From positions 5,139,012 through 5,203,011 of the forward strand of contig OZ025878.1 in assembly GCA_964019415.1 (NCBI GenBank): a DNA stretch of 64,000 bases. The letters are read 5' to 3'. The number at the start of each line of letters is the position of its first letter. Position 1 is the stretch's first letter. The position numbers were made by a program, and so were the translations under genes. Origin of the DNA: Ianthella basta. Lineage: Eukaryota > Porifera > Demospongiae > Verongiida > Ianthellidae. Below are positions 1 to 64,000 of the stretch, piece after piece. Under the pieces are notes generated by a model. That model did not search any database and was not told the DNA's origin. It was given only the letters and a program-made list of their open reading frames with translations.

Positions 1-704
1 GTCAACAAACAGACTCACAACACCGCTAGCTACTTAGTCAGGAGTGGCTGTCCCTCCGGTTGTGGCTACGCCTGACTAGCTACTACTGCGATCAAGTGCA
101 GTTAAGGAACATTATAGCTAAGAACCACTCAAGGCACTCAACAGAACAAACTCACAGTGCCACGTATTAGAATGCCACCCACTGCGAGCCTCGCGAAACG
201 GATCCTCATTATCATCACAGTGACAATTGATCGCGACACTTGACTTCCCTTCGATCATCTTCTGCTAGCGAACCTCAAATGTCAGACATGAGTTAACTGC
301 CAATGGGTATAAATTGTTTCCAAGACCGCCATTTTCTTTCAGTAGCCCCTCCCACGGCAGTATGGAGTCAACAGAAAGTACGGACGCCGTACCAGGTCTC
401 GATCTAAGGGGGGCGACGTGGGGAAGTACTACATATACAATCGTACTAACCGCGACGTGTGCGCACAAGCTACTGCCGAGGAGCGCGCAGTGAAAAATCT
501 CTAATCGACCGACAGCCATCTTGGATCTACGAAGAAAATATAATTGTGGTGTTCCGGGCACGCTCCTATGTTGCCAATACAAAAGAAGAGCCCCGGCCCC
601 AACGGGTGACCGCGAAGTCCTTCCACGAGCGTCATCATTGCCATAGCTATCACTCGTGTCGCTGACTCTTACTCTTCCCCTGGCTTCCCCTCCTCTGTGT
701 TCCT
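1..704. other. No recognisable gene
   Basis: Short open frames occur on both strands (for example minus 265-582) but none has a family motif or a convincing splice pattern. The expected cytoplasmic-tail exons of gene A, which genes B and D possess, are not visible here. I assign no function. Confidence 0.5.
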
Positions 705-983
705 AAAGGTTTGGCACTTGGTCCTACTCTTTTCTCTGTTTTTATCCATGATCTTCCTTCTGTGTTTCCTCCTGACTCCACAGTACTGTTTGCAGATGAC
801 ACCACCATCTACACGGTCAGTGACAGTCTTTACTCCTGGAACTGGGCCAGTTCCACTGGTCAATGTCACCTACAGCACATGTACAATGAGCAGCAATACA
901 TCAAAGCAAATAAGTGGCTGTGTGCTGCACATGTACAGTATGCTATAAATATGTGGCAATTCAACACTAGCTGTATGCCATGA
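705..983 (+). pseudogene. LINE reverse transcriptase fragment
   Basis: About 40 residues match the reverse transcriptase palm of Jockey/CR1/L2-type LINEs: GPTLFSVFIHDLP, then a short spacer, then LFADDTTIYT with the FADD catalytic motif. No other RT block is present on either side and the frame degenerates after the motif. This is a short dead fragment just downstream of the last recognisable exon of gene A. The exact LINE clade cannot be assigned from this length. Confidence 0.7.
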
Positions 984-3900
984 CAGTATATACGTAGTAC
1001 TGACCTGTGACCAAAACTTTGGAGGTTTGTCTTCCATACATCTTCTCATGTCTCACAACATGAAACAGAAATATGAACAAACCCTGCAAGACGATTGCAG
1101 AATGGAGCGGTTAAAAAATGACAAATACCTTTGCTATCAGCTTATGTACAGTCCAAACTCAAAAAAACACAACAATTTACTGCTCACCTGAAACACATTG
1201 GCAATGACAAAGAGGTAGGCAAAGACCCTCCCCTCCTCCCCCACTGCAAACAGCCCAATGATCCAGGTGAAGCCCAACAATGGGAGAAGGATGACAGTGG
1301 CCTTCAACAGGTGTCTGTGGTAAGATCAAAACGTACTATTTGCATAGCTACATATGATCTGCATCAGTTCTACATAACTTGCTTATTATATGTATAACTA
1401 TGCTCATCAAGCCCAGTTAGCCATAATTAGCTCTGAAACTACAGTCATTAAAATTAGAAAATTATGGGGCTCTGTGAGGGACTGGACCCTTTGTTTGTGT
1501 GTGTGTGGGCATGTTGTGTTTGTGTTCTCCTTATTTGCTGTATGTACCTGTCATCCTGATTGCTGTGTGTATCATGTCACCTGATTAGCTGTTTGTACCC
1601 CTCTTTTACCTTATATTATTGGATATGTGTTGCATCATTTTGGTTGGCCTGTATCTGGTCACGTCTCGTTTGTTGGTAGTGGTTGCCTGTATCTGGTCAT
1701 GTCTTGTTTCAACCGGTTTTGTAGTTCCCTCCCTATTTAAGTGCATGATTCATTTTGTACTGGCCTTTTCCCTGTGTTTGATGGTGATAATTATTGGCTC
1801 CCTAAATGTTATTTGAGTTCCTGATGGTGTGCACTTCATTGTTGTTCGGTGTGTGCATAAGTAGGTTGCTCCCGGTCGACGGGTTCTACAACAGGCTCAA
1901 TCTAAAGCCAGTCAGCTGGCTAAACTGATGATACTCTTTTGACACATTGTGCTAGAAGGACCATCGCTTGCATTTCCTCCAGTATTCTCAGCTGCAACTG
2001 TAGTTCTACATATTTTCATCAACTGTGTTCTGTACTTACTTGCCCACTTCCAAGTACTTCTGTCTCAGACGTCTTCTCATCCTTGTTAAACTCCATCTTA
2101 GAAGCCATTCCACACCGAGACTTGGCCAGTGATACCAAACTGATGGTCAGCAGTACAGCATTCACCTATGTGTAAGCACACACAGTAGCCATTAGACAAA
2201 TGCATATATACAAACATGGACAATATGCATTCATGGACGTTCATTAATTTTGTGAACTAATTCAGGAAGGTTGAAATGCTATCTGTATGATATAGTGATT
2301 AACACTTAAAGTTGAAGGACCGTTTGATAAACTGAGCTAGAACTTGCTTTGTTTATACACAAAACTCATAAGTTAATAATTGTTGTGAACCTACTGTGGA
2401 TCTCATTGTGCATTCAAAGTTCACATCTCATACTTAGGCACTCACTTACACTGAGGTTCATGCCATTGAGCCCGGATCTATTATGACTCTAATTAAAAAT
2501 TGTTAGGGGAAGTACAGGAGAGCAATTAAATAAATAAATAATAATAATATATATGCTGCTAAATTCTTCCTACAGTAGATCTGCACTAAAACATGCAGTA
2601 GCACAGTCACCTGTGCTCACATGCAAGTCATAGTAAAATGTAATTAAGAATTGAAATCATTTAAATCAAATTGATTGTCCTTGATTGTGCCCAAAACAGC
2701 AGCTGCGTTGCCCCTCCGCATGGCAACTGAGATCCTCTGGAAGAGGAATTGAAGGGAGCGTGGCTCCCCTGTTTCTGCCTTGAGACGGTGTCCTAGTTCG
2801 CAGAGGAACTGGAGGGCTTCAGGACGCAGACACCTGTGGTCTCTATGGCCACTGGAACAAAGTGGTGGCTTGCTTTCAGTTCAGCATACTTCATATGTTT
2901 CCTTTGCTCTGCCTGAGCTGCAACAGCACCTGCTTCTTTGGTTGCTAGCGAGATGTGGGAGGGGGCGAAGGTGTCGGGACAAGTTGCGTCCCACACCAGG
3001 ACCCGACCAGTCTTTCAAGGCATGACTGTGGCTCCATCAGGTCTTTTGCCGTCTGACAGGCATATGCCACTTGGTTCCAGGTGAGAGGGCACCCCCGCGG
3101 ATGTTAGCGATCGCTTAATGATATCGTTGATGGCTGTGTGGCGGGGATGTCTGCCCTGGCTTCTATGGCAGCTTAGCCCGTGGAGGCCCTGGTGATCCAC
3201 TTGTGTTTGGCAGTGCTTGCACAAGTGTGGGTGGCACAAAGAGACTCCTAAACGAAGACCCATGGCCACCCGGACCACCTCTTTGTCCATGCGCAGACCC
3301 AAAGATGATACTGGGAGGGCCTGAAGCCATGCCCCAGACTCCTTTGTACAAGCAGCAAGCAGGCGGGCCCGTGTGGGTGCATCCGGAGCAGTCTCCAGGA
3401 GCTTCTTGTATGCCGAAGTCACTCGGGGAGAGTCCCAGGACCGCTGAAGGGAAGAGGCTGGAGCTGGTGGGGGGGGATCGTCATGCCCACTGCTCCAGAG
3501 GGCGAGAGCAACTCCGTGAAAAGGACAGGGTGCCTCCTGTAATCGTGGTGGGAGGATCTGGCAGGTGAGCTCGGAGGAACCAGCAGCAGAGGCCAAAAAG
3601 GCGGAAGGTGCAAGCTGAGATGCACTCCGAACTCCTAACCCTCCAGACCATACCGGGAGAACAGCTTGAGCCCAGGCTCGATCATTGGCATCAAGGGAAA
3701 TGTTGGCAATGTCTGCCAGCAGAGATCTCTGTAGGTCATCAAACTTCTGAAGCTGCGAGGATAGAAAACAAGGGGCAGTTCGCAAAGTGTAGAGCATCTT
3801 GGGTAGGGCAAAAGCATTTCTGAGAAGGCAGAATCCATCATGTGCATGGAGCAACCGGAGCCTGTCCCCCATCAAAGCCAAATCTGAGGTTTTGGCTCCA

Positions 3901-6900
3901 ATGGCGTCCTCGATCCCTTCAATTGAGTTACCAACCGGTGAACCCAGGAGGGTGGCATGGTCTTGGCTCACCACACAAAATTGAGGAAAGGCAGCAAGCA
4001 TCGACTGTCTTGTGGCAGGGTCGTCACAGATTATCTCCGACTTTCTGTGGTTCAGCTGGAGACCCATGTCATTAGCGACTCGTTCCACCATGCGCACATC
4101 TCTCAGGACTTCCTCCAGACTGCCTCCCAGGGTCCCATCGTCTAAGTAAAACACTCCAAATTCTCCTCTCAACTGCATTAACATGTCATGAATGGTGAGG
4201 CAGAACAGTAGGGGGCCCAAGGGGTCTCCCTGTTGTACGCCTTCAGATGACTGAAGGACAGATTCCCCAAAGAAAAGGGAAGATGGGCTGCTATAAGCCG
4301 AGTGAATGAGTGGATATAGCTCAGGCACCATCTCTCTAACTGCTGCGAGCATCTTGTCCTGGTGCAGGCAGTTAAAAGCATTCTGGAAGTCCAACTTCAG
4401 GATGAGGTGCTGTGGCTGCAGGTTGTGGAGATATATGCGGGTGGCATGGACAGCAGCTTCGGCTCCGCGTGGAATGCCATACCCCAGCTGCTTGGGTCTC
4501 AAGAGCTCTGCCATGGCCTGCATAATCCTGTTTCCGGCACATTTAGCTACCAACCGTCTGAGGGTACAGCCAACAGCAATTGGCCTGACTCCGCCGTCCT
4601 TCTTCTCTAGGGCTATTAACCCATTAGGACCCAAAGACGCAAGTTTGCGTCAAGTATTTGTATGCGCTTAAGGCCCAATGACGCAGATTTGCGTGAAGAT
4701 GAACTTTCCTTTCGTTTGGCCGCCAAGAACGGAGGAATGGTACGAACTTTTCACAGCACGCCTAGTAGTCATTTGGCCATCACTTTAGACTCTCGCCGTC
4801 TCTTCTGGTCGTTCTCGTGCCGCGCAATCAAGCGCTGAACGTTTTGCGAAGTTACGCATAATTTTGGTGCGTGACCAGAAAGCTACCACGTACCACGTAG
4901 CGACAAGAACGAATGCAGTCGGCTGTTAAACAAATAGTCCAGCAGCTAGAGCGGCTCCTAGATCCTATTCTGGGTCATAGAAGTGCCAGCAAGCAAAATA
5001 CAAGCGTTCACTTGCCGTTCTCGCCTTCATCGGCTGCACACGCTTGCGAAGAATCTAGAGCTGGACAACGAACATCCCATAGCCTTTCTAAGAAACAGCA
5101 CCATGGAATGCAACAACCAATGTCAACATTTTGAGTGAAGAAAGCCAGGAAGGCCACGGAAAAGCTAGAGTACGGGGCTAGTACGTAGCCGCCATTTTTA
5201 AGTTGGGCTCACGGTACACGAGCGCGAAGTTTGAAATTGGGTCCTAATGGGTTAAAGAAGCTCCGAAAAAATAGGGGCGCGTGATGGGTAAGGTCTTCCC
5301 CTCTAGGATCAGGTTGGTGAATGAGGTAAGCACTCTCAACAGTTGAGGACCACCCCCCTCCTCCACTGTGCCAATCATGTCTTTGAGGTGTTGTGGGCGA
5401 AGCCCATCCGGGCCACCCGCTGACCCACAAGGGAAGGACCTGATAGCCCTAGCCACCTCCTCCGGAGATACCTGGACAGCTTTACCCTCAGTAGGAGCGG
5501 GAGGGGGACAATAGTTGGGGTGGGGGGCAGGGTGTTTGTCTTTGAGGGCCTGTAAGGTTCTGTCATTGGGTTCTGCAATGGAATCTTCCGAGCTGGCAAG
5601 TCGGACTGCCCCCTTAAAGTCCCCCTCTTCTAGTTTCGATGCCACCCTGACTGAGAGAGTCTCCAGGGGATCCCGGGGTTGTCTACGGCACTGCTTGACT
5701 GAACTCTGCTGGGGAGACTCTGGGTCCGCTTCCTCTCTGATCATCTGGTTCACATGGGAGGCCAGACTTCTGCGGTGTCCACCTCGCTTCGGTACTTGAA
5801 GACAACAGGGTGCAAATTGGAAGAGGTGATCCCACGAGGCTGCGCTGTTGTCAGTTGAAACCAGGTCAAGGATGGTGGCTAACTTTCTGGCAGCCAGTCC
5901 TCGGGACGCCCAGGGGATTCGCTTAAGAATGTTCACCGATGGTCTTCTAGGACGAAAATCCTGAGCAGGGGTTCTCTCCCTCTGGGGGAGCGAGGATGGA
6001 GGGTTCCGCGAGCCTGGGCACCGATCCTCCACAGGGCCGTGAACACGAATGAGCCCCACTTTCGTTAATGGCATTGTGCGGAGGCAGATCGGACATTGTG
6101 CGCGGGAGGGATCTTCGAGCTGACTGGTCGATTGACACTCCGATGGTTCGGGCCGATCATTGACCTCGATCGAAGACATACTGTAGACAATTTCGCTGCT
6201 TGACAAATGTCGAAGACGCAGTTCTGATCACAGTTCTGATCACTCGACTCAACTCAACTCAACCCAGCTCGAATCTGCGCGCCATCAGCCGCCATCTTGC
6301 CATCAGGGATTGTTCTCTAATTATAATGTTTTGTTTCGATCAGCATTTATGTTCATTTACTGCAATCACGCAGCCTTTCATAGCAACAGTTTCATTGGAT
6401 ATTCACAGTACATGTATAAGTGAAGAAGATGTACATGCGTGTGCACATCATTGATCACAGAACAAGCTGCATAACTGAGACATAATCTCAATAGCATGGT
6501 ATATATCAACAAGCTATTGCAAATACTCACCACAATAATGGCCGCCATTGGTCCAATGAATGCAAAAATGACTCCATTTTCATTTGGCAACCAACACCTG
6601 AATAAATGCATTAATATCATTAAAATAAAATAATTGAGAAAAATGGCGGACTGATGGCGCTACAGATGGAGCTCGAGCGTGTTTGAGCGTGAGTGCCTGA
6701 TCTGCAATCCGTGACGATTCCTTTTGATCGTTCTGACCGCTCTGACAACGATTCAAAGATGACCCACTGCTGCCGGTGCAAGGGCAAGGGTTCATGCCGA
6801 AACTGCGTCTGTCGCCAGAGAGGGATTTGTTGCCGCGATTGTCTGCCTCAGTAAAATGGACGGTGCTCCAACTCGGACCGAGGAGTAACGACTTCTTCGA

Positions 6901-9900
6901 CCGCATCCTATAAATCTGTAGGAGAGGCTAACGACGAAGGGCCTCTAGGAACAAGAACGAGTCGGGTAGGAGACGATGACATCGAAGTTTCTGACGGCTT
7001 TAGCTCTCATCGTCTCCCTGACTACCCCCGCGTGTGCTCGGTACCCACTCAGTGGGGTGAAAAGAGCGGCGAGGAGATCGTGCGCCTGTTTGACAAGGCT
7101 TACAGGATGATTGTGCACTGGAGGGCGAACACCTTCAGAGTCCCATCTGGAAAAGTGGGTAAGATGTTTGTTGCTGAGATGAATCGTGTGTTAGGCCAGT
7201 GGGAAGCCGGGAATCCTCTCGAAGGAGTTGCTATCAAAGCTGCGATGTGTATGCCTGCCCTCTTCCTTCAAGTCCCCCATTCTAAGGCTAGGAAGGCTGA
7301 TCAGATTGTCTGCTTGAAGAGGAGACTGGAGCTGTGGCACAAAGGTGACGTTGAAAGCTTGCTGCATGAGTGTGTCACCATCCAAACAAGACTGAAGGAC
7401 ACTTGCAATCACTCATTGAATGGAGGGCAGCATGCAAGTCTTTTTGCCAGGAAAGTACAGCAGGGCAATGTGAAAGCTGCTATAAGGATGATAAGCAAGA
7501 ATGGCTTCACCGGGGTCTTGCAAACAGACAGCATCCAACAGGATGGCAGATCAGTGAAGCGGCACCTTGAGGATAAACACCCAGACAGACGGCCCTTGCA
7601 GGAGAGTGTTCTTGAGGAGGATCGAGGCGGTTCCCAGCCACATCAGGTGATATATGACGAAATCACTGCCCAAATGATTAGGTCAATTGTTCTTAAGATG
7701 ACGGGCCTGGCAGGCCCTTCTGGTTTAGACACCAACAGATGGAAGAGAATCTGTTCATCCTTCTCAAGAGAGTCGGACGACCTCTGTTCCACAATCGCAA
7801 GGATGACAAGACGTCTCTGCAGTGAGTACGTTGATCCAGAGGGTGTCTCTTGCCTACTGGCCCGTCGCCTCATAGCCCTTGATAAATCACCTGGTGTAAG
7901 ACCTATTGGAGTAGGTGAAGTTCTTAGAAGACTCATGGCCAAAGCAGCACTGCAGGTGACCTCAGACTACATCTTTGAAGTGACGGGTCCTTTGCAGCTA
8001 TGTACAGGCCACATTAGTGAGGGTAAGGCTGGGGCTCGTTCTATGAGATGTCTCTATAATGATACCAATACCGAAGCAATTTTGATGATAGATGCTACCA
8101 ATGCCTTCAATTCATTGAACAGAGAAATGACCCTGAGGAATAATTATTCAGGTAATGTGTCCACCGATTGCTCCATTTCTTGTCAATACCTATCGATGTG
8201 ATGTCCCCCTATATGTTGATGGTGAAACCTTGCTCTCTAAGGAAGGCACAACGCAGGGCGACCCCATGGCAATGCCCATGTATGCTCTGGCTACCATCCC
8301 GTTGATCAAGAAAGTTGCGGCTGATGTGAAGCAAATCTGGTATGCTGATGATGCCTCTGCTGGTGGCAGTGTCAGAGGAGTACTGGAATGGTGGCAGAAG
8401 GTCCAGGATGAAGGTCCTCGCTATGGCTATTATCCAAACCCAAGACTTGGCTGCTTGTAAAAGAGGAGCATCTGTCTCAAGCCCTAGAAGCTTTTGAGGG
8501 TTCGGGTGTTAACATCACCAAGAGGACACCAACATCTTGGAGTCCCAATTGGCACAAGAAGGTACATCGAGGAAGTGGTCTCAAACAAGGTTCGTGAGTG
8601 GGTTGCTGAAATTGAAGAACTTGCATCCTTTGCTGTAACTCAACCTCAGGCGGCATATGCAGCACTAACGCACGGATGGAGAAGCGGAACTATTTTACGC
8701 ACATCATTCCAGACATTGGTGATCTACTGGCTCCCCTCGAGAAGGCCTTCCGGGACAAACTCTTGCCAACCATCACAGGAAGGGCAGCCATCAGCGACGA
8801 TGAAAGAGAACTGCTTGCACTACCGGTGAGGCTAGGTGGTCTTGGGGTCCCTAGAGCTGACGAAAGGGCCCAGAGGCAATTTCAGGCCTCTTTGGGAATA
8901 ACAGGACCACTGGTCTCTGCCATCTTAGGCTGCAGCGATGACAACCTCATGGCTGTCCGCAGCTTCCAAAGCGAGGCTAGAGCAGCAAGCAGGAAGGAAG
9001 CAAGAGCAAAAATTGAGGAGGAAGCAAATGTTCTCCGGGGACGGCTGCCCAGGAAAATGAAGAAGGCGAAGGAGTTGACATCGGAAAAAGGGGCATCTGC
9101 TTGGTTAACCACATTGCCTCTTGCTGAGGAAGGTTTCAATCTGCACAAGCAGGCCTTTAGGGATGCTCTCTGTTTGAGATACGGGTGGGATCCAGTGAGG
9201 CTGCCAAGCACATGTGTTTGTGGATCTGCCTTCACAGTGGAGCATTCCCTCAGTTGCCCTCACGGTGCCTTCCCAAGTATCAGACATGACATAGTAAGGG
9301 ATCTGACTGCCAACCTCTTGACGGAAGTCTGTCATGGTGTGGAGATTGAGCCCCATCTTCAACCTTTGACTGGGGAGCAACCCTCTGGACGATCTGCCAT
9401 CAAAGGTGACAATGCCAGACAGGACATCAAAGCCATGGGTTGCTGGGGGAACAGTAGACAACAGACTTTCTTTGATGTCAGAATCTTCAACCCATTTGCC
9501 CCATCCAATTCATCTGATTCCCTGTTGTCTACCTACAAGAAGCACGAAAGAGAAAAGAGAAGAGAATATGAACGTCGCATCCGAGAGATTGAGCATGGTA
9601 CCTCTACCCCATTGTTTTGGCCACTACCGGGGGGTGGGGACCATCAGCATCAGTGATGTACAAGAGATTGGCCTCTCTGATTGCCGACAATACTGGCTCA
9701 CCCTACAATCAAGTGATGAGGATGATCAGACGCCGCATTTCCGTTGCCCTGATTGATGCCTCAATTATGTGTTTACGAGGTGCCAGATCCAGTTTGCACC
9801 ATCCAAAGAGATTGAACCTGTCGGACGGCCCTATTGATCTCCTTGACAATATGTGCTAATTAACCTGCCTATTAACTATACTACTGCCCATGCTTATTAT

Positions 9901-12900
9901 TGCTTTGTTTACTTCATTTTGCATGTGTTTATGTATATGTACTCTATCACAGGCAGTGCGCATGTGTGCCTGATTCATAATAATATTTCACTTTGAAAAA
10001 AAAAGAAAAAATCAATACCACTAAAAAATTTACCCCAAAAACTGGCTGTTCACTGAATTCCTGTAATTAACTTACGCTTTAATATCTTTATAATGAGGAC
10101 GATTAAGGTCAAATGATGATCTAATCAGATAGCTGTCATGTCTCATTCCTCCAGTTATCACCACAACAGGAATGGGAAGAGCTGCATGCATGGGGGAATA
10201 CAGAAAAGATACCACCATTATGTTTTCATTGATTCCAACAGAAAGTAATGAAACTAAATCTATGCTAAGAAAGCAAAAGAACTACTCTTTGCTGTGAAAT
10301 TCATCACAAATGCACAGATAGTTAAATAATAAACAATATCTGGGAATGTGATACGCTACATTGAAAGCAAGCAAAGTTTCCTGTGAAGACAAATTGAGAC
10401 GCCTTTCCTACAAAATTATGAAATGCTCCTATAGTCAATCAATGTTGGCATCACTACTTGCACAAGGAAATCTCCCACAACAATTGGAGTAGAGTGCACA
10501 TGCAAAGGAGCCTAACATGCTTGAACAGGATTGAAAAGGCTCAATGGTACATATAGGCATAATGGAGCTCTTTGTCATTATTTTAACAAATTTATGCTAG
10601 CGCTGCCATTGTTAGGTGACTCATGTTCTTCATTTTACGTAGTTTGCCACTGGCATGACATTTATCAACCAATACATTATTAGAATGAAGAGGTGAGATG
10701 CGTAGTGAGAAAGAAGAAAGTGATGTACAAGATGTTACTTGATATTAGCACAATAGAAGCTAAGCAAATGTACAATGAGGCAAAGTTAGAGGCAAAGAGT
10801 ATGTATGCAAAGTATGCTGTTAGAAGGGCTAAGAATGAGTGAATGGAGTAGGGGTGAGAGATAGAGAAAGATGCTAGTGGTAATCAGTAAAGATTCTGGG
10901 CTAAGGTGAATGAAAGCAGGATCAAGTACAAAGAAGGGTGTGACACACATTTATGATAAGAATGGTAAAGTTTTGTCGTAGGGAGAAGAGGTTGTGAAGA
11001 GGTGGGAAGAACACTTCGAAGGGCTGTACCAAGAAATGGATGAGCCAGGATTGGACATGCCAAATGTAGAGGCAACACTAGAGGTTGATCTGGAGATAAT
11101 GAAAGAGTAGGTGAGAAGAAGTGTAAGGAAGTTAAAGATGAGAAAGGCACCTGGCGTATGTGATATAGTGCCAGAAATGCTAAAAGCAGGTGGTGAAGTG
11201 ATGGTAGAGGTGAAGATGTTCAATTTGAAGTGGAGAAAAGGGGTGGTCTCAGTAGATTGGAAAAATGCAGAGATTATATATATTTACAAGAAGGGTAGCA
11301 GACTTGATTGTGCAAACAGTATTGGGAGGTGTTTAGATCTGGTGAAGAGAAGTCAGGAGAGTTGGAAGAGTAGACTAGACTAAATGAGCATTGAGAAGAC
11401 AACAAAGAAAGTGTTTGCTGCAGAGATGGAGGGGAAGAGGCTAAGAGGAAGACCATGCTTAAGATGGATTGGCCATTTTAAATAACTTTACGATATATTT
11501 GTGCTAGCCCACTGCTTATACTGTATTGGTGTGAGAGGGATGACCTCCACCACACAACATTATACTCTGTAAGCCATTAACAAAGGCTCTGGAGCTGAAA
11601 TGTCCTGCTACCCCCTCCCTTGCATGCCTCCATCAAATTCTTTCATAAGAAAGTTATGAAGTTAAATGAAATATAACATTTCAAAGTAGATGCACACAAA
11701 TACGTACATCATATAGAGTAATATTGATGCTGCTCACCCCATCCCACTGCCAGATAGAGATAGATCCACTTCCTGTCATTAACTCCAAACACTTTCACCA
11801 GAAGGATGTAAATGAGGACAGCTTCACAGAGTGTCCAGGTGAAGGTCGCCAGGAAGAAGTATTGCAGCAAGGCTGTCACAACCTTGCAGGCATACTAGTG
11901 AAAAGATGGATGTTAACACATTGATTTCATAATTGTAACATGTACTATACAATTAATGTCATTTCCAGTAGAACAAAGCCCTAACTCAATCATTATGAAC
12001 GTGTTCTGCAGTAAGTGCCTGATTGGCAGTGGCACTTTGTTCAAGTTTGCTACAACAGATATCTCCAAATGAATGAGTTAATGTGCATCCCTCTTCAGAA
12101 TCTGCCTGCTGTCCATGTATCATAACCAGCTATAGCCAATTTATTTTGTAACATAAGTGATTAGCACACAAATGCATAATAGATCAATGTACGTATGCTA
12201 CTGATCTAACTAAGGTTGCCACATTAATTGCAACTGTTTTCCCTATAATAATATTATTGCCAATGCTGATGAGATTGGGTCCAAGCATTTTGTGTGTTGA
12301 AATATTAAACTCGATCAATAATAGTCTTAAGTGTTCTTCACTTTCAGTGACTTGTGGGATTTACTGCTCTCACTCCACTTGCTCATCTAAGTCAAATCGT
12401 TTATGAGTTTCACTTGAGCACAAGCTTTCTGGAAGAAGCAATTAGATTTGGGTGTATAGATAGCAATCACTGTACTGTACTTCACTGCTCTATTCTCTGG
12501 TCTTACTCATATTGTAGCTGCTCACTGCTTTGATTTGTTCTGGCATGCATGCACTGTTCTCGCTACTCCAGATACTAGAATGTTAGACTAGTATTATTGA
12601 AATGGAACAATTCTCTTTGAAAAGGCCTGAGTGGCTAGGACATTCACACATGCTTGAATTCATTCACACTAGCCAGGGGTCAAAACAATCTTAGACATTA
12701 TCGGCAGCTGTCAACTACCTTAAAATGTTAATGGTGCAAGAAAGCACTAAACCGTGGTGGCGGAAGGTGATGTTGTGATGACAGATGAGGTGAAGTATGA
12801 ATATCATTACAATAACATTAAAATTAAAATAATACAATTTTGTTATATATTGTTATATTTGTGAGTCAGTACAATGTATATCAGTTACATTATTGCAATC

Positions 12901-15900
12901 AGTCTAACACTGCTGTGTACACAGTGGTTAGGGCTTCTCTCTCTCTCTCTCTGTTCAATATCGCTGCAACCGAATGAATGTGCCAGCTAGCTTTGCAAGA
13001 GGCATTGGTATGTGGTCAGAGGGTGGTGGTCAGTCACCATCTCTGCCTTTCTTAGGTCTACTGGATGGCCAGATTCCAATGTGTGCTCTGCAAAGGCAGA
13101 GATGGCCACATCGATCCCCCTTCTTAAGGGCACACCTGTGTTCTGATCACCATGCACCCTTTGACCATAAATGCCTCTTGAATAGCTGACACATTCATTG
13201 GACTGCAGCCATATTGAAGAGAGAGAGAGGAACCCTGACGACTGTGTATATATTATTGTACACTGCACTGTTAGACAGTAATGTAACAGATATACATAGT
13301 GTTAACTCACTAATATTGCAATAACAGAATTTATTGTAATGTTATTCATACTTCACCTCTTCTGATATTGTCACATCACCACCCGTCACCATGCACCATG
13401 CATAATGGTTTGAGTGCATTCTTTATACCATTTACTGATAAAGGTATCTAAAAGCGGCCAAAACATCTAAGTTGTAAACTCTGACTAGTGCGAATGATTG
13501 CAAGCATAAGGAACAATTCTCATGCCACATTCCCTTTAATAGCAATTAATCATGCACTTAATGAAAGCCCTGCTTGGGATGTAATTGACTGATAAGCACT
13601 CAATACTCCGGCACCTCACAACTATAAGCCTTGTCCTTATATGCGCTCCTTCTTGGGAGGCATCAAAACCAATACATAATTATACATATTACAGTGTACA
13701 GTTATAATATTATTATGACTGCTGTGTATATATACATAGCATGTGTTAGGATATAACCATAGTTATGAGCAACTGTTGTATACATAGGCCAAATTGAGTG
13801 TGCCTGCCACTTACAATGTTGGCTGTGGCTGTCTGTATTCCAGTGAGGAACAGGAGCAGTCCCAAGGAAAGGGCAATGCACAGGTTGAGGTGGACAAAGT
13901 TGTGGAGCTTTTGAATTAGCTCTTTCCTGCATCAGTTGCATAAGCATGAATGAGAATTTCCCAAACAAACTATAATAGTACAACCATCAGCTCACCTCAA
14001 TGATATGAAGAATATAATTGATGCAAACAAGCAGAGTAGAGATATGCTGCATCCAATGTATGTGATATAATCCAAGCCAGGCTGAAGTAAGTGGAAGAGA
14101 GTGATATTATGGTGACTGGATGATTATGCTGTCTGTAAAAACAAGTATTGGATTCAGCAGACTATTACTCACTGGATCTCCCACTGCTACAATGTTGACC
14201 AAAACCACAAAACTGGTCAGATGTGATGCATTGCAGCCAACATGAGTGTCATTGATGACTTTAGTCTCCACTCCTCTGTAGGACCACCCTCCAGTCTGGT
14301 TGGCTCCTCCAGTGAAGTTAAAGAAGGCACATCGGAACTGCTTCACTCTTCCTGATGGGACTGTGAGGTGCTGTGCTCTCTCCTTTAGAAAGTGACAAAA
14401 GATTTGGGATTTCAGAAACTATTATTATTGTTATTGTAAAGAGTATTCAACAGACCCAGATTGCTATTTACCATGAATGCCCTTTATGAAATGTTTTTGT
14501 TTCACCATTTTCCCTTTCTATATCAGTTAGATTATTCCTGTGAAACCATTACGCAGCAATTACAAGCATTTCCTCACATTGATAGGGAACATCACTTCCA
14601 CTGTCTCATTGGTGTCCACCTCCCCACCATCATAGCCAGGAATCTGACTTGACAGCACACGAGTAGCAGGAAAGATATCTTCTGCCTCACCCTCACTGCA
14701 TACATACAGGCAAGAAAATGTACAACAAAGATACTTTGAATGTGAGTGACAACACATCTCAAACCATTGAGGGTTACGCATCCAATGTTATAACAAATTT
14801 AGGACTGGGAATTCAAAGCCTGTACCAGTATGCAAGTGCAAAGAAATGAATCACAAAATTGTTATTATTCAATTTCAACAAATTGGTATTGCTATCTAAG
14901 ATTCTTTATAGTCAAATGTTCATACATACATACAGATTCCATGTTCAGAAATCAGAAAACTGAAATCAACCTAATTCTGCACCCGTCAAGGATATTTACC
15001 TCTCTTTGTCCTGTTCAACCACATCACTAGGCAGATAGTTCTCCATGTTGTTCATCACAACATTCACCACCTCAACAGTGTCATTTTCTGGAAAACAAAC
15101 ATGTGCATTAAGGATCCTATACCTCCACACGTGTTAAAAGATTATCCATCCTAACCCACCAGAAGCAATTTCTATTTTCATTGCAGCTAAAAGGAAAGCT
15201 TGAGGCAGCTGAATAAGAGGAAGGCTGTCTGGCTTTCTGACGGAGGACAAAATGACACCAGGGCCTGGGAATACTACAGTCTGAACATTGTCAATTGGAA
15301 AGAGCTGTCCATTCAATACTGAATGGGCAGAAGCAGAAACTACTTGTAAACAAATAATTTCAATGGTTGAGGCTGACAATGGACGATATCTTCAATGCTG
15401 TCAGGACCACACATACCTATATTTGGTCTTGAAATGGTAAAGGTATCTTTGTCCTTGGACAATGTACTTGCAAGTACATTAGTGACTCTTTCTGTGTTCT
15501 GAAGAATGCTGGTAGCAGGAGTCGATGCTCTACCTTCTTCTTGGTCAGCTGAGGTGCTCTTCAACAATGTACAATGTGGAGCCCACTGTTAAGTATAAAT
15601 ATATAAGTCTACTATCTAGCTACTACAATCCTGACAAACTACAGTGTCCTAATGTTGTTTTATCCCAATTAACACGCTCACAACAAGATGCTGCATTACC
15701 AATGCTCACCTGTGTAGTAACTTTAAATGCTGGTGCATTATGTTCATCAAGTACGTTGCTCAAGATGTCAGCCACCACCTACAGTGTGACATCAAAGCAC
15801 TCGGTAGTACACCCACACTGTATACATTGTGTGAAGTACTCACTTGTTGAGTCTCATTTGATTCCTCCTTAAACAAGCCATTGTTCTCCCCAAGGCTGCA

Positions 15901-18900
15901 GCCAGGGAGAGAGTTATTGGGAGAACATGAGGTGGGTGAAGTATCTTTCTTGCATTCCATAAATTAACACAAATCAGAACACTTACTTTGCCATGACTTC
16001 CACAAAATTGGCTACTGTCTTCAAATCTTGTGGAAGAATTGACATTTCAGCATCAACTGATGTTAGCAAAGCTGCATTCAAGTCCTGGGATACTTTCTGC
16101 AGCATGTTTCTATCATTGTTACTTAGGGTGCTGTTGGATCCTTCCAAAGAATCAGTGATCTCTTCAATCTACAAAGCCATGAATTCCATCTGTCTTGAAT
16201 AAAACTCAGCACATTCAATACAGTGTTGCTGTATCAGCCAGTTGAATCTGACATACCTCCATCCTGACTGCTCTGACAGCCGCAGATTCACATTCTGAGG
16301 CATCAACAGAATCCCACACACCACCAGCCAGACATCTCCTGTGGGCCAGGCTCATCCCAGGTGTGTCCCCTTCCCTTTGACAAGCAACAGACTGAGTGGA
16401 GTCTGGAGCAGTAACAGGCCACTGGATCCTCCACACACTGTCCTCCCCATTAGGGCAAGTGGGCATAACAACTGGGAGAAGAGGAAAGATGCATGCATGA
16501 TTTGATTTGTCCTATATAAGATAAAGGAGACCATGTGACCATCATAATCATCATAATCATTAGATCACAATCCCAAAACACATGAAGGTCATTCATACAA
16601 GAGAAATTGAGCTTTAGTATAATTATATTCATACGTTAGAGGGGGTGCTGGTGATCTCGGGGGGTGCTGGTGATCTGGAGCTGATTCGAAGCACTTGATT
16701 CAAGATCCATGATTATGCAATGCTTCAAGTTCAAACTCAAGCCCAGACCATGGCAGAAAAGCTTTCAGTGGCGGCACCCCACTGACAACAAGCAGCCCCA
16801 CTGAACAAATAGCAAACTGATTTACTGTATGTGTGTGTGTCTATCTGTGTTGTTTGTACTATGAATGCATTGTGGATGCCTGGAAGAGTAGCCTTCTGGC
16901 TAAAGGTCCCCCACATTAAATAAGATCAATTATTATTGTGGGAGAAGCCATGTTTTTTTAATATATATTCAAAGTTAAAATGAAAGTGAAATTACATCAT
17001 GTTGATTAATATAGCTACTGGCACATGCATGTGCGTGTGCATCCATGCAAGGAAAACAGTCAATAATATGAGAAGTCATAGACATTGTCATTGTCAGTTC
17101 TCATGCACGTCCCCATCACAGCGGCCGTGTTCCCCCTTTGCACAGCTACAGCAACTCTCTGTTGCAGGTAGAAATGTGACTGGGGCTCTCCCGTCTTCAC
17201 TCACAAGCGGCGTCCAAGCTCTCGGATGAAGAAGAGTGCCTCCTGTCCGAACACTCCGGATGTTTCAATCGCCACTGGGACGAAGTGATGACTTGCTTGA
17301 AGGTCAGCATACTTAACGCTCTTCCTCACTTCAGCCTGCTCTGCAACGGCACCAGCTTCATTTGTGGCCAACCTCAGATTATTATTGTTATTATTTAGAT
17401 ACTATAGAGTATTCTAAAGATTACTAATACATGCATCTTAGCATCCATTAGTAAGCATCGCTCCATCGCTTTCTTGGCCTCCCTCACTTCCCTGGTACAA
17501 CTCAACTCATTACCATCTCTGTTATAGATCCAACTTGTTCTTCTACCTGTTTCTTCCAGACTTCTCTCTTTCTGCGTACCTGCTCCACAATTCCTTCCTG
17601 CCTTAACTGTGTTCTAATGTTCTCATTTCTCAAGTGATCTATCTCCTCACCCCTGCTATCTTGTGATATGGTAAACTAGTACCTGCATGGGTACTATTTT
17701 AGTGTCAAGCTGCTTTCCACACTGACTTAGGGTTAAAAATGTGATAAAAATGTGGACATTGCATTATTCTGATGTTCAGCATATTTTACATCTAGCTGCC
17801 AGGCAAGGCTATAATTTCAGACCTCAACATGAGTGCTGCATGGAGCTATATTCAGACTACGTTACTAGTGTTCATAGTAATTGCATACATCAGCTGCATT
17901 GTTGAAAACATGTATATTCTGCTTAGAGAAAGTAGCTCTGAATTGCCTACAGCTTCCATGATTATGACTAGCTAGCTATAGTTAATTGTTAACATTACAC
18001 AGGAGCAGCATTAATCTTTCAGTGTATATATATGAATACATTGAATGGCACATGCTTGTATATGAACATACATACTACCATCACCATACACACAAGCAGA
18101 CAGCACTTCCAAGCACGCATGCTATAATGCACTAACCCTCGTCATCCATGATGTTGACAGTTGCAATGTCAGGTGACCCCTTGATGACACCCATAGCTGC
18201 AGATGTAGCTGGGATCTCCAGATCAAGAGTGAACAGCTCAGCAAGTTCAGCAATGTTGTCATCAATGATGGTCACATTGAAGCTGATCACATTTATTCCA
18301 GCTGGGAAGGTCACAGTCAAACGTTCACTCTCATAGTCAGTGTTATCTGCAGCATGAAATGAAAGGGATAGGATGTTGAAGTTGAGAATACCATTGCCTT
18401 TGATTTTATCTCTGTTCACACTGAAACAATTAGAGGTAAGCCTGTGTTGCATCGACTGATTGTCAGCATTCAGATTGGCTGTAGCAAATTCCTTCAATAC
18501 TACCCAAACCTAGACTCACGAGTAGCAGTTCCATTCAGTGCGACCACATTGAGATTGAAGGCAAAGTCAGGATGGTCTTCAAGTGCTTCCAAGTTGATGA
18601 CAGCATTGCCATCCATTTCTTTCCTCACAAGGTAGTTGGATTGGTTGAACCGTACTGGAATAAGGGCTGAAATGATAAAAAAAGGGTCACAGGAAGCTCA
18701 CTATGGAGTAGAAATACATACATTTTGAGTTAAATTTGAAATAGTTGCATAAACCCAAGTACTATAATAACACCTTACACATACGTGTAGCATCAGTGAT
18801 AGTGACAAAGGCCACATCTGAAGACCCAACATCCACAGTTTCTGGTGCACCAGAGAGGTTGAGAGTGGCTTTGAAGTACTTGTCATCTTCTATATAAATG

Positions 18901-21900
18901 TCTGTTAGAGTAGTCACAGGAAGTGTCACATTCACTGTCCCGGCTGGGATCACTACATTGAATGAACCACCAATGTAGTCAAGATCTAGGTAGAAAAGAA
19001 AGACTCTCAATGTTTGGTGTTCTGAAGTATATTCATGTACTTGAATAATGATTGAGCAATTTTGTTGTATCATTAATTGATAATCAGATTGCATCAAAGT
19101 ACCTTGAGTTGTGATGTCCATGGTAGTGACAGTGATGGTGATGTCCTTGGGTGATGGTTTGTCCAGTACAATCATGATGTCAGCTGGTGTGCCCTCAGGA
19201 ACAGTGTAGTTCTGAGGACTGAAACTGATGTACACCACTGAAAAAGGAATAACAATACATAAGAGTTCCGTCAAGTCTGTTCTGTCTGAAAGGAATCACA
19301 ATTTGCACACTATCTACGTTGGGCACTATATACTAACTAACTAACATTCATTATCCATGATGTTGACAGTTGCTGTGTCAGTTGACCCCTTGATGACACC
19401 CATCATTGTAGATGCGGCTGGGATCTCCAGAGCTAGAGTGAACAACTCAGCAAGTTCAGCAATGTTGTCATCCATGATGGTCACATTGAAGTTGATGACA
19501 TTCACTCCAGCTGGGAAGGTCACATTGAAACGTTTACCTTTGTAGTCAGAGCCACCTGTGTTGGTTTTGTTAAGGGGAAGGTTTGGAAAAGCGTGTACTG
19601 TACATATAGGGAGGATTCCATCACTGTTAGAGGGTGTCAATTACAATTGCTGTAAGTAGCAGCCTTATCCGTGTAGCTGTTGTTTTCTCAGGAAAATGAA
19701 GCCATTGGTAAAGTGCATAACATCATACAAGATGATAGTGACATAAGAGAGTGAAATTAAGTACTCACGAATAGCAGTTCCATCTTGTGTGAACGCAGTT
19801 ACAGTGAAGGCAAAACCAGGATGATCTGCAAGGGCTTCCAAAGTGATGACAGCATTACTGTCCACTCCTTCCTTCACAGAATAGGTGGATGGATTGAACC
19901 TCAATGGAATCATGGCTACAGATAGTGTAGAAAATGCAATTGGGAATGGAATAATAATTATACTACTTTAGAAAAGTGTATACGTAGTCCAACATACGTG
20001 TAGAATCTGTAATGGTGACGAAGGCCACATTTGGAGTTCCAGCAGCACCAGAAAAGTTGAGGATGGCCTTGAAGTACTCGTCATCTTCCACAAAGTAATC
20101 AAGTACTGTATCTATGCTGAATGTCGCCTTGATATTGCCGGCTTGGATGAATACATTACGGTGTCCAAGAGTATAGTCACCAGGAGCTGATCATGAGAGG
20201 TATATAGGGCAATATTAAGGTATATTATAGTCTTAATTTTTCTTCAATCATTATAGGTCCTTCATAACAAGCCTAATGTGTTCAGTTGCTTTACAATATG
20301 GTGTATTTACCTTCCACTTGTATGCAGGACAAGCAACTGTATTCTAATCTTGGAACAAGGTATATAATCATCACAATATCACCAATTGGTCTCTGCACCA
20401 TTAAAGGCCTCCTATGTTGTTGAAACTTTGCCTCTTAGATATCTCCCATAGCTGTTAATCTCAATGATTAGTTAGAGCAAAGTCCGATCCTACAATAACA
20501 TTGTGACAGGAGTGACTAATATGCTTGAATTTTCTGGCTACATATAAGGAAACAATTTCATTCTTTCTGAATGAAATCGTATTTTGTAATTACATACATA
20601 AATTATATACAATTTATGTGCTACACAAATTATCATTCTAGTATAGCTTTTAGTTTACTTTTCCCAAAATGTAGCAGCAGTATTGGGACTTAACTGAATG
20701 TGATTTGGAATGATTGTTAATTGCTGCTAAACCCTTTTATACGCTCGATAGCCGTTTCACCGGTCATGGCAGATAGGTTTCACTTAGCGAGCTTTACTGC
20801 AAACTAGAAGGGAAGCGTCATTCTTTTACTGACTGCATTTGCTTATCAAGGGCGTATTTATAAGGTACGAGCAGAACTGAAGACTCAGTCGACTTTTCGG
20901 ATCGCCAAATGACGTTATTTCCCCACACCGTGACCGCACGCAATATCCCAAGTTCATCGTGGCATGAAAGGGTGGTATCGATGCTCATGGCAAGCCTGGC
21001 AGCCATGGAACAATGAAATATGACAGAACCACTTCAAGTGAGCCATGAGTAGTGCCGACTAACTTGGCAATATGCTCAGTTTGGGTCAGGTATAATGTTC
21101 AGACCAGAACGGTTCGACCGCACTGGACCAATACATTACATAGGGGCCAGTACAGTCCATCAAAAAGTTGCTACTCACACTTTTGCCCCTTGTATAAACT
21201 TGTCTTACTCTCCTTTGGTTTTCATTGTGCTAGGTAAGACTCTCCAGAAAATTAGAGCACTGTTCGGATGCGACAGGATGTTCATATCAATCGATCAATA
21301 TCAATAACTTTCAAGTGCCTCATGTGCTAGGCACACTAGGGCAACTGCCCCATGCAGCACTAAAAACATAGAGTCATTCATTATGAATGGGAAAACACCA
21401 GATGAAAGATCTAGAATATAATTATATACGTCAGGTAACAGATTCAAGAAGGGGCTTGATCATGAACTTGTGGTACCGGTAATCCAAATCTCTTTCTCCA
21501 CATCCAAGGGCAGATCCAGGGGTGTTTCCAAGGTTTCCAGAAACTGATCAGATCACCTCTGGCTAGTATTTGCATGTATCAGTCTTATAATGTCTATGAT
21601 TCCTTATACGTAGCTATACCTTTATGTGTTGGAAACCAGTCATAAAAGTTTCTCGATCCACCCTAGACATCTCCTACTCTTCTATTTAAACATGCCTCAT
21701 CCACCACCGTCTCTTCATCGCATTTATCCTGAAACCCAACTACAATCTTTTCCACATGCTTCTCCATCTCTGCTCTCTCGCTTGCCTCTTTATATATAAA
21801 ACAGTAAATGTCAGTTAGCCGAACAGTGCTCTTAGACTAACTTACTGGTCCCATTTGGAGAGTCTTACCAAGCACAGAGAAAGCCAGCCTAGAGCAGACA

Positions 21901-24900
21901 AGTTGATACAAAGGGCAAAAGTGCGAGTAGCAGCTTTCTGATGGACCGCACAGGCCCCCATCTAATGCATTAGCTATTGCACATGTGCACCAGTGAAAGT
22001 CACTTAACGGCAGCAGGAAAGTCCTGAATTTGTCTTCAACATGTCGTATGGAAAGCACCAGGCCTTCTTTTATCTGCCACAACAGCATTTAGCTGCCGTT
22101 GATTATGTTGTTCGACTGCGAGGGTGAAATTGTGTTTGCTTGTGTTCACTGCTTTCATCCATTTTTATTTCTTATCACATAGTCTAACAGGAAAATTGGA
22201 ATTTCGGATGTGTATACAGGGTTGAAGAAATAATTATTATGCACAGCATTCAAATGATAGATAGCATAGACAGCATGTACTTAGCAAAAAGCTATAATAG
22301 TGGTTAAAGCATGCATGTCTGCAATGTCCCTCTCCCACAGTGAAATCAATTGTACACATGAACATAGGAAGTAGCTGTTATGGTGTGCAAGCTGAAATGT
22401 ATCTTTGCACACACATATTTACATGCATTCACACATACATACACACACAATTCATGAAAAGGTCGGTGTGCAGTTCATAATTACAGCAAGTAGTTTAGTG
22501 TGCTGCTTGACAGACAAGCACTTGTAAATAGCGTGGTCTGAACATGGACAACACTATAACTATACTATAACCAAATGACAAACTGCCATCCAATGCATAT
22601 AATTATGATTGCAAGTATGTGTAACTACTCAGTAACGATTATTTAATTATACATCTCACATTGAGCTGTGATGTCCATAGTAGTTACAGGAATGGTAAGG
22701 TTTTTTCTCTGTGGGTTGTCCAAAACAACTGTCACTTCAGCTGGCTCACCCTCAGAAACAGTGTAGTTCTGAGAACTAAAACTGACTGTTACTTCTGCAT
22801 GTAGTGAAGAAGAATAGACTCAACTAGTTGTTTATGCATTAGATCTGCGTTGCAGCATGTCCAAATAATCTATAAATTCAGCAAATTCAATAGTTATTAA
22901 GTAGACAGCTAAGGGATTGCCCTCAACCATTATCTGAGCGAAAGATCTAGGCATATTCTTTCTTATACTGCCCCACTTCAGTCACCTCATTGTTGGCTAT
23001 AGCATTCATATAATTATGACAGCACCGCACTCTGCACCTAATCATCATAGCAAATTTATTTATTAATAGTCCACTGATTAGCAGAATAGCTAGACCAATG
23101 CAAGACTTACCTGTACTTTCATCATCAAGATTGGTCACATTGGCAGTGTCCCTTTGGCCAATCCTCACTCGGTTCAAGTCAGATGTACCCACAATGCGTA
23201 CCTGAAAGTACTCATTGTCTTCCAACATGTTGTCATCCAGGATGTCAATGGAAGTGGGGAACACAACAAAAGGTGATGGAGTATCTTGATCAGTGACAAC
23301 AGTTTGAGGCAATGTCACATTGTAACGTCTTGGACTGGAATAATCGTTATAGTCTATGGAAAGAGGTATAGTCACAGTTAAACGGCCATTCAAGACGAGC
23401 ATTTTAAACTATTGCATACAGCAGGTGACTAAGATGGTTGGTATTCTTGCTGCCTCTGGCTTCCTTTTGATATAATGATTCAGTAACTTTAAGAGGTCTA
23501 TGCCATCTATATGTGTTCAAGTTTGAAAGAGGCAGGATTTGGCTGGATAAGTTGTCCGAAGAAACTTCTCCTACCTAATGCTGTCACAGCAAATGGCATA
23601 CTGCATAAAAGGTCAATACTGTACACTGTAACCAACAAAAATGAGAGACAAAGCTTTAACATTATGATGCTTTAGGGTCTTCAATAAAGTCTAAGCTACT
23701 ACAAATTTAAAGCAGTACGTTGTTCTTCGCTTTGTGTACTACCACAGATCCTGGAAGTATAATTATGTACAACAGGGGGTTTGTAGTTGCAACGAAAAAC
23801 CCCTGTGTATATACATGACTGATTATGCTGTCAGACTTTCATCAGCTCTCTGTGCAGGTGCCAGAATTATGTAATGAGAAAACACAGACTATACAATATT
23901 CATTCCAATTTCTGCATATTATGTATATATACTAAGTACATACCAATTTGCAATGCCTCAAAATCCCCACAAAATTATTAAATTATAATGATATTCATAC
24001 GTATATTAGTTTAGTAGAGTGTAATGCAACTTAAACTGTATACGCATTGGCTCACTTATAGCTGTCCCATCACTGACTTCAATGACAACATACAGAGCAA
24101 AGAAGTACTTTCCAGTGATTCTTAGGGAAAGCATGACTTGTCCAGTACTTTAAAGAACAGTATGTCCATCTTTATTGAAGTCCACTTCAACAACTGATGA
24201 TGAGAGCGAGAAGAGGAGCAGAAAACTGCAATTATCATAATGTCAACTGACATGGACAAAGTAGCAATTTCACAACTCACAGTCATCATCAATGATCAAG
24301 ATTTAGGCAGGAATGCCTATTCTGACATTCCAATGGTAGATAATTTCATCACCGTATTCAATCATAATGATGAGGAGCTCATTATATTCCAACACATCAT
24401 CATTGGAAATAGTAATGTTTGCAAATGCAGACTTCCTGGCTGGTGTGAAGACAAACTCATTGGCTGTGCTGCTTACATCAGTGCGACCATTAGCTGTACA
24501 TGTTAGAAGAGATTATACATTGATTAGGCAGGTGCACATTATGCTATGTACTGCAGTTAGTATAGGTGTGGTGTATAAATCACTAGAGGAAATCATTGCA
24601 CATACATACATGTTTAACAATATTCAGAGATAATCACACTGAGGAGGGCATTAAGAGAAAGAGATATGCAGTGTGAACATTAATACATGGCTGTACTTCA
24701 TGTCACACAGGGAGTCAGGAATCAATGAGATAGCATAGCCATTACTACGCGATGAAATTTCAAAATTCTCCCACAAACAACCTACCTAATGAAAGAGTCT
24801 TCATTTACTGTACAATTGAAACCCAAAATAGCTTGTGAATGAGCATTTTCAGAAAAAATGCTTAAGAATGTCAGCCTTAAATTCAATGAAATCTAAATTC

Positions 24901-27853
24901 TAATGTCAATTGCATAATCATTGGTGCATTAGGCAAACCACACAGTAGAGACCTGATGTACATATGATATGTTATTGTGCAACTATCCAGGCATCTGTTA
25001 AGAGACTATGGAAGCTTAACTCATATTTGTTGGAAAGATTCTATCTAAACACTTTAGGTGCTAAAAACACTTTTTAGCAAATAACTTTGCTTCTAAAGTT
25101 TGTAACAAGGTAAATGATTATGAAATATCAGAAAATGTACGTAAGATTATGTAAGATAGAGTGATGACTGCATTTGGCTCTTCTCTACCTTCTATGCTCC
25201 CTGGCCCTTGCCCTATATACAGTATGCTATGTAGCTTGCTATTGCTTGACATTATCTCACACTATAGCCTCATATAGTACAGCATGCTTATACACTCACC
25301 ACCACAATGAGATTTGATACACCAATCTAATAGATTGTAGTGTATATGTGACCTTTCAATTTCTTCCATGCATTCCTGCAAACTGTACTCTTTAACTTAG
25401 TTACTAGACTGAGAAATTGCATGAAGACCATGCATACCTGTCACTTGGGCCTTGCCATAAATTGATTCCAAAAATGACACTTGCTCAATATAGGAATTTA
25501 TCCCTATAAAAAGTGCAAGCAGAGGAAAAGAAATATTTAGTTGAATTATGCATACCAAACACAGTGAAGAAGATGCCCCAAAGTGCAGCATCTTTGGCTC
25601 CATTACCTGGAAGATTTTGTGGTCCAAGTACCTCAAGAGAATGATAGTGGGTTGGGTCATTGTTAGGAATATGCCTGGGAATCCCCCGAATGGTTATTTG
25701 TGGCACTTCAAAGTTAGACTGCACAACAAGCTCTACAATCGCTAGTTCATTTTCTCTAAACTTATAGAACTCTGTAGCCCAATGTACCATCAGCTCTGAA
25801 GGAAAGCAGCAATTGAAGAGAAACAAGAACTTATGTAAATGGGTGCATTCAAAAAGTCTTGATGCATGCATCTGTGCTCACCATCATTATCACGAATTTC
25901 AATGACGACTTGATCATGGGAAATGGTCTGTATGCCATCCGCCCTACGTCCTTGAAGAGTACAGATAAAGGACTCCCTTGGCTCAGCTATTTCATCATTT
26001 CTTATTTGTATCACAACCTCATTACGTGAGAGGCTGCGCCATGTCTCAGCATCACTGAACAGAAGCTTTGCTCCTGCAATAATGTTGAAATCCCTGCCAG
26101 GAAAGGCTGCACACAAGGTGGTAACAAGACAAAGTGTAGTAGCTCACACAACTCCTACTAGCAGCATGCTAACATCAGTGACTGATATGGTGTCCATACC
26201 TGGGTCTACATCAGTGGAAATAGTCTCTGAACACCCAACACCAATTGCTACCTCATTGGCATAAAACCCAAATGCTTCACCGCGCAGTCTCACTTCTTCT
26301 CCCTCAGTCACTGATAAGAGTTGTGATATTGTCCAGTTGACCTGTACAACTGCAAGAAGCAATGCATGAGATGTGAAGAACACATCATTTCACATGTTTC
26401 TGGACACAATTTGTTACAGAATGAGCTGCTTGACTTACTGTCATTATCCTGAATGGCGATGTCATCAAAGGTGTTAGTCACACCAGCTTGAGGTATAAAG
26501 AACTCTGCTGCTTGTCCAATGGGGCGGACTGCAGTGATTCGGAGACGAAAGTACTCCCTTCCTTCTAAAATGTAATCCTCAGCAGTGAGGATCACGTGTT
26601 CAGTTGAATTGGCTTGCTTGGAGAGGAAAGTTACTGTGAAGTCTCCGGATTCAAAATCCTGAAGGTGGACAATATAGTCAGTTCCTGCAAGTGTGTGGGC
26701 AGAGTATAAAAGTATTTGAGTACAGTCAGTGTGACAGCAGTGGATGCAAAATCCTGAAGGTTGACAACATAGTCATACTCTGCAAGTATGTTGGAAAAAA
26801 TTGGAATAATCAGTGTCAAATAGTAATAGAGTATGAGGCATCTGAAATTGCATTAATTAATCATAAGTGTATTATAATGCAAGAATGAGAGAACAATGCT
26901 CTCTAGTTATGAGACTACACACTTTGCTTCAGCAAATACTAATGACAGCTTATATATGTTGCTAGATTAAAGGATAATTGCTGCATAGGAATAGCTGAGA
27001 AGGAGAGGATCATAAGCGTAAACACAGCAAGGCCTGATGGAAGGAGGTACATCCGAAGACATAGCCGATGGAAGGAGCTACGGTCCGAAGACCTTAAGGC
27101 AACCTGTCGAAACAAGTCACAATCGACATCGTTACTGTCCGTAGACCTTTGAAACGACTTTGGGCATATATATGTGTTTTGTTGCAACAAGTAAGATAAT
27201 TCTTACCAAGTTTAGCCCGCAGACGGGTATCTCCAGCTGGCAGGTCTTCTGCAGTTATGTCCACTTCAATTCTTCCAGTGAAAGCAGGAGCAAAGGACCT
27301 AGTCAGGATAGGGGCTGACAAACGGACCACAAGTTCTTCACCTTCCCCTGTGGTAGGGTTATTGATGGAAATTACTGGGTCAACTACATGGTTGAAGGGA
27401 GGAAGAAAGCCAGAGAGGGTGAAGAGAAAGGAGGTAAATTTTGTGATAGAGGGACAGGGAAGAAGAGAGAGGAAGACAGGGATGGATCATGAGTGAAAGG
27501 GAGAGAGGAAGTACAAGAGAGATAAGGTTTGGAGTAAATGAATGGAGAGGAATCAGAGATGTACGTATGGTGATCATTATGTTGAAAATCAGGTACCTGT
27601 ATGATATATGGCACTTGATGGTTCAACACACAGCTGCTTGTCTGTGCATGTTCTATATATAATCAAGTAAGAGCAACAATCTGGAAATTATATAGATGGC
27701 AACATTTTCGTTGCATGTATGCATTCAAGATGGGGAAGTTATAAATGATGGCATAAGTTTAAATGCTGACTGCCTTTGCAGCGTACAAGATAATTGCGCT
27801 GTGCCCGGAGTGATCAGTGTTGCTAGCAGCACTATGGCTACCAGCAAGACCAT
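967..27853 (-). CDS. Gene A: Calx-beta / HormR / GAIN-GPS / 7TM adhesion GPCR, probably decaying
   Basis: This is a ~27 kb gene of about 35 exons (about 5.25 kb coding). The order is signal peptide, Calx-beta repeats mostly split over two exons each, hormone receptor domain, GAIN domain with GPS, then seven helices. The family self-cleaves at the GPS and signals through G proteins from the plasma membrane. Calx-beta repeats resemble ADGRV1 (VLGR1), but the HormR domain is not part of vertebrate ADGRV1. GT-AG junctions join in frame from the ATG at 27851-27853 to the TM4/5 exon at 6531. Four lesions are visible: in-frame TAA at 24303-24305 and 24150-24152, a 7-nt insertion in the TM5 exon and an 8-nt deletion in the TM7 exon. 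No tail exons were found. Introns carry several retroelements. It is either a recent pseudogene or a gene rescued by exon skipping or an alternative end; assembly error is also possible. Confidence 0.8.
1473..1893 (+). mobile_element. Solo LTR of an LTR retrotransposon
   Basis: A 421-bp segment begins TGTGAGGGAC and ends TTCTACAACA, giving the TG...CA ends of an LTR. It is flanked by the identical 5-bp direct repeat GGCTC (1468-1472 and 1894-1898), the target-site duplication. A TATA-like CTATTTAAG lies near 1733, which sets the orientation as plus. No internal retroelement sequence is adjacent, so it probably arose by LTR-LTR recombination. It lies in the intron between TM5 and TM6 of gene A; I see no such insert at the same place in gene B. 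Confidence 0.75.
2650..6310 (-). mobile_element. R2-like RLE non-LTR retrotransposon (element 1), defective
   Basis: Read on minus, the order is an N-terminal zinc-finger-like segment (CPICLRTMPLTKVGLIRVHG, about 6100-6030), a conserved linker (SCGSAGGPDGLRPQHL-type block near 5410), RT (GGVRPIAVGCTLRRLVAKC, QQGDPLGPLLF, catalytic FYLDDGTLGG), a CxxC...HGLSC...RH knuckle and a C-terminal endonuclease (DGKRPDG, then VWDATCPDTFAPS). Knuckle plus PD-(D/E)xK-type nuclease defines the R2/NeSL-type restriction-like group; clade not fixed. Lesions: a 632-bp MITE inside RT, TGA at 3015-3017 in place of a likely Trp codon, and a frameshift near 2815. It lies in an intron of gene A, same strand. Confidence 0.8.
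4620..5251. mobile_element. piggyBac-type MITE inserted at TTAA
   Basis: The element starts CCCATTAGGACCCAA and ends with its exact inverse TTGGGTCCTAATGGG. It is flanked by TTAA at 4616-4619 and 5252-5255. TTAA target duplication plus termini starting CCC are the hallmark of the piggyBac superfamily. Two related near-palindromic subterminal motifs (GACGCAAGTTTGCGTC near 4632 and GACGCAGATTTGCGT near 4681) follow the left end. The longest open frame (4913-5134, plus) resembles no transposase, so the element is non-autonomous. It splits the RT gene of element 1. Confidence 0.88.
6640..10007 (+). mobile_element. R2-like RLE non-LTR retrotransposon (element 2), defective
   Basis: On plus, a Cys-rich segment from 6759 (HCCRCKGKGSCRNCVCR) is followed in frame by TAA at 6852-6854, then a linker and RT: GVRPIGVGEVLRRLMAK, IDATNAFNSLNR, TTQGDPMAMPMYA, catalytic WYADDASAGG. 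Then come a knuckle (CVCGSAFTVEHSLSCPHGAF ... RH) and an endonuclease-like end (FFDVRIFNPFAPSN; RLASLIADN), stopping at 9857-9859. Frameshifts fall near 8140, 8440, 8518, 8675 and 9640. An A-rich tail near 9989-10007 marks the 3' end. It is a cousin of element 1 with only distant protein similarity. It occupies an intron of gene A, opposite strand. Confidence 0.8.
10076..14081 (-). CDS. Gene A TM1 to ECL2 exons
   Basis: Exons are 13996-14081 (TM1, LDYITYIGCSISLLCLF), 13815-13926 (TM2, HNFVHLNLCIALSLGLLLF), 11738-11894 (TM3, FLATFTWTLCEAVLIYILL, a hallmark of adhesion GPCRs) and 10076-10181 (TM4 end and ECL2, VVVITGGMRHDSYLI). Lengths are 86, 112, 157 and 106 and the phases close. Introns hold a Penelope-like relic (12.6-13.5 kb) and a LINE fragment (10.7-11.5 kb). 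Confidence 0.85.
10690..11485 (+). pseudogene. LINE fragment, internally deleted
   Basis: Broken frames read NEAKLEAKSMYAKYAVRRAK, then GEEVVKRWEEHFEGLY, then VRRSVRKLKMRKAPGVCDIV and EMLKAGGEV (N-terminal RT region of RTE/CR1-like LINEs), then WKNAEIIYIYKKGSRLDC. The frame then jumps to a C-terminal tail (SQESWKSRLD ... KRLRGRPCLRWI), so the RT palm is missing. Several in-frame stops are present. The C-terminal tail type recurs on the minus strand at 29137-29472. Confidence 0.7.
12640..13510 (-). mobile_element. Penelope-like GIY-YIG relic between inverted arms
   Basis: The centre (minus, 12987-13268) reads AISAFAEHTLESGHPVD ... LLQSWHIH, which matches the AEH-x(n)-GH ... ES/QSW-H-I spacing of the C-terminal GIY-YIG-linked region of Penelope-like elements. 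It is flanked by about 250-bp imperfect inverted arms, 12640-12915 and 13268-13510, sharing for example GAGGTGAAGTATGAAT. Penelope elements are known for terminal repeats that may be direct or inverted. CT/GA runs border the core (12939-12952, 13217-13229). No RT remains. The family call is an inference from a short motif. Confidence 0.5.
14173..14382 (-). CDS. Gene A GPS motif exon
   Basis: The exon encodes FRCAFFNF, GGWSYRGV and HVGCNASHLTSFVVL, with the conserved Cys, Trp, Cys and His-Leu-Thr triad of the GPCR proteolysis site. Cleavage would fall between Leu and Thr, exposing TSFVVLVN as the tethered peptide. All residues known to matter for autoproteolysis are present. The 210-nt exon is phase 0 at both ends and joins to the TM1 exon at 13996-14081. 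Confidence 0.88.
14578..16168 (-). CDS. Gene A GAIN domain exons
   Basis: Exons are 15987-16168, 15844-15895, 15710-15778, 15417-15585, 15160-15342, 15000-15087 and 14578-14695. Phases close from HormR to the GPS exon with no stop. The first exons are helical (LKTVANFVEVMAK; VADILSNVLDEH), like GAIN subdomain A. The later ones are strand-rich (VVFPGPGVILSSV; NETVEVMFPINV), like subdomain B. This domain autoproteolyses the receptor and holds the tethered agonist. Identification rests on position and secondary-structure pattern together with the clear GPS downstream. Confidence 0.75.
16257..16471 (-). CDS. Gene A hormone receptor (HormR) domain exon
   Basis: The 215-nt exon encodes CPNGEDSVWRIQWPVT, then ACQREGDTPG, AHRRCLAGGVWDSVD and SECES. 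This is the Cys and Trp spacing of the HormR/HRM domain of class B1 and adhesion GPCRs: Cys, a W, Cys-x(n)-G, A-x-R-x-C, G-x-W, D-x-S-x-C. It enters in phase 1 from the last Calx-beta exon and leaves in phase 0, exactly in frame with the first GAIN exon. In other adhesion GPCRs this domain commonly lies just before GAIN, as here. Confidence 0.8.
17110..17375 (-). pseudogene. 3' fragment of an element-1-type retrotransposon
   Basis: On minus it reads ATNEAGAVAEQAEVRKSVKY, then ADLQASHHFVPVAIETSGVF and a hydrophobic end. It aligns with the endonuclease C-terminus of element 1 (ATKEAGAVAAQAEQRKHMKY; KASHHFVPVAIETTGV). Only this 3' piece is present, as expected for a 5'-truncated copy. It sits in the intron between the last Calx-beta exon and the HormR exon of gene A. 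Confidence 0.75.
17440..17665 (-). pseudogene. LINE C-terminal fragment
   Basis: On minus it reads RNENIRTQLRQEGIVEQVRR then KREVWKKQVEEQVG, resembling the Arg-rich C-terminal region of the LINE at 29137-29472 (NVDLRGRLRQEGVLDLVSRR; QQKWKQRLEEM). It lacks RT and is interrupted. It lies directly beside the 17.2 kb retrotransposon fragment in the same intron. Confidence 0.5.
18137..23353 (-). CDS. Gene A distal Calx-beta exons
   Basis: Exons are 23111-23353, 22660-22794, 19998-20186, 19769-19915, 19346-19555, 19103-19237, 18785-18985, 18520-18666 and 18137-18346. All are multiples of three and phase 1. They alternate N-halves (SFSSQNYTVSEGEPAEV; RFNPSTYSVKEG) and C-halves (FNVTIMDDNIAELAELF; TATVNIMDNE). 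The last eight form two copies of a four-exon, two-repeat unit. The intron between 20186 and 22660 is about 2.5 kb and contains an inverted-repeat element, while the matching intron in the second copy is 117 bases. Confidence 0.85.
21127..21975. repeat. Inverted-repeat element in gene A intron
   Basis: Arms of roughly 140 bases at 21127-21265 and 21825-21975 are reverse complements at moderate identity, sharing for example CTTTTGCCC-TTGTAT and GGTAAGACTCTCCA and ending inward at AGAGCACTGTTCGG. The 560-bp centre has no recognisable coding sequence. It looks like a foldback or old DNA-transposon relic. No target duplication was identified. Confidence 0.5.
24056..24493 (-). pseudogene. Gene A dead Calx-beta exon pair with in-frame stops
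   Basis: Two exons with good splice signals (24281-24493, 213 nt; 24056-24193, 138 nt) encode a Calx-beta C-half (ANITISNDDVLEYNE ... IIDDD) and the next N-half (DGTAI end). Each has one TAA in the frame fixed by both neighbours: 24303-24305 and 24150-24152. Similarity continues beyond each stop, so they are nonsense changes and not exon ends. Both exons are phase 1 and multiples of three, so joint skipping would keep the receptor in frame. Confidence 0.75.
25438..27383 (-). CDS. Gene A N-terminal Calx-beta exons
   Basis: Exons are 27207-27383, 26439-26684, 26200-26349, 25882-26073, 25556-25795 and 25438-25503, all multiples of three with phase 1 at both ends. Odd exons carry the N-terminal half of a Calx-beta fold (hydrophobic, then EGEE-type turn) and even exons the C-terminal half with the conserved acidic end: VVIEIRDND, DDIAIQDND. 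Calx-beta repeats are extracellular calcium-binding beta-sandwiches found in Na/Ca exchangers, integrin beta-4 and ADGRV1. Exon 25556-25795 plus 25438-25503 fits the pattern least well; it may be a divergent repeat. Confidence 0.75.
26730..26790 (-). repeat. Partial duplicate of a Calx-beta exon start
   Basis: The minus strand encodes EYDYVVNLQDFAS after a TTGCAG acceptor-like site, repeating the start of the exon at 26439-26684 (TDYIVHLQDFES) about 80 bases upstream of it. No donor follows at a matching place. It looks like a truncated exon duplication. Confidence 0.5.
27787..27853 (-). CDS. Gene A first coding exon, signal peptide
   Basis: The ATG at 27851-27853 opens MVLLVAIVLLATLITPGTAQ, a hydrophobic run ending in small residues typical of a signal peptide with cleavage near GTA-Q. 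I end the exon at 27787 before GTACGC, which gives phase 1 and joins in frame to the exon at 27207-27383. The donor is weak and GC-type alternatives a few bases on are possible. A TATA-like box lies about 180 bases upstream, so this is probably the true 5' end of the gene. Confidence 0.65.
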
Positions 27854-28028
27854 CTTCTTGCAACTCAATATCTATATGGAGGAGAGTCTGTAGAATGAAT
27901 GCAAACAGTACTGTACCAAGGAAATCATCTTCAGTAGCAGTCACTAGTCACTTCACTGATGGTATGGCTCACCTGACCACAACTCACGAGGTGGAGATTA
28001 TAGGCCTGTACAAAGTACTCACACTGCA

Positions 28029-28034
28029 TTTATA
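28029..28034 (-). promoter_or_regulatory. TATA-like box of gene A
   Basis: The minus strand reads CAGTATAAATGCAG about 180 bases upstream of the gene A ATG. A TATAAAAG at 29787-29794 lies at a similar distance (about 167 bases) before the relic first exon at 29.6 kb, inside otherwise alignable sequence. Conservation in two paralogous 5' regions supports a core promoter role. No transcript evidence is available here. Confidence 0.45.
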
Positions 28035-28076
28035 CTGCAAGTGACTTCCTGTCCATTAGAGTTATGTAATGGAACT

Positions 28077-29136
28077 GGTAAGCTAAAAATGGGGCATCTG
28101 GTTTTCAGTAGAATGTTTATTGAACCTCTAACGAGAAATTGAATTGTTAGTAGCTCTTCTCAGCCTTTACTGACATGTCATAGCAATGGTTTGAGTGAGT
28201 TGAAAAGAGTTTTTCACATCTACCAATTGAATCAGGCCATACCCAAAACTAGTATAAGTATATATATACACACAAATCCTACCATACCCTTACATACCCT
28301 GTCCCACATCTTGCACATCTCAATCAGCCCTCACACTTAATTTCCCCCTTCCCACCCATCCCACCCTTCCTCACATGCACATGCACCCAATATCTTAATT
28401 ATACGTACACACACGTCATTCTATCTTCACACACCTCACTTCAACTTTCCCACTCCCACCCCCCCCCCCCCACCCCATAATTATGTACATTTACTCTTGA
28501 AGAAGACAGAACAGCGAACCATGCTGAAGGAGAGGGGAAGGGAAGGAGAATGAGATAATGCTGACTGTTGTCTGTGCTTGGTGATGGGAATTGCATATCC
28601 ATTGACATGTTACTTGATTGTTCCACATCAGTGGGTTCGATCAGCTACGTACATGTCCTGTTCTTTATTGCTGCTCTAAACCAGTTATTAATTGCTAGCC
28701 TGCATAATTTATTGCTAGGATTTTAGTTTGTTTCAATCAATTTATTATTATTAAGTGCATGATTATGATGTTCTGTTAAGTTTGTGTAAATTTAAGTGCG
28801 TAAAGTCACAAATTAATATGTTTGTATATTCTACTCTAATTTGGCAACAGACATTCTATTAATTAACTCATACCAGAGCAATACTATAGTCTGACCTGGA
28901 TAAGCATTTTGCATAGTAACATATGTGCATGAGATGTGAAAGGTACGTATGTGTGATATGATACAAGCTTACTGAGAAAATGTTGTACATCTTCTGCTAT
29001 ATCCTGGCTGGCTTAAGCTTGTTCAATCAAATCAATCAATGCACATGAGGGTTTTTATCTCCCATGTGGGAGGTCGCCCTAATACAACAGGAGTCTCTAG
29101 AAAATAATGTCATAACTCAGTTTATAATATATAAAG
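28077..29136. other. Intergenic, low-complexity patches, no gene
   Basis: This is AT-rich spacer upstream of gene A. It includes C-rich segments, a homopolymer C run near 28460-28471 and CACA/CCCA-rich stretches at 28265-28440. I see no coding or RNA feature. Confidence 0.5.
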
Positions 29137-29472
29137 TTAAGCAAAATTATTAGTCCACCTCATTCTAGGTCTTCCTTGAGGGCGCTTTCCTGGAACCTCA
29201 CCATCATACACTATCTTCGTCACTCTACTGCTGCTCATCTCCTCTAATCTTTGCTTCCACTTCTGCTGCCGTCTACTTACAAGATCCAAAACTCCCTCCT
29301 GCCTCAATCTGCCCCTAAGATCCACATTCCTTATTCTCTCTAACCTTGATACCCCTTCTATCCATCTTAACACTCTCATTTGTGTAGCCTGTATTCTTCC
29401 TTTATGTCTTGCCTGCAATGCCCATGCTTCACACCCGTAAGTCAGTGTGGGAATCACCGTAGCATTCACCAC
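29137..29472 (-). pseudogene. LINE C-terminal ORF fragment
   Basis: The frame of 111 residues opens with NATVIPTLTYGCEAWAL, the motif that follows RT in many RTE/CR1-type LINEs. It continues TQMRVLRWIEGVSRLERIRN, then RLRQEGVLDLVSRRQQKWKQ and ends GEVPGKRPQGRPRMRWTNN. RT itself is absent. It lies between gene A and the decayed first-exon copy. Confidence 0.8.
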
Positions 29473-29599
29473 CCGCAGCTTAAGCTTGTTTATGCGATAT
29501 ATTTTAGTGCGGTTGCCATGGAAATGGGGTTTATAGCAACTTATAACAATTACAGGACAACTGTGATGTGGTATGAGTAATTAATAGTGCTAGCAGCAA

Positions 29600-29840
29600 C
29601 ATGCACGGCTACCAGGAAGATCCTCATCTAGTACCTCAGTACATATAGTGATGGGGAGCTCGAGTGTGCATATGAAGACAACACCATACCATGGGAACTG
29701 TTTACGGTAGCCACCACATTACTGCCTAACCCACCTGACCACAACTCCGGCCTACATTGGAGAGCACACAATATACCTTGCACTGTCTTTTATAGTAGAA
29801 TAGACTTCCTGTCCATGAGAGTTATGCATTGGAAGTGGAG
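29600..29840 (-). pseudogene. Relic of a duplicated receptor 5' end (first exon and promoter)
   Basis: The segment aligns with 27835-28080, which holds the first exon and 5' flank of gene A. Shared blocks include CCTGACCACAACTC and GACTTCCTGTCCAT. The minus frame MRIFLVAVHVAAS parallels the gene A signal peptide MVLLVAIVLLAT, but its hydrophobic run is shorter and broken. It may be the abandoned start of another paralogue in the tandem array. No matching second exon was found nearby. Confidence 0.6.
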
Positions 29841-32800
29841 ATCATCGAGTCATTATTAGAAGTTACGTATCCTAAGAAAACACCTGGTTCTCTAAGGATA
29901 TGTAGCTTCTAATAACAGCTGAATTACTGTATGTATGACTCTCTGATCCTCAAACTTACTTTTAATTGATATGCCATAGTCATGGATGTAACAGAGATTT
30001 AGTAATTGTAAACAGACCATATCCCACACTAGCTATTTATCCTGTCATAACATTACACACTCTATCCTATGTCATGCACACCTCCATCTGCCTTCAAATG
30101 TTCATCAATCCCATGCAGGCCACTTTTCCTTGTAAAATCCATTACCCCCCCCACTACACATCTCACCCTATAACCCCCCACTCATCATTTAGCCAATGCC
30201 AGCTCACTCCATGCACCTTCTACTCATGCATCCTACCCCACACTGTACACCATTCTTGGCATGTTTCATGCTATACATTACAACTGAAGAACAAATCTAA
30301 AGTGACAATGTATAATATTATACATGGACACATACGAAGACATCATAACTACAGTAAAATAATTTTCACGGAGCTAAAACAACACTACCATAATCCAAAG
30401 ACACGAACTGCAGAACATGAATTCTTCTGAACAAGCCACATGCAGCCTGTTCCTGCTTGTGCAAGAGATGGAATTTCAACTGATCAAAGTAATGTCAAAA
30501 TACCAGTACATTCCAAGATGGCTTAATTGTGTTACTTGGAAGAGCATCTGGGTGGTGTATGGAGGCACATTCCTATAATTAGAGGAAGTGCCACATGTTG
30601 CAAGCATGTGGTTCATATGCAGTGGCAATTATAATGAGTCCTGTATATACCGTATGTACATTTTGCTGTCGAGGGGTTTAATGTTCGTGGTTTTCACGGA
30701 TCAGCAACCATTCGCGAAAGTTTCACCCGGTCAAAACTTACACAAGGCTCTATTTCTCCTACTTGAGACTCTGCAACCGCGACAGTAAAGTCAAAACGTG
30801 AATTCTTGAACCGCGAATGTTAAAGCATATATGGTTTATTCCTCGACCTTTTAATTGTCTTGAAGAATACGTACATACATACACTGATAACAGGACACAA
30901 TTGTTTATGTTTGATCCGGAGGTCTTTATCAACTGTGTCCTGCAGTTGATTTGGCATTAACAGCTGAAGGATGCCGATATTATCAGTGTCTTCATTGACA
31001 AGCCTCTAGATTGTAATATACACATCCCAAGTAGCTAGCTAGCATTGTGCTAAATTATGCACTGCATCAGTTTCCAAATGAAATTAACTTCAATGTGGGT
31101 ACATAGGACATACGTTAGAAAACTACATGAAACCACTGCCAGCTACAGACTGAAGGAGCACTAACTATCATCTTATATAGCATATAAGCAATGTGAGGAA
31201 ATAACAATTTAGAAACCACATTTAACTGGGAACATTATAGTAGCTATGTTGCCACTAACTTATCATTAGAAGCATTTATAAGTTTGATCAATGTAACTTG
31301 CTCTGAAAATGATGCATAATTATTTTCCTTCCACTAATGTGTGTATGGCCAAGCATATGATAACACAGGAGAGATAGAGAAGCATGAGAAGGGCTGAGAA
31401 GGCTACCTTTACCAACTTGTGCCCGTTCATGCTCCTTGCTTTGCATTTGCACAATGCATAAGCAGCTGTACAACAGTGTTGAACCCAGATGAGCATAATA
31501 CTTCATTGTCAAGTGTAAATAGGTACAACAGGTATACACTACACAACTAGAAAATGCTAGTTGATTGAAGATGCTTGTAGCTAGAAAATGCTAGGTTTTA
31601 GGAAGCACACCACAAATGATGAAAACAAAAATGGACATTAATGCAAAGCCATTATAACAGTTACTGCTATTTGAATCATTTTCAGGTTGCTTAAAGGGAT
31701 CCCACAACTATCTCAAAACATGAACTATTTGCCCAGTATAGTATCCTCTGGATGAGGGTCTCACACTTAGCTATATATGGTCACACACAGGTGACTGGAC
31801 ACCAACAGCTTAAGGTATAGTGTCTTCTAGGTATACCTCCTGTACACTCCCAGTAGATGTCAGTCAGTGATCATGAGTTAGAAGAATGTACCTTATGCAT
31901 ATGTGCAATGTTTGCAGGCAAAATCTAATAATCAGAGCAGCTGCCACATTCTGTATGCATATGTCTAGCTCACATTAAGTGACTATTAGATGCCAGCATG
32001 TATCCAGCTCTGAAGTGTTCCTAAAGTATATTCATGTTACAATAAATATACCGTAATGGCCTGAATGGCGCATGATCGTTACTTTCTGAATGAGACCTCC
32101 ATAGAGGTTGACGTGACGTACTTACAATAAGTTGCTCAATATGCTGTATCAATTTTTAAGCACACTTGTAGCAATGGTATGAATTTATGATCTCTTTCTT
32201 GATAAAAAACATACAATTCAATGTAAAATGACTTCAGAATGGTAAACAACTTCCCCTACTGTCATTTCCTAGCCAATTCTGCTAGTAATCCTGCTGAAGT
32301 GCAATTGGAATATGTGCACGGTGGCCATTATTTTGGAAATGCGTATTTATATTAGCCCAAGCATCTCCTAATATGTCAACATTGCATGTAGTGGCTGTTA
32401 CTTCAAAGTTATACAATCTGCATGCCTAATTCCTGCATGAAGCTCCACCAGAAAGGTATCTATTCACTGATATGCATTATATCAGCTAGACATAACTAAT
32501 CAGACATAACTAATCCGTCATCATTATCTTACCAGCAGGTGGAAGATTTCACTGCAGAATAATGTGCAATTTCTCTTCACCTAGTGCTAGTAGACAGTCT
32601 ACTCCATGGCACTCACATGGCAATTTGTGTAGTGACACATGTAAGAAGACCAAGAAATCAAACTACATGCATTTTAATATATATCTATCAAGTCTTCATG
32701 CAGTTTCAACTTTCATAATTTTTATGCCAAACACGGTTGATGAAATGTTCCCCGTATGTTTTGTTATGATAAAACACCAGTGTGCATGCTAACCAGTTCA

Positions 32801-32892
32801 TTACTGTAGCAGCTTATTGAAGCATCCAAATTAACAAACACTTTCCACCACTGGTGCCAAATCCATCACCATCATCTTTATCACTCTGCATT
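29841..32892. other. Spacer with possible MITE near 30640-30840
   Basis: No gene is recognisable. At 30640-30840 an imperfect inverted structure contains GGGGTTTAATGTTCGTGG at one end and the inverse of TTTAACATTCGCGGTT at the other, with several CGCG-containing words unlike the AT-rich surroundings; this suggests an old MITE. The homology to the gene A 5' flank may fade out gradually to about 30290. Confidence 0.4.
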
Positions 32893-33045
32893 CTATCTAA
32901 TAGTGTTGTCAGTGCCTGTCAGCCCACATTTGTCAATTTTCTTGTTTACTTGTTCATCCTCAACTCCTTCCTCTACAAGTGCATCAGCAGTGGCTGAAGT
33001 CTTTTGGAATTCTTCAGTAATGATAGGTTCTTTGTGGCCTTTGGT
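32893..33045 (-). pseudogene. Extra copy of a GPCR cytoplasmic-tail exon
   Basis: On minus it reads EPIITEEFQKTSATADALVE then EGVEDEQVNKKID and stops at TAG 32893-32895. It aligns with the gene B tail (EPIVTTDFGMTSANTGALAEEF) but has a longer end. It lies 1 kb beyond the gene B stop. No clean acceptor was identified, so it may be an alternative last exon or a relic of a tandem duplication. Confidence 0.5.
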
Positions 33046-34562
33046 GGAAAATCTTCATAAGTAATTGATAATTGATCTTCAACCCCAAACTACCCTCACC
33101 AAGAGCTAGGTTCCCCAAACATCTAAATCTCTGGTAGTGTGTATACTGCATGCAGGTGAGCAGGCACTGAAAGATCAGCAGAAGATGGATCACATTGCAG
33201 TTGTTTCCACTTTGCTTGTCACTGTATCTAAACAAGGTATAAGTTTATAACTTCTGTCAGCAACAGTGCAGAAAATGTTAAGTCTCATGAAGACTGAAAG
33301 ACACTAATATGCATTGCTACAGTATGATAATAGCTGTTATAACCAAGTGGTAAACTGATCAGTCTTACATAGATATACATGACATCGTACTGTTCGTCAG
33401 TTAAAACTCTCTTGAAACAAAACTTTTATCTAGAAACGTAGTAATGAGCCACCGATTCTACATTACTTCAATCTGTACTAAATGTGAAAACCATGTGTGC
33501 TTTCTAATGAATGATTTAGCTGCATATGCATAGTTAGTAAAGAGGGATACAATTCACCCTTTGGCAGTGATTCCTTGACCTGCACCTTGAACCCCATACT
33601 TAATAAAGGATAGCTGGACATCCTGAATCCCCATCTACAGTAATTGAAGCATTAACAATCATGGTAATAATCCAGAAACAGCCATCCTCAGAGCCACAAA
33701 TCAATGCGCATCCGAGGACAGAGAATGAAATGGAGAAGTGGGCTTGGACTTGATGATGGTGCTAGATTGGCCATTACCATGCAATAGACTAACATATCAC
33801 TCATTCAGTTTGACATTAATTTTATCAGATTGGTATCCCAGCATATTGATCATGTGTGCACTAACTTGTTCTTTTCTTCTGGTACTGTATATATTATTGT
33901 GCATCCAATTAATACATTTTACTATGTCATCAATCGCAGAGAACACACAATGGGCCTAATTTATGATTGTATCACACACTCTAAGACAATGTTGTCAAGC
34001 ATGGAATTCTTCTGCAAGTGCTCCTGTGTTGGCTGAAGTCATTCCAAAATCTGTAGTGACAATGGGCTCCTCATTGTCATATGCATTGGCCTTCATCTTC
34101 AGCTTCATCTCGATATTCTTTTCACCTGTTATACCACTTGCACTCTCCTCCTTCTTCTGTCCTCCAACTTCAATAATGGCCTCTGATTCTGCTGCAAAGC
34201 TTTTTTCTTACCATCAATCCAAACAGACTTGCTAGAGTGAGTGCCTCCTGAAAGGAATGAAGTGAGCAGCATTAGAGTGGTAACAGTTTCCCTCATCGAA
34301 GGTTAATTTTCTGTGTTCTGCATTAATTATCTGGTTACCAAATGTTACTTTACAAGTATAATCAGACATATATATACATGCACTTGTAATATTAGTATCT
34401 TGACCATGAAATCACCCACTTGTAGCTGAGCCACTGCTTGATGTAGCCTGCATGTACAATGAAGGGAAGTGCATAAAATTACAAAACTGGCAGATTTGGC
34501 AGCTGAAAACTTTCATTTATTATCTACAATAAGTATTATTATGACAGTATATAGCCCTTAAC

Positions 34563-34898
34563 CTGCTTCCAAATCTTTGGAAGTTTGTCTTTGATCTTTC
34601 CATACACCTTCTCATGTCTCACAACATGAAACAGAAATATGAACAAACCCTGCAAGACGATTGCAGAATGAAGATGTTAAATAATAACAAGCACCCTTGC
34701 TATCAGCTTTACTTATGTATAATACATGATATTCAGAAGTACACTTACAATTACTATTATATGAGGCACTGTACTAGCTGTGTGATATATATGACAACAT
34801 GTAGTACGGACCTGTGTCCAGAGCTTTGGAAGTTTGTCTTTGATCTTTCCATACACCTTCTCATGTCTCACAACATGAAACAGAAATATGAATAAACC
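34563..34898 (-). CDS. Tandemly duplicated TM7 exons of gene B
   Basis: Exons 34812-34898 and 34563-34649 are each exactly 87 nt, phase 0 at both ends, with TTGCAG acceptors and GT donors (GTCCGT, GTTAAG). Both encode GLFIFLFHVVRHEKVYGKIK then DKLPK, differing only at the end (LWTQ against IWKQ). Upstream intron sequence is also duplicated. They could be spliced as alternatives; if both were used, 29 residues would be added without a frameshift. Confidence 0.8.
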
Positions 34899-36117
34899 CT
34901 GCAAGACGATTGCAGAATGAAGCGGTTAAAGAATGACAAATACCCTTGCCATCAGCTTTACCTATGGTCCAAACTCAGAAATACTGTTGTAGTTAACTTC
35001 TCACCTGAAAAACATTGGCAATGACAAAGAGGTAGGCAAAGACCCTCCCCTCCTCTCCCACCGCAAACAGCCCAATGATCCAGGTGAAGCCCAGCAGAGG
35101 GATAAGAATGATGGTGGCCTTCAACAGGTGCCTGAGAAAAATGCAAAACCACTTGCATACAGATTTGCATCTCGTTGGATTTATAAATTACGTATAATAA
35201 GCATCAAGCCCAGTGTGTTGGCACTAAAAGTAGCTATTGTGTACATATTATGACTCAATTAAGGCCAGTCAACTTGCAGGCTTGACCATAAACTGTCCTG
35301 GGAAAGAACAATCCTAAGGCTTGCAAAAATACAAATTGAGTTTGCCAGCAAGCAGTGTCGTCTATGTAGGGATAGCTTATATAGGGATAGCGGTGATTGT
35401 TTGCATGCTGTAATGCAAACAAAACGTAGCATTATGCCAGTCTAGGGATAAGAATTATCAAAAAAGGCCATATACATATCCATGTTCAAGTGTATACCAC
35501 GCAGGAATAGCACTACTTCCACAGAAAGCGACTTCCGTATTCCTGTGTTTTGTCTTCTTCTGCTCTGATAGCAATAGCGCATGAATCATAACCAGTAGAA
35601 GAAAGCATTTACCCCAGTGTTACACTGCTTTCCTCTGGCTGTAATCCTTTTGTAGCTATAGGTTAGAAACCTGTGCTCTAGCTAGCAAGTCACTGATTTC
35701 TTGGTTCTTATCATTGGATTAGCGCAGAACCTAGGTGCTAGCTGACACCTCGTGAGCTAAAAGGGTACAGAAAGAAGCTCACATACCTGTATCAATATTC
35801 TATGGTTGTGGATTTGTATGTAATTACAGCTTAACTACACACTATAAGAAGACTACAAAGCTAGACATAGTAAATATATTCTACAAATATATAGTAAAGA
35901 TGTAGGGATGGCATAAAAAGTCCAGAAACAAGTAAATCCTGCTACACGGTGGAACATTAACCATTGTCCTTACTTCAAGGATGTAGGACGATATATACAC
36001 AGTGGTACATTCTTGCATGTAGGTACCGTGGTTGCACCAGCATGTAACAGCCTTTATTGTTGTAGAGGCTTATTGCCACATCACAGCTTCAAATGTGGGG
36101 AATTAGTGAGCGGATTC

Positions 36118-36222
36118 ACCTGGCACAAATTGCTAACAGAGTGTTTCGGCTCAGAAGGCCTTCTTCAGTTGTTAGACCAAATTGAGGGCCGAAACGTTCT
36201 GTTAACAGTTTGTGCCACGTGA
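36118..36222. repeat. Foldback hairpin with GAAAC-flanked stems
   Basis: Arms TGGCACAAATTGCTAACAGA (plus) and the inverse of TCTGTTAACAGTTTGTGCCA enclose GTTTCGGCTCAGAAGGCC and GGGCCGAAACG. The minus strand contains CTGAAGAAGGCC followed by GCCGAAAC, resembling part of a hammerhead ribozyme core with one extra base. Similar motifs occur at 54.8, 55.1 and 62.9-63.1 kb. Confidence 0.5.
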
Positions 36223-36489
36223 AGTGTTGTGCACTACTGCTTACTTGCCCACTTCCATGTATTTCTGTCTCTTCTCATCCTCAGTAGACTGCATCTTAGA
36301 TGCCATGCCACACTGAGACTTGGCAAGTGATACCAAAGTGATGGTCAGCAGTACAGCATTGACCTGCATGAAACATATATAGTGGGCAATAGTTGGAGGT
36401 TTGCGCAGGTTGGAGGTATGCACGTAACATAATATACACACAGATAATGCAACTTAAGGAGGCAGCAGCCACTGTCAGCAGAACTACTT

Positions 36490-36668
36490 AGTGGAACCTG
36501 TCTAAGACAGCCACCAATGGGCCAGCTATAATTGATCATGACCTTATCGAGAGGTGGCTGCATTGCAGAGGTAGACTGCAATGTTTTAACACTATGATAG
36601 TGCCAGTTGAGGCCAGGGAGGCTGGCTGAGGTGGCTACCATATACGTAGATACAGTGGCCATTTTAGA
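36490..36668. repeat. Dispersed repeat, AACCTGTCTAAGACAGCCACC family, copy 1
   Basis: It starts GTGGAACCTGTCTAAGACAG and ends with an inverse-like ATACAGTGGCCATTTTAGAC. The same family appears at 51966-52195 and 63482-63660, so it is a short non-coding transposon-like repeat, probably a MITE. Confidence 0.55.
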
Positions 36669-39429
36669 CATTCCACTAAAAATGTTCTGTGATTTCTGCA
36701 AGACCTATCATTGATTAATTGCAATGCAATCTAGCTGGACAAGCAACTTCAGCACACAGTAGCCAAACCATGACAACATTAAATTCATACCATATAATTA
36801 TGTGAACAAATTGCATACGCCAACATGCCTAAGAAGTATAAAAAACTAGGCAAGCTCATGGTTCAAGATAATGTTAGTGACTACGACTATATAATTATCC
36901 TGTACTTCACAATACATGTGCACGCATGCCAAATAATGCATCGACCAAGAACGCACACTACTACACTCAACGTAATTAACAAAGTTACAGCATTATGATT
37001 TGTGAATTATTTGCTTTGAATTTGCCATTAATCACATTGTCTGTTCAAATTTTGGCATCACAAATCATCCCTGCTGAACGTTTGTACCATGGTATATTGG
37101 GTTATATTTTACAGGCAGTACTTGAGCCATGATTTTCATAGGCTGTGATCCCATTACAGTTGGAGGTATTTGTGCAGGTTTCTACAGTATTATAAGGCTG
37201 TAAATTCATAACTACAGTAGTGCCACTTCCAATTTCTTGAGTCCCATGATGTAATTGCCTGAGACATGTTTTGGTCAGCCATTCACTATTTTACGCAGTT
37301 ATGAAATTATGACTATTAATGTAAAGAAATCAATTAAACTCTACAGGAATAATCAAGCTAGATGTTAGTTCATCACGCTGAGATCTCTAAATTCAAAGAC
37401 TTGTTGTATGTCATTCATCATCGACACAATTAGCTATGTCGCGGCACCCGCCACAATAATGGCCGCCATTGGTCCAATAAAAGCAAAAATGACTCCCATT
37501 TCACTAGGCAGCCAACACCTAAGAGGAAAAGTAAAATGATAACATAAACAGAAATTAATGACCTCCAAAAAGCATATTCATCTATTTCCAGGAACTTACG
37601 CTTTGACATGTTTATAATGAGGATGATTCTGGTCAAATGATGATCTAATCAGATAGCTGTCATGCCTCATTCCTCCAGTTATCACCACAACAGGAATGGG
37701 GAGAGCTAAGGGAATGAAGAGAAGGGATGGAAACTATATTAGAAGCCAATAAATATGGAAGAAAACATAGGAATGAAGGCCACAGCCCATCACTATATGA
37801 ACTCTGCACAAATCACATACCTACCTAATTGATATACAATAATTGCCGATAGCATTTTATGAAGTAATGTGGATCAATATTTATGCACCCTAAGAAATAT
37901 ATGTTGGAATCCCAGAGAGCACTGTCCTGGCAAGCCAGATGTCTTTGCATAAGATCTCATGCCTCACACCTCAGCCCTTCAGCATCACACTCTGCAGCTG
38001 TATAAGCCATTGACAAAGGCTCTTGAGCTGAAATCTCCTGCTACCCCTTCCCCTACATGCCTCTACCAAATCTCATTCACAGCAAAGTTGAATGAAGCAT
38101 AACATTTCATAGCAGATGGACTTGGCACATCATGATCATTTGCAGCAATATCGTTATTGCTCACCCCATCCCAGTGCCAGGTAGAGGTAGAACCACCTTT
38201 TTTGTTGGCTCCAAACATATTCACCAGAAGGATGTAAATGAGGACAGCTTCACAGAGTGTCCAGGTGAAGGTAGCCAGGTAGAAGTAGTGCAGGAAGACT
38301 GTCACAACCTTACAGGCATACTAGTGAAAGAAGTTAAGGGAAAAATATGCCAATATGGTTTGTAATGGTGTACGTGCACAGATAAAATGAATGATAAAGT
38401 TATGCAGCATACAACATTAATGGTGCTTAGGGACTAAACTGAAAATTTGATATCCAAATGCTGGGATAGCCAACCATTTCACAGCTTCTTCTATAGCTGT
38501 ACTTAATGTACTATGTGTTTGAACAGCTTAAGGCATGATTTCAGCATACATTACCAGTGCCAAGGACTGCTCCCTTTTGCCTTCACTAATGTGTGCTAGT
38601 ATAGTGAGCTAGCTATAATGGCCCTCTTTACACCAGATCTAGGGTTCTTGTGAATTCCTATAACTCACTAGATTATAATGTATTAGCATTGGCCATTTAG
38701 TTGTAGGAAGGAAGGCTTGGCTTGTCCTAATGGAATAAACTACTTCCGCAGGGAAATACTAGCTTTGTCCAATTCTTGTCCATTTGTGCTATATAGATTG
38801 CATATCATTCTGGTAGCTGGGGTAGCAATGTGCATTCATACAGGTCATGCAGTTAACACTTCGCAAAGATTCATTTCCACAGCCATTTTCCAATATGCAA
38901 TGTTGGCCAAGCTATCCAAGACTATAACCACTGTAGGTTCATGGCAAGTTGGCTATATCTTTATGGCACAATTAAACTCTTTGACGATTGTCTCAACTGT
39001 GCTATTTGGCTAGCAAGATTTCCTAAACTACTGGATAACACCATGTACCAATTGTTATGAAGTCCTTGCTCCACTGAAACACAAAGTAGGTAAAGATCGC
39101 CTTGGTTAAGCATGCAGGATTACGTGTGCAAAAGTTACTGAACATCTTTAAATTGCACTCAAAGATTCCCGTGAGGTATTGAATGTAGAAAATCCTTATA
39201 TATATACTACTTTCATGGCCTGTACCACTGTGTGGTACAGGCCATGTGCCGAGTATACTATGCCGAGTGCATAGTATAAATATGCTCAATAGTAATAATT
39301 ATTCTATCAATCACAACCAGAACATTTCATATAGACTATAACTTTCTCAGCATCGCAACAAGTAAGACAGGTCAAGTGAGTTATGAGCATATCAATGGTG
39401 CACTAATTATAATATGTATCAGGAATAAG

Positions 39430-39620
39430 AGCAACTGTATGTGTGTCTGTGATTGTGACTGTAAAGTTTGATCCCTCAGGGGCATATTCACTGTCCCCAC
39501 TGCTTGAACTCGGTGTGATGTTAAACATGTCAGCTGACTCAGCAATAGCATCATTGACAATCGTGATGCTACAAGTAGCCTCCCTTTCACCAGCAGCAAG
39601 GCAGCACTCAGACGAGTTCC
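39430..39620 (-). pseudogene. Orphan Calx-beta half exon (copy 1)
   Basis: On minus it reads SSECCLAAGEREATCSITIV, then NDAIAESADMFNITP, and YAPEGSNFTVTITDTHT. The block A-x-I-x-I-x-ND-x-x-x-E is the C-half of a Calx-beta repeat, as in genes A and C. I could not join it to any neighbouring exon by splice sites. It may be left from the missing ectodomain of gene B. Confidence 0.55.
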
Positions 39621-39632
39621 ATAATCATTACT

Positions 39633-39740
<108 letters not shown>

Positions 39741-39804
39741 ACACACACAAACACAAACACACACATGCACACACATATATACACCCACAAACGTACACAC
39801 ATGC

Positions 39805-39836
<32 letters not shown>

Positions 39837-40597
39837 ACGCACATGCACACACTCACACACAACACACTCACACACAAGGCATTCAAAAGAAAGGCTGTAT
39901 ACTTCTGTTGTCACCTACTGCAATTAACATTACACATTAGCACAAGTGTCATGCAGTTTCCGCAGAAAAGTACACACATACAAGACTGCACATGCATGAC
40001 CTCCACATAACCTAGTATAGGCTTCACCTGTTGACCATGGGATTCCACTTTGTAATCTCACACAGGTGTACGTATGGATGGGTTAACAAGTGCTTTTGTT
40101 TGGGAGGCACTGAAAGCAGATCTGTTTTTGCATTGAACACTATAGGGAGTAGAGTGGCAGGCTAGACCTGAGCTATGTAGTGTAGATGATTCTCTGAACA
40201 TAACTGCGAGCCTTACTCTGTGTTGTTATATCTGAGGTTTGTGCGTAACATATCCACCACTATGATACCAATGCATGCAACCTGCAATGCTGTACCAGAT
40301 CTGTTAGCAGTGAACTGCACCTGATGCCTCTGTCAGAGTTAGGCTGGACTCCTTCAAACTTAAGGTGGTTGCTGAAGGGTAGACAAGGTAGAAAGGAGAG
40401 ATGGTTATATTCTGAAAGGGCTATACACTGCATACTTGAAATGCCAAAGGGAACAGAATAGAGGATGTTTTATGGCACACTGACATATACAATTAAATTA
40501 ACTGAAGTAGCATTACAGAGATGATTGCCTCCTAAAGTGTGCAACTCGCAATATAACTACCAGCAAGAGACAGAGCCTGTGTTACAAACAGTCAAAT

Positions 40598-40601
<4 letters not shown>

Positions 40602-40693
<92 letters not shown>
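40602..40693. repeat. (CA)n microsatellite at the end of duplication copy 1
   Basis: A pure CA tract of about 90 bases exactly where copy 1 stops matching copy 2, suggesting that it took part in the rearrangement. Confidence 0.95.
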
Positions 40694-40694
<1 letters not shown>

Positions 40695-40935
40695 ACACAT
40701 TCACACACACACCCATCACACACACCACACACACATGCAAAGAGAAATCTCCAGCAAAGACAGACACATGACTGCTTACAGGAACTGAGGAAGGCAGTGA
40801 AGAAGATTAACAAGTATTTCGAGTTAAAAAACTGGTGGGGCTGCCGCCCCAACTCAAAATACTTGCTCCCTTCGGTCGCAGCTCTGTCACTCACAATAGG
40901 CAAACATGACATTGTGTCATACACCTCAGTGACCT

Positions 40936-40972
<37 letters not shown>

Positions 40973-41462
40973 GATACACTTGCACACACACTTGCACACA
41001 CATCTTATTGAGAGTTTCACTATATACTTAACAGCCATTGAGGTACATTTGGATATCCTACATCAGTGTATTGTACAGCGCACAAACAGCTATGTACATA
41101 TGAGTAAGAGCAAAGTATGTAGCTAGCAAAGTGCCACTTTTTTCAGTACAAAGCTACTGACTATGCAACTTTTGTCAGTATGATCTACAGTATAGCTGAC
41201 CTTGTACAACTCTACTGCAGATGGCCAGTGCCAGCAAGACAAGGAGGAGCTAGAGCACTCTGAGACATCTTTTATGCTGCTCCTCTGGGATAAAGAGAAC
41301 AATATAGAGTGCTGCTTCTTTGTGAACAACTGTAGTTTTGGGATGTTGAATGTGACGCAGGGTTTGCTGAATCATATATGTCATCGCCATTATACCATTG
41401 TGCCATGTTGTCAGTACATCCCCAAAGCTCAAATGACTGATTAAAGCTGACCTTCTGACCTG
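40694..41462. other. Spacer between duplication copies
   Basis: It holds a second CA tract at 40940-40968 and a foldback at about 40808-40865 whose arms (AAGTATTTCGAGTT and AACTCAAAATACTT) flank a GC-rich loop. There is no convincing coding exon. Confidence 0.5.
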
Positions 41463-42139
41463 ACTTCTGCAGGGAAATACTAGCTTTGTCCAATTCTTGT
41501 CCATTTGTGCTATATAGCTTGCATATCATTCTGGTAGCTGGGGTATTAATGTGCATTCATACAGGTCATGCAGTTAACACTTCGCAAAGATTCATTTCCA
41601 CAACCATTTTCCAATATGCAATTGTGGGCCAAGCTATCCAAGACTACAACCACTGTAGGTTCATGGCAAGTTGGCTATATCTTTATGGCACAATTAAACT
41701 CTTTGACGATTGTCTCAACTGTGCTATTTCAGCTTGCATGGCTAGCAAGATTTCCTAAACTACTGGATAACACCATGTACCAATTGTTATGAAGTCTTTG
41801 CTCCACTGAAGCACAAAGTAGGTAAGGCCTTGGTTAAACATGCAGGATTACGTGTGCAACAGTTACTTAACATCTTTAAACTGCACTCAAAGATTATCAT
41901 GAGGTATTGAATGTAGAAAATCCATATATATATATATACTGTTCTCATGGCCTGTACCACTGTTTAGAGTGCATAATATAAATATGCTCAATAGTAATAA
42001 TTATTTTATCAATCACAACCAGAACATTTCATATAGGCTATAATTTTCTCAGCTTCACAACAAGTAAGACAGGTTAAGTGAGTTATGAGCATATCAATGG
42101 TGCACTGATTATAGGTACCAGGAATATGAGCAACTGTAT

Positions 42140-42437
<298 letters not shown>

Positions 42438-43300
42438 ACACACACACAAACACAAACACACACATGCACACACATATATACACCCACAAACGTACACACA
42501 TGCACACACCCACACACACACACACACAAACACACACGCACATGCACACACTCACACACAACACACTCACACACAAGGCATTCAAAAGAAAGGCTGTATA
42601 CTTCTGTTGTCACCTACTGCAATTAACATTACACATTAGCACAAGTGTCATGCAGTTTCCGCAGAAAAGTACACACATACAAGACTGCACATGCATGACC
42701 TCCACATAACCTAGTATAGGCTTCACCTGTTGACCATGGGATTCCACTTTGTAATCTCACACAGGTGTACGTATGGATGGGTTAACAAGTGCTTTTGTTT
42801 GGGAGGCACTGAAAGCAGATCTGTTTTTGCATTGAACACTATAGGGAGTAGAGTGGCAGGCTAGACCTGAGCTATGTAGTGTAGATGATTCTCTGAACAT
42901 AACTGCGAGCCTTACTCTGTGTTGTTATATCTGAGGTTTGTGCGTAACATATCCACCACTATGATACCAATGCATGCAACCTGCAATGCTGTACCAGATC
43001 TGTTAGCAGTGAACTGCACCTGATGCCTCTGTCAGAGTTAGGCTGGACTCCTTCAAACTTAAGGTGGTTGCTGAAGGGTAGACAAGGTAGAAAGGAGAGA
43101 TGGTTATATTCTGAAAGGGCTATACACTGCATACTTGAAATGCCAAAGGGAACAGAATAGAGGATGTTTTATGGCACACTGACATATACAATTAAATTAA
43201 CTGAAGTAGCATTACAGAGATGATTGCCTCCTAAAGTGTGCAACTCGCAATATAACTACCAGCAAGAGACAGAGCCTGTGTTACAAACAGTCAAATTAAC

Positions 43301-44237
43301 TCTGAGCTAGCTATAATATGTTCATGTATCAGCATTCACTCTCACCCTTATTATCTAGCAGCAGTTGCATACTATAATAATAATATTATGTCTAGTTCCT
43401 GATGCAACCCAAAGTTGAACGTGCGCGATTGTAAGTTGCAATTGGCTCCACCATACCTGCACAGTTGATTGTGTGCGTGCAAAGAACTGTGCAGATAAAT
43501 GTGTGACTCATGCAGCACATAAACACATTTCACCACTTCCTCAGTATGCCACTTCATGATCAAGCAAGGCATCTTAAATTCGCCAATATCATTCTGCATA
43601 TGACTATCCCTGGTGCCAGGCATGGAGACATGACAAGCATTGATCTACTGTTGCATATAGCAAAATAAGTAAGACTATACATAGCATTGATTAATCCATA
43701 GCAGCAAAGTCACATAATTATACACTTCTAAAGCTATATTACACAGTGGGATGCAGAAAACTCAATTGTGCAATAATGCACCAGTGCAAGTAAGAGATGG
43801 TCAGAACCACACGTGCGAGCAGAGTATGTATTCACACTAGCTGCAAGTAGAAAACCAGCACAGGTTACAGAGCATATGGCCGCCACAGGAGTGCATGTGT
43901 AGCCAGAGCAGCCTACTTAACTAAGGGTGTATGCAGACCATTTAATGTGTCTACATACTCCTGTATGTAACATTGGCATCTACCATTAGAAAAATGTTGA
44001 TTTTTAATAAGACTTTACAGATGAATGAAGCATGCACCATCAAAAAGTGTGGTTATGGCAGCAAGTGCATCCAAAGTGTGCTTTTATATTGGCCAAATGT
44101 ACGTATGTAGGTTTAAAATAATGTAAAATACCCTGGCTATGATAATGAGTCATGAATGAGATTATATGTATTATAATGAAATGATGCGTTTGAACAGAAT
44201 GTGGCTGAGTTGCAGCTGCAGATTGGATGCCAGTCAT
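43301..44237. other. Spacer between gene C and the duplicated block
   Basis: AT-rich sequence just beyond the gene C stop. I see no exon with family similarity on either strand. The missing GPS, TM1 and TM2 exons of gene B are not here. Confidence 0.5.
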
Positions 44238-47028
44238 TCAGCTAGTGCTGTCTTCAGAGGCGGCTACTAAATGTGCTTGTGGCTCACAATCGCTGCTTGA
44301 AGCGGGTTGATCATGAGCAGGGGCCTCAGCCGAATCCGCAATGACGCCTGCCTCAGCTGCCACACTGCCCAAAGGCATAACATACTTGTAACTTTCTGCA
44401 AGAGATATGAGACCATCAAACTCTTCCTTCAATTCCTGAAAGGTGGGTCTTGACTCTTTGTCACTATTCCAGCACTCTCTCATAATCGAGTAGCTGCAGA
44501 GAATGTATGACTTCATATACCCATACAGCTATTGTGCATTTTGCTACTGTAATTAAGTGCATCACTGTATATAATGTGTGCGACCAGCACAAGTTGCAGA
44601 ATGCTAATGCCAAAAGTGTGTCAATATGTGGAGTTGGCTTACATTCGTTCTGGGCACCCCACAGGAGACTGTAGTCTGTAGCCTGCCATTACCCTGGAGA
44701 TGATAACTGTGTTGCCAAATTCAGTGTATGGCAGATCACCTGCAAATGCCATATATGGAAAGTACTCTGACAAGGAGAAAGATGCCTTTCATTTTGTCAA
44801 TGTGCTAATGCTTTATTAAAGTAGTATATTATTGTACACTTACCAAAACTGAAGATTTCCCACAAGCAGACACCATAAGCCCACCTGCATGCAGGGTCAT
44901 ACTGATTATAAACACAAGCACTGACTATGCTTCATAAAATATAACATTGAATGTCACTGTGATGAAAAAACTTGCTGCACTTGACTGAAGACTCACACAT
45001 CTGATTTCTCACTGAACTCTCCCTTGAGGAATGTCTCAGGTGGCATCCAGCGAATTGGTAGTCGTGTCTTTCGAGTTGAAGTGTACTCCAAAGTCCCCTT
45101 GGCTAGCCCAAAGTCACATATCTTCAATAGCTCATTGTCTCCTACTAAGATGTTGCGGCAGGCCAGGTCACGATGGATGACTCCCTTTGACAGCAGATAC
45201 TCCTATACAGTAGTATAATATTACATAAGTTGACACATAATTGTGCAATGTTCCAGGATTTGTATGATTTAAGAATGTATGCACTGTGCACAGGAACCCA
45301 CACTCCATTGAACATATACCATAATCATGTATAGTGCTGGACCAGCTCTTACCATTCCACTGGCAATCTGCCATCCAAAGCAAGTGAAGCTCTTGAGGTG
45401 TGGTTCAATGTCAGGTGCTTGCGTCACAGGAGAAGGGGAAGCAGAGCCTTCGCCTTCTTCAATGGAGCCTTTTTCCTACATTGGTAATGCAAACACTGCC
45501 TTTACATGTAATACTAAGTGCATTGTCTAGAATAACATCATCAGCACAAGTAAATGTAATTGGAGTAAATGTAATTGCAAGTGCAAGAGGACTTTTGGCT
45601 ATATTCATAGATAATGGATAGATAACCACCAATGCAAGGTGCTCATTCATGGTTACGTGACCTTCAGCAATTTGCACAACATAGTTTTACGGTGGTATTT
45701 TCCATCAGCCACCTGGTCCAATTGTCCACTTCTATTTACGTTAGTCACCGTCAACCCACTTTCTTGCTGAGAATCAACGTTAGTTTGGCACAAGTTGGAT
45801 GGAATGCAGCAACCAAATACAATTGATCCCTATAGATCTACCATTGTTTACTACATTATAATACCATTATAGTAAAACACTCCATTATAGTAAAACACTC
45901 CATTATAGTAAAACACTCCATTATAGTCATATATCATAGCCATATACGTACTTATAGACAAATGTAAAAAGCAACAATGTAGTAATCGAATTGCAGGAGC
46001 CATTTGACCCCAAAGAACATCTCAATGTTCTGTGTTCACCTGCTTATTGGTCAGTTTTATTTTTTGATTCTATCTGATTCAGTTCTTTTGTTCTATTCTG
46101 CAAATTGCGTTTCATATGTTAGGGCTCATTTTGGTCACTGAATGATTGTACACAGGAAGCCGAGACAATAAGATGCTTCAGTATTCCTTACTTCAGTAAC
46201 TCCCTTCTTTGCTCTGAGGTAGTCTTTCAGACTCCCATGGGGAACAAACTGCATGATCAGCATCATTGGGTGTGTGGTGGTGACACAGCCAATCATCTTG
46301 AGGACATGTGGGTTGATGCCATCAGACACTCTCTTCATCACATTAATCTCATCCATAAAAAGCCTTCTCTCATTATCACTGCTAAAGCCTGAATTGGAAA
46401 GATGCAGACATGGCCTTATTAGTAAACCCCTGTAAATAGAGCTATTTACTTACTACCAAGTGAACCTAAAGAAAGAATCTTAGCTGCATGTGAATCAGAA
46501 GGTACATAATTGTTATAACTTTACCCACTAACGTCGAAGCATTTTCACTGCAACTGTGAGATGAGATTTCCCTTCAAACTCCATTTCTTGCTTGTGAGCA
46601 TAGATCCTGGGGGACATGGCTGTCATCGCTAGCATCCCTCTGAACACATCTCCATAGTTCCCTTGACCCACTTTATCACCAATATCAACCTCTTCCCTGG
46701 AAAGCTCCCAAGCATCAGGAAGAGCATCAGAGAAGTGTACAACCTGTATGCACAAACAACAGACAAACACTATAACAGTAATAAATTTTGTGTAATGCAT
46801 AAGCAATTTATATGCAGTACCTAAAATCAAGAGTTACTGTACCTGTACTCTTGCTATAATGCACTTGCAGTGCTAGCAAATTGCACAATATAGTAAAGTG
46901 TACTGTTAGAATGCATAGCATATATACAGTACAATTTAAAATGAAACTCATCCTCTCTAAATAATGCGTGTACCTCAACATTTGCTTGTCCAGCAGGTCG
47001 TGCGTGGTAGTGTGCTGATGGAGTCATT
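44238..47028 (-). CDS. Gene C exons 15-22: tyrosine kinase domain and tail
   Basis: Exons are 46974-47028, 46533-46743, 46192-46388, 45353-45475, 44997-45202, 44844-44884, 44643-44766 and 44238-44493. Visible motifs are the Gly loop GQGNYGDVF, beta-3 VAVK (Lys near 1000), helix C Glu in MDEINVMK, catalytic [15 protein letters not shown], one activation-loop Tyr (TLEYTSTRK), [25 protein letters not shown] and [12 protein letters not shown]. All catalytic residues are present. HRDLACRN replaces the usual HRDLAARN of most RTKs. A Ser/Glu-rich insert ([11 protein letters not shown]) sits between the hinge and helix E. The tail has a YKYVMP candidate phosphosite. The stop TGA is at 44238-44240. 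Confidence 0.92.
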
Positions 47029-50000
47029 CTACAATAGCAAGGTTAAAGAATATGCCTGAGCAGATACAAGTGTTCCTCTTCGATAGTTTAATGCTCACAG
47101 AGGTGAAGTGGCATTGCAAGTAATGAGACAATACTATGAAATGCTGCATATGCCTATTAATGTACGTATCTATATAAATGTTAGTACCACCCAGTGGTAG
47201 GCTGCAGTATACCTCTCTGTCTTCTGCTCTTTTGATTTTCTCACTCTGTACCTAATGCAAGCCACGGTAACCACACAAGCTCCCCCAGAAGATACAAACA
47301 AAATAGTGACAACCACAATGATAATAGTGGTAGTACTGTCGGTTGGTGTTGCCACAGTATCCACTGGGGTTGCTGCTGCACTAGTTGGAAAGCTAGTAGG
47401 TGTACCGGAAGCTGCATAAGCACAAGAACACAGAAGTGACAGCCCTAGCAGCTGTGCAGCTATGCATGTCATTAAAAATCATACAAAGATGCTTTTATGT
47501 GTCACACTGGGTCACACTCATCAGTGCAGCACTGAAGACCCCGCCCTGTATTCATATCTCCCTCCAAACAGGTTAGCCAAAGAGATTGGGCTTGAGGCTG
47601 TCATGAAAAGCAACCATTAAGAGCGATGTGCAACATTGGTTCAGTACTATCAATCAACTGTAAGACAGCAATTTAGCTGGGGCTGCCTTGGACCGCTGGA
47701 TAGGAGGGGATATTACCCAATTTGCCTGTCTCACAAACTAAAACAGCTAGTCTGAAAACACTGCCTACAATTCAAGGCCAACAGCTCACATTTAATCTGA
47801 TTGTGAGCAGCTATATATACAGTGGTATGAGCTCGAGTTTTTTTGCATCCGCACTGTGCTTGCACGAAGCATGCTGTATGCATGCCTCCTAGATTACTGT
47901 GTGATAAAATGTCAAATGTTATTAATATTGCCATGTACACACACCTGCATGAATGTGTTCCACAAGCACCAGCAACTGATTCATGTTGGACACAAAGTTG
48001 CAGCTTGAATTAAACAACTCCAATACCAGTACACTCTCGTTTCCCATCATGGAAGAGGGCAGATCACTGATATTCAGATTACAAGTGGTTTCAGTGCTAT
48101 TCATCTCAAAGTAGCAGCAAGGACTTTGTGCCAGTTTGTAACCTATGATGAAAAATGTACGTAGGCATGAAATGGCATAACCAATGACATTGCTTTGCCA
48201 AACTTGTTTATCATGTAGTCTCATTGGGAACGAGACTGTATATCATGTTGTATGGCAATATTTTAATAATTTGGATGTATTATGTTCCTGCAATAACATT
48301 GCTTGAATGGCAATATTTTTCAGTGAATATATGAAAAGTGCATAAATTGCAAATAGATTGTAAAGCTACTAGCAAAGGGTTTTTGTACATGTGCATGGGA
48401 CCTTTCCTTCACATAACTGTACGCTTTGCCTCACTGCACATAATTCTCATCAATTTTTATGTTATGTGGAAACACCATTAAGTGATTCCTTGTAGTCTTA
48501 ATTTCTGTTAAGATGAAAGCACTGATATGGACTAGGTGCAGAAAAACTGAACACATGCAGCTCTTCTACTATAGATTCCTTCTCAATTCTATGTATTTAT
48601 GCTGCTTTGATGAGAGCTTAGCAATAGAATATTTCGGAGTTTATTAGCAAACTTTACAACTTTCAAAACAATAAGCCAGCTACTGGTATTGTCAATGGCA
48701 CAATGGTTAACAACAAGTACAGTGAAACCTGTATACAAGTCTCTGTACACAAGCTTAATGCTTAAGCTTCTTAGTTCACTTGTCCTTGGGAGGTACATGC
48801 AGGCCTCATGACTCGTGAAGTAAGAAGCATATTGCCTGGCTTAGTGCACAATAATTATATAACAAAAAGCCAACTACTACTGAGTCAATTATATTGTCTC
48901 TGTGACAATGATGCTAGTGTAAACCCATCTCAACTTACTGTCAGCAGTCTCATTGAGAAGTCTGAAGCTTTCAGTAAGACATGCCCATGTGCAAATGTTA
49001 GGGTCTGTAAGACTACTTCGCAGGATTGTAACTTCCAGTTCCACAGATGTTTTGGTATCACTGACAGTCACCTCAATTCCTGTCGTCTTCCAGGAGTACT
49101 CAGGGACTGCATTGAGGTATTGGGCAAGCCATAAATTTTAAAACAGTACCACTGTGTTGAGAACATAAGTAACAAAGATGTTCATAGCTTGCAGCAGCAA
49201 CATTATTGAATTAATTAACACAGCCAAAATGTCACTGGAATGGAACCTGCAACTGTTCAATAACCATTGCCATTTTAATGCACTAGTAAAGGACTCTGCA
49301 AACATGTCAGTGCACTCACCATTGTATATAATAACTTCCTTTGCTTGATTGCAAGAGGCATTGGTCATCTCTTGCCCAGCATGATTCAATGTCACAATTC
49401 CTGGGACAGCAGTGGCTTCAATGTCTGCATTTGTACCCTTCAAGTCAATGGCACAATTAGTGTGTAATTTCATCAGTTGGAATTGGCAGCTTGTATCTAA
49501 GGCTGTAGATGACAAGACCATACATGTATAGAGTTCCCTTACCTAGGATTTATAAGTGAACTCCTGAATGCATGTACAGCTATACAACTTACACAAAGTT
49601 ATTCCACTGCTTGTAAATGTGAGATTCAGAGAAATGGAAGCTGTACCACAAGCAGGACTGCTCCGAGTTACATTCACAAACACTTGTTTAGGCTTTACAA
49701 TTGCCTCTTCTGTATTCACTTCACTGAAGCAGAACTCTTCTTTTGCATCTATCACAATAATGCACAGATGACATCAGACACGGAACTGCTAAAAGCTATT
49801 AAACATGTTTCTATGTTGTATTGTATTGTATTACTATTAATTAGGTTCCTTTTTAAATATTCCCAGGTATAGGAGTGTATGTACAGTATACAATAACATT
49901 GCATCAACAGACGTGGCTGCCTAAATAATAACGAAGGTTTATCTTTAAAGGCATTGGTTGCATTGAGAATGGGTTATTGCAGACTATATTATAGCAGTTA

Positions 50001-52515
50001 GCTCCAAAATAGGACCATTGGAACATCAACTTTACCTTCATCCTTGATTGTGATGTCAGTTGAAGGGATCTCGCCAAGTCTGAATCCTTCTCCAAGAATT
50101 ATGATGTGTGCTTTGAATGTTTCATCACACTCTGGTATATCATCGTTCACTAGTGGAATTTCCACATTTTCCATGTTAGATCCACCGTTAAAAGTTACTG
50201 AGTACACGTCACAATGTACGTCATCCATACCTAAATATATACAAGGATACAATATGTAAGTCATATAATTTATAGTAATTTACAATCCTTCAGGCCGTGT
50301 GCCTCAGCTTACATTGAGCACTGTTGCTGGTGATGTTCAGAGTGACGTTGAAATCCTCATCACTGGCAGGGCTAGCAGTGACAGTCAATGTGAGATTTTG
50401 TCCTTCTTCCACTCTAACACTTTCTGCTTGAAATGATAAGAAAATATCTTCTTGAATGTAAACAGTTGCCTCCCGTATATCTCCCACACTTATTGCCACA
50501 TCATTTGACGTGACTGAATGACCTGACAACCGTGCCATAAAATACTCTGTGCCTTCATTTGAGATCAGGTCTCTGACAATAGGGATGCTAATCACTGCAG
50601 AAGTCGCATTGTCCACAAAGATCCCATCATAAGTGCCTCCTTTAAAGTCAAAACCAACTGCAATAGCGTCAAATTGGTATTATAATTCAAACAGCACATT
50701 TCCATAATTATGTGGCCCACATGCAAATCATCTGTCATGGCTCTTGCAGCAACACTCACCTGATGCATTGCCAATGCCGTATACTGTGTCCACTTGTACT
50801 GTATAGTTTGAGTGTGGGATAGCCTTACTGGAGTTAAGTGTGAGGCTGACACTTCCAACTGACTCATAGACAGAGTACTTTGATCTACCAAAAGTGCACA
50901 TTACTACAATAGTGTCCCGAATAGTGATGTTGGCTGAAGCTGATTTGTTTGTGTCATTGAACTCTGACAGTAACTCTACAGTGAAGTACTCCTCATCCTC
51001 ATCCACCTGGTCATGATGAATTAGAATCTCCACAAGGGCAGAGTTAGATCCCTTGGAAAACACGGCTCTGATGTCTTCATTACCAGTAAGTGTGGCATAG
51101 TCACTTCCAACTTCATATATGATGCAAGACAATCATAACACGCATGTAGTACAAGCATGGGATATCTTAAATAATACCACCAATATATGCTAATATGTTC
51201 CTATTTGTGCATGCATGGAGTGCATGCAGCAGTAATGTTAGGCAGGGATAAAAATTGAGATGGGGGATTGGGGGATACTATTGATAGATGCTTAATTAGC
51301 ACTTGACTGCTGCACACCCCCATGAGAATGGGCGCAGCTACTACCATGCATCTAAAGCTATGACTGAGACATCATATCTAACATCTGTGTACCCTCAACA
51401 TCATGCAGCTATGTTTAAATCCCTGGATGTGCTTGGCTCATGTGAATGGAGTGACAAATTCTCATACAAACTGAATGTTATTATTGAGAGATCAATTCAT
51501 TGCAGTAATCCACTGCAACAGCCAGGCCGGCTAGGTTGAACAAGGGCAAATCACTGGGTATTACACCTACCAGCCTTTAGATCTACACCATAGTGTGTCA
51601 GGAGGCTGGGGGGCGGAGCCCGACTGATAACAACCAGTGATTGCCAGTTGTGTTTACTGCCTCAATTGTTCTGAGTAAGTAGTCTGTCAGCCCCAGCCGA
51701 ATTGGTCCATAGTAGATCAAGAAGAAAGCTGGCAAGCTGAATTAACTTACTTCTTCTTGATCTGCAATGGACCAATTCTTATGTGATTATGTCAAACAAT
51801 GTCAACACTACATACTGTAAGCTAGTATTTGAAATATTATGCCTTTATGTACAGTGTCAGGTTGTATAATTCATGTGGAACCCTTACTCTCTGTGGAACC
51901 CTTATTCTCTGTGAGAAGTGGTGGAATGCTGCTTGTATATTGTCTTTCAACAATATTTTCAATAGTACAGTAGAACCTGTCTATGATGGTCACTGTGTTA
52001 GGCTTCCACCTATATCTCTAAACAGCACCAAAGCTTTGCAATCTATGTCTGTAGAGCAGCCACCTCTATAAAGGTCAGTTAGAACTGGGCCACAGGCGGT
52101 TATCTTAGACAGGTTTCCTATGTCTGTAGAGCAGCCACCTCTATAAAGGTCAGTTAGAACTGGGCCACAGGCGGTTATCTTAGACTGGTTTCATTGTATA
52201 ATTATGTGCTAGCACATGCACAGTAAATGTAGCTTACACATAGCTGATCCATTCTTCAATCGCACTGCCATGGACAGCTCTTCTGTAGCTGTTAAGGTTG
52301 ATACCAACTCAATTGTAACTGACTGCAGTACTTCAAATGTAACATACGTGGCAGCAGAGAAATGATAAAAGCCTGCAGTGGCAGTTCAGAGATTATACTT
52401 GAATTTGATTATAATTATTTTGCCAACAATGGAAGTTGCTTGCTATTGTAATTATAATTTTACCCCTAGCCCTCCCACACATGTACATGCCCACACACAC
52501 ACAGCATACACACAC

Positions 52516-52589
<74 letters not shown>

Positions 52590-55500
52590 TCAGTGAATGT
52601 GCCAATACTATTTATTTAGGCACCATTACCATGGATACCATATTTTCTCAGGCTTGGTAGTGTGTGTATAGTGCAAACCTGCAACTGATGCAATTCACTT
52701 CCGGTAACATGCACGCGGATTGGAGGTTTGCGCAGGTTTGGTTTGCACATAACATAATTATGTATATATACCACACTTTCAGGGAATATAATTATTAATG
52801 ATATATTCCTTGGCCTTCAGCCTTAAGAATATCCCCTAATACATCATCTTACATACATAATACATTATTTCAGTTAAATCTGCATGGGAGAAGTATCTCC
52901 AGCAGTCCTTATCAAGCATTGCTTTCCACAAATCTTGCTGATCTTCTCTCTACATGCCCCAGATTGTCAGGATGGTGTCTGAATAAGTTCGTTTAGCCCC
53001 CATGCCATGCCTGCCCTTTGCCTTGGGCTTCCACATTAGCAGTTGGCATACTGGTTGTGGGGCATAGCCGCTCATACAAGCACAGTGACCAACAAGCTAA
53101 GTCTTTCTGCTACTGGCTGTATGTTTTGACACACTAGAGCATTGGTCTAATGATCTTGCCATCTAATCCCTAGGGCATACCACAGTAGCCGGGTGTAGGT
53201 ACCATTCAGAGCTCTCTCTAACCCCTTGGTCAGTGTCCATGCCTCTGCTCCATAGAACTAAACAGTCTCTACAGTGGCTTGAAAAAGACGTGATGTTACT
53301 GGTCACATTAGACCGCCACACCCTGTGCATCCACTTGCATGCCTGCCAAGCTTGAGCTCGTTGAACCTCAAAATCTCTCCTTGATGACAGTACCCAGCTA
53401 CCAAGGTACTTGAAATCTTTGGTCTGGACAATTGGACCTTCAATCACTGTCAGTTCTGGATCAGCCTTGAAGTCACCCACTAACATGTATTCCATCTTCT
53501 TACAGTTGATCTTCAGACCAACAGTTAGTGCCTCCTTTTCCACACTAGTGAGTAGAGCCTGTGCATCTTCATGGCTGTGTGAGAGCAAGACAATGTCATC
53601 TGCAAAGTCCAGGTCTAATACTGCAATTGCAAGAGAAGATGATTGTGATTGGGTGTCCCCACGTGGACTGATGATCAAGCCATGGGACTCATCAGGCATG
53701 GCACATCTCAAACCCCGGTTGACCACCTTTACAAAACAGTATAGTGCTAGACTTTTCCCTTGCAGTACCTCAGCAGCTCAGTGACTCGATCAGCTGTGAC
53801 CAGGACCAAGCCAGGAGCACAGCCAGCCTTAAGAGCTTTCACTGCCGAATCTAGTTCCTCGCTGGTAATGGGTACTTGCTCAAATTGGGGTGATGATTGA
53901 AAAACTGGTTCACAATGAATGGGCACTGTGGTGACACTGAAATCAGCAGGTGACAAGAGAGTTTCAAAATGACTCCTCCACACTTGGCTTGAGTCATTCA
54001 GTATAGGTGTCTGCAGCAATGATGCTCTGTGCTCTCACCTTCCTTCCTGTGAGCACACGTACTGACCAGTTGCCATGCAGCTTTGTGTTGATTAGCCTCA
54101 TCATAACACTCTGCTTCCTTCCTCAATGATTGCGAGATGATAAGTCTCTTCACGCTTCCTTCAATGAAGGTAAAATAAAGCTCAGGCTGCAAGCTCAACC
54201 TTCCTCCTGGCTACTGCACTGCTCCTGTTTGCTTGAAGGGCTCTGTGGGCATTCACCAGTTCTTGACAGGATTCTTGGATGCCTTCATCCTTCGTCCTTC
54301 GTCCTCGGCCCAAGATATTACCCTCTGCATAGCTGACAAGGCAGGAACAGATGTAGTTGCAGTTCTAATGGCATTATGAAAATAGTAAGTACTTCACTTT
54401 TCCATCTATCTACTCTACAAGAACCTTTGATGTGACTGATGACGTCAGCATGACATTCATGGTTTGTGTGAAGCCTGTCCCAGTTCCTAAGAGTGCAGCG
54501 TGTAACTTTGGTCTTCTTTGTGACCTGGTGCCAGCAACACTTAACAACGGCGGCTGCATAATCGGATTTGACATTGTGCACTTGCTTGGCCTCACAGTCA
54601 AGGAAGGATGAGCACCACTTTCTTCGAGCAACGATGTGATCTAGATCTGCCTCATGTCTGCCTCTAGGTCCATAGAAGGTGACTAGTCGGTACTTACGTT
54701 TCTGGAATTGGCCGTTCACAGCCACCAAATCTGTCCCATTTGCCAGATCACGTAGCAGATCTCGATTGCAATTCAGCCCTTGTCATGGCAATGTTTCAGT
54801 TCAGCATCACTTGAAGAGGATGTATGTATTTGAAACATTGATCGGATGCATCCTCTTCAAGACATAAGGACTCCCTATCGGATCAGCATTCTACTGTATA
54901 TACCTAAAAAGCAGTCCAATTAGTTATGACATAGTAAACTACCTAGCTTTAAGAAAAATTTTGCATAAAAAACTTTGCATAATTATTCATAGTATTATAC
55001 ATAATATTCTTCATCCTATCTGCAAAGGTATGATATTCCATCAAAAGTAGTAGATCTCAATTGCGATTCAGCCCTTGTTGTGGGCAATGTTTTGATTCAG
55101 CATCACTGAAGAGGATGTATGTATTTGAAACATTGATCGAATACATCCTTTTCGAGTGTGGCATAACACATTTCAGAATGGAAATATCAGTGCCATTTAC
55201 AAGACTGCACAGTTGTTCTTGTTAATTAGGCTGAAAGTGAATTGAATTACATTAAAACAACAAGAAAGCAAAAATGGACACCTTGCACCTCGTGATATAT
55301 GAGCCAACATCTGCAGGAAACACTTGACTACCTAATTTGTTTCGTAATGATTTGGGATGGTAGGCATCTATGTGATTATCATCATACTGAAGTGGCCTTT
55401 TGATATGCCTACCACTGTATCACATACAGAGCAGTGGGTGAATGTGTATGAGAGTAGGAATGAATGCTCAGTTAACCTTCTTTGGTGAAAAACATAGCTG

Positions 55501-56829
55501 ATTCAATGAAACCACCAACTATAAACACCATCACCCTGTAGATGCCTGCTGGAGGAGCCGTGATGGTTAGTCTTCCGGCAGCGCCTTGGGCTGCTCCGCC
55601 AACTGAGAAGAAGTCGACAGTCAATTTTTAATTAAAGCAATAATCACAGCAACATATACATATACCTATGTTTCTGCATGCAGTGTACGCCAGGATGTGT
55701 GTGCATGCGTGTACACATATGACTAGGACATAGGAAGACAGGCAGGGCAATTGTTAGGCAGTGTCTCACCAACTAAGTCACAATTGTAGTCCCGCACTTC
55801 ATAGCTTATGATTGGGGTGTCAGGGTTCCAGGTAATGGCCATTGGTCTTGCAACTTCTATACAAAGTTGAACAACTGCAGCAAGCAAACGAACGAGAGCG
55901 AAGCACATACCGCAAAAACAGCAAGTCATTGAATTGGTTAACAACTTACAGAGATTAACTGATGGGAAAAGATGTAGAGGTGGAAAGCATCTAGGATCAA
56001 CTAAATCTACACACTCATTGGTTGGTTGATAGAGATACTGTCCATTCTTACAATACTGTCCATTCTTACAATAGCATCCTGGACCATTTGAGACCATTCC
56101 ATTTGGACATACATTCTTGCTATCACACTGTATGTATTCACGATCAGGATCGAGACACTCCTTTTGTGGACCACCCCCTGGAGTAGACACGGGTACAATG
56201 AGACAGATAAGAGATAGTAATACTTACTGACTTATACTACCCAGTATATCCACACATACTGCACAAGCAATCAGTGTCATGTACCCTATACATTGACAAC
56301 ATTACCATGCTGTCTGATTCAAGATATATACACCTTCACTTCAAGCTCACATGTGAACACTATTGAGTTGCTTCTGTAACACGTTGCAGGACAATTAGTC
56401 CATAGTACGAATCTATCATCACTGATAGCACCATCCACACACTGAGGACGTATGTCAACTGGAATCTGGCACAGTGCATTGGCAGGGCCTAAAGCAGTCA
56501 CAATAAGGCATAGCAAGTTAAGCTGGTGAATAGCTTACAGTGGAATCATTGCAGCTAGTGCACTAACAATACCAGACAGTCCTTGATCCCTAGTCAAAGT
56601 ACTTACATATGCTAGAGCCATAAATTGTCGTCCGGGCTTCGTCCGTCAGCTCTACCAAGCACACAGGATTTCTCCAGTAGGTCTGGACAGACCACTGATT
56701 GTCAGAGGATATCAGGAATGCAGCTTGGTATGTGACCAATACACTGCAATACTCTTGGGCATCAGCGACACCACCTTGGCTGAGGAGTGTTGCTAACATA
56801 AGAAAGAGTCGCAAACAGCACATAAGCAT
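44238..56829 (-). CDS. Gene C: receptor tyrosine kinase with Calx-beta ectodomain
   Basis: Twenty-two exons with GT-AG junctions whose phases all close give about 3957 nt and 1318 residues. The order is signal peptide, Cys-rich region, FN3-like module, Calx-beta repeats, four Cys-bearing exons, a transmembrane helix near residue 880, a juxtamembrane segment, a tyrosine kinase (about 950-1260) and a short tail. It should bind an extracellular cue at the plasma membrane and phosphorylate tyrosines. Exons 1-13 are all joined by phase-1 introns; the kinase exons use mixed phases. No stop or frameshift was found. A LINE lies in the intron between exons 5 and 6. Calx-beta is not a standard module of bilaterian RTKs, so the combination is unusual. 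The ligand is unknown. Confidence 0.85.
45864..45928. repeat. 18-bp tandem repeat, about 3.6 copies
   Basis: The unit CCATTATAGTAAAACACT is repeated three times exactly plus a partial copy, in the gene C intron between exons 17 and 18. Confidence 0.9.
47213..47411 (-). CDS. Gene C exon 14: stalk and transmembrane helix
   Basis: A Thr/Pro/Ser/Ala-rich stalk ([18 protein letters not shown]) is followed by the helix [20 protein letters not shown] and a basic stop-transfer ([11 protein letters not shown]). The exon starts after a pyrimidine-rich TGCAG acceptor and joins exon 13 in phase 1. The same frame is open upstream to an ATG at 47470-47472, which would give a signal-peptide-like start; see findings. 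Confidence 0.85.
47945..49748 (-). CDS. Gene C exons 10-13: membrane-proximal Cys modules of unknown type
   Basis: Exons are 49593-49748, 49320-49496, 48939-49106 and 47945-48142 (156, 177, 168, 198 nt), all phase 1. They are strand-rich with several cysteines and N-glycosylation sequons (NVT, NLT, NAS, NET, NST, NSS). Exon 10 begins right after the last Calx-beta end and may contain another N-half ([20 protein letters not shown]). I do not recognise a named domain. They join in frame to the transmembrane exon. Confidence 0.7.
50036..52372 (-). CDS. Gene C exons 6-9: Calx-beta repeats
   Basis: Exons are 52238-52372 (N-half, [20 protein letters not shown]), 50760-51110 (C-half [20 protein letters not shown] plus next N-half), 50313-50657 (C-half [18 protein letters not shown] plus next N-half) and 50036-50230 (C-half, [18 protein letters not shown]). 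That gives three complete repeats. The acidic D-x-x-x-E-x-x-E-x-F turn and the [12 protein letters not shown] ends fit calcium-binding Calx-beta. In gene A most halves are on separate exons, while here two exons carry a C-half fused to the next N-half, indicating intron loss or gain. Confidence 0.82.
51966..52195. repeat. Dispersed repeat copy 2 with internal ~77-bp tandem duplication
   Basis: It starts CAGTAGAACCTGTCTATGAT and contains TGTCTGTAGAGCAGCCACC ... TTATCTTAGACAGGTTTC twice in tandem (from about 52045 and 52122). Same family as 36490 and 63482. It lies in the gene C intron before exon 6. Confidence 0.65.
52519..52584. repeat. (CA)n microsatellite
   Basis: Pure CA tract in the intron between gene C exons 5 and 6. 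Confidence 0.95.
52870..54790 (-). mobile_element. LINE with APE-type endonuclease and RT, decayed
   Basis: On minus, the end of an endonuclease ([20 protein letters not shown], with the D-H-I pattern of APE nucleases, about 54650) is followed by a linker ([12 protein letters not shown]), an RT start ([20 protein letters not shown]), then the palm [20 protein letters not shown] and [13 protein letters not shown], then a tail ([19 protein letters not shown]). The middle of RT is missing and frames shift several times. The clade is probably the CR1/Craft-like or RTE side of APE LINEs, not settled. It is inserted in a gene C intron on the same strand. Confidence 0.8.
54750..54862. repeat. Direct repeat with hairpin, copy 1
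   Basis: This matches 55047-55162 (TAGATCTC-ATTGC-ATTCAGCCCTTG ... GAAGAGGATGTATGTATTTG). Copy 1 has 13-bp perfect arms CTTGAAGAGGATG / CATCCTCTTCAAG around TTTGAAACATTGATC. Confidence 0.7.
55047..55162. repeat. Direct repeat with hairpin, copy 2
   Basis: The second copy of 54750-54862, with ACTGAAGAGGATGTATG and TTTGAAACATTGATCG. The right arm is more diverged (CATCCTTTTCGAG). Confidence 0.7.
55477..56829 (-). CDS. Gene C exons 1-5: signal peptide, Cys-rich and FN3-like modules
   Basis: Exons are 56607-56829, 56351-56488, 55950-56177, 55770-55874 and 55477-55602. The ATG at 56827-56829 starts [20 protein letters not shown], a signal peptide; an ATG 15 bases upstream is also in frame. Exon 2 is Cys-rich. 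Exon 3 ([18 protein letters not shown]) resembles a TIL/EGF-like Cys module with an 18-bp in-frame repeat (CKNGQY twice). Exons 4-5 form an FN3-like pattern ([34 protein letters not shown]). I chose the exon 2 donor GTGAGC at 56350 because it alone gives phase 1. Confidence 0.7.
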
Positions 56830-57140
56830 AGTAAAATCTAGCAACCACGCAGTAAGCTACGTAGAGCAAACACTAACTAGCAGCAAAGAGTACGAATAAC
56901 CACATCCTTAACACAACTTTGTTGCAGGATTGCTGATTCAGAACCGGCACACCAGTGACAAGATGAGCCACCGGGTATCCTTTTAACTAAGTACTGCCTG
57001 ACTAGTATTTGAAACTAATTGGCATGTATTGTAGTGCTACATGGTTTGTGTCACAAGTTAAGTGCATAACTGTTTGAAGTTTTTTACATAGTAAGTGATT
57101 CAATGAATCAGCTACCCTATTCGCCAAAGAAGGTTACCTC
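56830..57140. other. Gene C 5' flank
   Basis: Presumed promoter and 5' UTR region. I see no TATA box at a typical position and no coding sequence. Confidence 0.4.
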
Positions 57141-57453
57141 AACACTCTCCTATTCTTATACACATTCATTTCTATGGCTCCACATGTATAATTGCGTGTT
57201 ATGCTACAGGCACTGACTGTCAAAGCTATCGACGTGCTGATGGAGCAGAAACAGTTACCATCTACCTTCTGGGCAACAGAGTGGACAAGCAGTCATTCTA
57301 ATACAGAGTCTAATCATTAGGAGGAAGAGAACAGTAGTTTAGATTCACAGCTGATATAGTATACCTCTCTTGATTGTATAGGAAGCAGTTGCTGTACAGG
57401 TGCAGGTACTTTTCAGCTAGTACTAGGTGAACCACTAGCAAGCAGCTGTTTTG
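57141..57453. repeat. Long inverted duplication, left arm
   Basis: Reverse complement of 60239-60808, about 313 bases here. Matching blocks include AACACTCTCCT, CATTTCTATGGCTCCACATG, GGCACTGACTG and GCAGTTGCTGTACAGGT. The right arm has about 270 extra bases (60488-60758). Confidence 0.7.
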
Positions 57454-57586
57454 TATCCCATTTCTCCAATTTAAAAATGGTTACACCAGGTGTGAGATTA
57501 ATGTATCAGATGCAATTATGCTTTACTGGCCACTAAAACACCACACTTAATCTTTAATGTTCAGTAAGAACTCGGAATGCATCATC

Positions 57587-57750
57587 ATCACTCCTCACAT
57601 CATGTGGCAGGAGCAACACAAGGAAATAATCCCGACGAAATGTACATACATGTAGTATGTTATGCAGTTTAGCTTTCTAATCATGCATAGCACTTCAGCC
57701 CAAAGATGATTCTCAACTGCAATACAGATTGACCATTGTATGTTGCAGGC
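57587..57750. repeat. Direct repeat, copy 1 (partner 58473-58610)
   Basis: ACTCCTCACATCATG-GGCAGGAGCAACAC recurs at 58481, followed by similar sequence to about TTGACCATTGTATG / TTGAGCATTGTAATG. Non-coding; probably a dispersed repeat. Confidence 0.6.
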
Positions 57751-58887
57751 ATAGTTTTGAAAGCTAAGCTGCTATTCCACCTTCTCTATAAAATTACATA
57801 TGTTTCTTATAAAATCAACACAGCATCAAAGACTATGGTTTATACAGGATCAGAAGAAAAGGAACAAGTTAATACACAGAGAATATTGCTGGGATTACGA
57901 TCTGATACTGCCTGAACCATAATGTACGTAATTGAAAGAAATGTTATTCTCTAGTACAGGACATGCGTGGTTGCTGTAAGTCTGAAATGAGCTTAATCTG
58001 TACCGCTGTGTGAACTGATTAGTGATTAATTAATGAAGTGGGCCTCAGTCCTATAGGAAGGTGTGGTGATTGACCTGGGCACCTCTCGCGCACATTACAG
58101 CTGAGCACAACAGTTCAAATCCATGGCTAACAGTTTGTGTCACAATTCGTTTCAAACTTTCCTGACTTTTCATGTACACTGTGTGAGAAGGCTGTCTTAG
58201 TCAGATTTGTATATACATGATATTCATTGGCGCTGACCCACATACACCTACATGTGACAAGTAATCAATTAAGAACACAGTTTCACACTTCCATGACTCC
58301 ATTAATTGACAGCAGCACAAGTTTCACCCTTCACCTTGTACTTGGGTTTCCTCATCAGGCAACACGGAAATTTGGTTCAGTGCTCTCGGAAATGTTAGAA
58401 TGAAATGCAGTTAATATGGGACAGTTTATCATTACCCATAAACAATTTCAATGCACTCTGATTAGTCAGATTCACTCCTCACATCATGCAGCAGGAGCAA
58501 CACCATGAAATGATTCTGAGCCAGATCTGTGTTATATAGCTTAGCCTTCAATCATGTGTGACACTGCAACCCAAGATTTTTGTCAACTTCAATACCAATT
58601 GAGCATTGTAATGGACATTTATAATTTGAAAACGAAGTTGCCTTGCTCAGAATTAGTCCATTCATAATATGTTAATTTAATTAATAAACTTATTTCACAC
58701 CAATTGCCAGATGGAAGGACTGGGAAGATTTGTTAGGCTTTCTGTCAAGACATGGTTTGTGAAGTGCATTGTACATGTTACAGAGTGCATGCATTTCTGG
58801 AAACCAATCCCATCCCTACATCTCTGAATTAGTTGGTCTTTCAGTGGCACTTCCATGCAGATCAAGACAGCAATTTCTGCAGCATAA

Positions 58888-58940
58888 GCATTTTGTGTGC
58901 ATGGGGTCATCATAATGATGACCCCATGCACACAAAATGC
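58888..58940. repeat. Perfect 26-bp palindrome with 1-base spacer
   Basis: Left arm 58888-58913 (from GCATTTTGTG to TCATCAT), spacer A at 58914, right arm 58915-58940 its exact reverse complement. It would extrude as a 26-bp hairpin. Confidence 0.95.
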
Positions 58941-59464
58941 ACATGGACAAATTCACACATGCACAGACGTACATGCATGCAACACAGTCCACAACATCCA
59001 GACACTTTATTAGTGTAATAGTCTTTCAAATTGTACCAGATGGAGGCCAAGCCCTGTGCAGGCATCCTAAGTCCACAGAAGTGTACCAGTAGGGAGCTCA
59101 GTGATGACTGAGCCTTCCTCTCTTCTCATTATCACTGCAACTGATCATTGTGAATATGAACTATAATTGTCAGGGTCAGGGGATCATTATTTAGACTGGG
59201 GAGCCTTTAGCCATAGGCTATTCTCCCAGGAGCCCAGTAAAAGGAAAAAAAGGAAAAAGAAACGGGAACACAGTGCAAAACAGAACAGAGAGAAGAAATG
59301 ATGTAAAAGTAAAGACATGCATGGAGGATTTACATTTGCTGGGTTCATTCAAGCAGTTATAAAAGAATATTAAAAATGGTGAAGAATTTTGATCATACAT
59401 GCATGCATGCTGTATAGGTGAAAGGGAAGCAAGAGGAAACTGATCATGCACATGCACATAAAGG

Positions 59465-59900
59465 TCAGTCCAGGAGGAAATCTTCACACTTGGCAGAGAA
59501 CGCCCTGAAATTTTTCATCGCATGGATGTTCGCAGGGAGCGATCTCCACATAGAGGCACCAGTAAAACTGAATGACCTTTGACCAAAAGATGACCTTGTG
59601 AATGGGAGGTTGAGTTGACACGAAGAGTACAACTGAGTATGATGGGAGGAGTTTGGACGAGAGAAAAGCTGAAATATGTAGGACAGACACTGGGAAGAGA
59701 GGCACTTCAAGACAGACTGGGAAAGATGAAGCTTCCTTCTGGAGGACAGTGTTGATAGACCAAGATCGTAGTGAGCAGCAGAAACAGAAGATGTATGTTG
59801 TAGTGGACAAGTATCATGTGTATCAGTGGATCTGCTGCAATCTATAGCTAACCACGTAGGTGCCATTCTCAGTAACTTGCACAGCACTCAAGAGGCATCT
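59465..59900 (-). pseudogene. LINE RT C-terminal fragment
   Basis: On minus it reads LGLSTLSSRRKLHLSQSVLK, then LPFTRSSFGQRSFSFTGASM and WRSLPANI ... AFSAKCEDFLLD. This is the post-RT region of Jockey/CR1/L2-like LINEs (SF-x-GA-x-x-W-x-SLP). It is a 5'-truncated copy; an A/G-rich tract follows at 59240-59290. Confidence 0.75.
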
Positions 59901-60238
59901 GGGAATATATATCATTTCACTGTACATGTGCGGTTGCCCCTTCCATGGTGATGTAACACCAGTGCCCTTTACATGCACTTTGGCTACATTGAAATGTACC
60001 CTACTTCATGATCACGCACTTCCTGCCACTACAGGTTGATAGCAGACATCAGGCACCATAGGGAATAGCTATAGCAATGCTGGATACATACAACAAAGAT
60101 CTAGCATTCTTTAGGATGTGAAATGTATTTTGTATTATTATATTATAGTTCTACAAATGCATCACTAACAAGTAATCCAAGCACTATTATGATTCAATCA
60201 CGAACAAGTGCAGAAAATTTGGAGACTGAAACATGATA

Positions 60239-60808
60239 CAAAACAGCTGCTTGCCAGTAGTTCCTAGTACTAGTTGAAAAGGGCCTGAACCTGTACAGCA
60301 ACTGCTTTCTATACCGAAGACAGGTATGCTAAATCAGCTGTCAACCTAAACTACTACCCTTTTCCTCCTAATGCTTAGATTCTGTATTGAAATGACTGCT
60401 TGGCCACTCCGTTGCCCAGAAGGTGGATGGTAAATGATTCTGTTCCATCAGCACGGCATATAGCTTTGGCAGTCAGTGCCTGTAGCATAGAGAGAGAATG
60501 ATACATACATTGTCATTAGAGCATTAAAGATGAGGGAGTGGACTGCAAGTCTAGAGAAGCATTGGGAAGGAGTGAGGTTTGTTGTACATTAATTCTGTCT
60601 TAGGGCCACCTCCTTCCTAGCATTGTAACTGACATATATACATCTTTTAGGGCAGAGCTGAAACACACCATTGGCATCAGGAAGTCCATGAATACTGAAT
60701 TCTTCCTCTACAATCCTATTCTCTACAGTGAAAGCAAACACAAATAACATGCAAATACATGTGGAGCCATAGAAATGAATCGAATGTGTGTAAGAACAGG
60801 AGAGTGTT
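60239..60808. repeat. Long inverted duplication, right arm
   Basis: Partner of 57141-57453 in inverse orientation, enclosing about 2.8 kb. Positions 60488-60758 have no counterpart in the left arm. Confidence 0.7.
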
Positions 60809-61803
60809 CAGTTGTGGACGTCAGAAAGTGGAAGATGAAGTTTGATGACTTCATGCTCATGAAGCAAGTGGGCAGTTGGCAGTTTGCAGTAGTGATGCGG
60901 GTCTGCCTTAGCCAACAGCCGCATCACCAGCAGTCACTCAGTGTATTTTAAAGCAGACAGCTCTTAGTGGCCACTCCCTCCCTTACTAGTAGCTGTGAAG
61001 CAGTTCCAAGGTGAGATCCTATATAGTAAAGAGGGTTGCTAATGCTAAGCTTACGACATTATAGACATAAGGAGAGTCATGCACATCACAAATTACTTGC
61101 CACTTAGTCTCATGTAGTCTGGTTGCCATGGCAGTCTTGCTACACTGGACTTGTTTCCACTGTTGGCTCACTGATTAGTTATGACTGTGGTCTAGGGCAT
61201 GGTTGTGTGTATAGAGCAGCAAGTTAGTAATTTTATGCTATACATATATGAGCTATACTTCCTCCCTACCTTCCTCTTAGCTGAGAGAATGCATCTAGAG
61301 GAGCAGTTCCTTTACAAGGAGGTTGCCATTAGGAGATTTGCACACTTGGTTAGTGGAGGGAGTCTGATACTGTGGATCTGTAGAACATATGAACGACATT
61401 GGGTGGCACATAATGTGTTTATATGTATATTTTGTGATCGCTTGTTTTATTTGCAGAATGTGTGTAATGTGTGGTTTTGTCCTTTGTACTGCAGGGTCTT
61501 CCCTCAACAGGCATGTTAACCTACCATCACTCGAGCAATTGCTGTGAAGGCCGTATATTTGGGTGCCAAGCCTTTGAGCCAGATGGCTGCAGAGGAGTGT
61601 GTTCTTGTCCACATGCTGGACAAAGGACTCTACACTCTCCAGATGTAGTCAGAGGGTGTGATAATACAGCACCGACATCACTCATTCGTTGATCCAAATC
61701 CACAGACCACTGACAACTGTCAGGAGTCTAATCGTAAAGAACGATCTCATAATGAAATATCTCTCTATTCCAAGTGATATGCCGTGTCTACATGCAAGTA
61801 TAA
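60809..61803. other. Intergenic, no recognised gene
   Basis: A 106-residue plus frame at 61199-61519 and a Cys-containing plus frame at 61471-61692 have no recognisable motif. I do not call a gene. Confidence 0.4.
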
Positions 61804-61806
61804 ATT

Positions 61807-62535
61807 ACGGTACGGTGCATAGAAAACATGACGTTAACGGAAAACTGGTAACCGTTATCGTCGGTTATCGTTAGCAAACAGCGAACGGTGAAACGTTAAT
61901 CGGTATCTAGTAACGTTTAATTGTTAACTGGTAGCGATTTTACCCCTACTAAAGGGCGACGGTATACGTAGGTGCGCAGGAGCAGTTTCCAGTGTTCGCG
62001 AAGGAGACTGGTCCCGTCGTAGCGCACTAAGCCGCTGTCTTCACATCTGATGATAATAGTGACCGTGTCTCTGCAATAGATTCCGAAAAGCAGCGTCTTC
62101 GCAAGTCTCTCCGAAAGGTTGCGTACTGATCCAAGCGCCTCCTAGTCTATTCAAACAGCTCCGAATAGTACCGTCTTTACAGGTGTCCAATCCACGAATG
62201 ACAACGTATGCGTCTCCGAAGAGTTCGGCCGCGATTCGGGCAAAACTACTGCACAGGGCGCCACTAAACTCTCAGGTACTATAAAGTGGGACTCCAGAAG
62301 TGTTCTCCATGGGTTGACATCGCCCGTCTTGCAGTTCTTGAAGAGATATTCTTCAATTTCCGGTTTTTCGTTCGCGGCTGACGGCCATTTTATTACGATT
62401 AACGGTTTTCCGTTGACTGTTACCGGTTAAACGCTAACAGGTAATCAAAAATATTCACGGATAAAGGAGTGATAACGACGAAAAGAGTTAACCGACAAAC
62501 GGAATTATCGTCATGTTTTCTATGCACCGTACCGT
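61807..62535. mobile_element. 729-bp MITE with 27-bp perfect TIRs and ATT target duplication
   Basis: Both ends carry the same 27 bp inward (ACGGTACGGTGCATAGAAAA then CATGACG). They are flanked by ATT at 61804-61806 and 62536-62538. The interior near both ends is rich in GTTAACGG/CCGTTAAC words and has no transposase. A 3-bp duplication suggests PIF/Harbinger-like mobilisation, though TWA is more usual; the superfamily is uncertain. It lies between gene C and the gene D stop. Confidence 0.85.
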
Positions 62536-62667
62536 ATTGTTAACTCTCCTTGCCTCTTAGTTTAACACTATAATTATGTATCGTCCCTTATATAAAGGTG
62601 TTATATAGTGATACTGCAGCTGCTGAAATGTTGTTCATTAATTATCATTGGACCCTTGATTCTCAGC

Positions 62668-64000
62668 CTATTCTTCCAATGTGGTGATTTTCTTCTCTAG
62701 ATGATCACCCGCCTTGTTTCTCTCTAAACCCTCATCCTTTGCTTTTTCTCCAAATTCAACAGTGACCTCTGATTCTGCTGTGAAACTTCTGCTCTTCTTA
62801 CTGCCAATCCTGCCGAACTGACTGGAGCGAGTGTCTCCTGTGTGTAAAGGAGATGATGAGAGTATATAGTAGTGTTTGATAGAGGCTCAAAGCTACGGCA
62901 TAGGTAGGACTGAGCAATTGTTGAACAGTCACGTAGCAGTGGGAACAGATTGAAATGTAAGACATTTCGACCGCAAAGGTCTACGTCAGTTACAACACTC
63001 AAGCTCACAGTTACAGTAGTACCTACAGTTATAATGGTGTTGTAACTGACAAAAACCTTCACAGTCGAAACGTCTTATATTTCAATCTATTTCCACGGAA
63101 ACGTGATTGCTCAACAATTACCCAGTCCTACGAGAGTATATACATAGTACCCATCATCACTGATATCTGATCCCTATATATGTACGTACTGCATGTACAT
63201 AAAACCATTCACGTCTGATGATTATTGATAAAACTCAACACTTCTTCATGTGGACACAGCACTAGAGTTGACCTTACCCACCTGTGGCTGAGCCACTCCC
63301 AGTTGTCATTGTCGCCTGTGCAATGAAAGAGTGACATGTACATCCTCAGTCACAATGAGATAACAGCTGGTTGCATTCTCCTGAATGCAAGTATGACAGT
63401 GCTCTTTGATTTGCTGTGCTATGTCTTAAGTTAGCTGCGTGCAGTAGAACGATTTTAATGCAATAATAATATAATAATATATACAGCAGAACCTGTCTAA
63501 GACAGCCACCTGTGGACCGGTTCTATAGCTGACCTTTATAGAGAGGTGGCTGGCCTACAGAGGCAGGTTGCAACGTTTTGTGCTATTTGGGGCCAGGGAG
63601 GCTGGTAGTTTTAGAGAGGCGGCTGCCTAGCTCAGTGACCATCTTTCACAGGGTCCACTGCATGTATATAGCAAATTCTCACTTGCTTCCTTAACTTTGG
63701 AAGTTTGTCTTTAATCTTTCCATACACCTTCTCATGTCTCAAAACATGAAACAGAAATATGAACAAACCCTGCAAGATAATTGCAGAAAAGAATGACTGA
63801 AAACGGACACTAGAGATATTCCCAACATCATCTTGCTTACCATCCAAACTTTGAATGCTGTAAAAGTTAATTAGAGCAGTCTGTCTCACCTGAAACAGTT
63901 GGCAATGACAAAGAGGTAGGCAAAGACTCTCCCCTCCTCTCCTACTGCAAACAGTCCAATGATCCAGGTGAAGCCCAGCAGAGGAACAAGGAGGAAGGCG
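62668..64000 (-). CDS. Gene D: adhesion GPCR, 3' exons (partial, runs off window)
   Basis: Visible exons are 63890->64000 (TM6, LLGFTWIIGLFAVGEEG), 63683-63769 (TM7, 87 nt, GLFIFLFHVLRHEKVYGKIK), 63282-63315 (34 nt, ATMTTGSGSAT) and 62668-62837 (170 nt, tail from DTRSSQFGRIGSKKSRSFTA to the stop TAG at 62668-62670). Phases close (127 by analogy, 87, 34, 170) with no lesion. It is the third member of the gene A/B family and the only one whose visible exons are intact. The tail is Ser/Lys/Glu-rich. Confidence 0.85.
62905..63135. repeat. Foldback element with GTCGAAA-flanked core
   Basis: Arms of roughly 85 bases share ACTGAGCAATTGTTGA / its inverse and GATTGAAATGTAAGAC / its inverse. Each arm has GTCGAAA-(T/C)-GTC next to CTGAC. 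It lies in the gene D intron between the tail and the 34-nt exon. Confidence 0.65.
63482..63660. repeat. Dispersed repeat, AACCTGTCTAAGACAGCCACC family, copy 3
   Basis: It starts CAGCAGAACCTGTCTAAGAC and ends near TCAGTGACCATCTTTCACAG; the ends are imperfect inverse repeats. Same family as 36490 and 51966. It is in a gene D intron, 3 bp to 200 bp from exon sequence. Confidence 0.6.

Follow-up and report, generated by a model that had tools for sequence, protein, structure and literature searches.

A receptor tyrosine kinase gene model with Calx-beta repeats in its ectodomain in the sponge Ianthella basta

Receptor tyrosine kinases (RTKs) gained many of their ectodomains through shuffling. As for the Calx-beta domain, that of NCX1 is intracellular, ADGRV1 is a Calx-beta adhesion GPCR, and the sponge aggregation-factor proteins are secreted and not known to carry a kinase. 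Proteins of Microciona prolifera with 4 and 15 Calx-beta repeats are described in PMC2805694, and PMC12716839 describes GPCR-TKs of sponges and choanoflagellates, which are unusual receptor-kinase combinations.

A search of the open-access literature returned no Calx-beta RTK. This is weak evidence of novelty, and it agrees with the initial annotation of the DNA studied here, which does not count Calx-beta among the normal RTK modules of bilaterians. Such a receptor was not described in the accessible parts of PMC8242945, PMC8662651, PMC6792448, PMC11229196, PMC6208332, PMC2805694, PMC12716839 and PMC4302439. A figure legend in PMC8242945 mentions both Calx-beta and TyrKc, and the combination could hide in the data set of that paper.

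The window, i.e. the whole stretch of 64,000 nucleotides that was analysed, covers positions 5139012-5203011 of contig C11 (genome G000; 209 Mb in 96 contigs). We inspected window positions 43500-64000 directly, with the open frames of both strands listed. The exon chain was assembled from sites picked among the listed GT and AG dinucleotides, and the minus-strand open frames across the gene were inspected.

The resulting gene lies on the minus strand, with its ATG at 56829 and its stop codon ending at 44238; these limits are identical to those of the initial annotation. The 22 exons (Table 1) encode 1311 residues (3936 nt including the stop) without an internal stop, and all 21 introns are GT-AG. 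The description of a complete 22-exon gene that stays in frame over every intron was thus borne out in the model. The exon number agreed as well, while the protein came out 7 residues shorter than the 1318 given earlier. An alternative acceptor of exon 11, at 49496, lies six bases further and leaves the frame unchanged.

Table 1. Positions of the exons of the RTK gene model, and of a mobile-element fragment in one of its introns, in the window.
Feature	Positions	Strand	Remarks
exon 1	56607..56829	(-)	ATG and a leader resembling a signal peptide (by eye), then the beginning of the Cys-rich N-terminal region; no Pfam match
exon 2	56351..56488	(-)	Cys-rich N-terminal region; phase 1 at both ends
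exon 3	55950..56177	(-)	Cys-rich N-terminal region; no Pfam match
exon 4	55770..55874	(-)	N-terminal region
exon 5	55477..55602	(-)	N-terminal region; codon score +0.19 in frame (null mean -0.25)
LINE-type reverse-transcriptase fragment	53166..53777	(-)	in intron 5, outside the mRNA; RVT_1 35.6 bits
exon 6	52238..52372	(-)	Calx-beta repeat 1, first half
exon 7	50760..51110	(-)	Calx-beta repeat 1, second half, and repeat 2, first half; repeat borders by eye
exon 8	50313..50657	(-)	Calx-beta repeat 2, second half, and repeat 3, first half
exon 9	50036..50230	(-)	Calx-beta repeat 3, second half
exon 10	49593..49748	(-)	juxtamembrane ectodomain; no Pfam match
exon 11	49320..49502	(-)	juxtamembrane ectodomain
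exon 12	48939..49106	(-)	juxtamembrane ectodomain; codon score +0.06 in frame
exon 13	47945..48142	(-)	juxtamembrane ectodomain
exon 14	47213..47411	(-)	Ser/Thr/Pro-rich stalk, TM helix (about 47331-47254), then basic residues
exon 15	46974..47028	(-)	cytoplasmic juxtamembrane
exon 16	46533..46743	(-)	kinase N-lobe: glycine loop GQGNYG, VAVK lysine (residue 1002)
exon 17	46192..46388	(-)	kinase N-lobe and hinge
exon 18	45353..45475	(-)	kinase insert, then helix
exon 19	44997..45202	(-)	HRDLACRN (1122-1129), DFG (1142-1144), activation loop, RWMPPE
exon 20	44844..44884	(-)	kinase C-lobe
exon 21	44643..44739	(-)	kinase C-lobe
exon 22	44238..44493	(-)	kinase end, C-terminal tail, stop

A Pfam scan of the spliced model, a check proposed with the initial annotation, found both Calx-beta and a nearly full-length tyrosine kinase. 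Three families reached their cut-offs. Calx-beta (PF03160) matched in three stretches with E 1.1e-23 and 83.9 bits (cut-off 27), the best-placed stretch being residues 274-384. The tyrosine kinase family PK_Tyr_Ser-Thr (PF07714) matched over profile positions 2-257 of 258 with E 4.9e-81 and 272.3 bits, and the Pkinase match of 132.3 bits is the same domain. No ectodomain family besides Calx-beta reached its Pfam cut-off in the spliced model; the rows X, fn3_5 and LapA fell below theirs and were discarded. Six introns (16-21) cut the kinase and one cuts each Calx-beta repeat, yet the profile matches are near full-length, which argues for more than chance.

The catalytic motifs of the kinase, among them the catalytic lysine, HRDLACRN and DFG, were read directly in the translated model. 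The hydropathy of the model has a single peak: a strongly hydrophobic segment near residues 878-903 (2.68 as the highest 19-residue mean) follows the Ser/Thr/Pro-rich stalk, and the 12 best windows all begin at residues 875-886. A single TM helix is predicted from this profile between the ectodomain and the kinase. We thus confirmed that Calx-beta, a TM helix and a tyrosine kinase stand together in one gene model.

The statement that the ectodomain is built of Calx-beta repeats was correct as to their presence and overstated as to their share, as exons 6-9 account for 342 of the ~853 ectodomain residues (~40%). Scanned alone, neither the 273 N-terminal residues (exons 1-5) nor the 234 juxtamembrane residues (exons 10-13) matched a Pfam family at E up to 1, and the best match of the juxtamembrane part in the PDB had an E of only 0.28. 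We observed 11 sequons in the Calx-beta part, compared to a shuffled mean of 3.80 (a count reached by 0.1% of shuffles), and 8 in exons 10-13, compared to 3.93 (reached by 2.0%). The cytoplasmic part had none in 407 residues, which is not significant by itself (27.8% of shuffles likewise had none).

The introns fall into two groups with respect to phase. Introns 1-13, up to the TM exon, are all of phase 1, and the eight introns after the TM exon have the mixed phases 2, 0, 1, 0, 0, 2, 1 and 2. A run of phase-1 introns followed by mixed phases typically marks genes in which a shuffled ectodomain has been fused to a kinase. That the run ends at the TM exon therefore supports such a joining here.

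We also observed that Calx-beta is abundant in this genome, and especially around the window. At least 150 matches scored above the family cut-off (150 scored of 969 candidates). Among these listed matches, 96 were on C11, and 83 fell within C11 4.80-6.45 Mb, a region of 1.65 Mb around the window. Matches were also listed on contigs C6 and C23. As many as 129 of the 150 begin at profile position 48-55, a pattern consistent with an ancient mid-domain intron and suggestive of one shared exon module. The intron within the Calx-beta repeats of the RTK lies near profile position 50, which is about the same place as in the listed matches.

Our best reading of the locus is that exon shuffling brought this locally abundant module to an RTK, and both the phase pattern and the shared intron position support it. 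We consider it probable that the gene encodes an animal single-pass RTK whose ectodomain was built by phase-1 exon shuffling, with three Calx-beta repeats taken from a module abundant in the genome. Judged from its sequence, the gene is probably real and functional, and its combination of domains is unusual but understandable. The Calx-beta exons and the kinase of the RTK itself are absent from the listed genome matches. In eight of the listed Calx-beta loci (3.3 kb each), Calx-beta-type matches to the RTK model were found in three and kinase matches in none. By eye, no tyrosine kinase lay within 50 kb of a Calx-beta match among the 150 of 969 Calx-beta and 130 of 2,397 tyrosine kinase candidates listed, a comparison that decides nothing because the RTK itself is missing from these lists. 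Relatives of the kinase were not found in the collections genome_contigs and viral_contigs, as expected for these collections.

Both the Calx-beta part and the kinase stand firm and their link is probable; the first exons are the least sure. The weakest parts of the model are exons 1-5 and the link of exon 13 to exon 14. Two measures apply to the whole gene. In a leave-one-out splice profile, which was trained on the model's own sites and so measures consistency, not truth, all 21 donors and all 21 acceptors ranked within the top 31% of the GT and AG sites of the span. The codon-usage score was trained on the kinase exons, with 145 open frames as the null (mean -0.25, standard deviation 0.16, best reach 0.24). 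The model frame scored best in 10 of the 15 non-kinase exons (5-12, 14 and 15) and was not the best in exons 1-4 and 13. Scores of at least 0 were obtained for exons 5, 7, 8, 9, 12, 14 and 15, with the other non-kinase exons at -0.09 to -0.24; exons 1-4, 6, 10, 11 and 13 were within one standard deviation of the null.

The low scores of exons 1-4 bear on the possibility that exons 1-5 are part of a different gene or that the 5' end is wrong, with the kinase and the Calx-beta repeats still in one gene. Such an error, which would be compatible with the shuffled receptor described above, is in our estimate unlikely. It would account for the length of intron 5 (3104 nt, with the LINE fragment), for its donor AAG|GTTAAC (with a score that 12.5% of GT sites reach), for the lack of a Pfam match in exons 1-5, and for the lack of sequons there, although a count of zero in 249 residues is not significant (21% of shuffles likewise had zero). 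On the other hand, the region consists of five short consecutive exons joined in phase 1, with a leader after the ATG. It also has 17 cysteines in 249 residues, and the codon score of exon 5 is above the null mean.

The link of exon 13 to exon 14 is where two genes could have been taken for one. A Calx-beta protein would then read through exon 13 and terminate after GVCTWQY. A second gene, for a short receptor kinase, would start at its own Met, which lies ~20 codons before the acceptor of exon 14, and would supply a signal peptide, a short stalk and the TM helix. Exon 13 does meet a stop 7 residues past its donor and its codon usage is not coding-like, while the frame of exon 14 extends upstream through 20 residues that look like a signal peptide by eye; however, pyrimidine tracts before acceptors tend to translate as hydrophobic residues anyway. 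Introns 12 and 13 measure 796 and 533 nt, and an ATTAAA is present on the minus strand at 47791, between the two exons, but such hexamers are common (4 AATAAA and 7 ATTAAA in 14 kb of the minus strand). By the leave-one-out profile, the donor of intron 13 stands at 8.9%, and the acceptor at exon 14 is a good one, with a score that 3.4% of AG sites reach. Intron 13 has phase 1, like the 12 introns upstream. In addition, exons 10-13 are rich in sequons, and an outside part of ~27 residues would be unusual in an RTK. We regard two genes as improbable. A pseudogene or an assembly chimera, for which the transposon fragment within intron 5 might speak, is hardly credible given that the 3936 nt have no stop or frameshift and that the catalytic motifs and every splice dinucleotide are preserved.

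Besides the RTK, the window has a likely second gene with Calx-beta domains, which begins ~16 kb downstream of the RTK stop and occupies the minus strand between about 27.9 and 11 kb. The sampled single exons likely form one gene, and by sequence it is probably a Calx-beta adhesion GPCR. Among the five open frames that were scanned, two gave Calx-beta matches above the cut-off (52.4 and 50.2 bits), two matched below it (22.2 and 15.1 bits) and one had no match. Further downstream follow an HRM-like stretch (22.5 bits, under the cut-off of 26.2), a GPS motif (36.8 bits) and the initial portion of a secretin-type 7TM domain (7tm_2, 85.3 bits, with three exon translations joined by X). The two listed Calx-beta matches in the window (18138 and 19350) both belong to this neighbour. 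A tblastn search of the RTK against its own window gave only self matches at E 0.01, and with no RTK match elsewhere in the window, the two genes share no recent ectodomain copy.

A more speculative idea, to which we give little credence, is that the region works as a receptor-building cluster and swaps a single Calx-beta exon module between outputs: the RTK, the adhesion GPCR and perhaps kinase-less adhesion proteins. Were it true, the animal would have receptors that look alike outside the cell but differ inside it, possibly for self/non-self or cell-sorting recognition beside the aggregation factors.

The window also contains repeats and mobile elements. A 544-residue open frame at 3018-4649 (minus strand) encodes a reverse transcriptase (RVT_1, 77.4 bits), and the long frames at 5247-6227 (minus), 6855-8198 (plus) and 8616-9653 (plus) had no Pfam match at E 0.01. 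A 75-bp unit is present in two tandem copies with 98% matches at 52043-52192, in intron 6. Positions 57200-60489, just upstream of the RTK start, hold an interrupted inverted repeat with arms of 139, 52, 36 and 30 nt that are 86-97% complementary and ~3 kb apart; it is perhaps a fold-back element. At 61797-62545, ~750 bp between 41-nt inverted repeats (88%) are MITE-like.

The initial annotation had further suggested a possible lineage-specific, calcium-tuned RTK family. The calcium tuning is unproven and was weakened by a comparison with CBD1 of NCX1, the sole relevant solved relative of the repeats, at the positions that we take to be its calcium ligands. NCX1 was matched in the PDB search with the Calx-beta query at E 0.068. 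CBD1 matched repeat 2 weakly (E 0.028), with unrelated chains scoring as well or better, and repeat 3 also weakly (E 0.17). The unrelated chains matching the repeat 2 query (E 0.0053-0.028) were discarded, as were the armadillo matches of the Calx-beta query (best E 1.9e-05), which add up many weakly scoring copies of a single short motif.

In these weak alignments, the DDD of IIDDD corresponds to RDL in repeat 2 and to NDD in repeat 3, where two of the three Asp are thus retained; by eye, repeat 1 has HDQ. None of the three repeats retains the Glu of KPGE (Ala and Ser stand there in the alignments of repeats 2 and 3; repeat 1 was judged by eye). The Asp of TEDGTA is Tyr in repeat 2 and, by eye, Asn in repeat 1; in repeat 3, the position is beyond the aligned part. 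The Asp of GSDY is retained in repeats 1 (by eye) and 3, and the Glu of LENC in repeat 2. Most of the acidic positions compared are therefore missing in repeats 1 and 2, for which a CBD1-like calcium switch appears unlikely; repeat 3 keeps part of the motif.

As for function, the ectodomain of the proposed RTK may be a glycosylated rod for adhesion or ligand binding, in which the main role of Calx-beta would be that of a structural beta-sandwich or an adhesion module, not of a calcium switch. Binding to a partner, either in the matrix or on a second cell, would cluster the receptor, the clustered kinases would phosphorylate each other at Tyr1152 of the activation loop, and signalling would then proceed via further cytoplasmic tyrosines.

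Compared with known systems, the RTK shares the Calx-beta fold of its repeats with CBD1 of NCX1, with several calcium-ligand positions replaced. Its ectodomain has tandem Calx-beta repeats, as do the sponge aggregation-factor proteins, and the receptor would tie kinases to a domain of these factors. The GPCR-TKs carry a 7TM domain, in contrast to the single TM helix found here. Calx-beta adhesion GPCRs of the ADGRV1 sort also present Calx-beta on a receptor. The neighbour, on the same strand, is a candidate for this group and has HRM-like, GPS and 7tm_2 parts where the RTK has its kinase. An RTK and an adhesion GPCR with Calx-beta so near each other would show clearly how one adhesion module serves two signalling systems. 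The best PDB matches of the kinase were a chain of EGFR with two kinase copies (its score is inflated by them), a Src-Abl ancestor, RET and FGFR. FGFR, RET and EGFR likewise have a single TM helix and a complete kinase with an insert, a likeness by PDB match and not a family assignment, and the Ianthella receptor differs from them in the Calx-beta repeats of its ectodomain. It leaves the concept of an RTK unchanged and is an unusual pairing of familiar parts.
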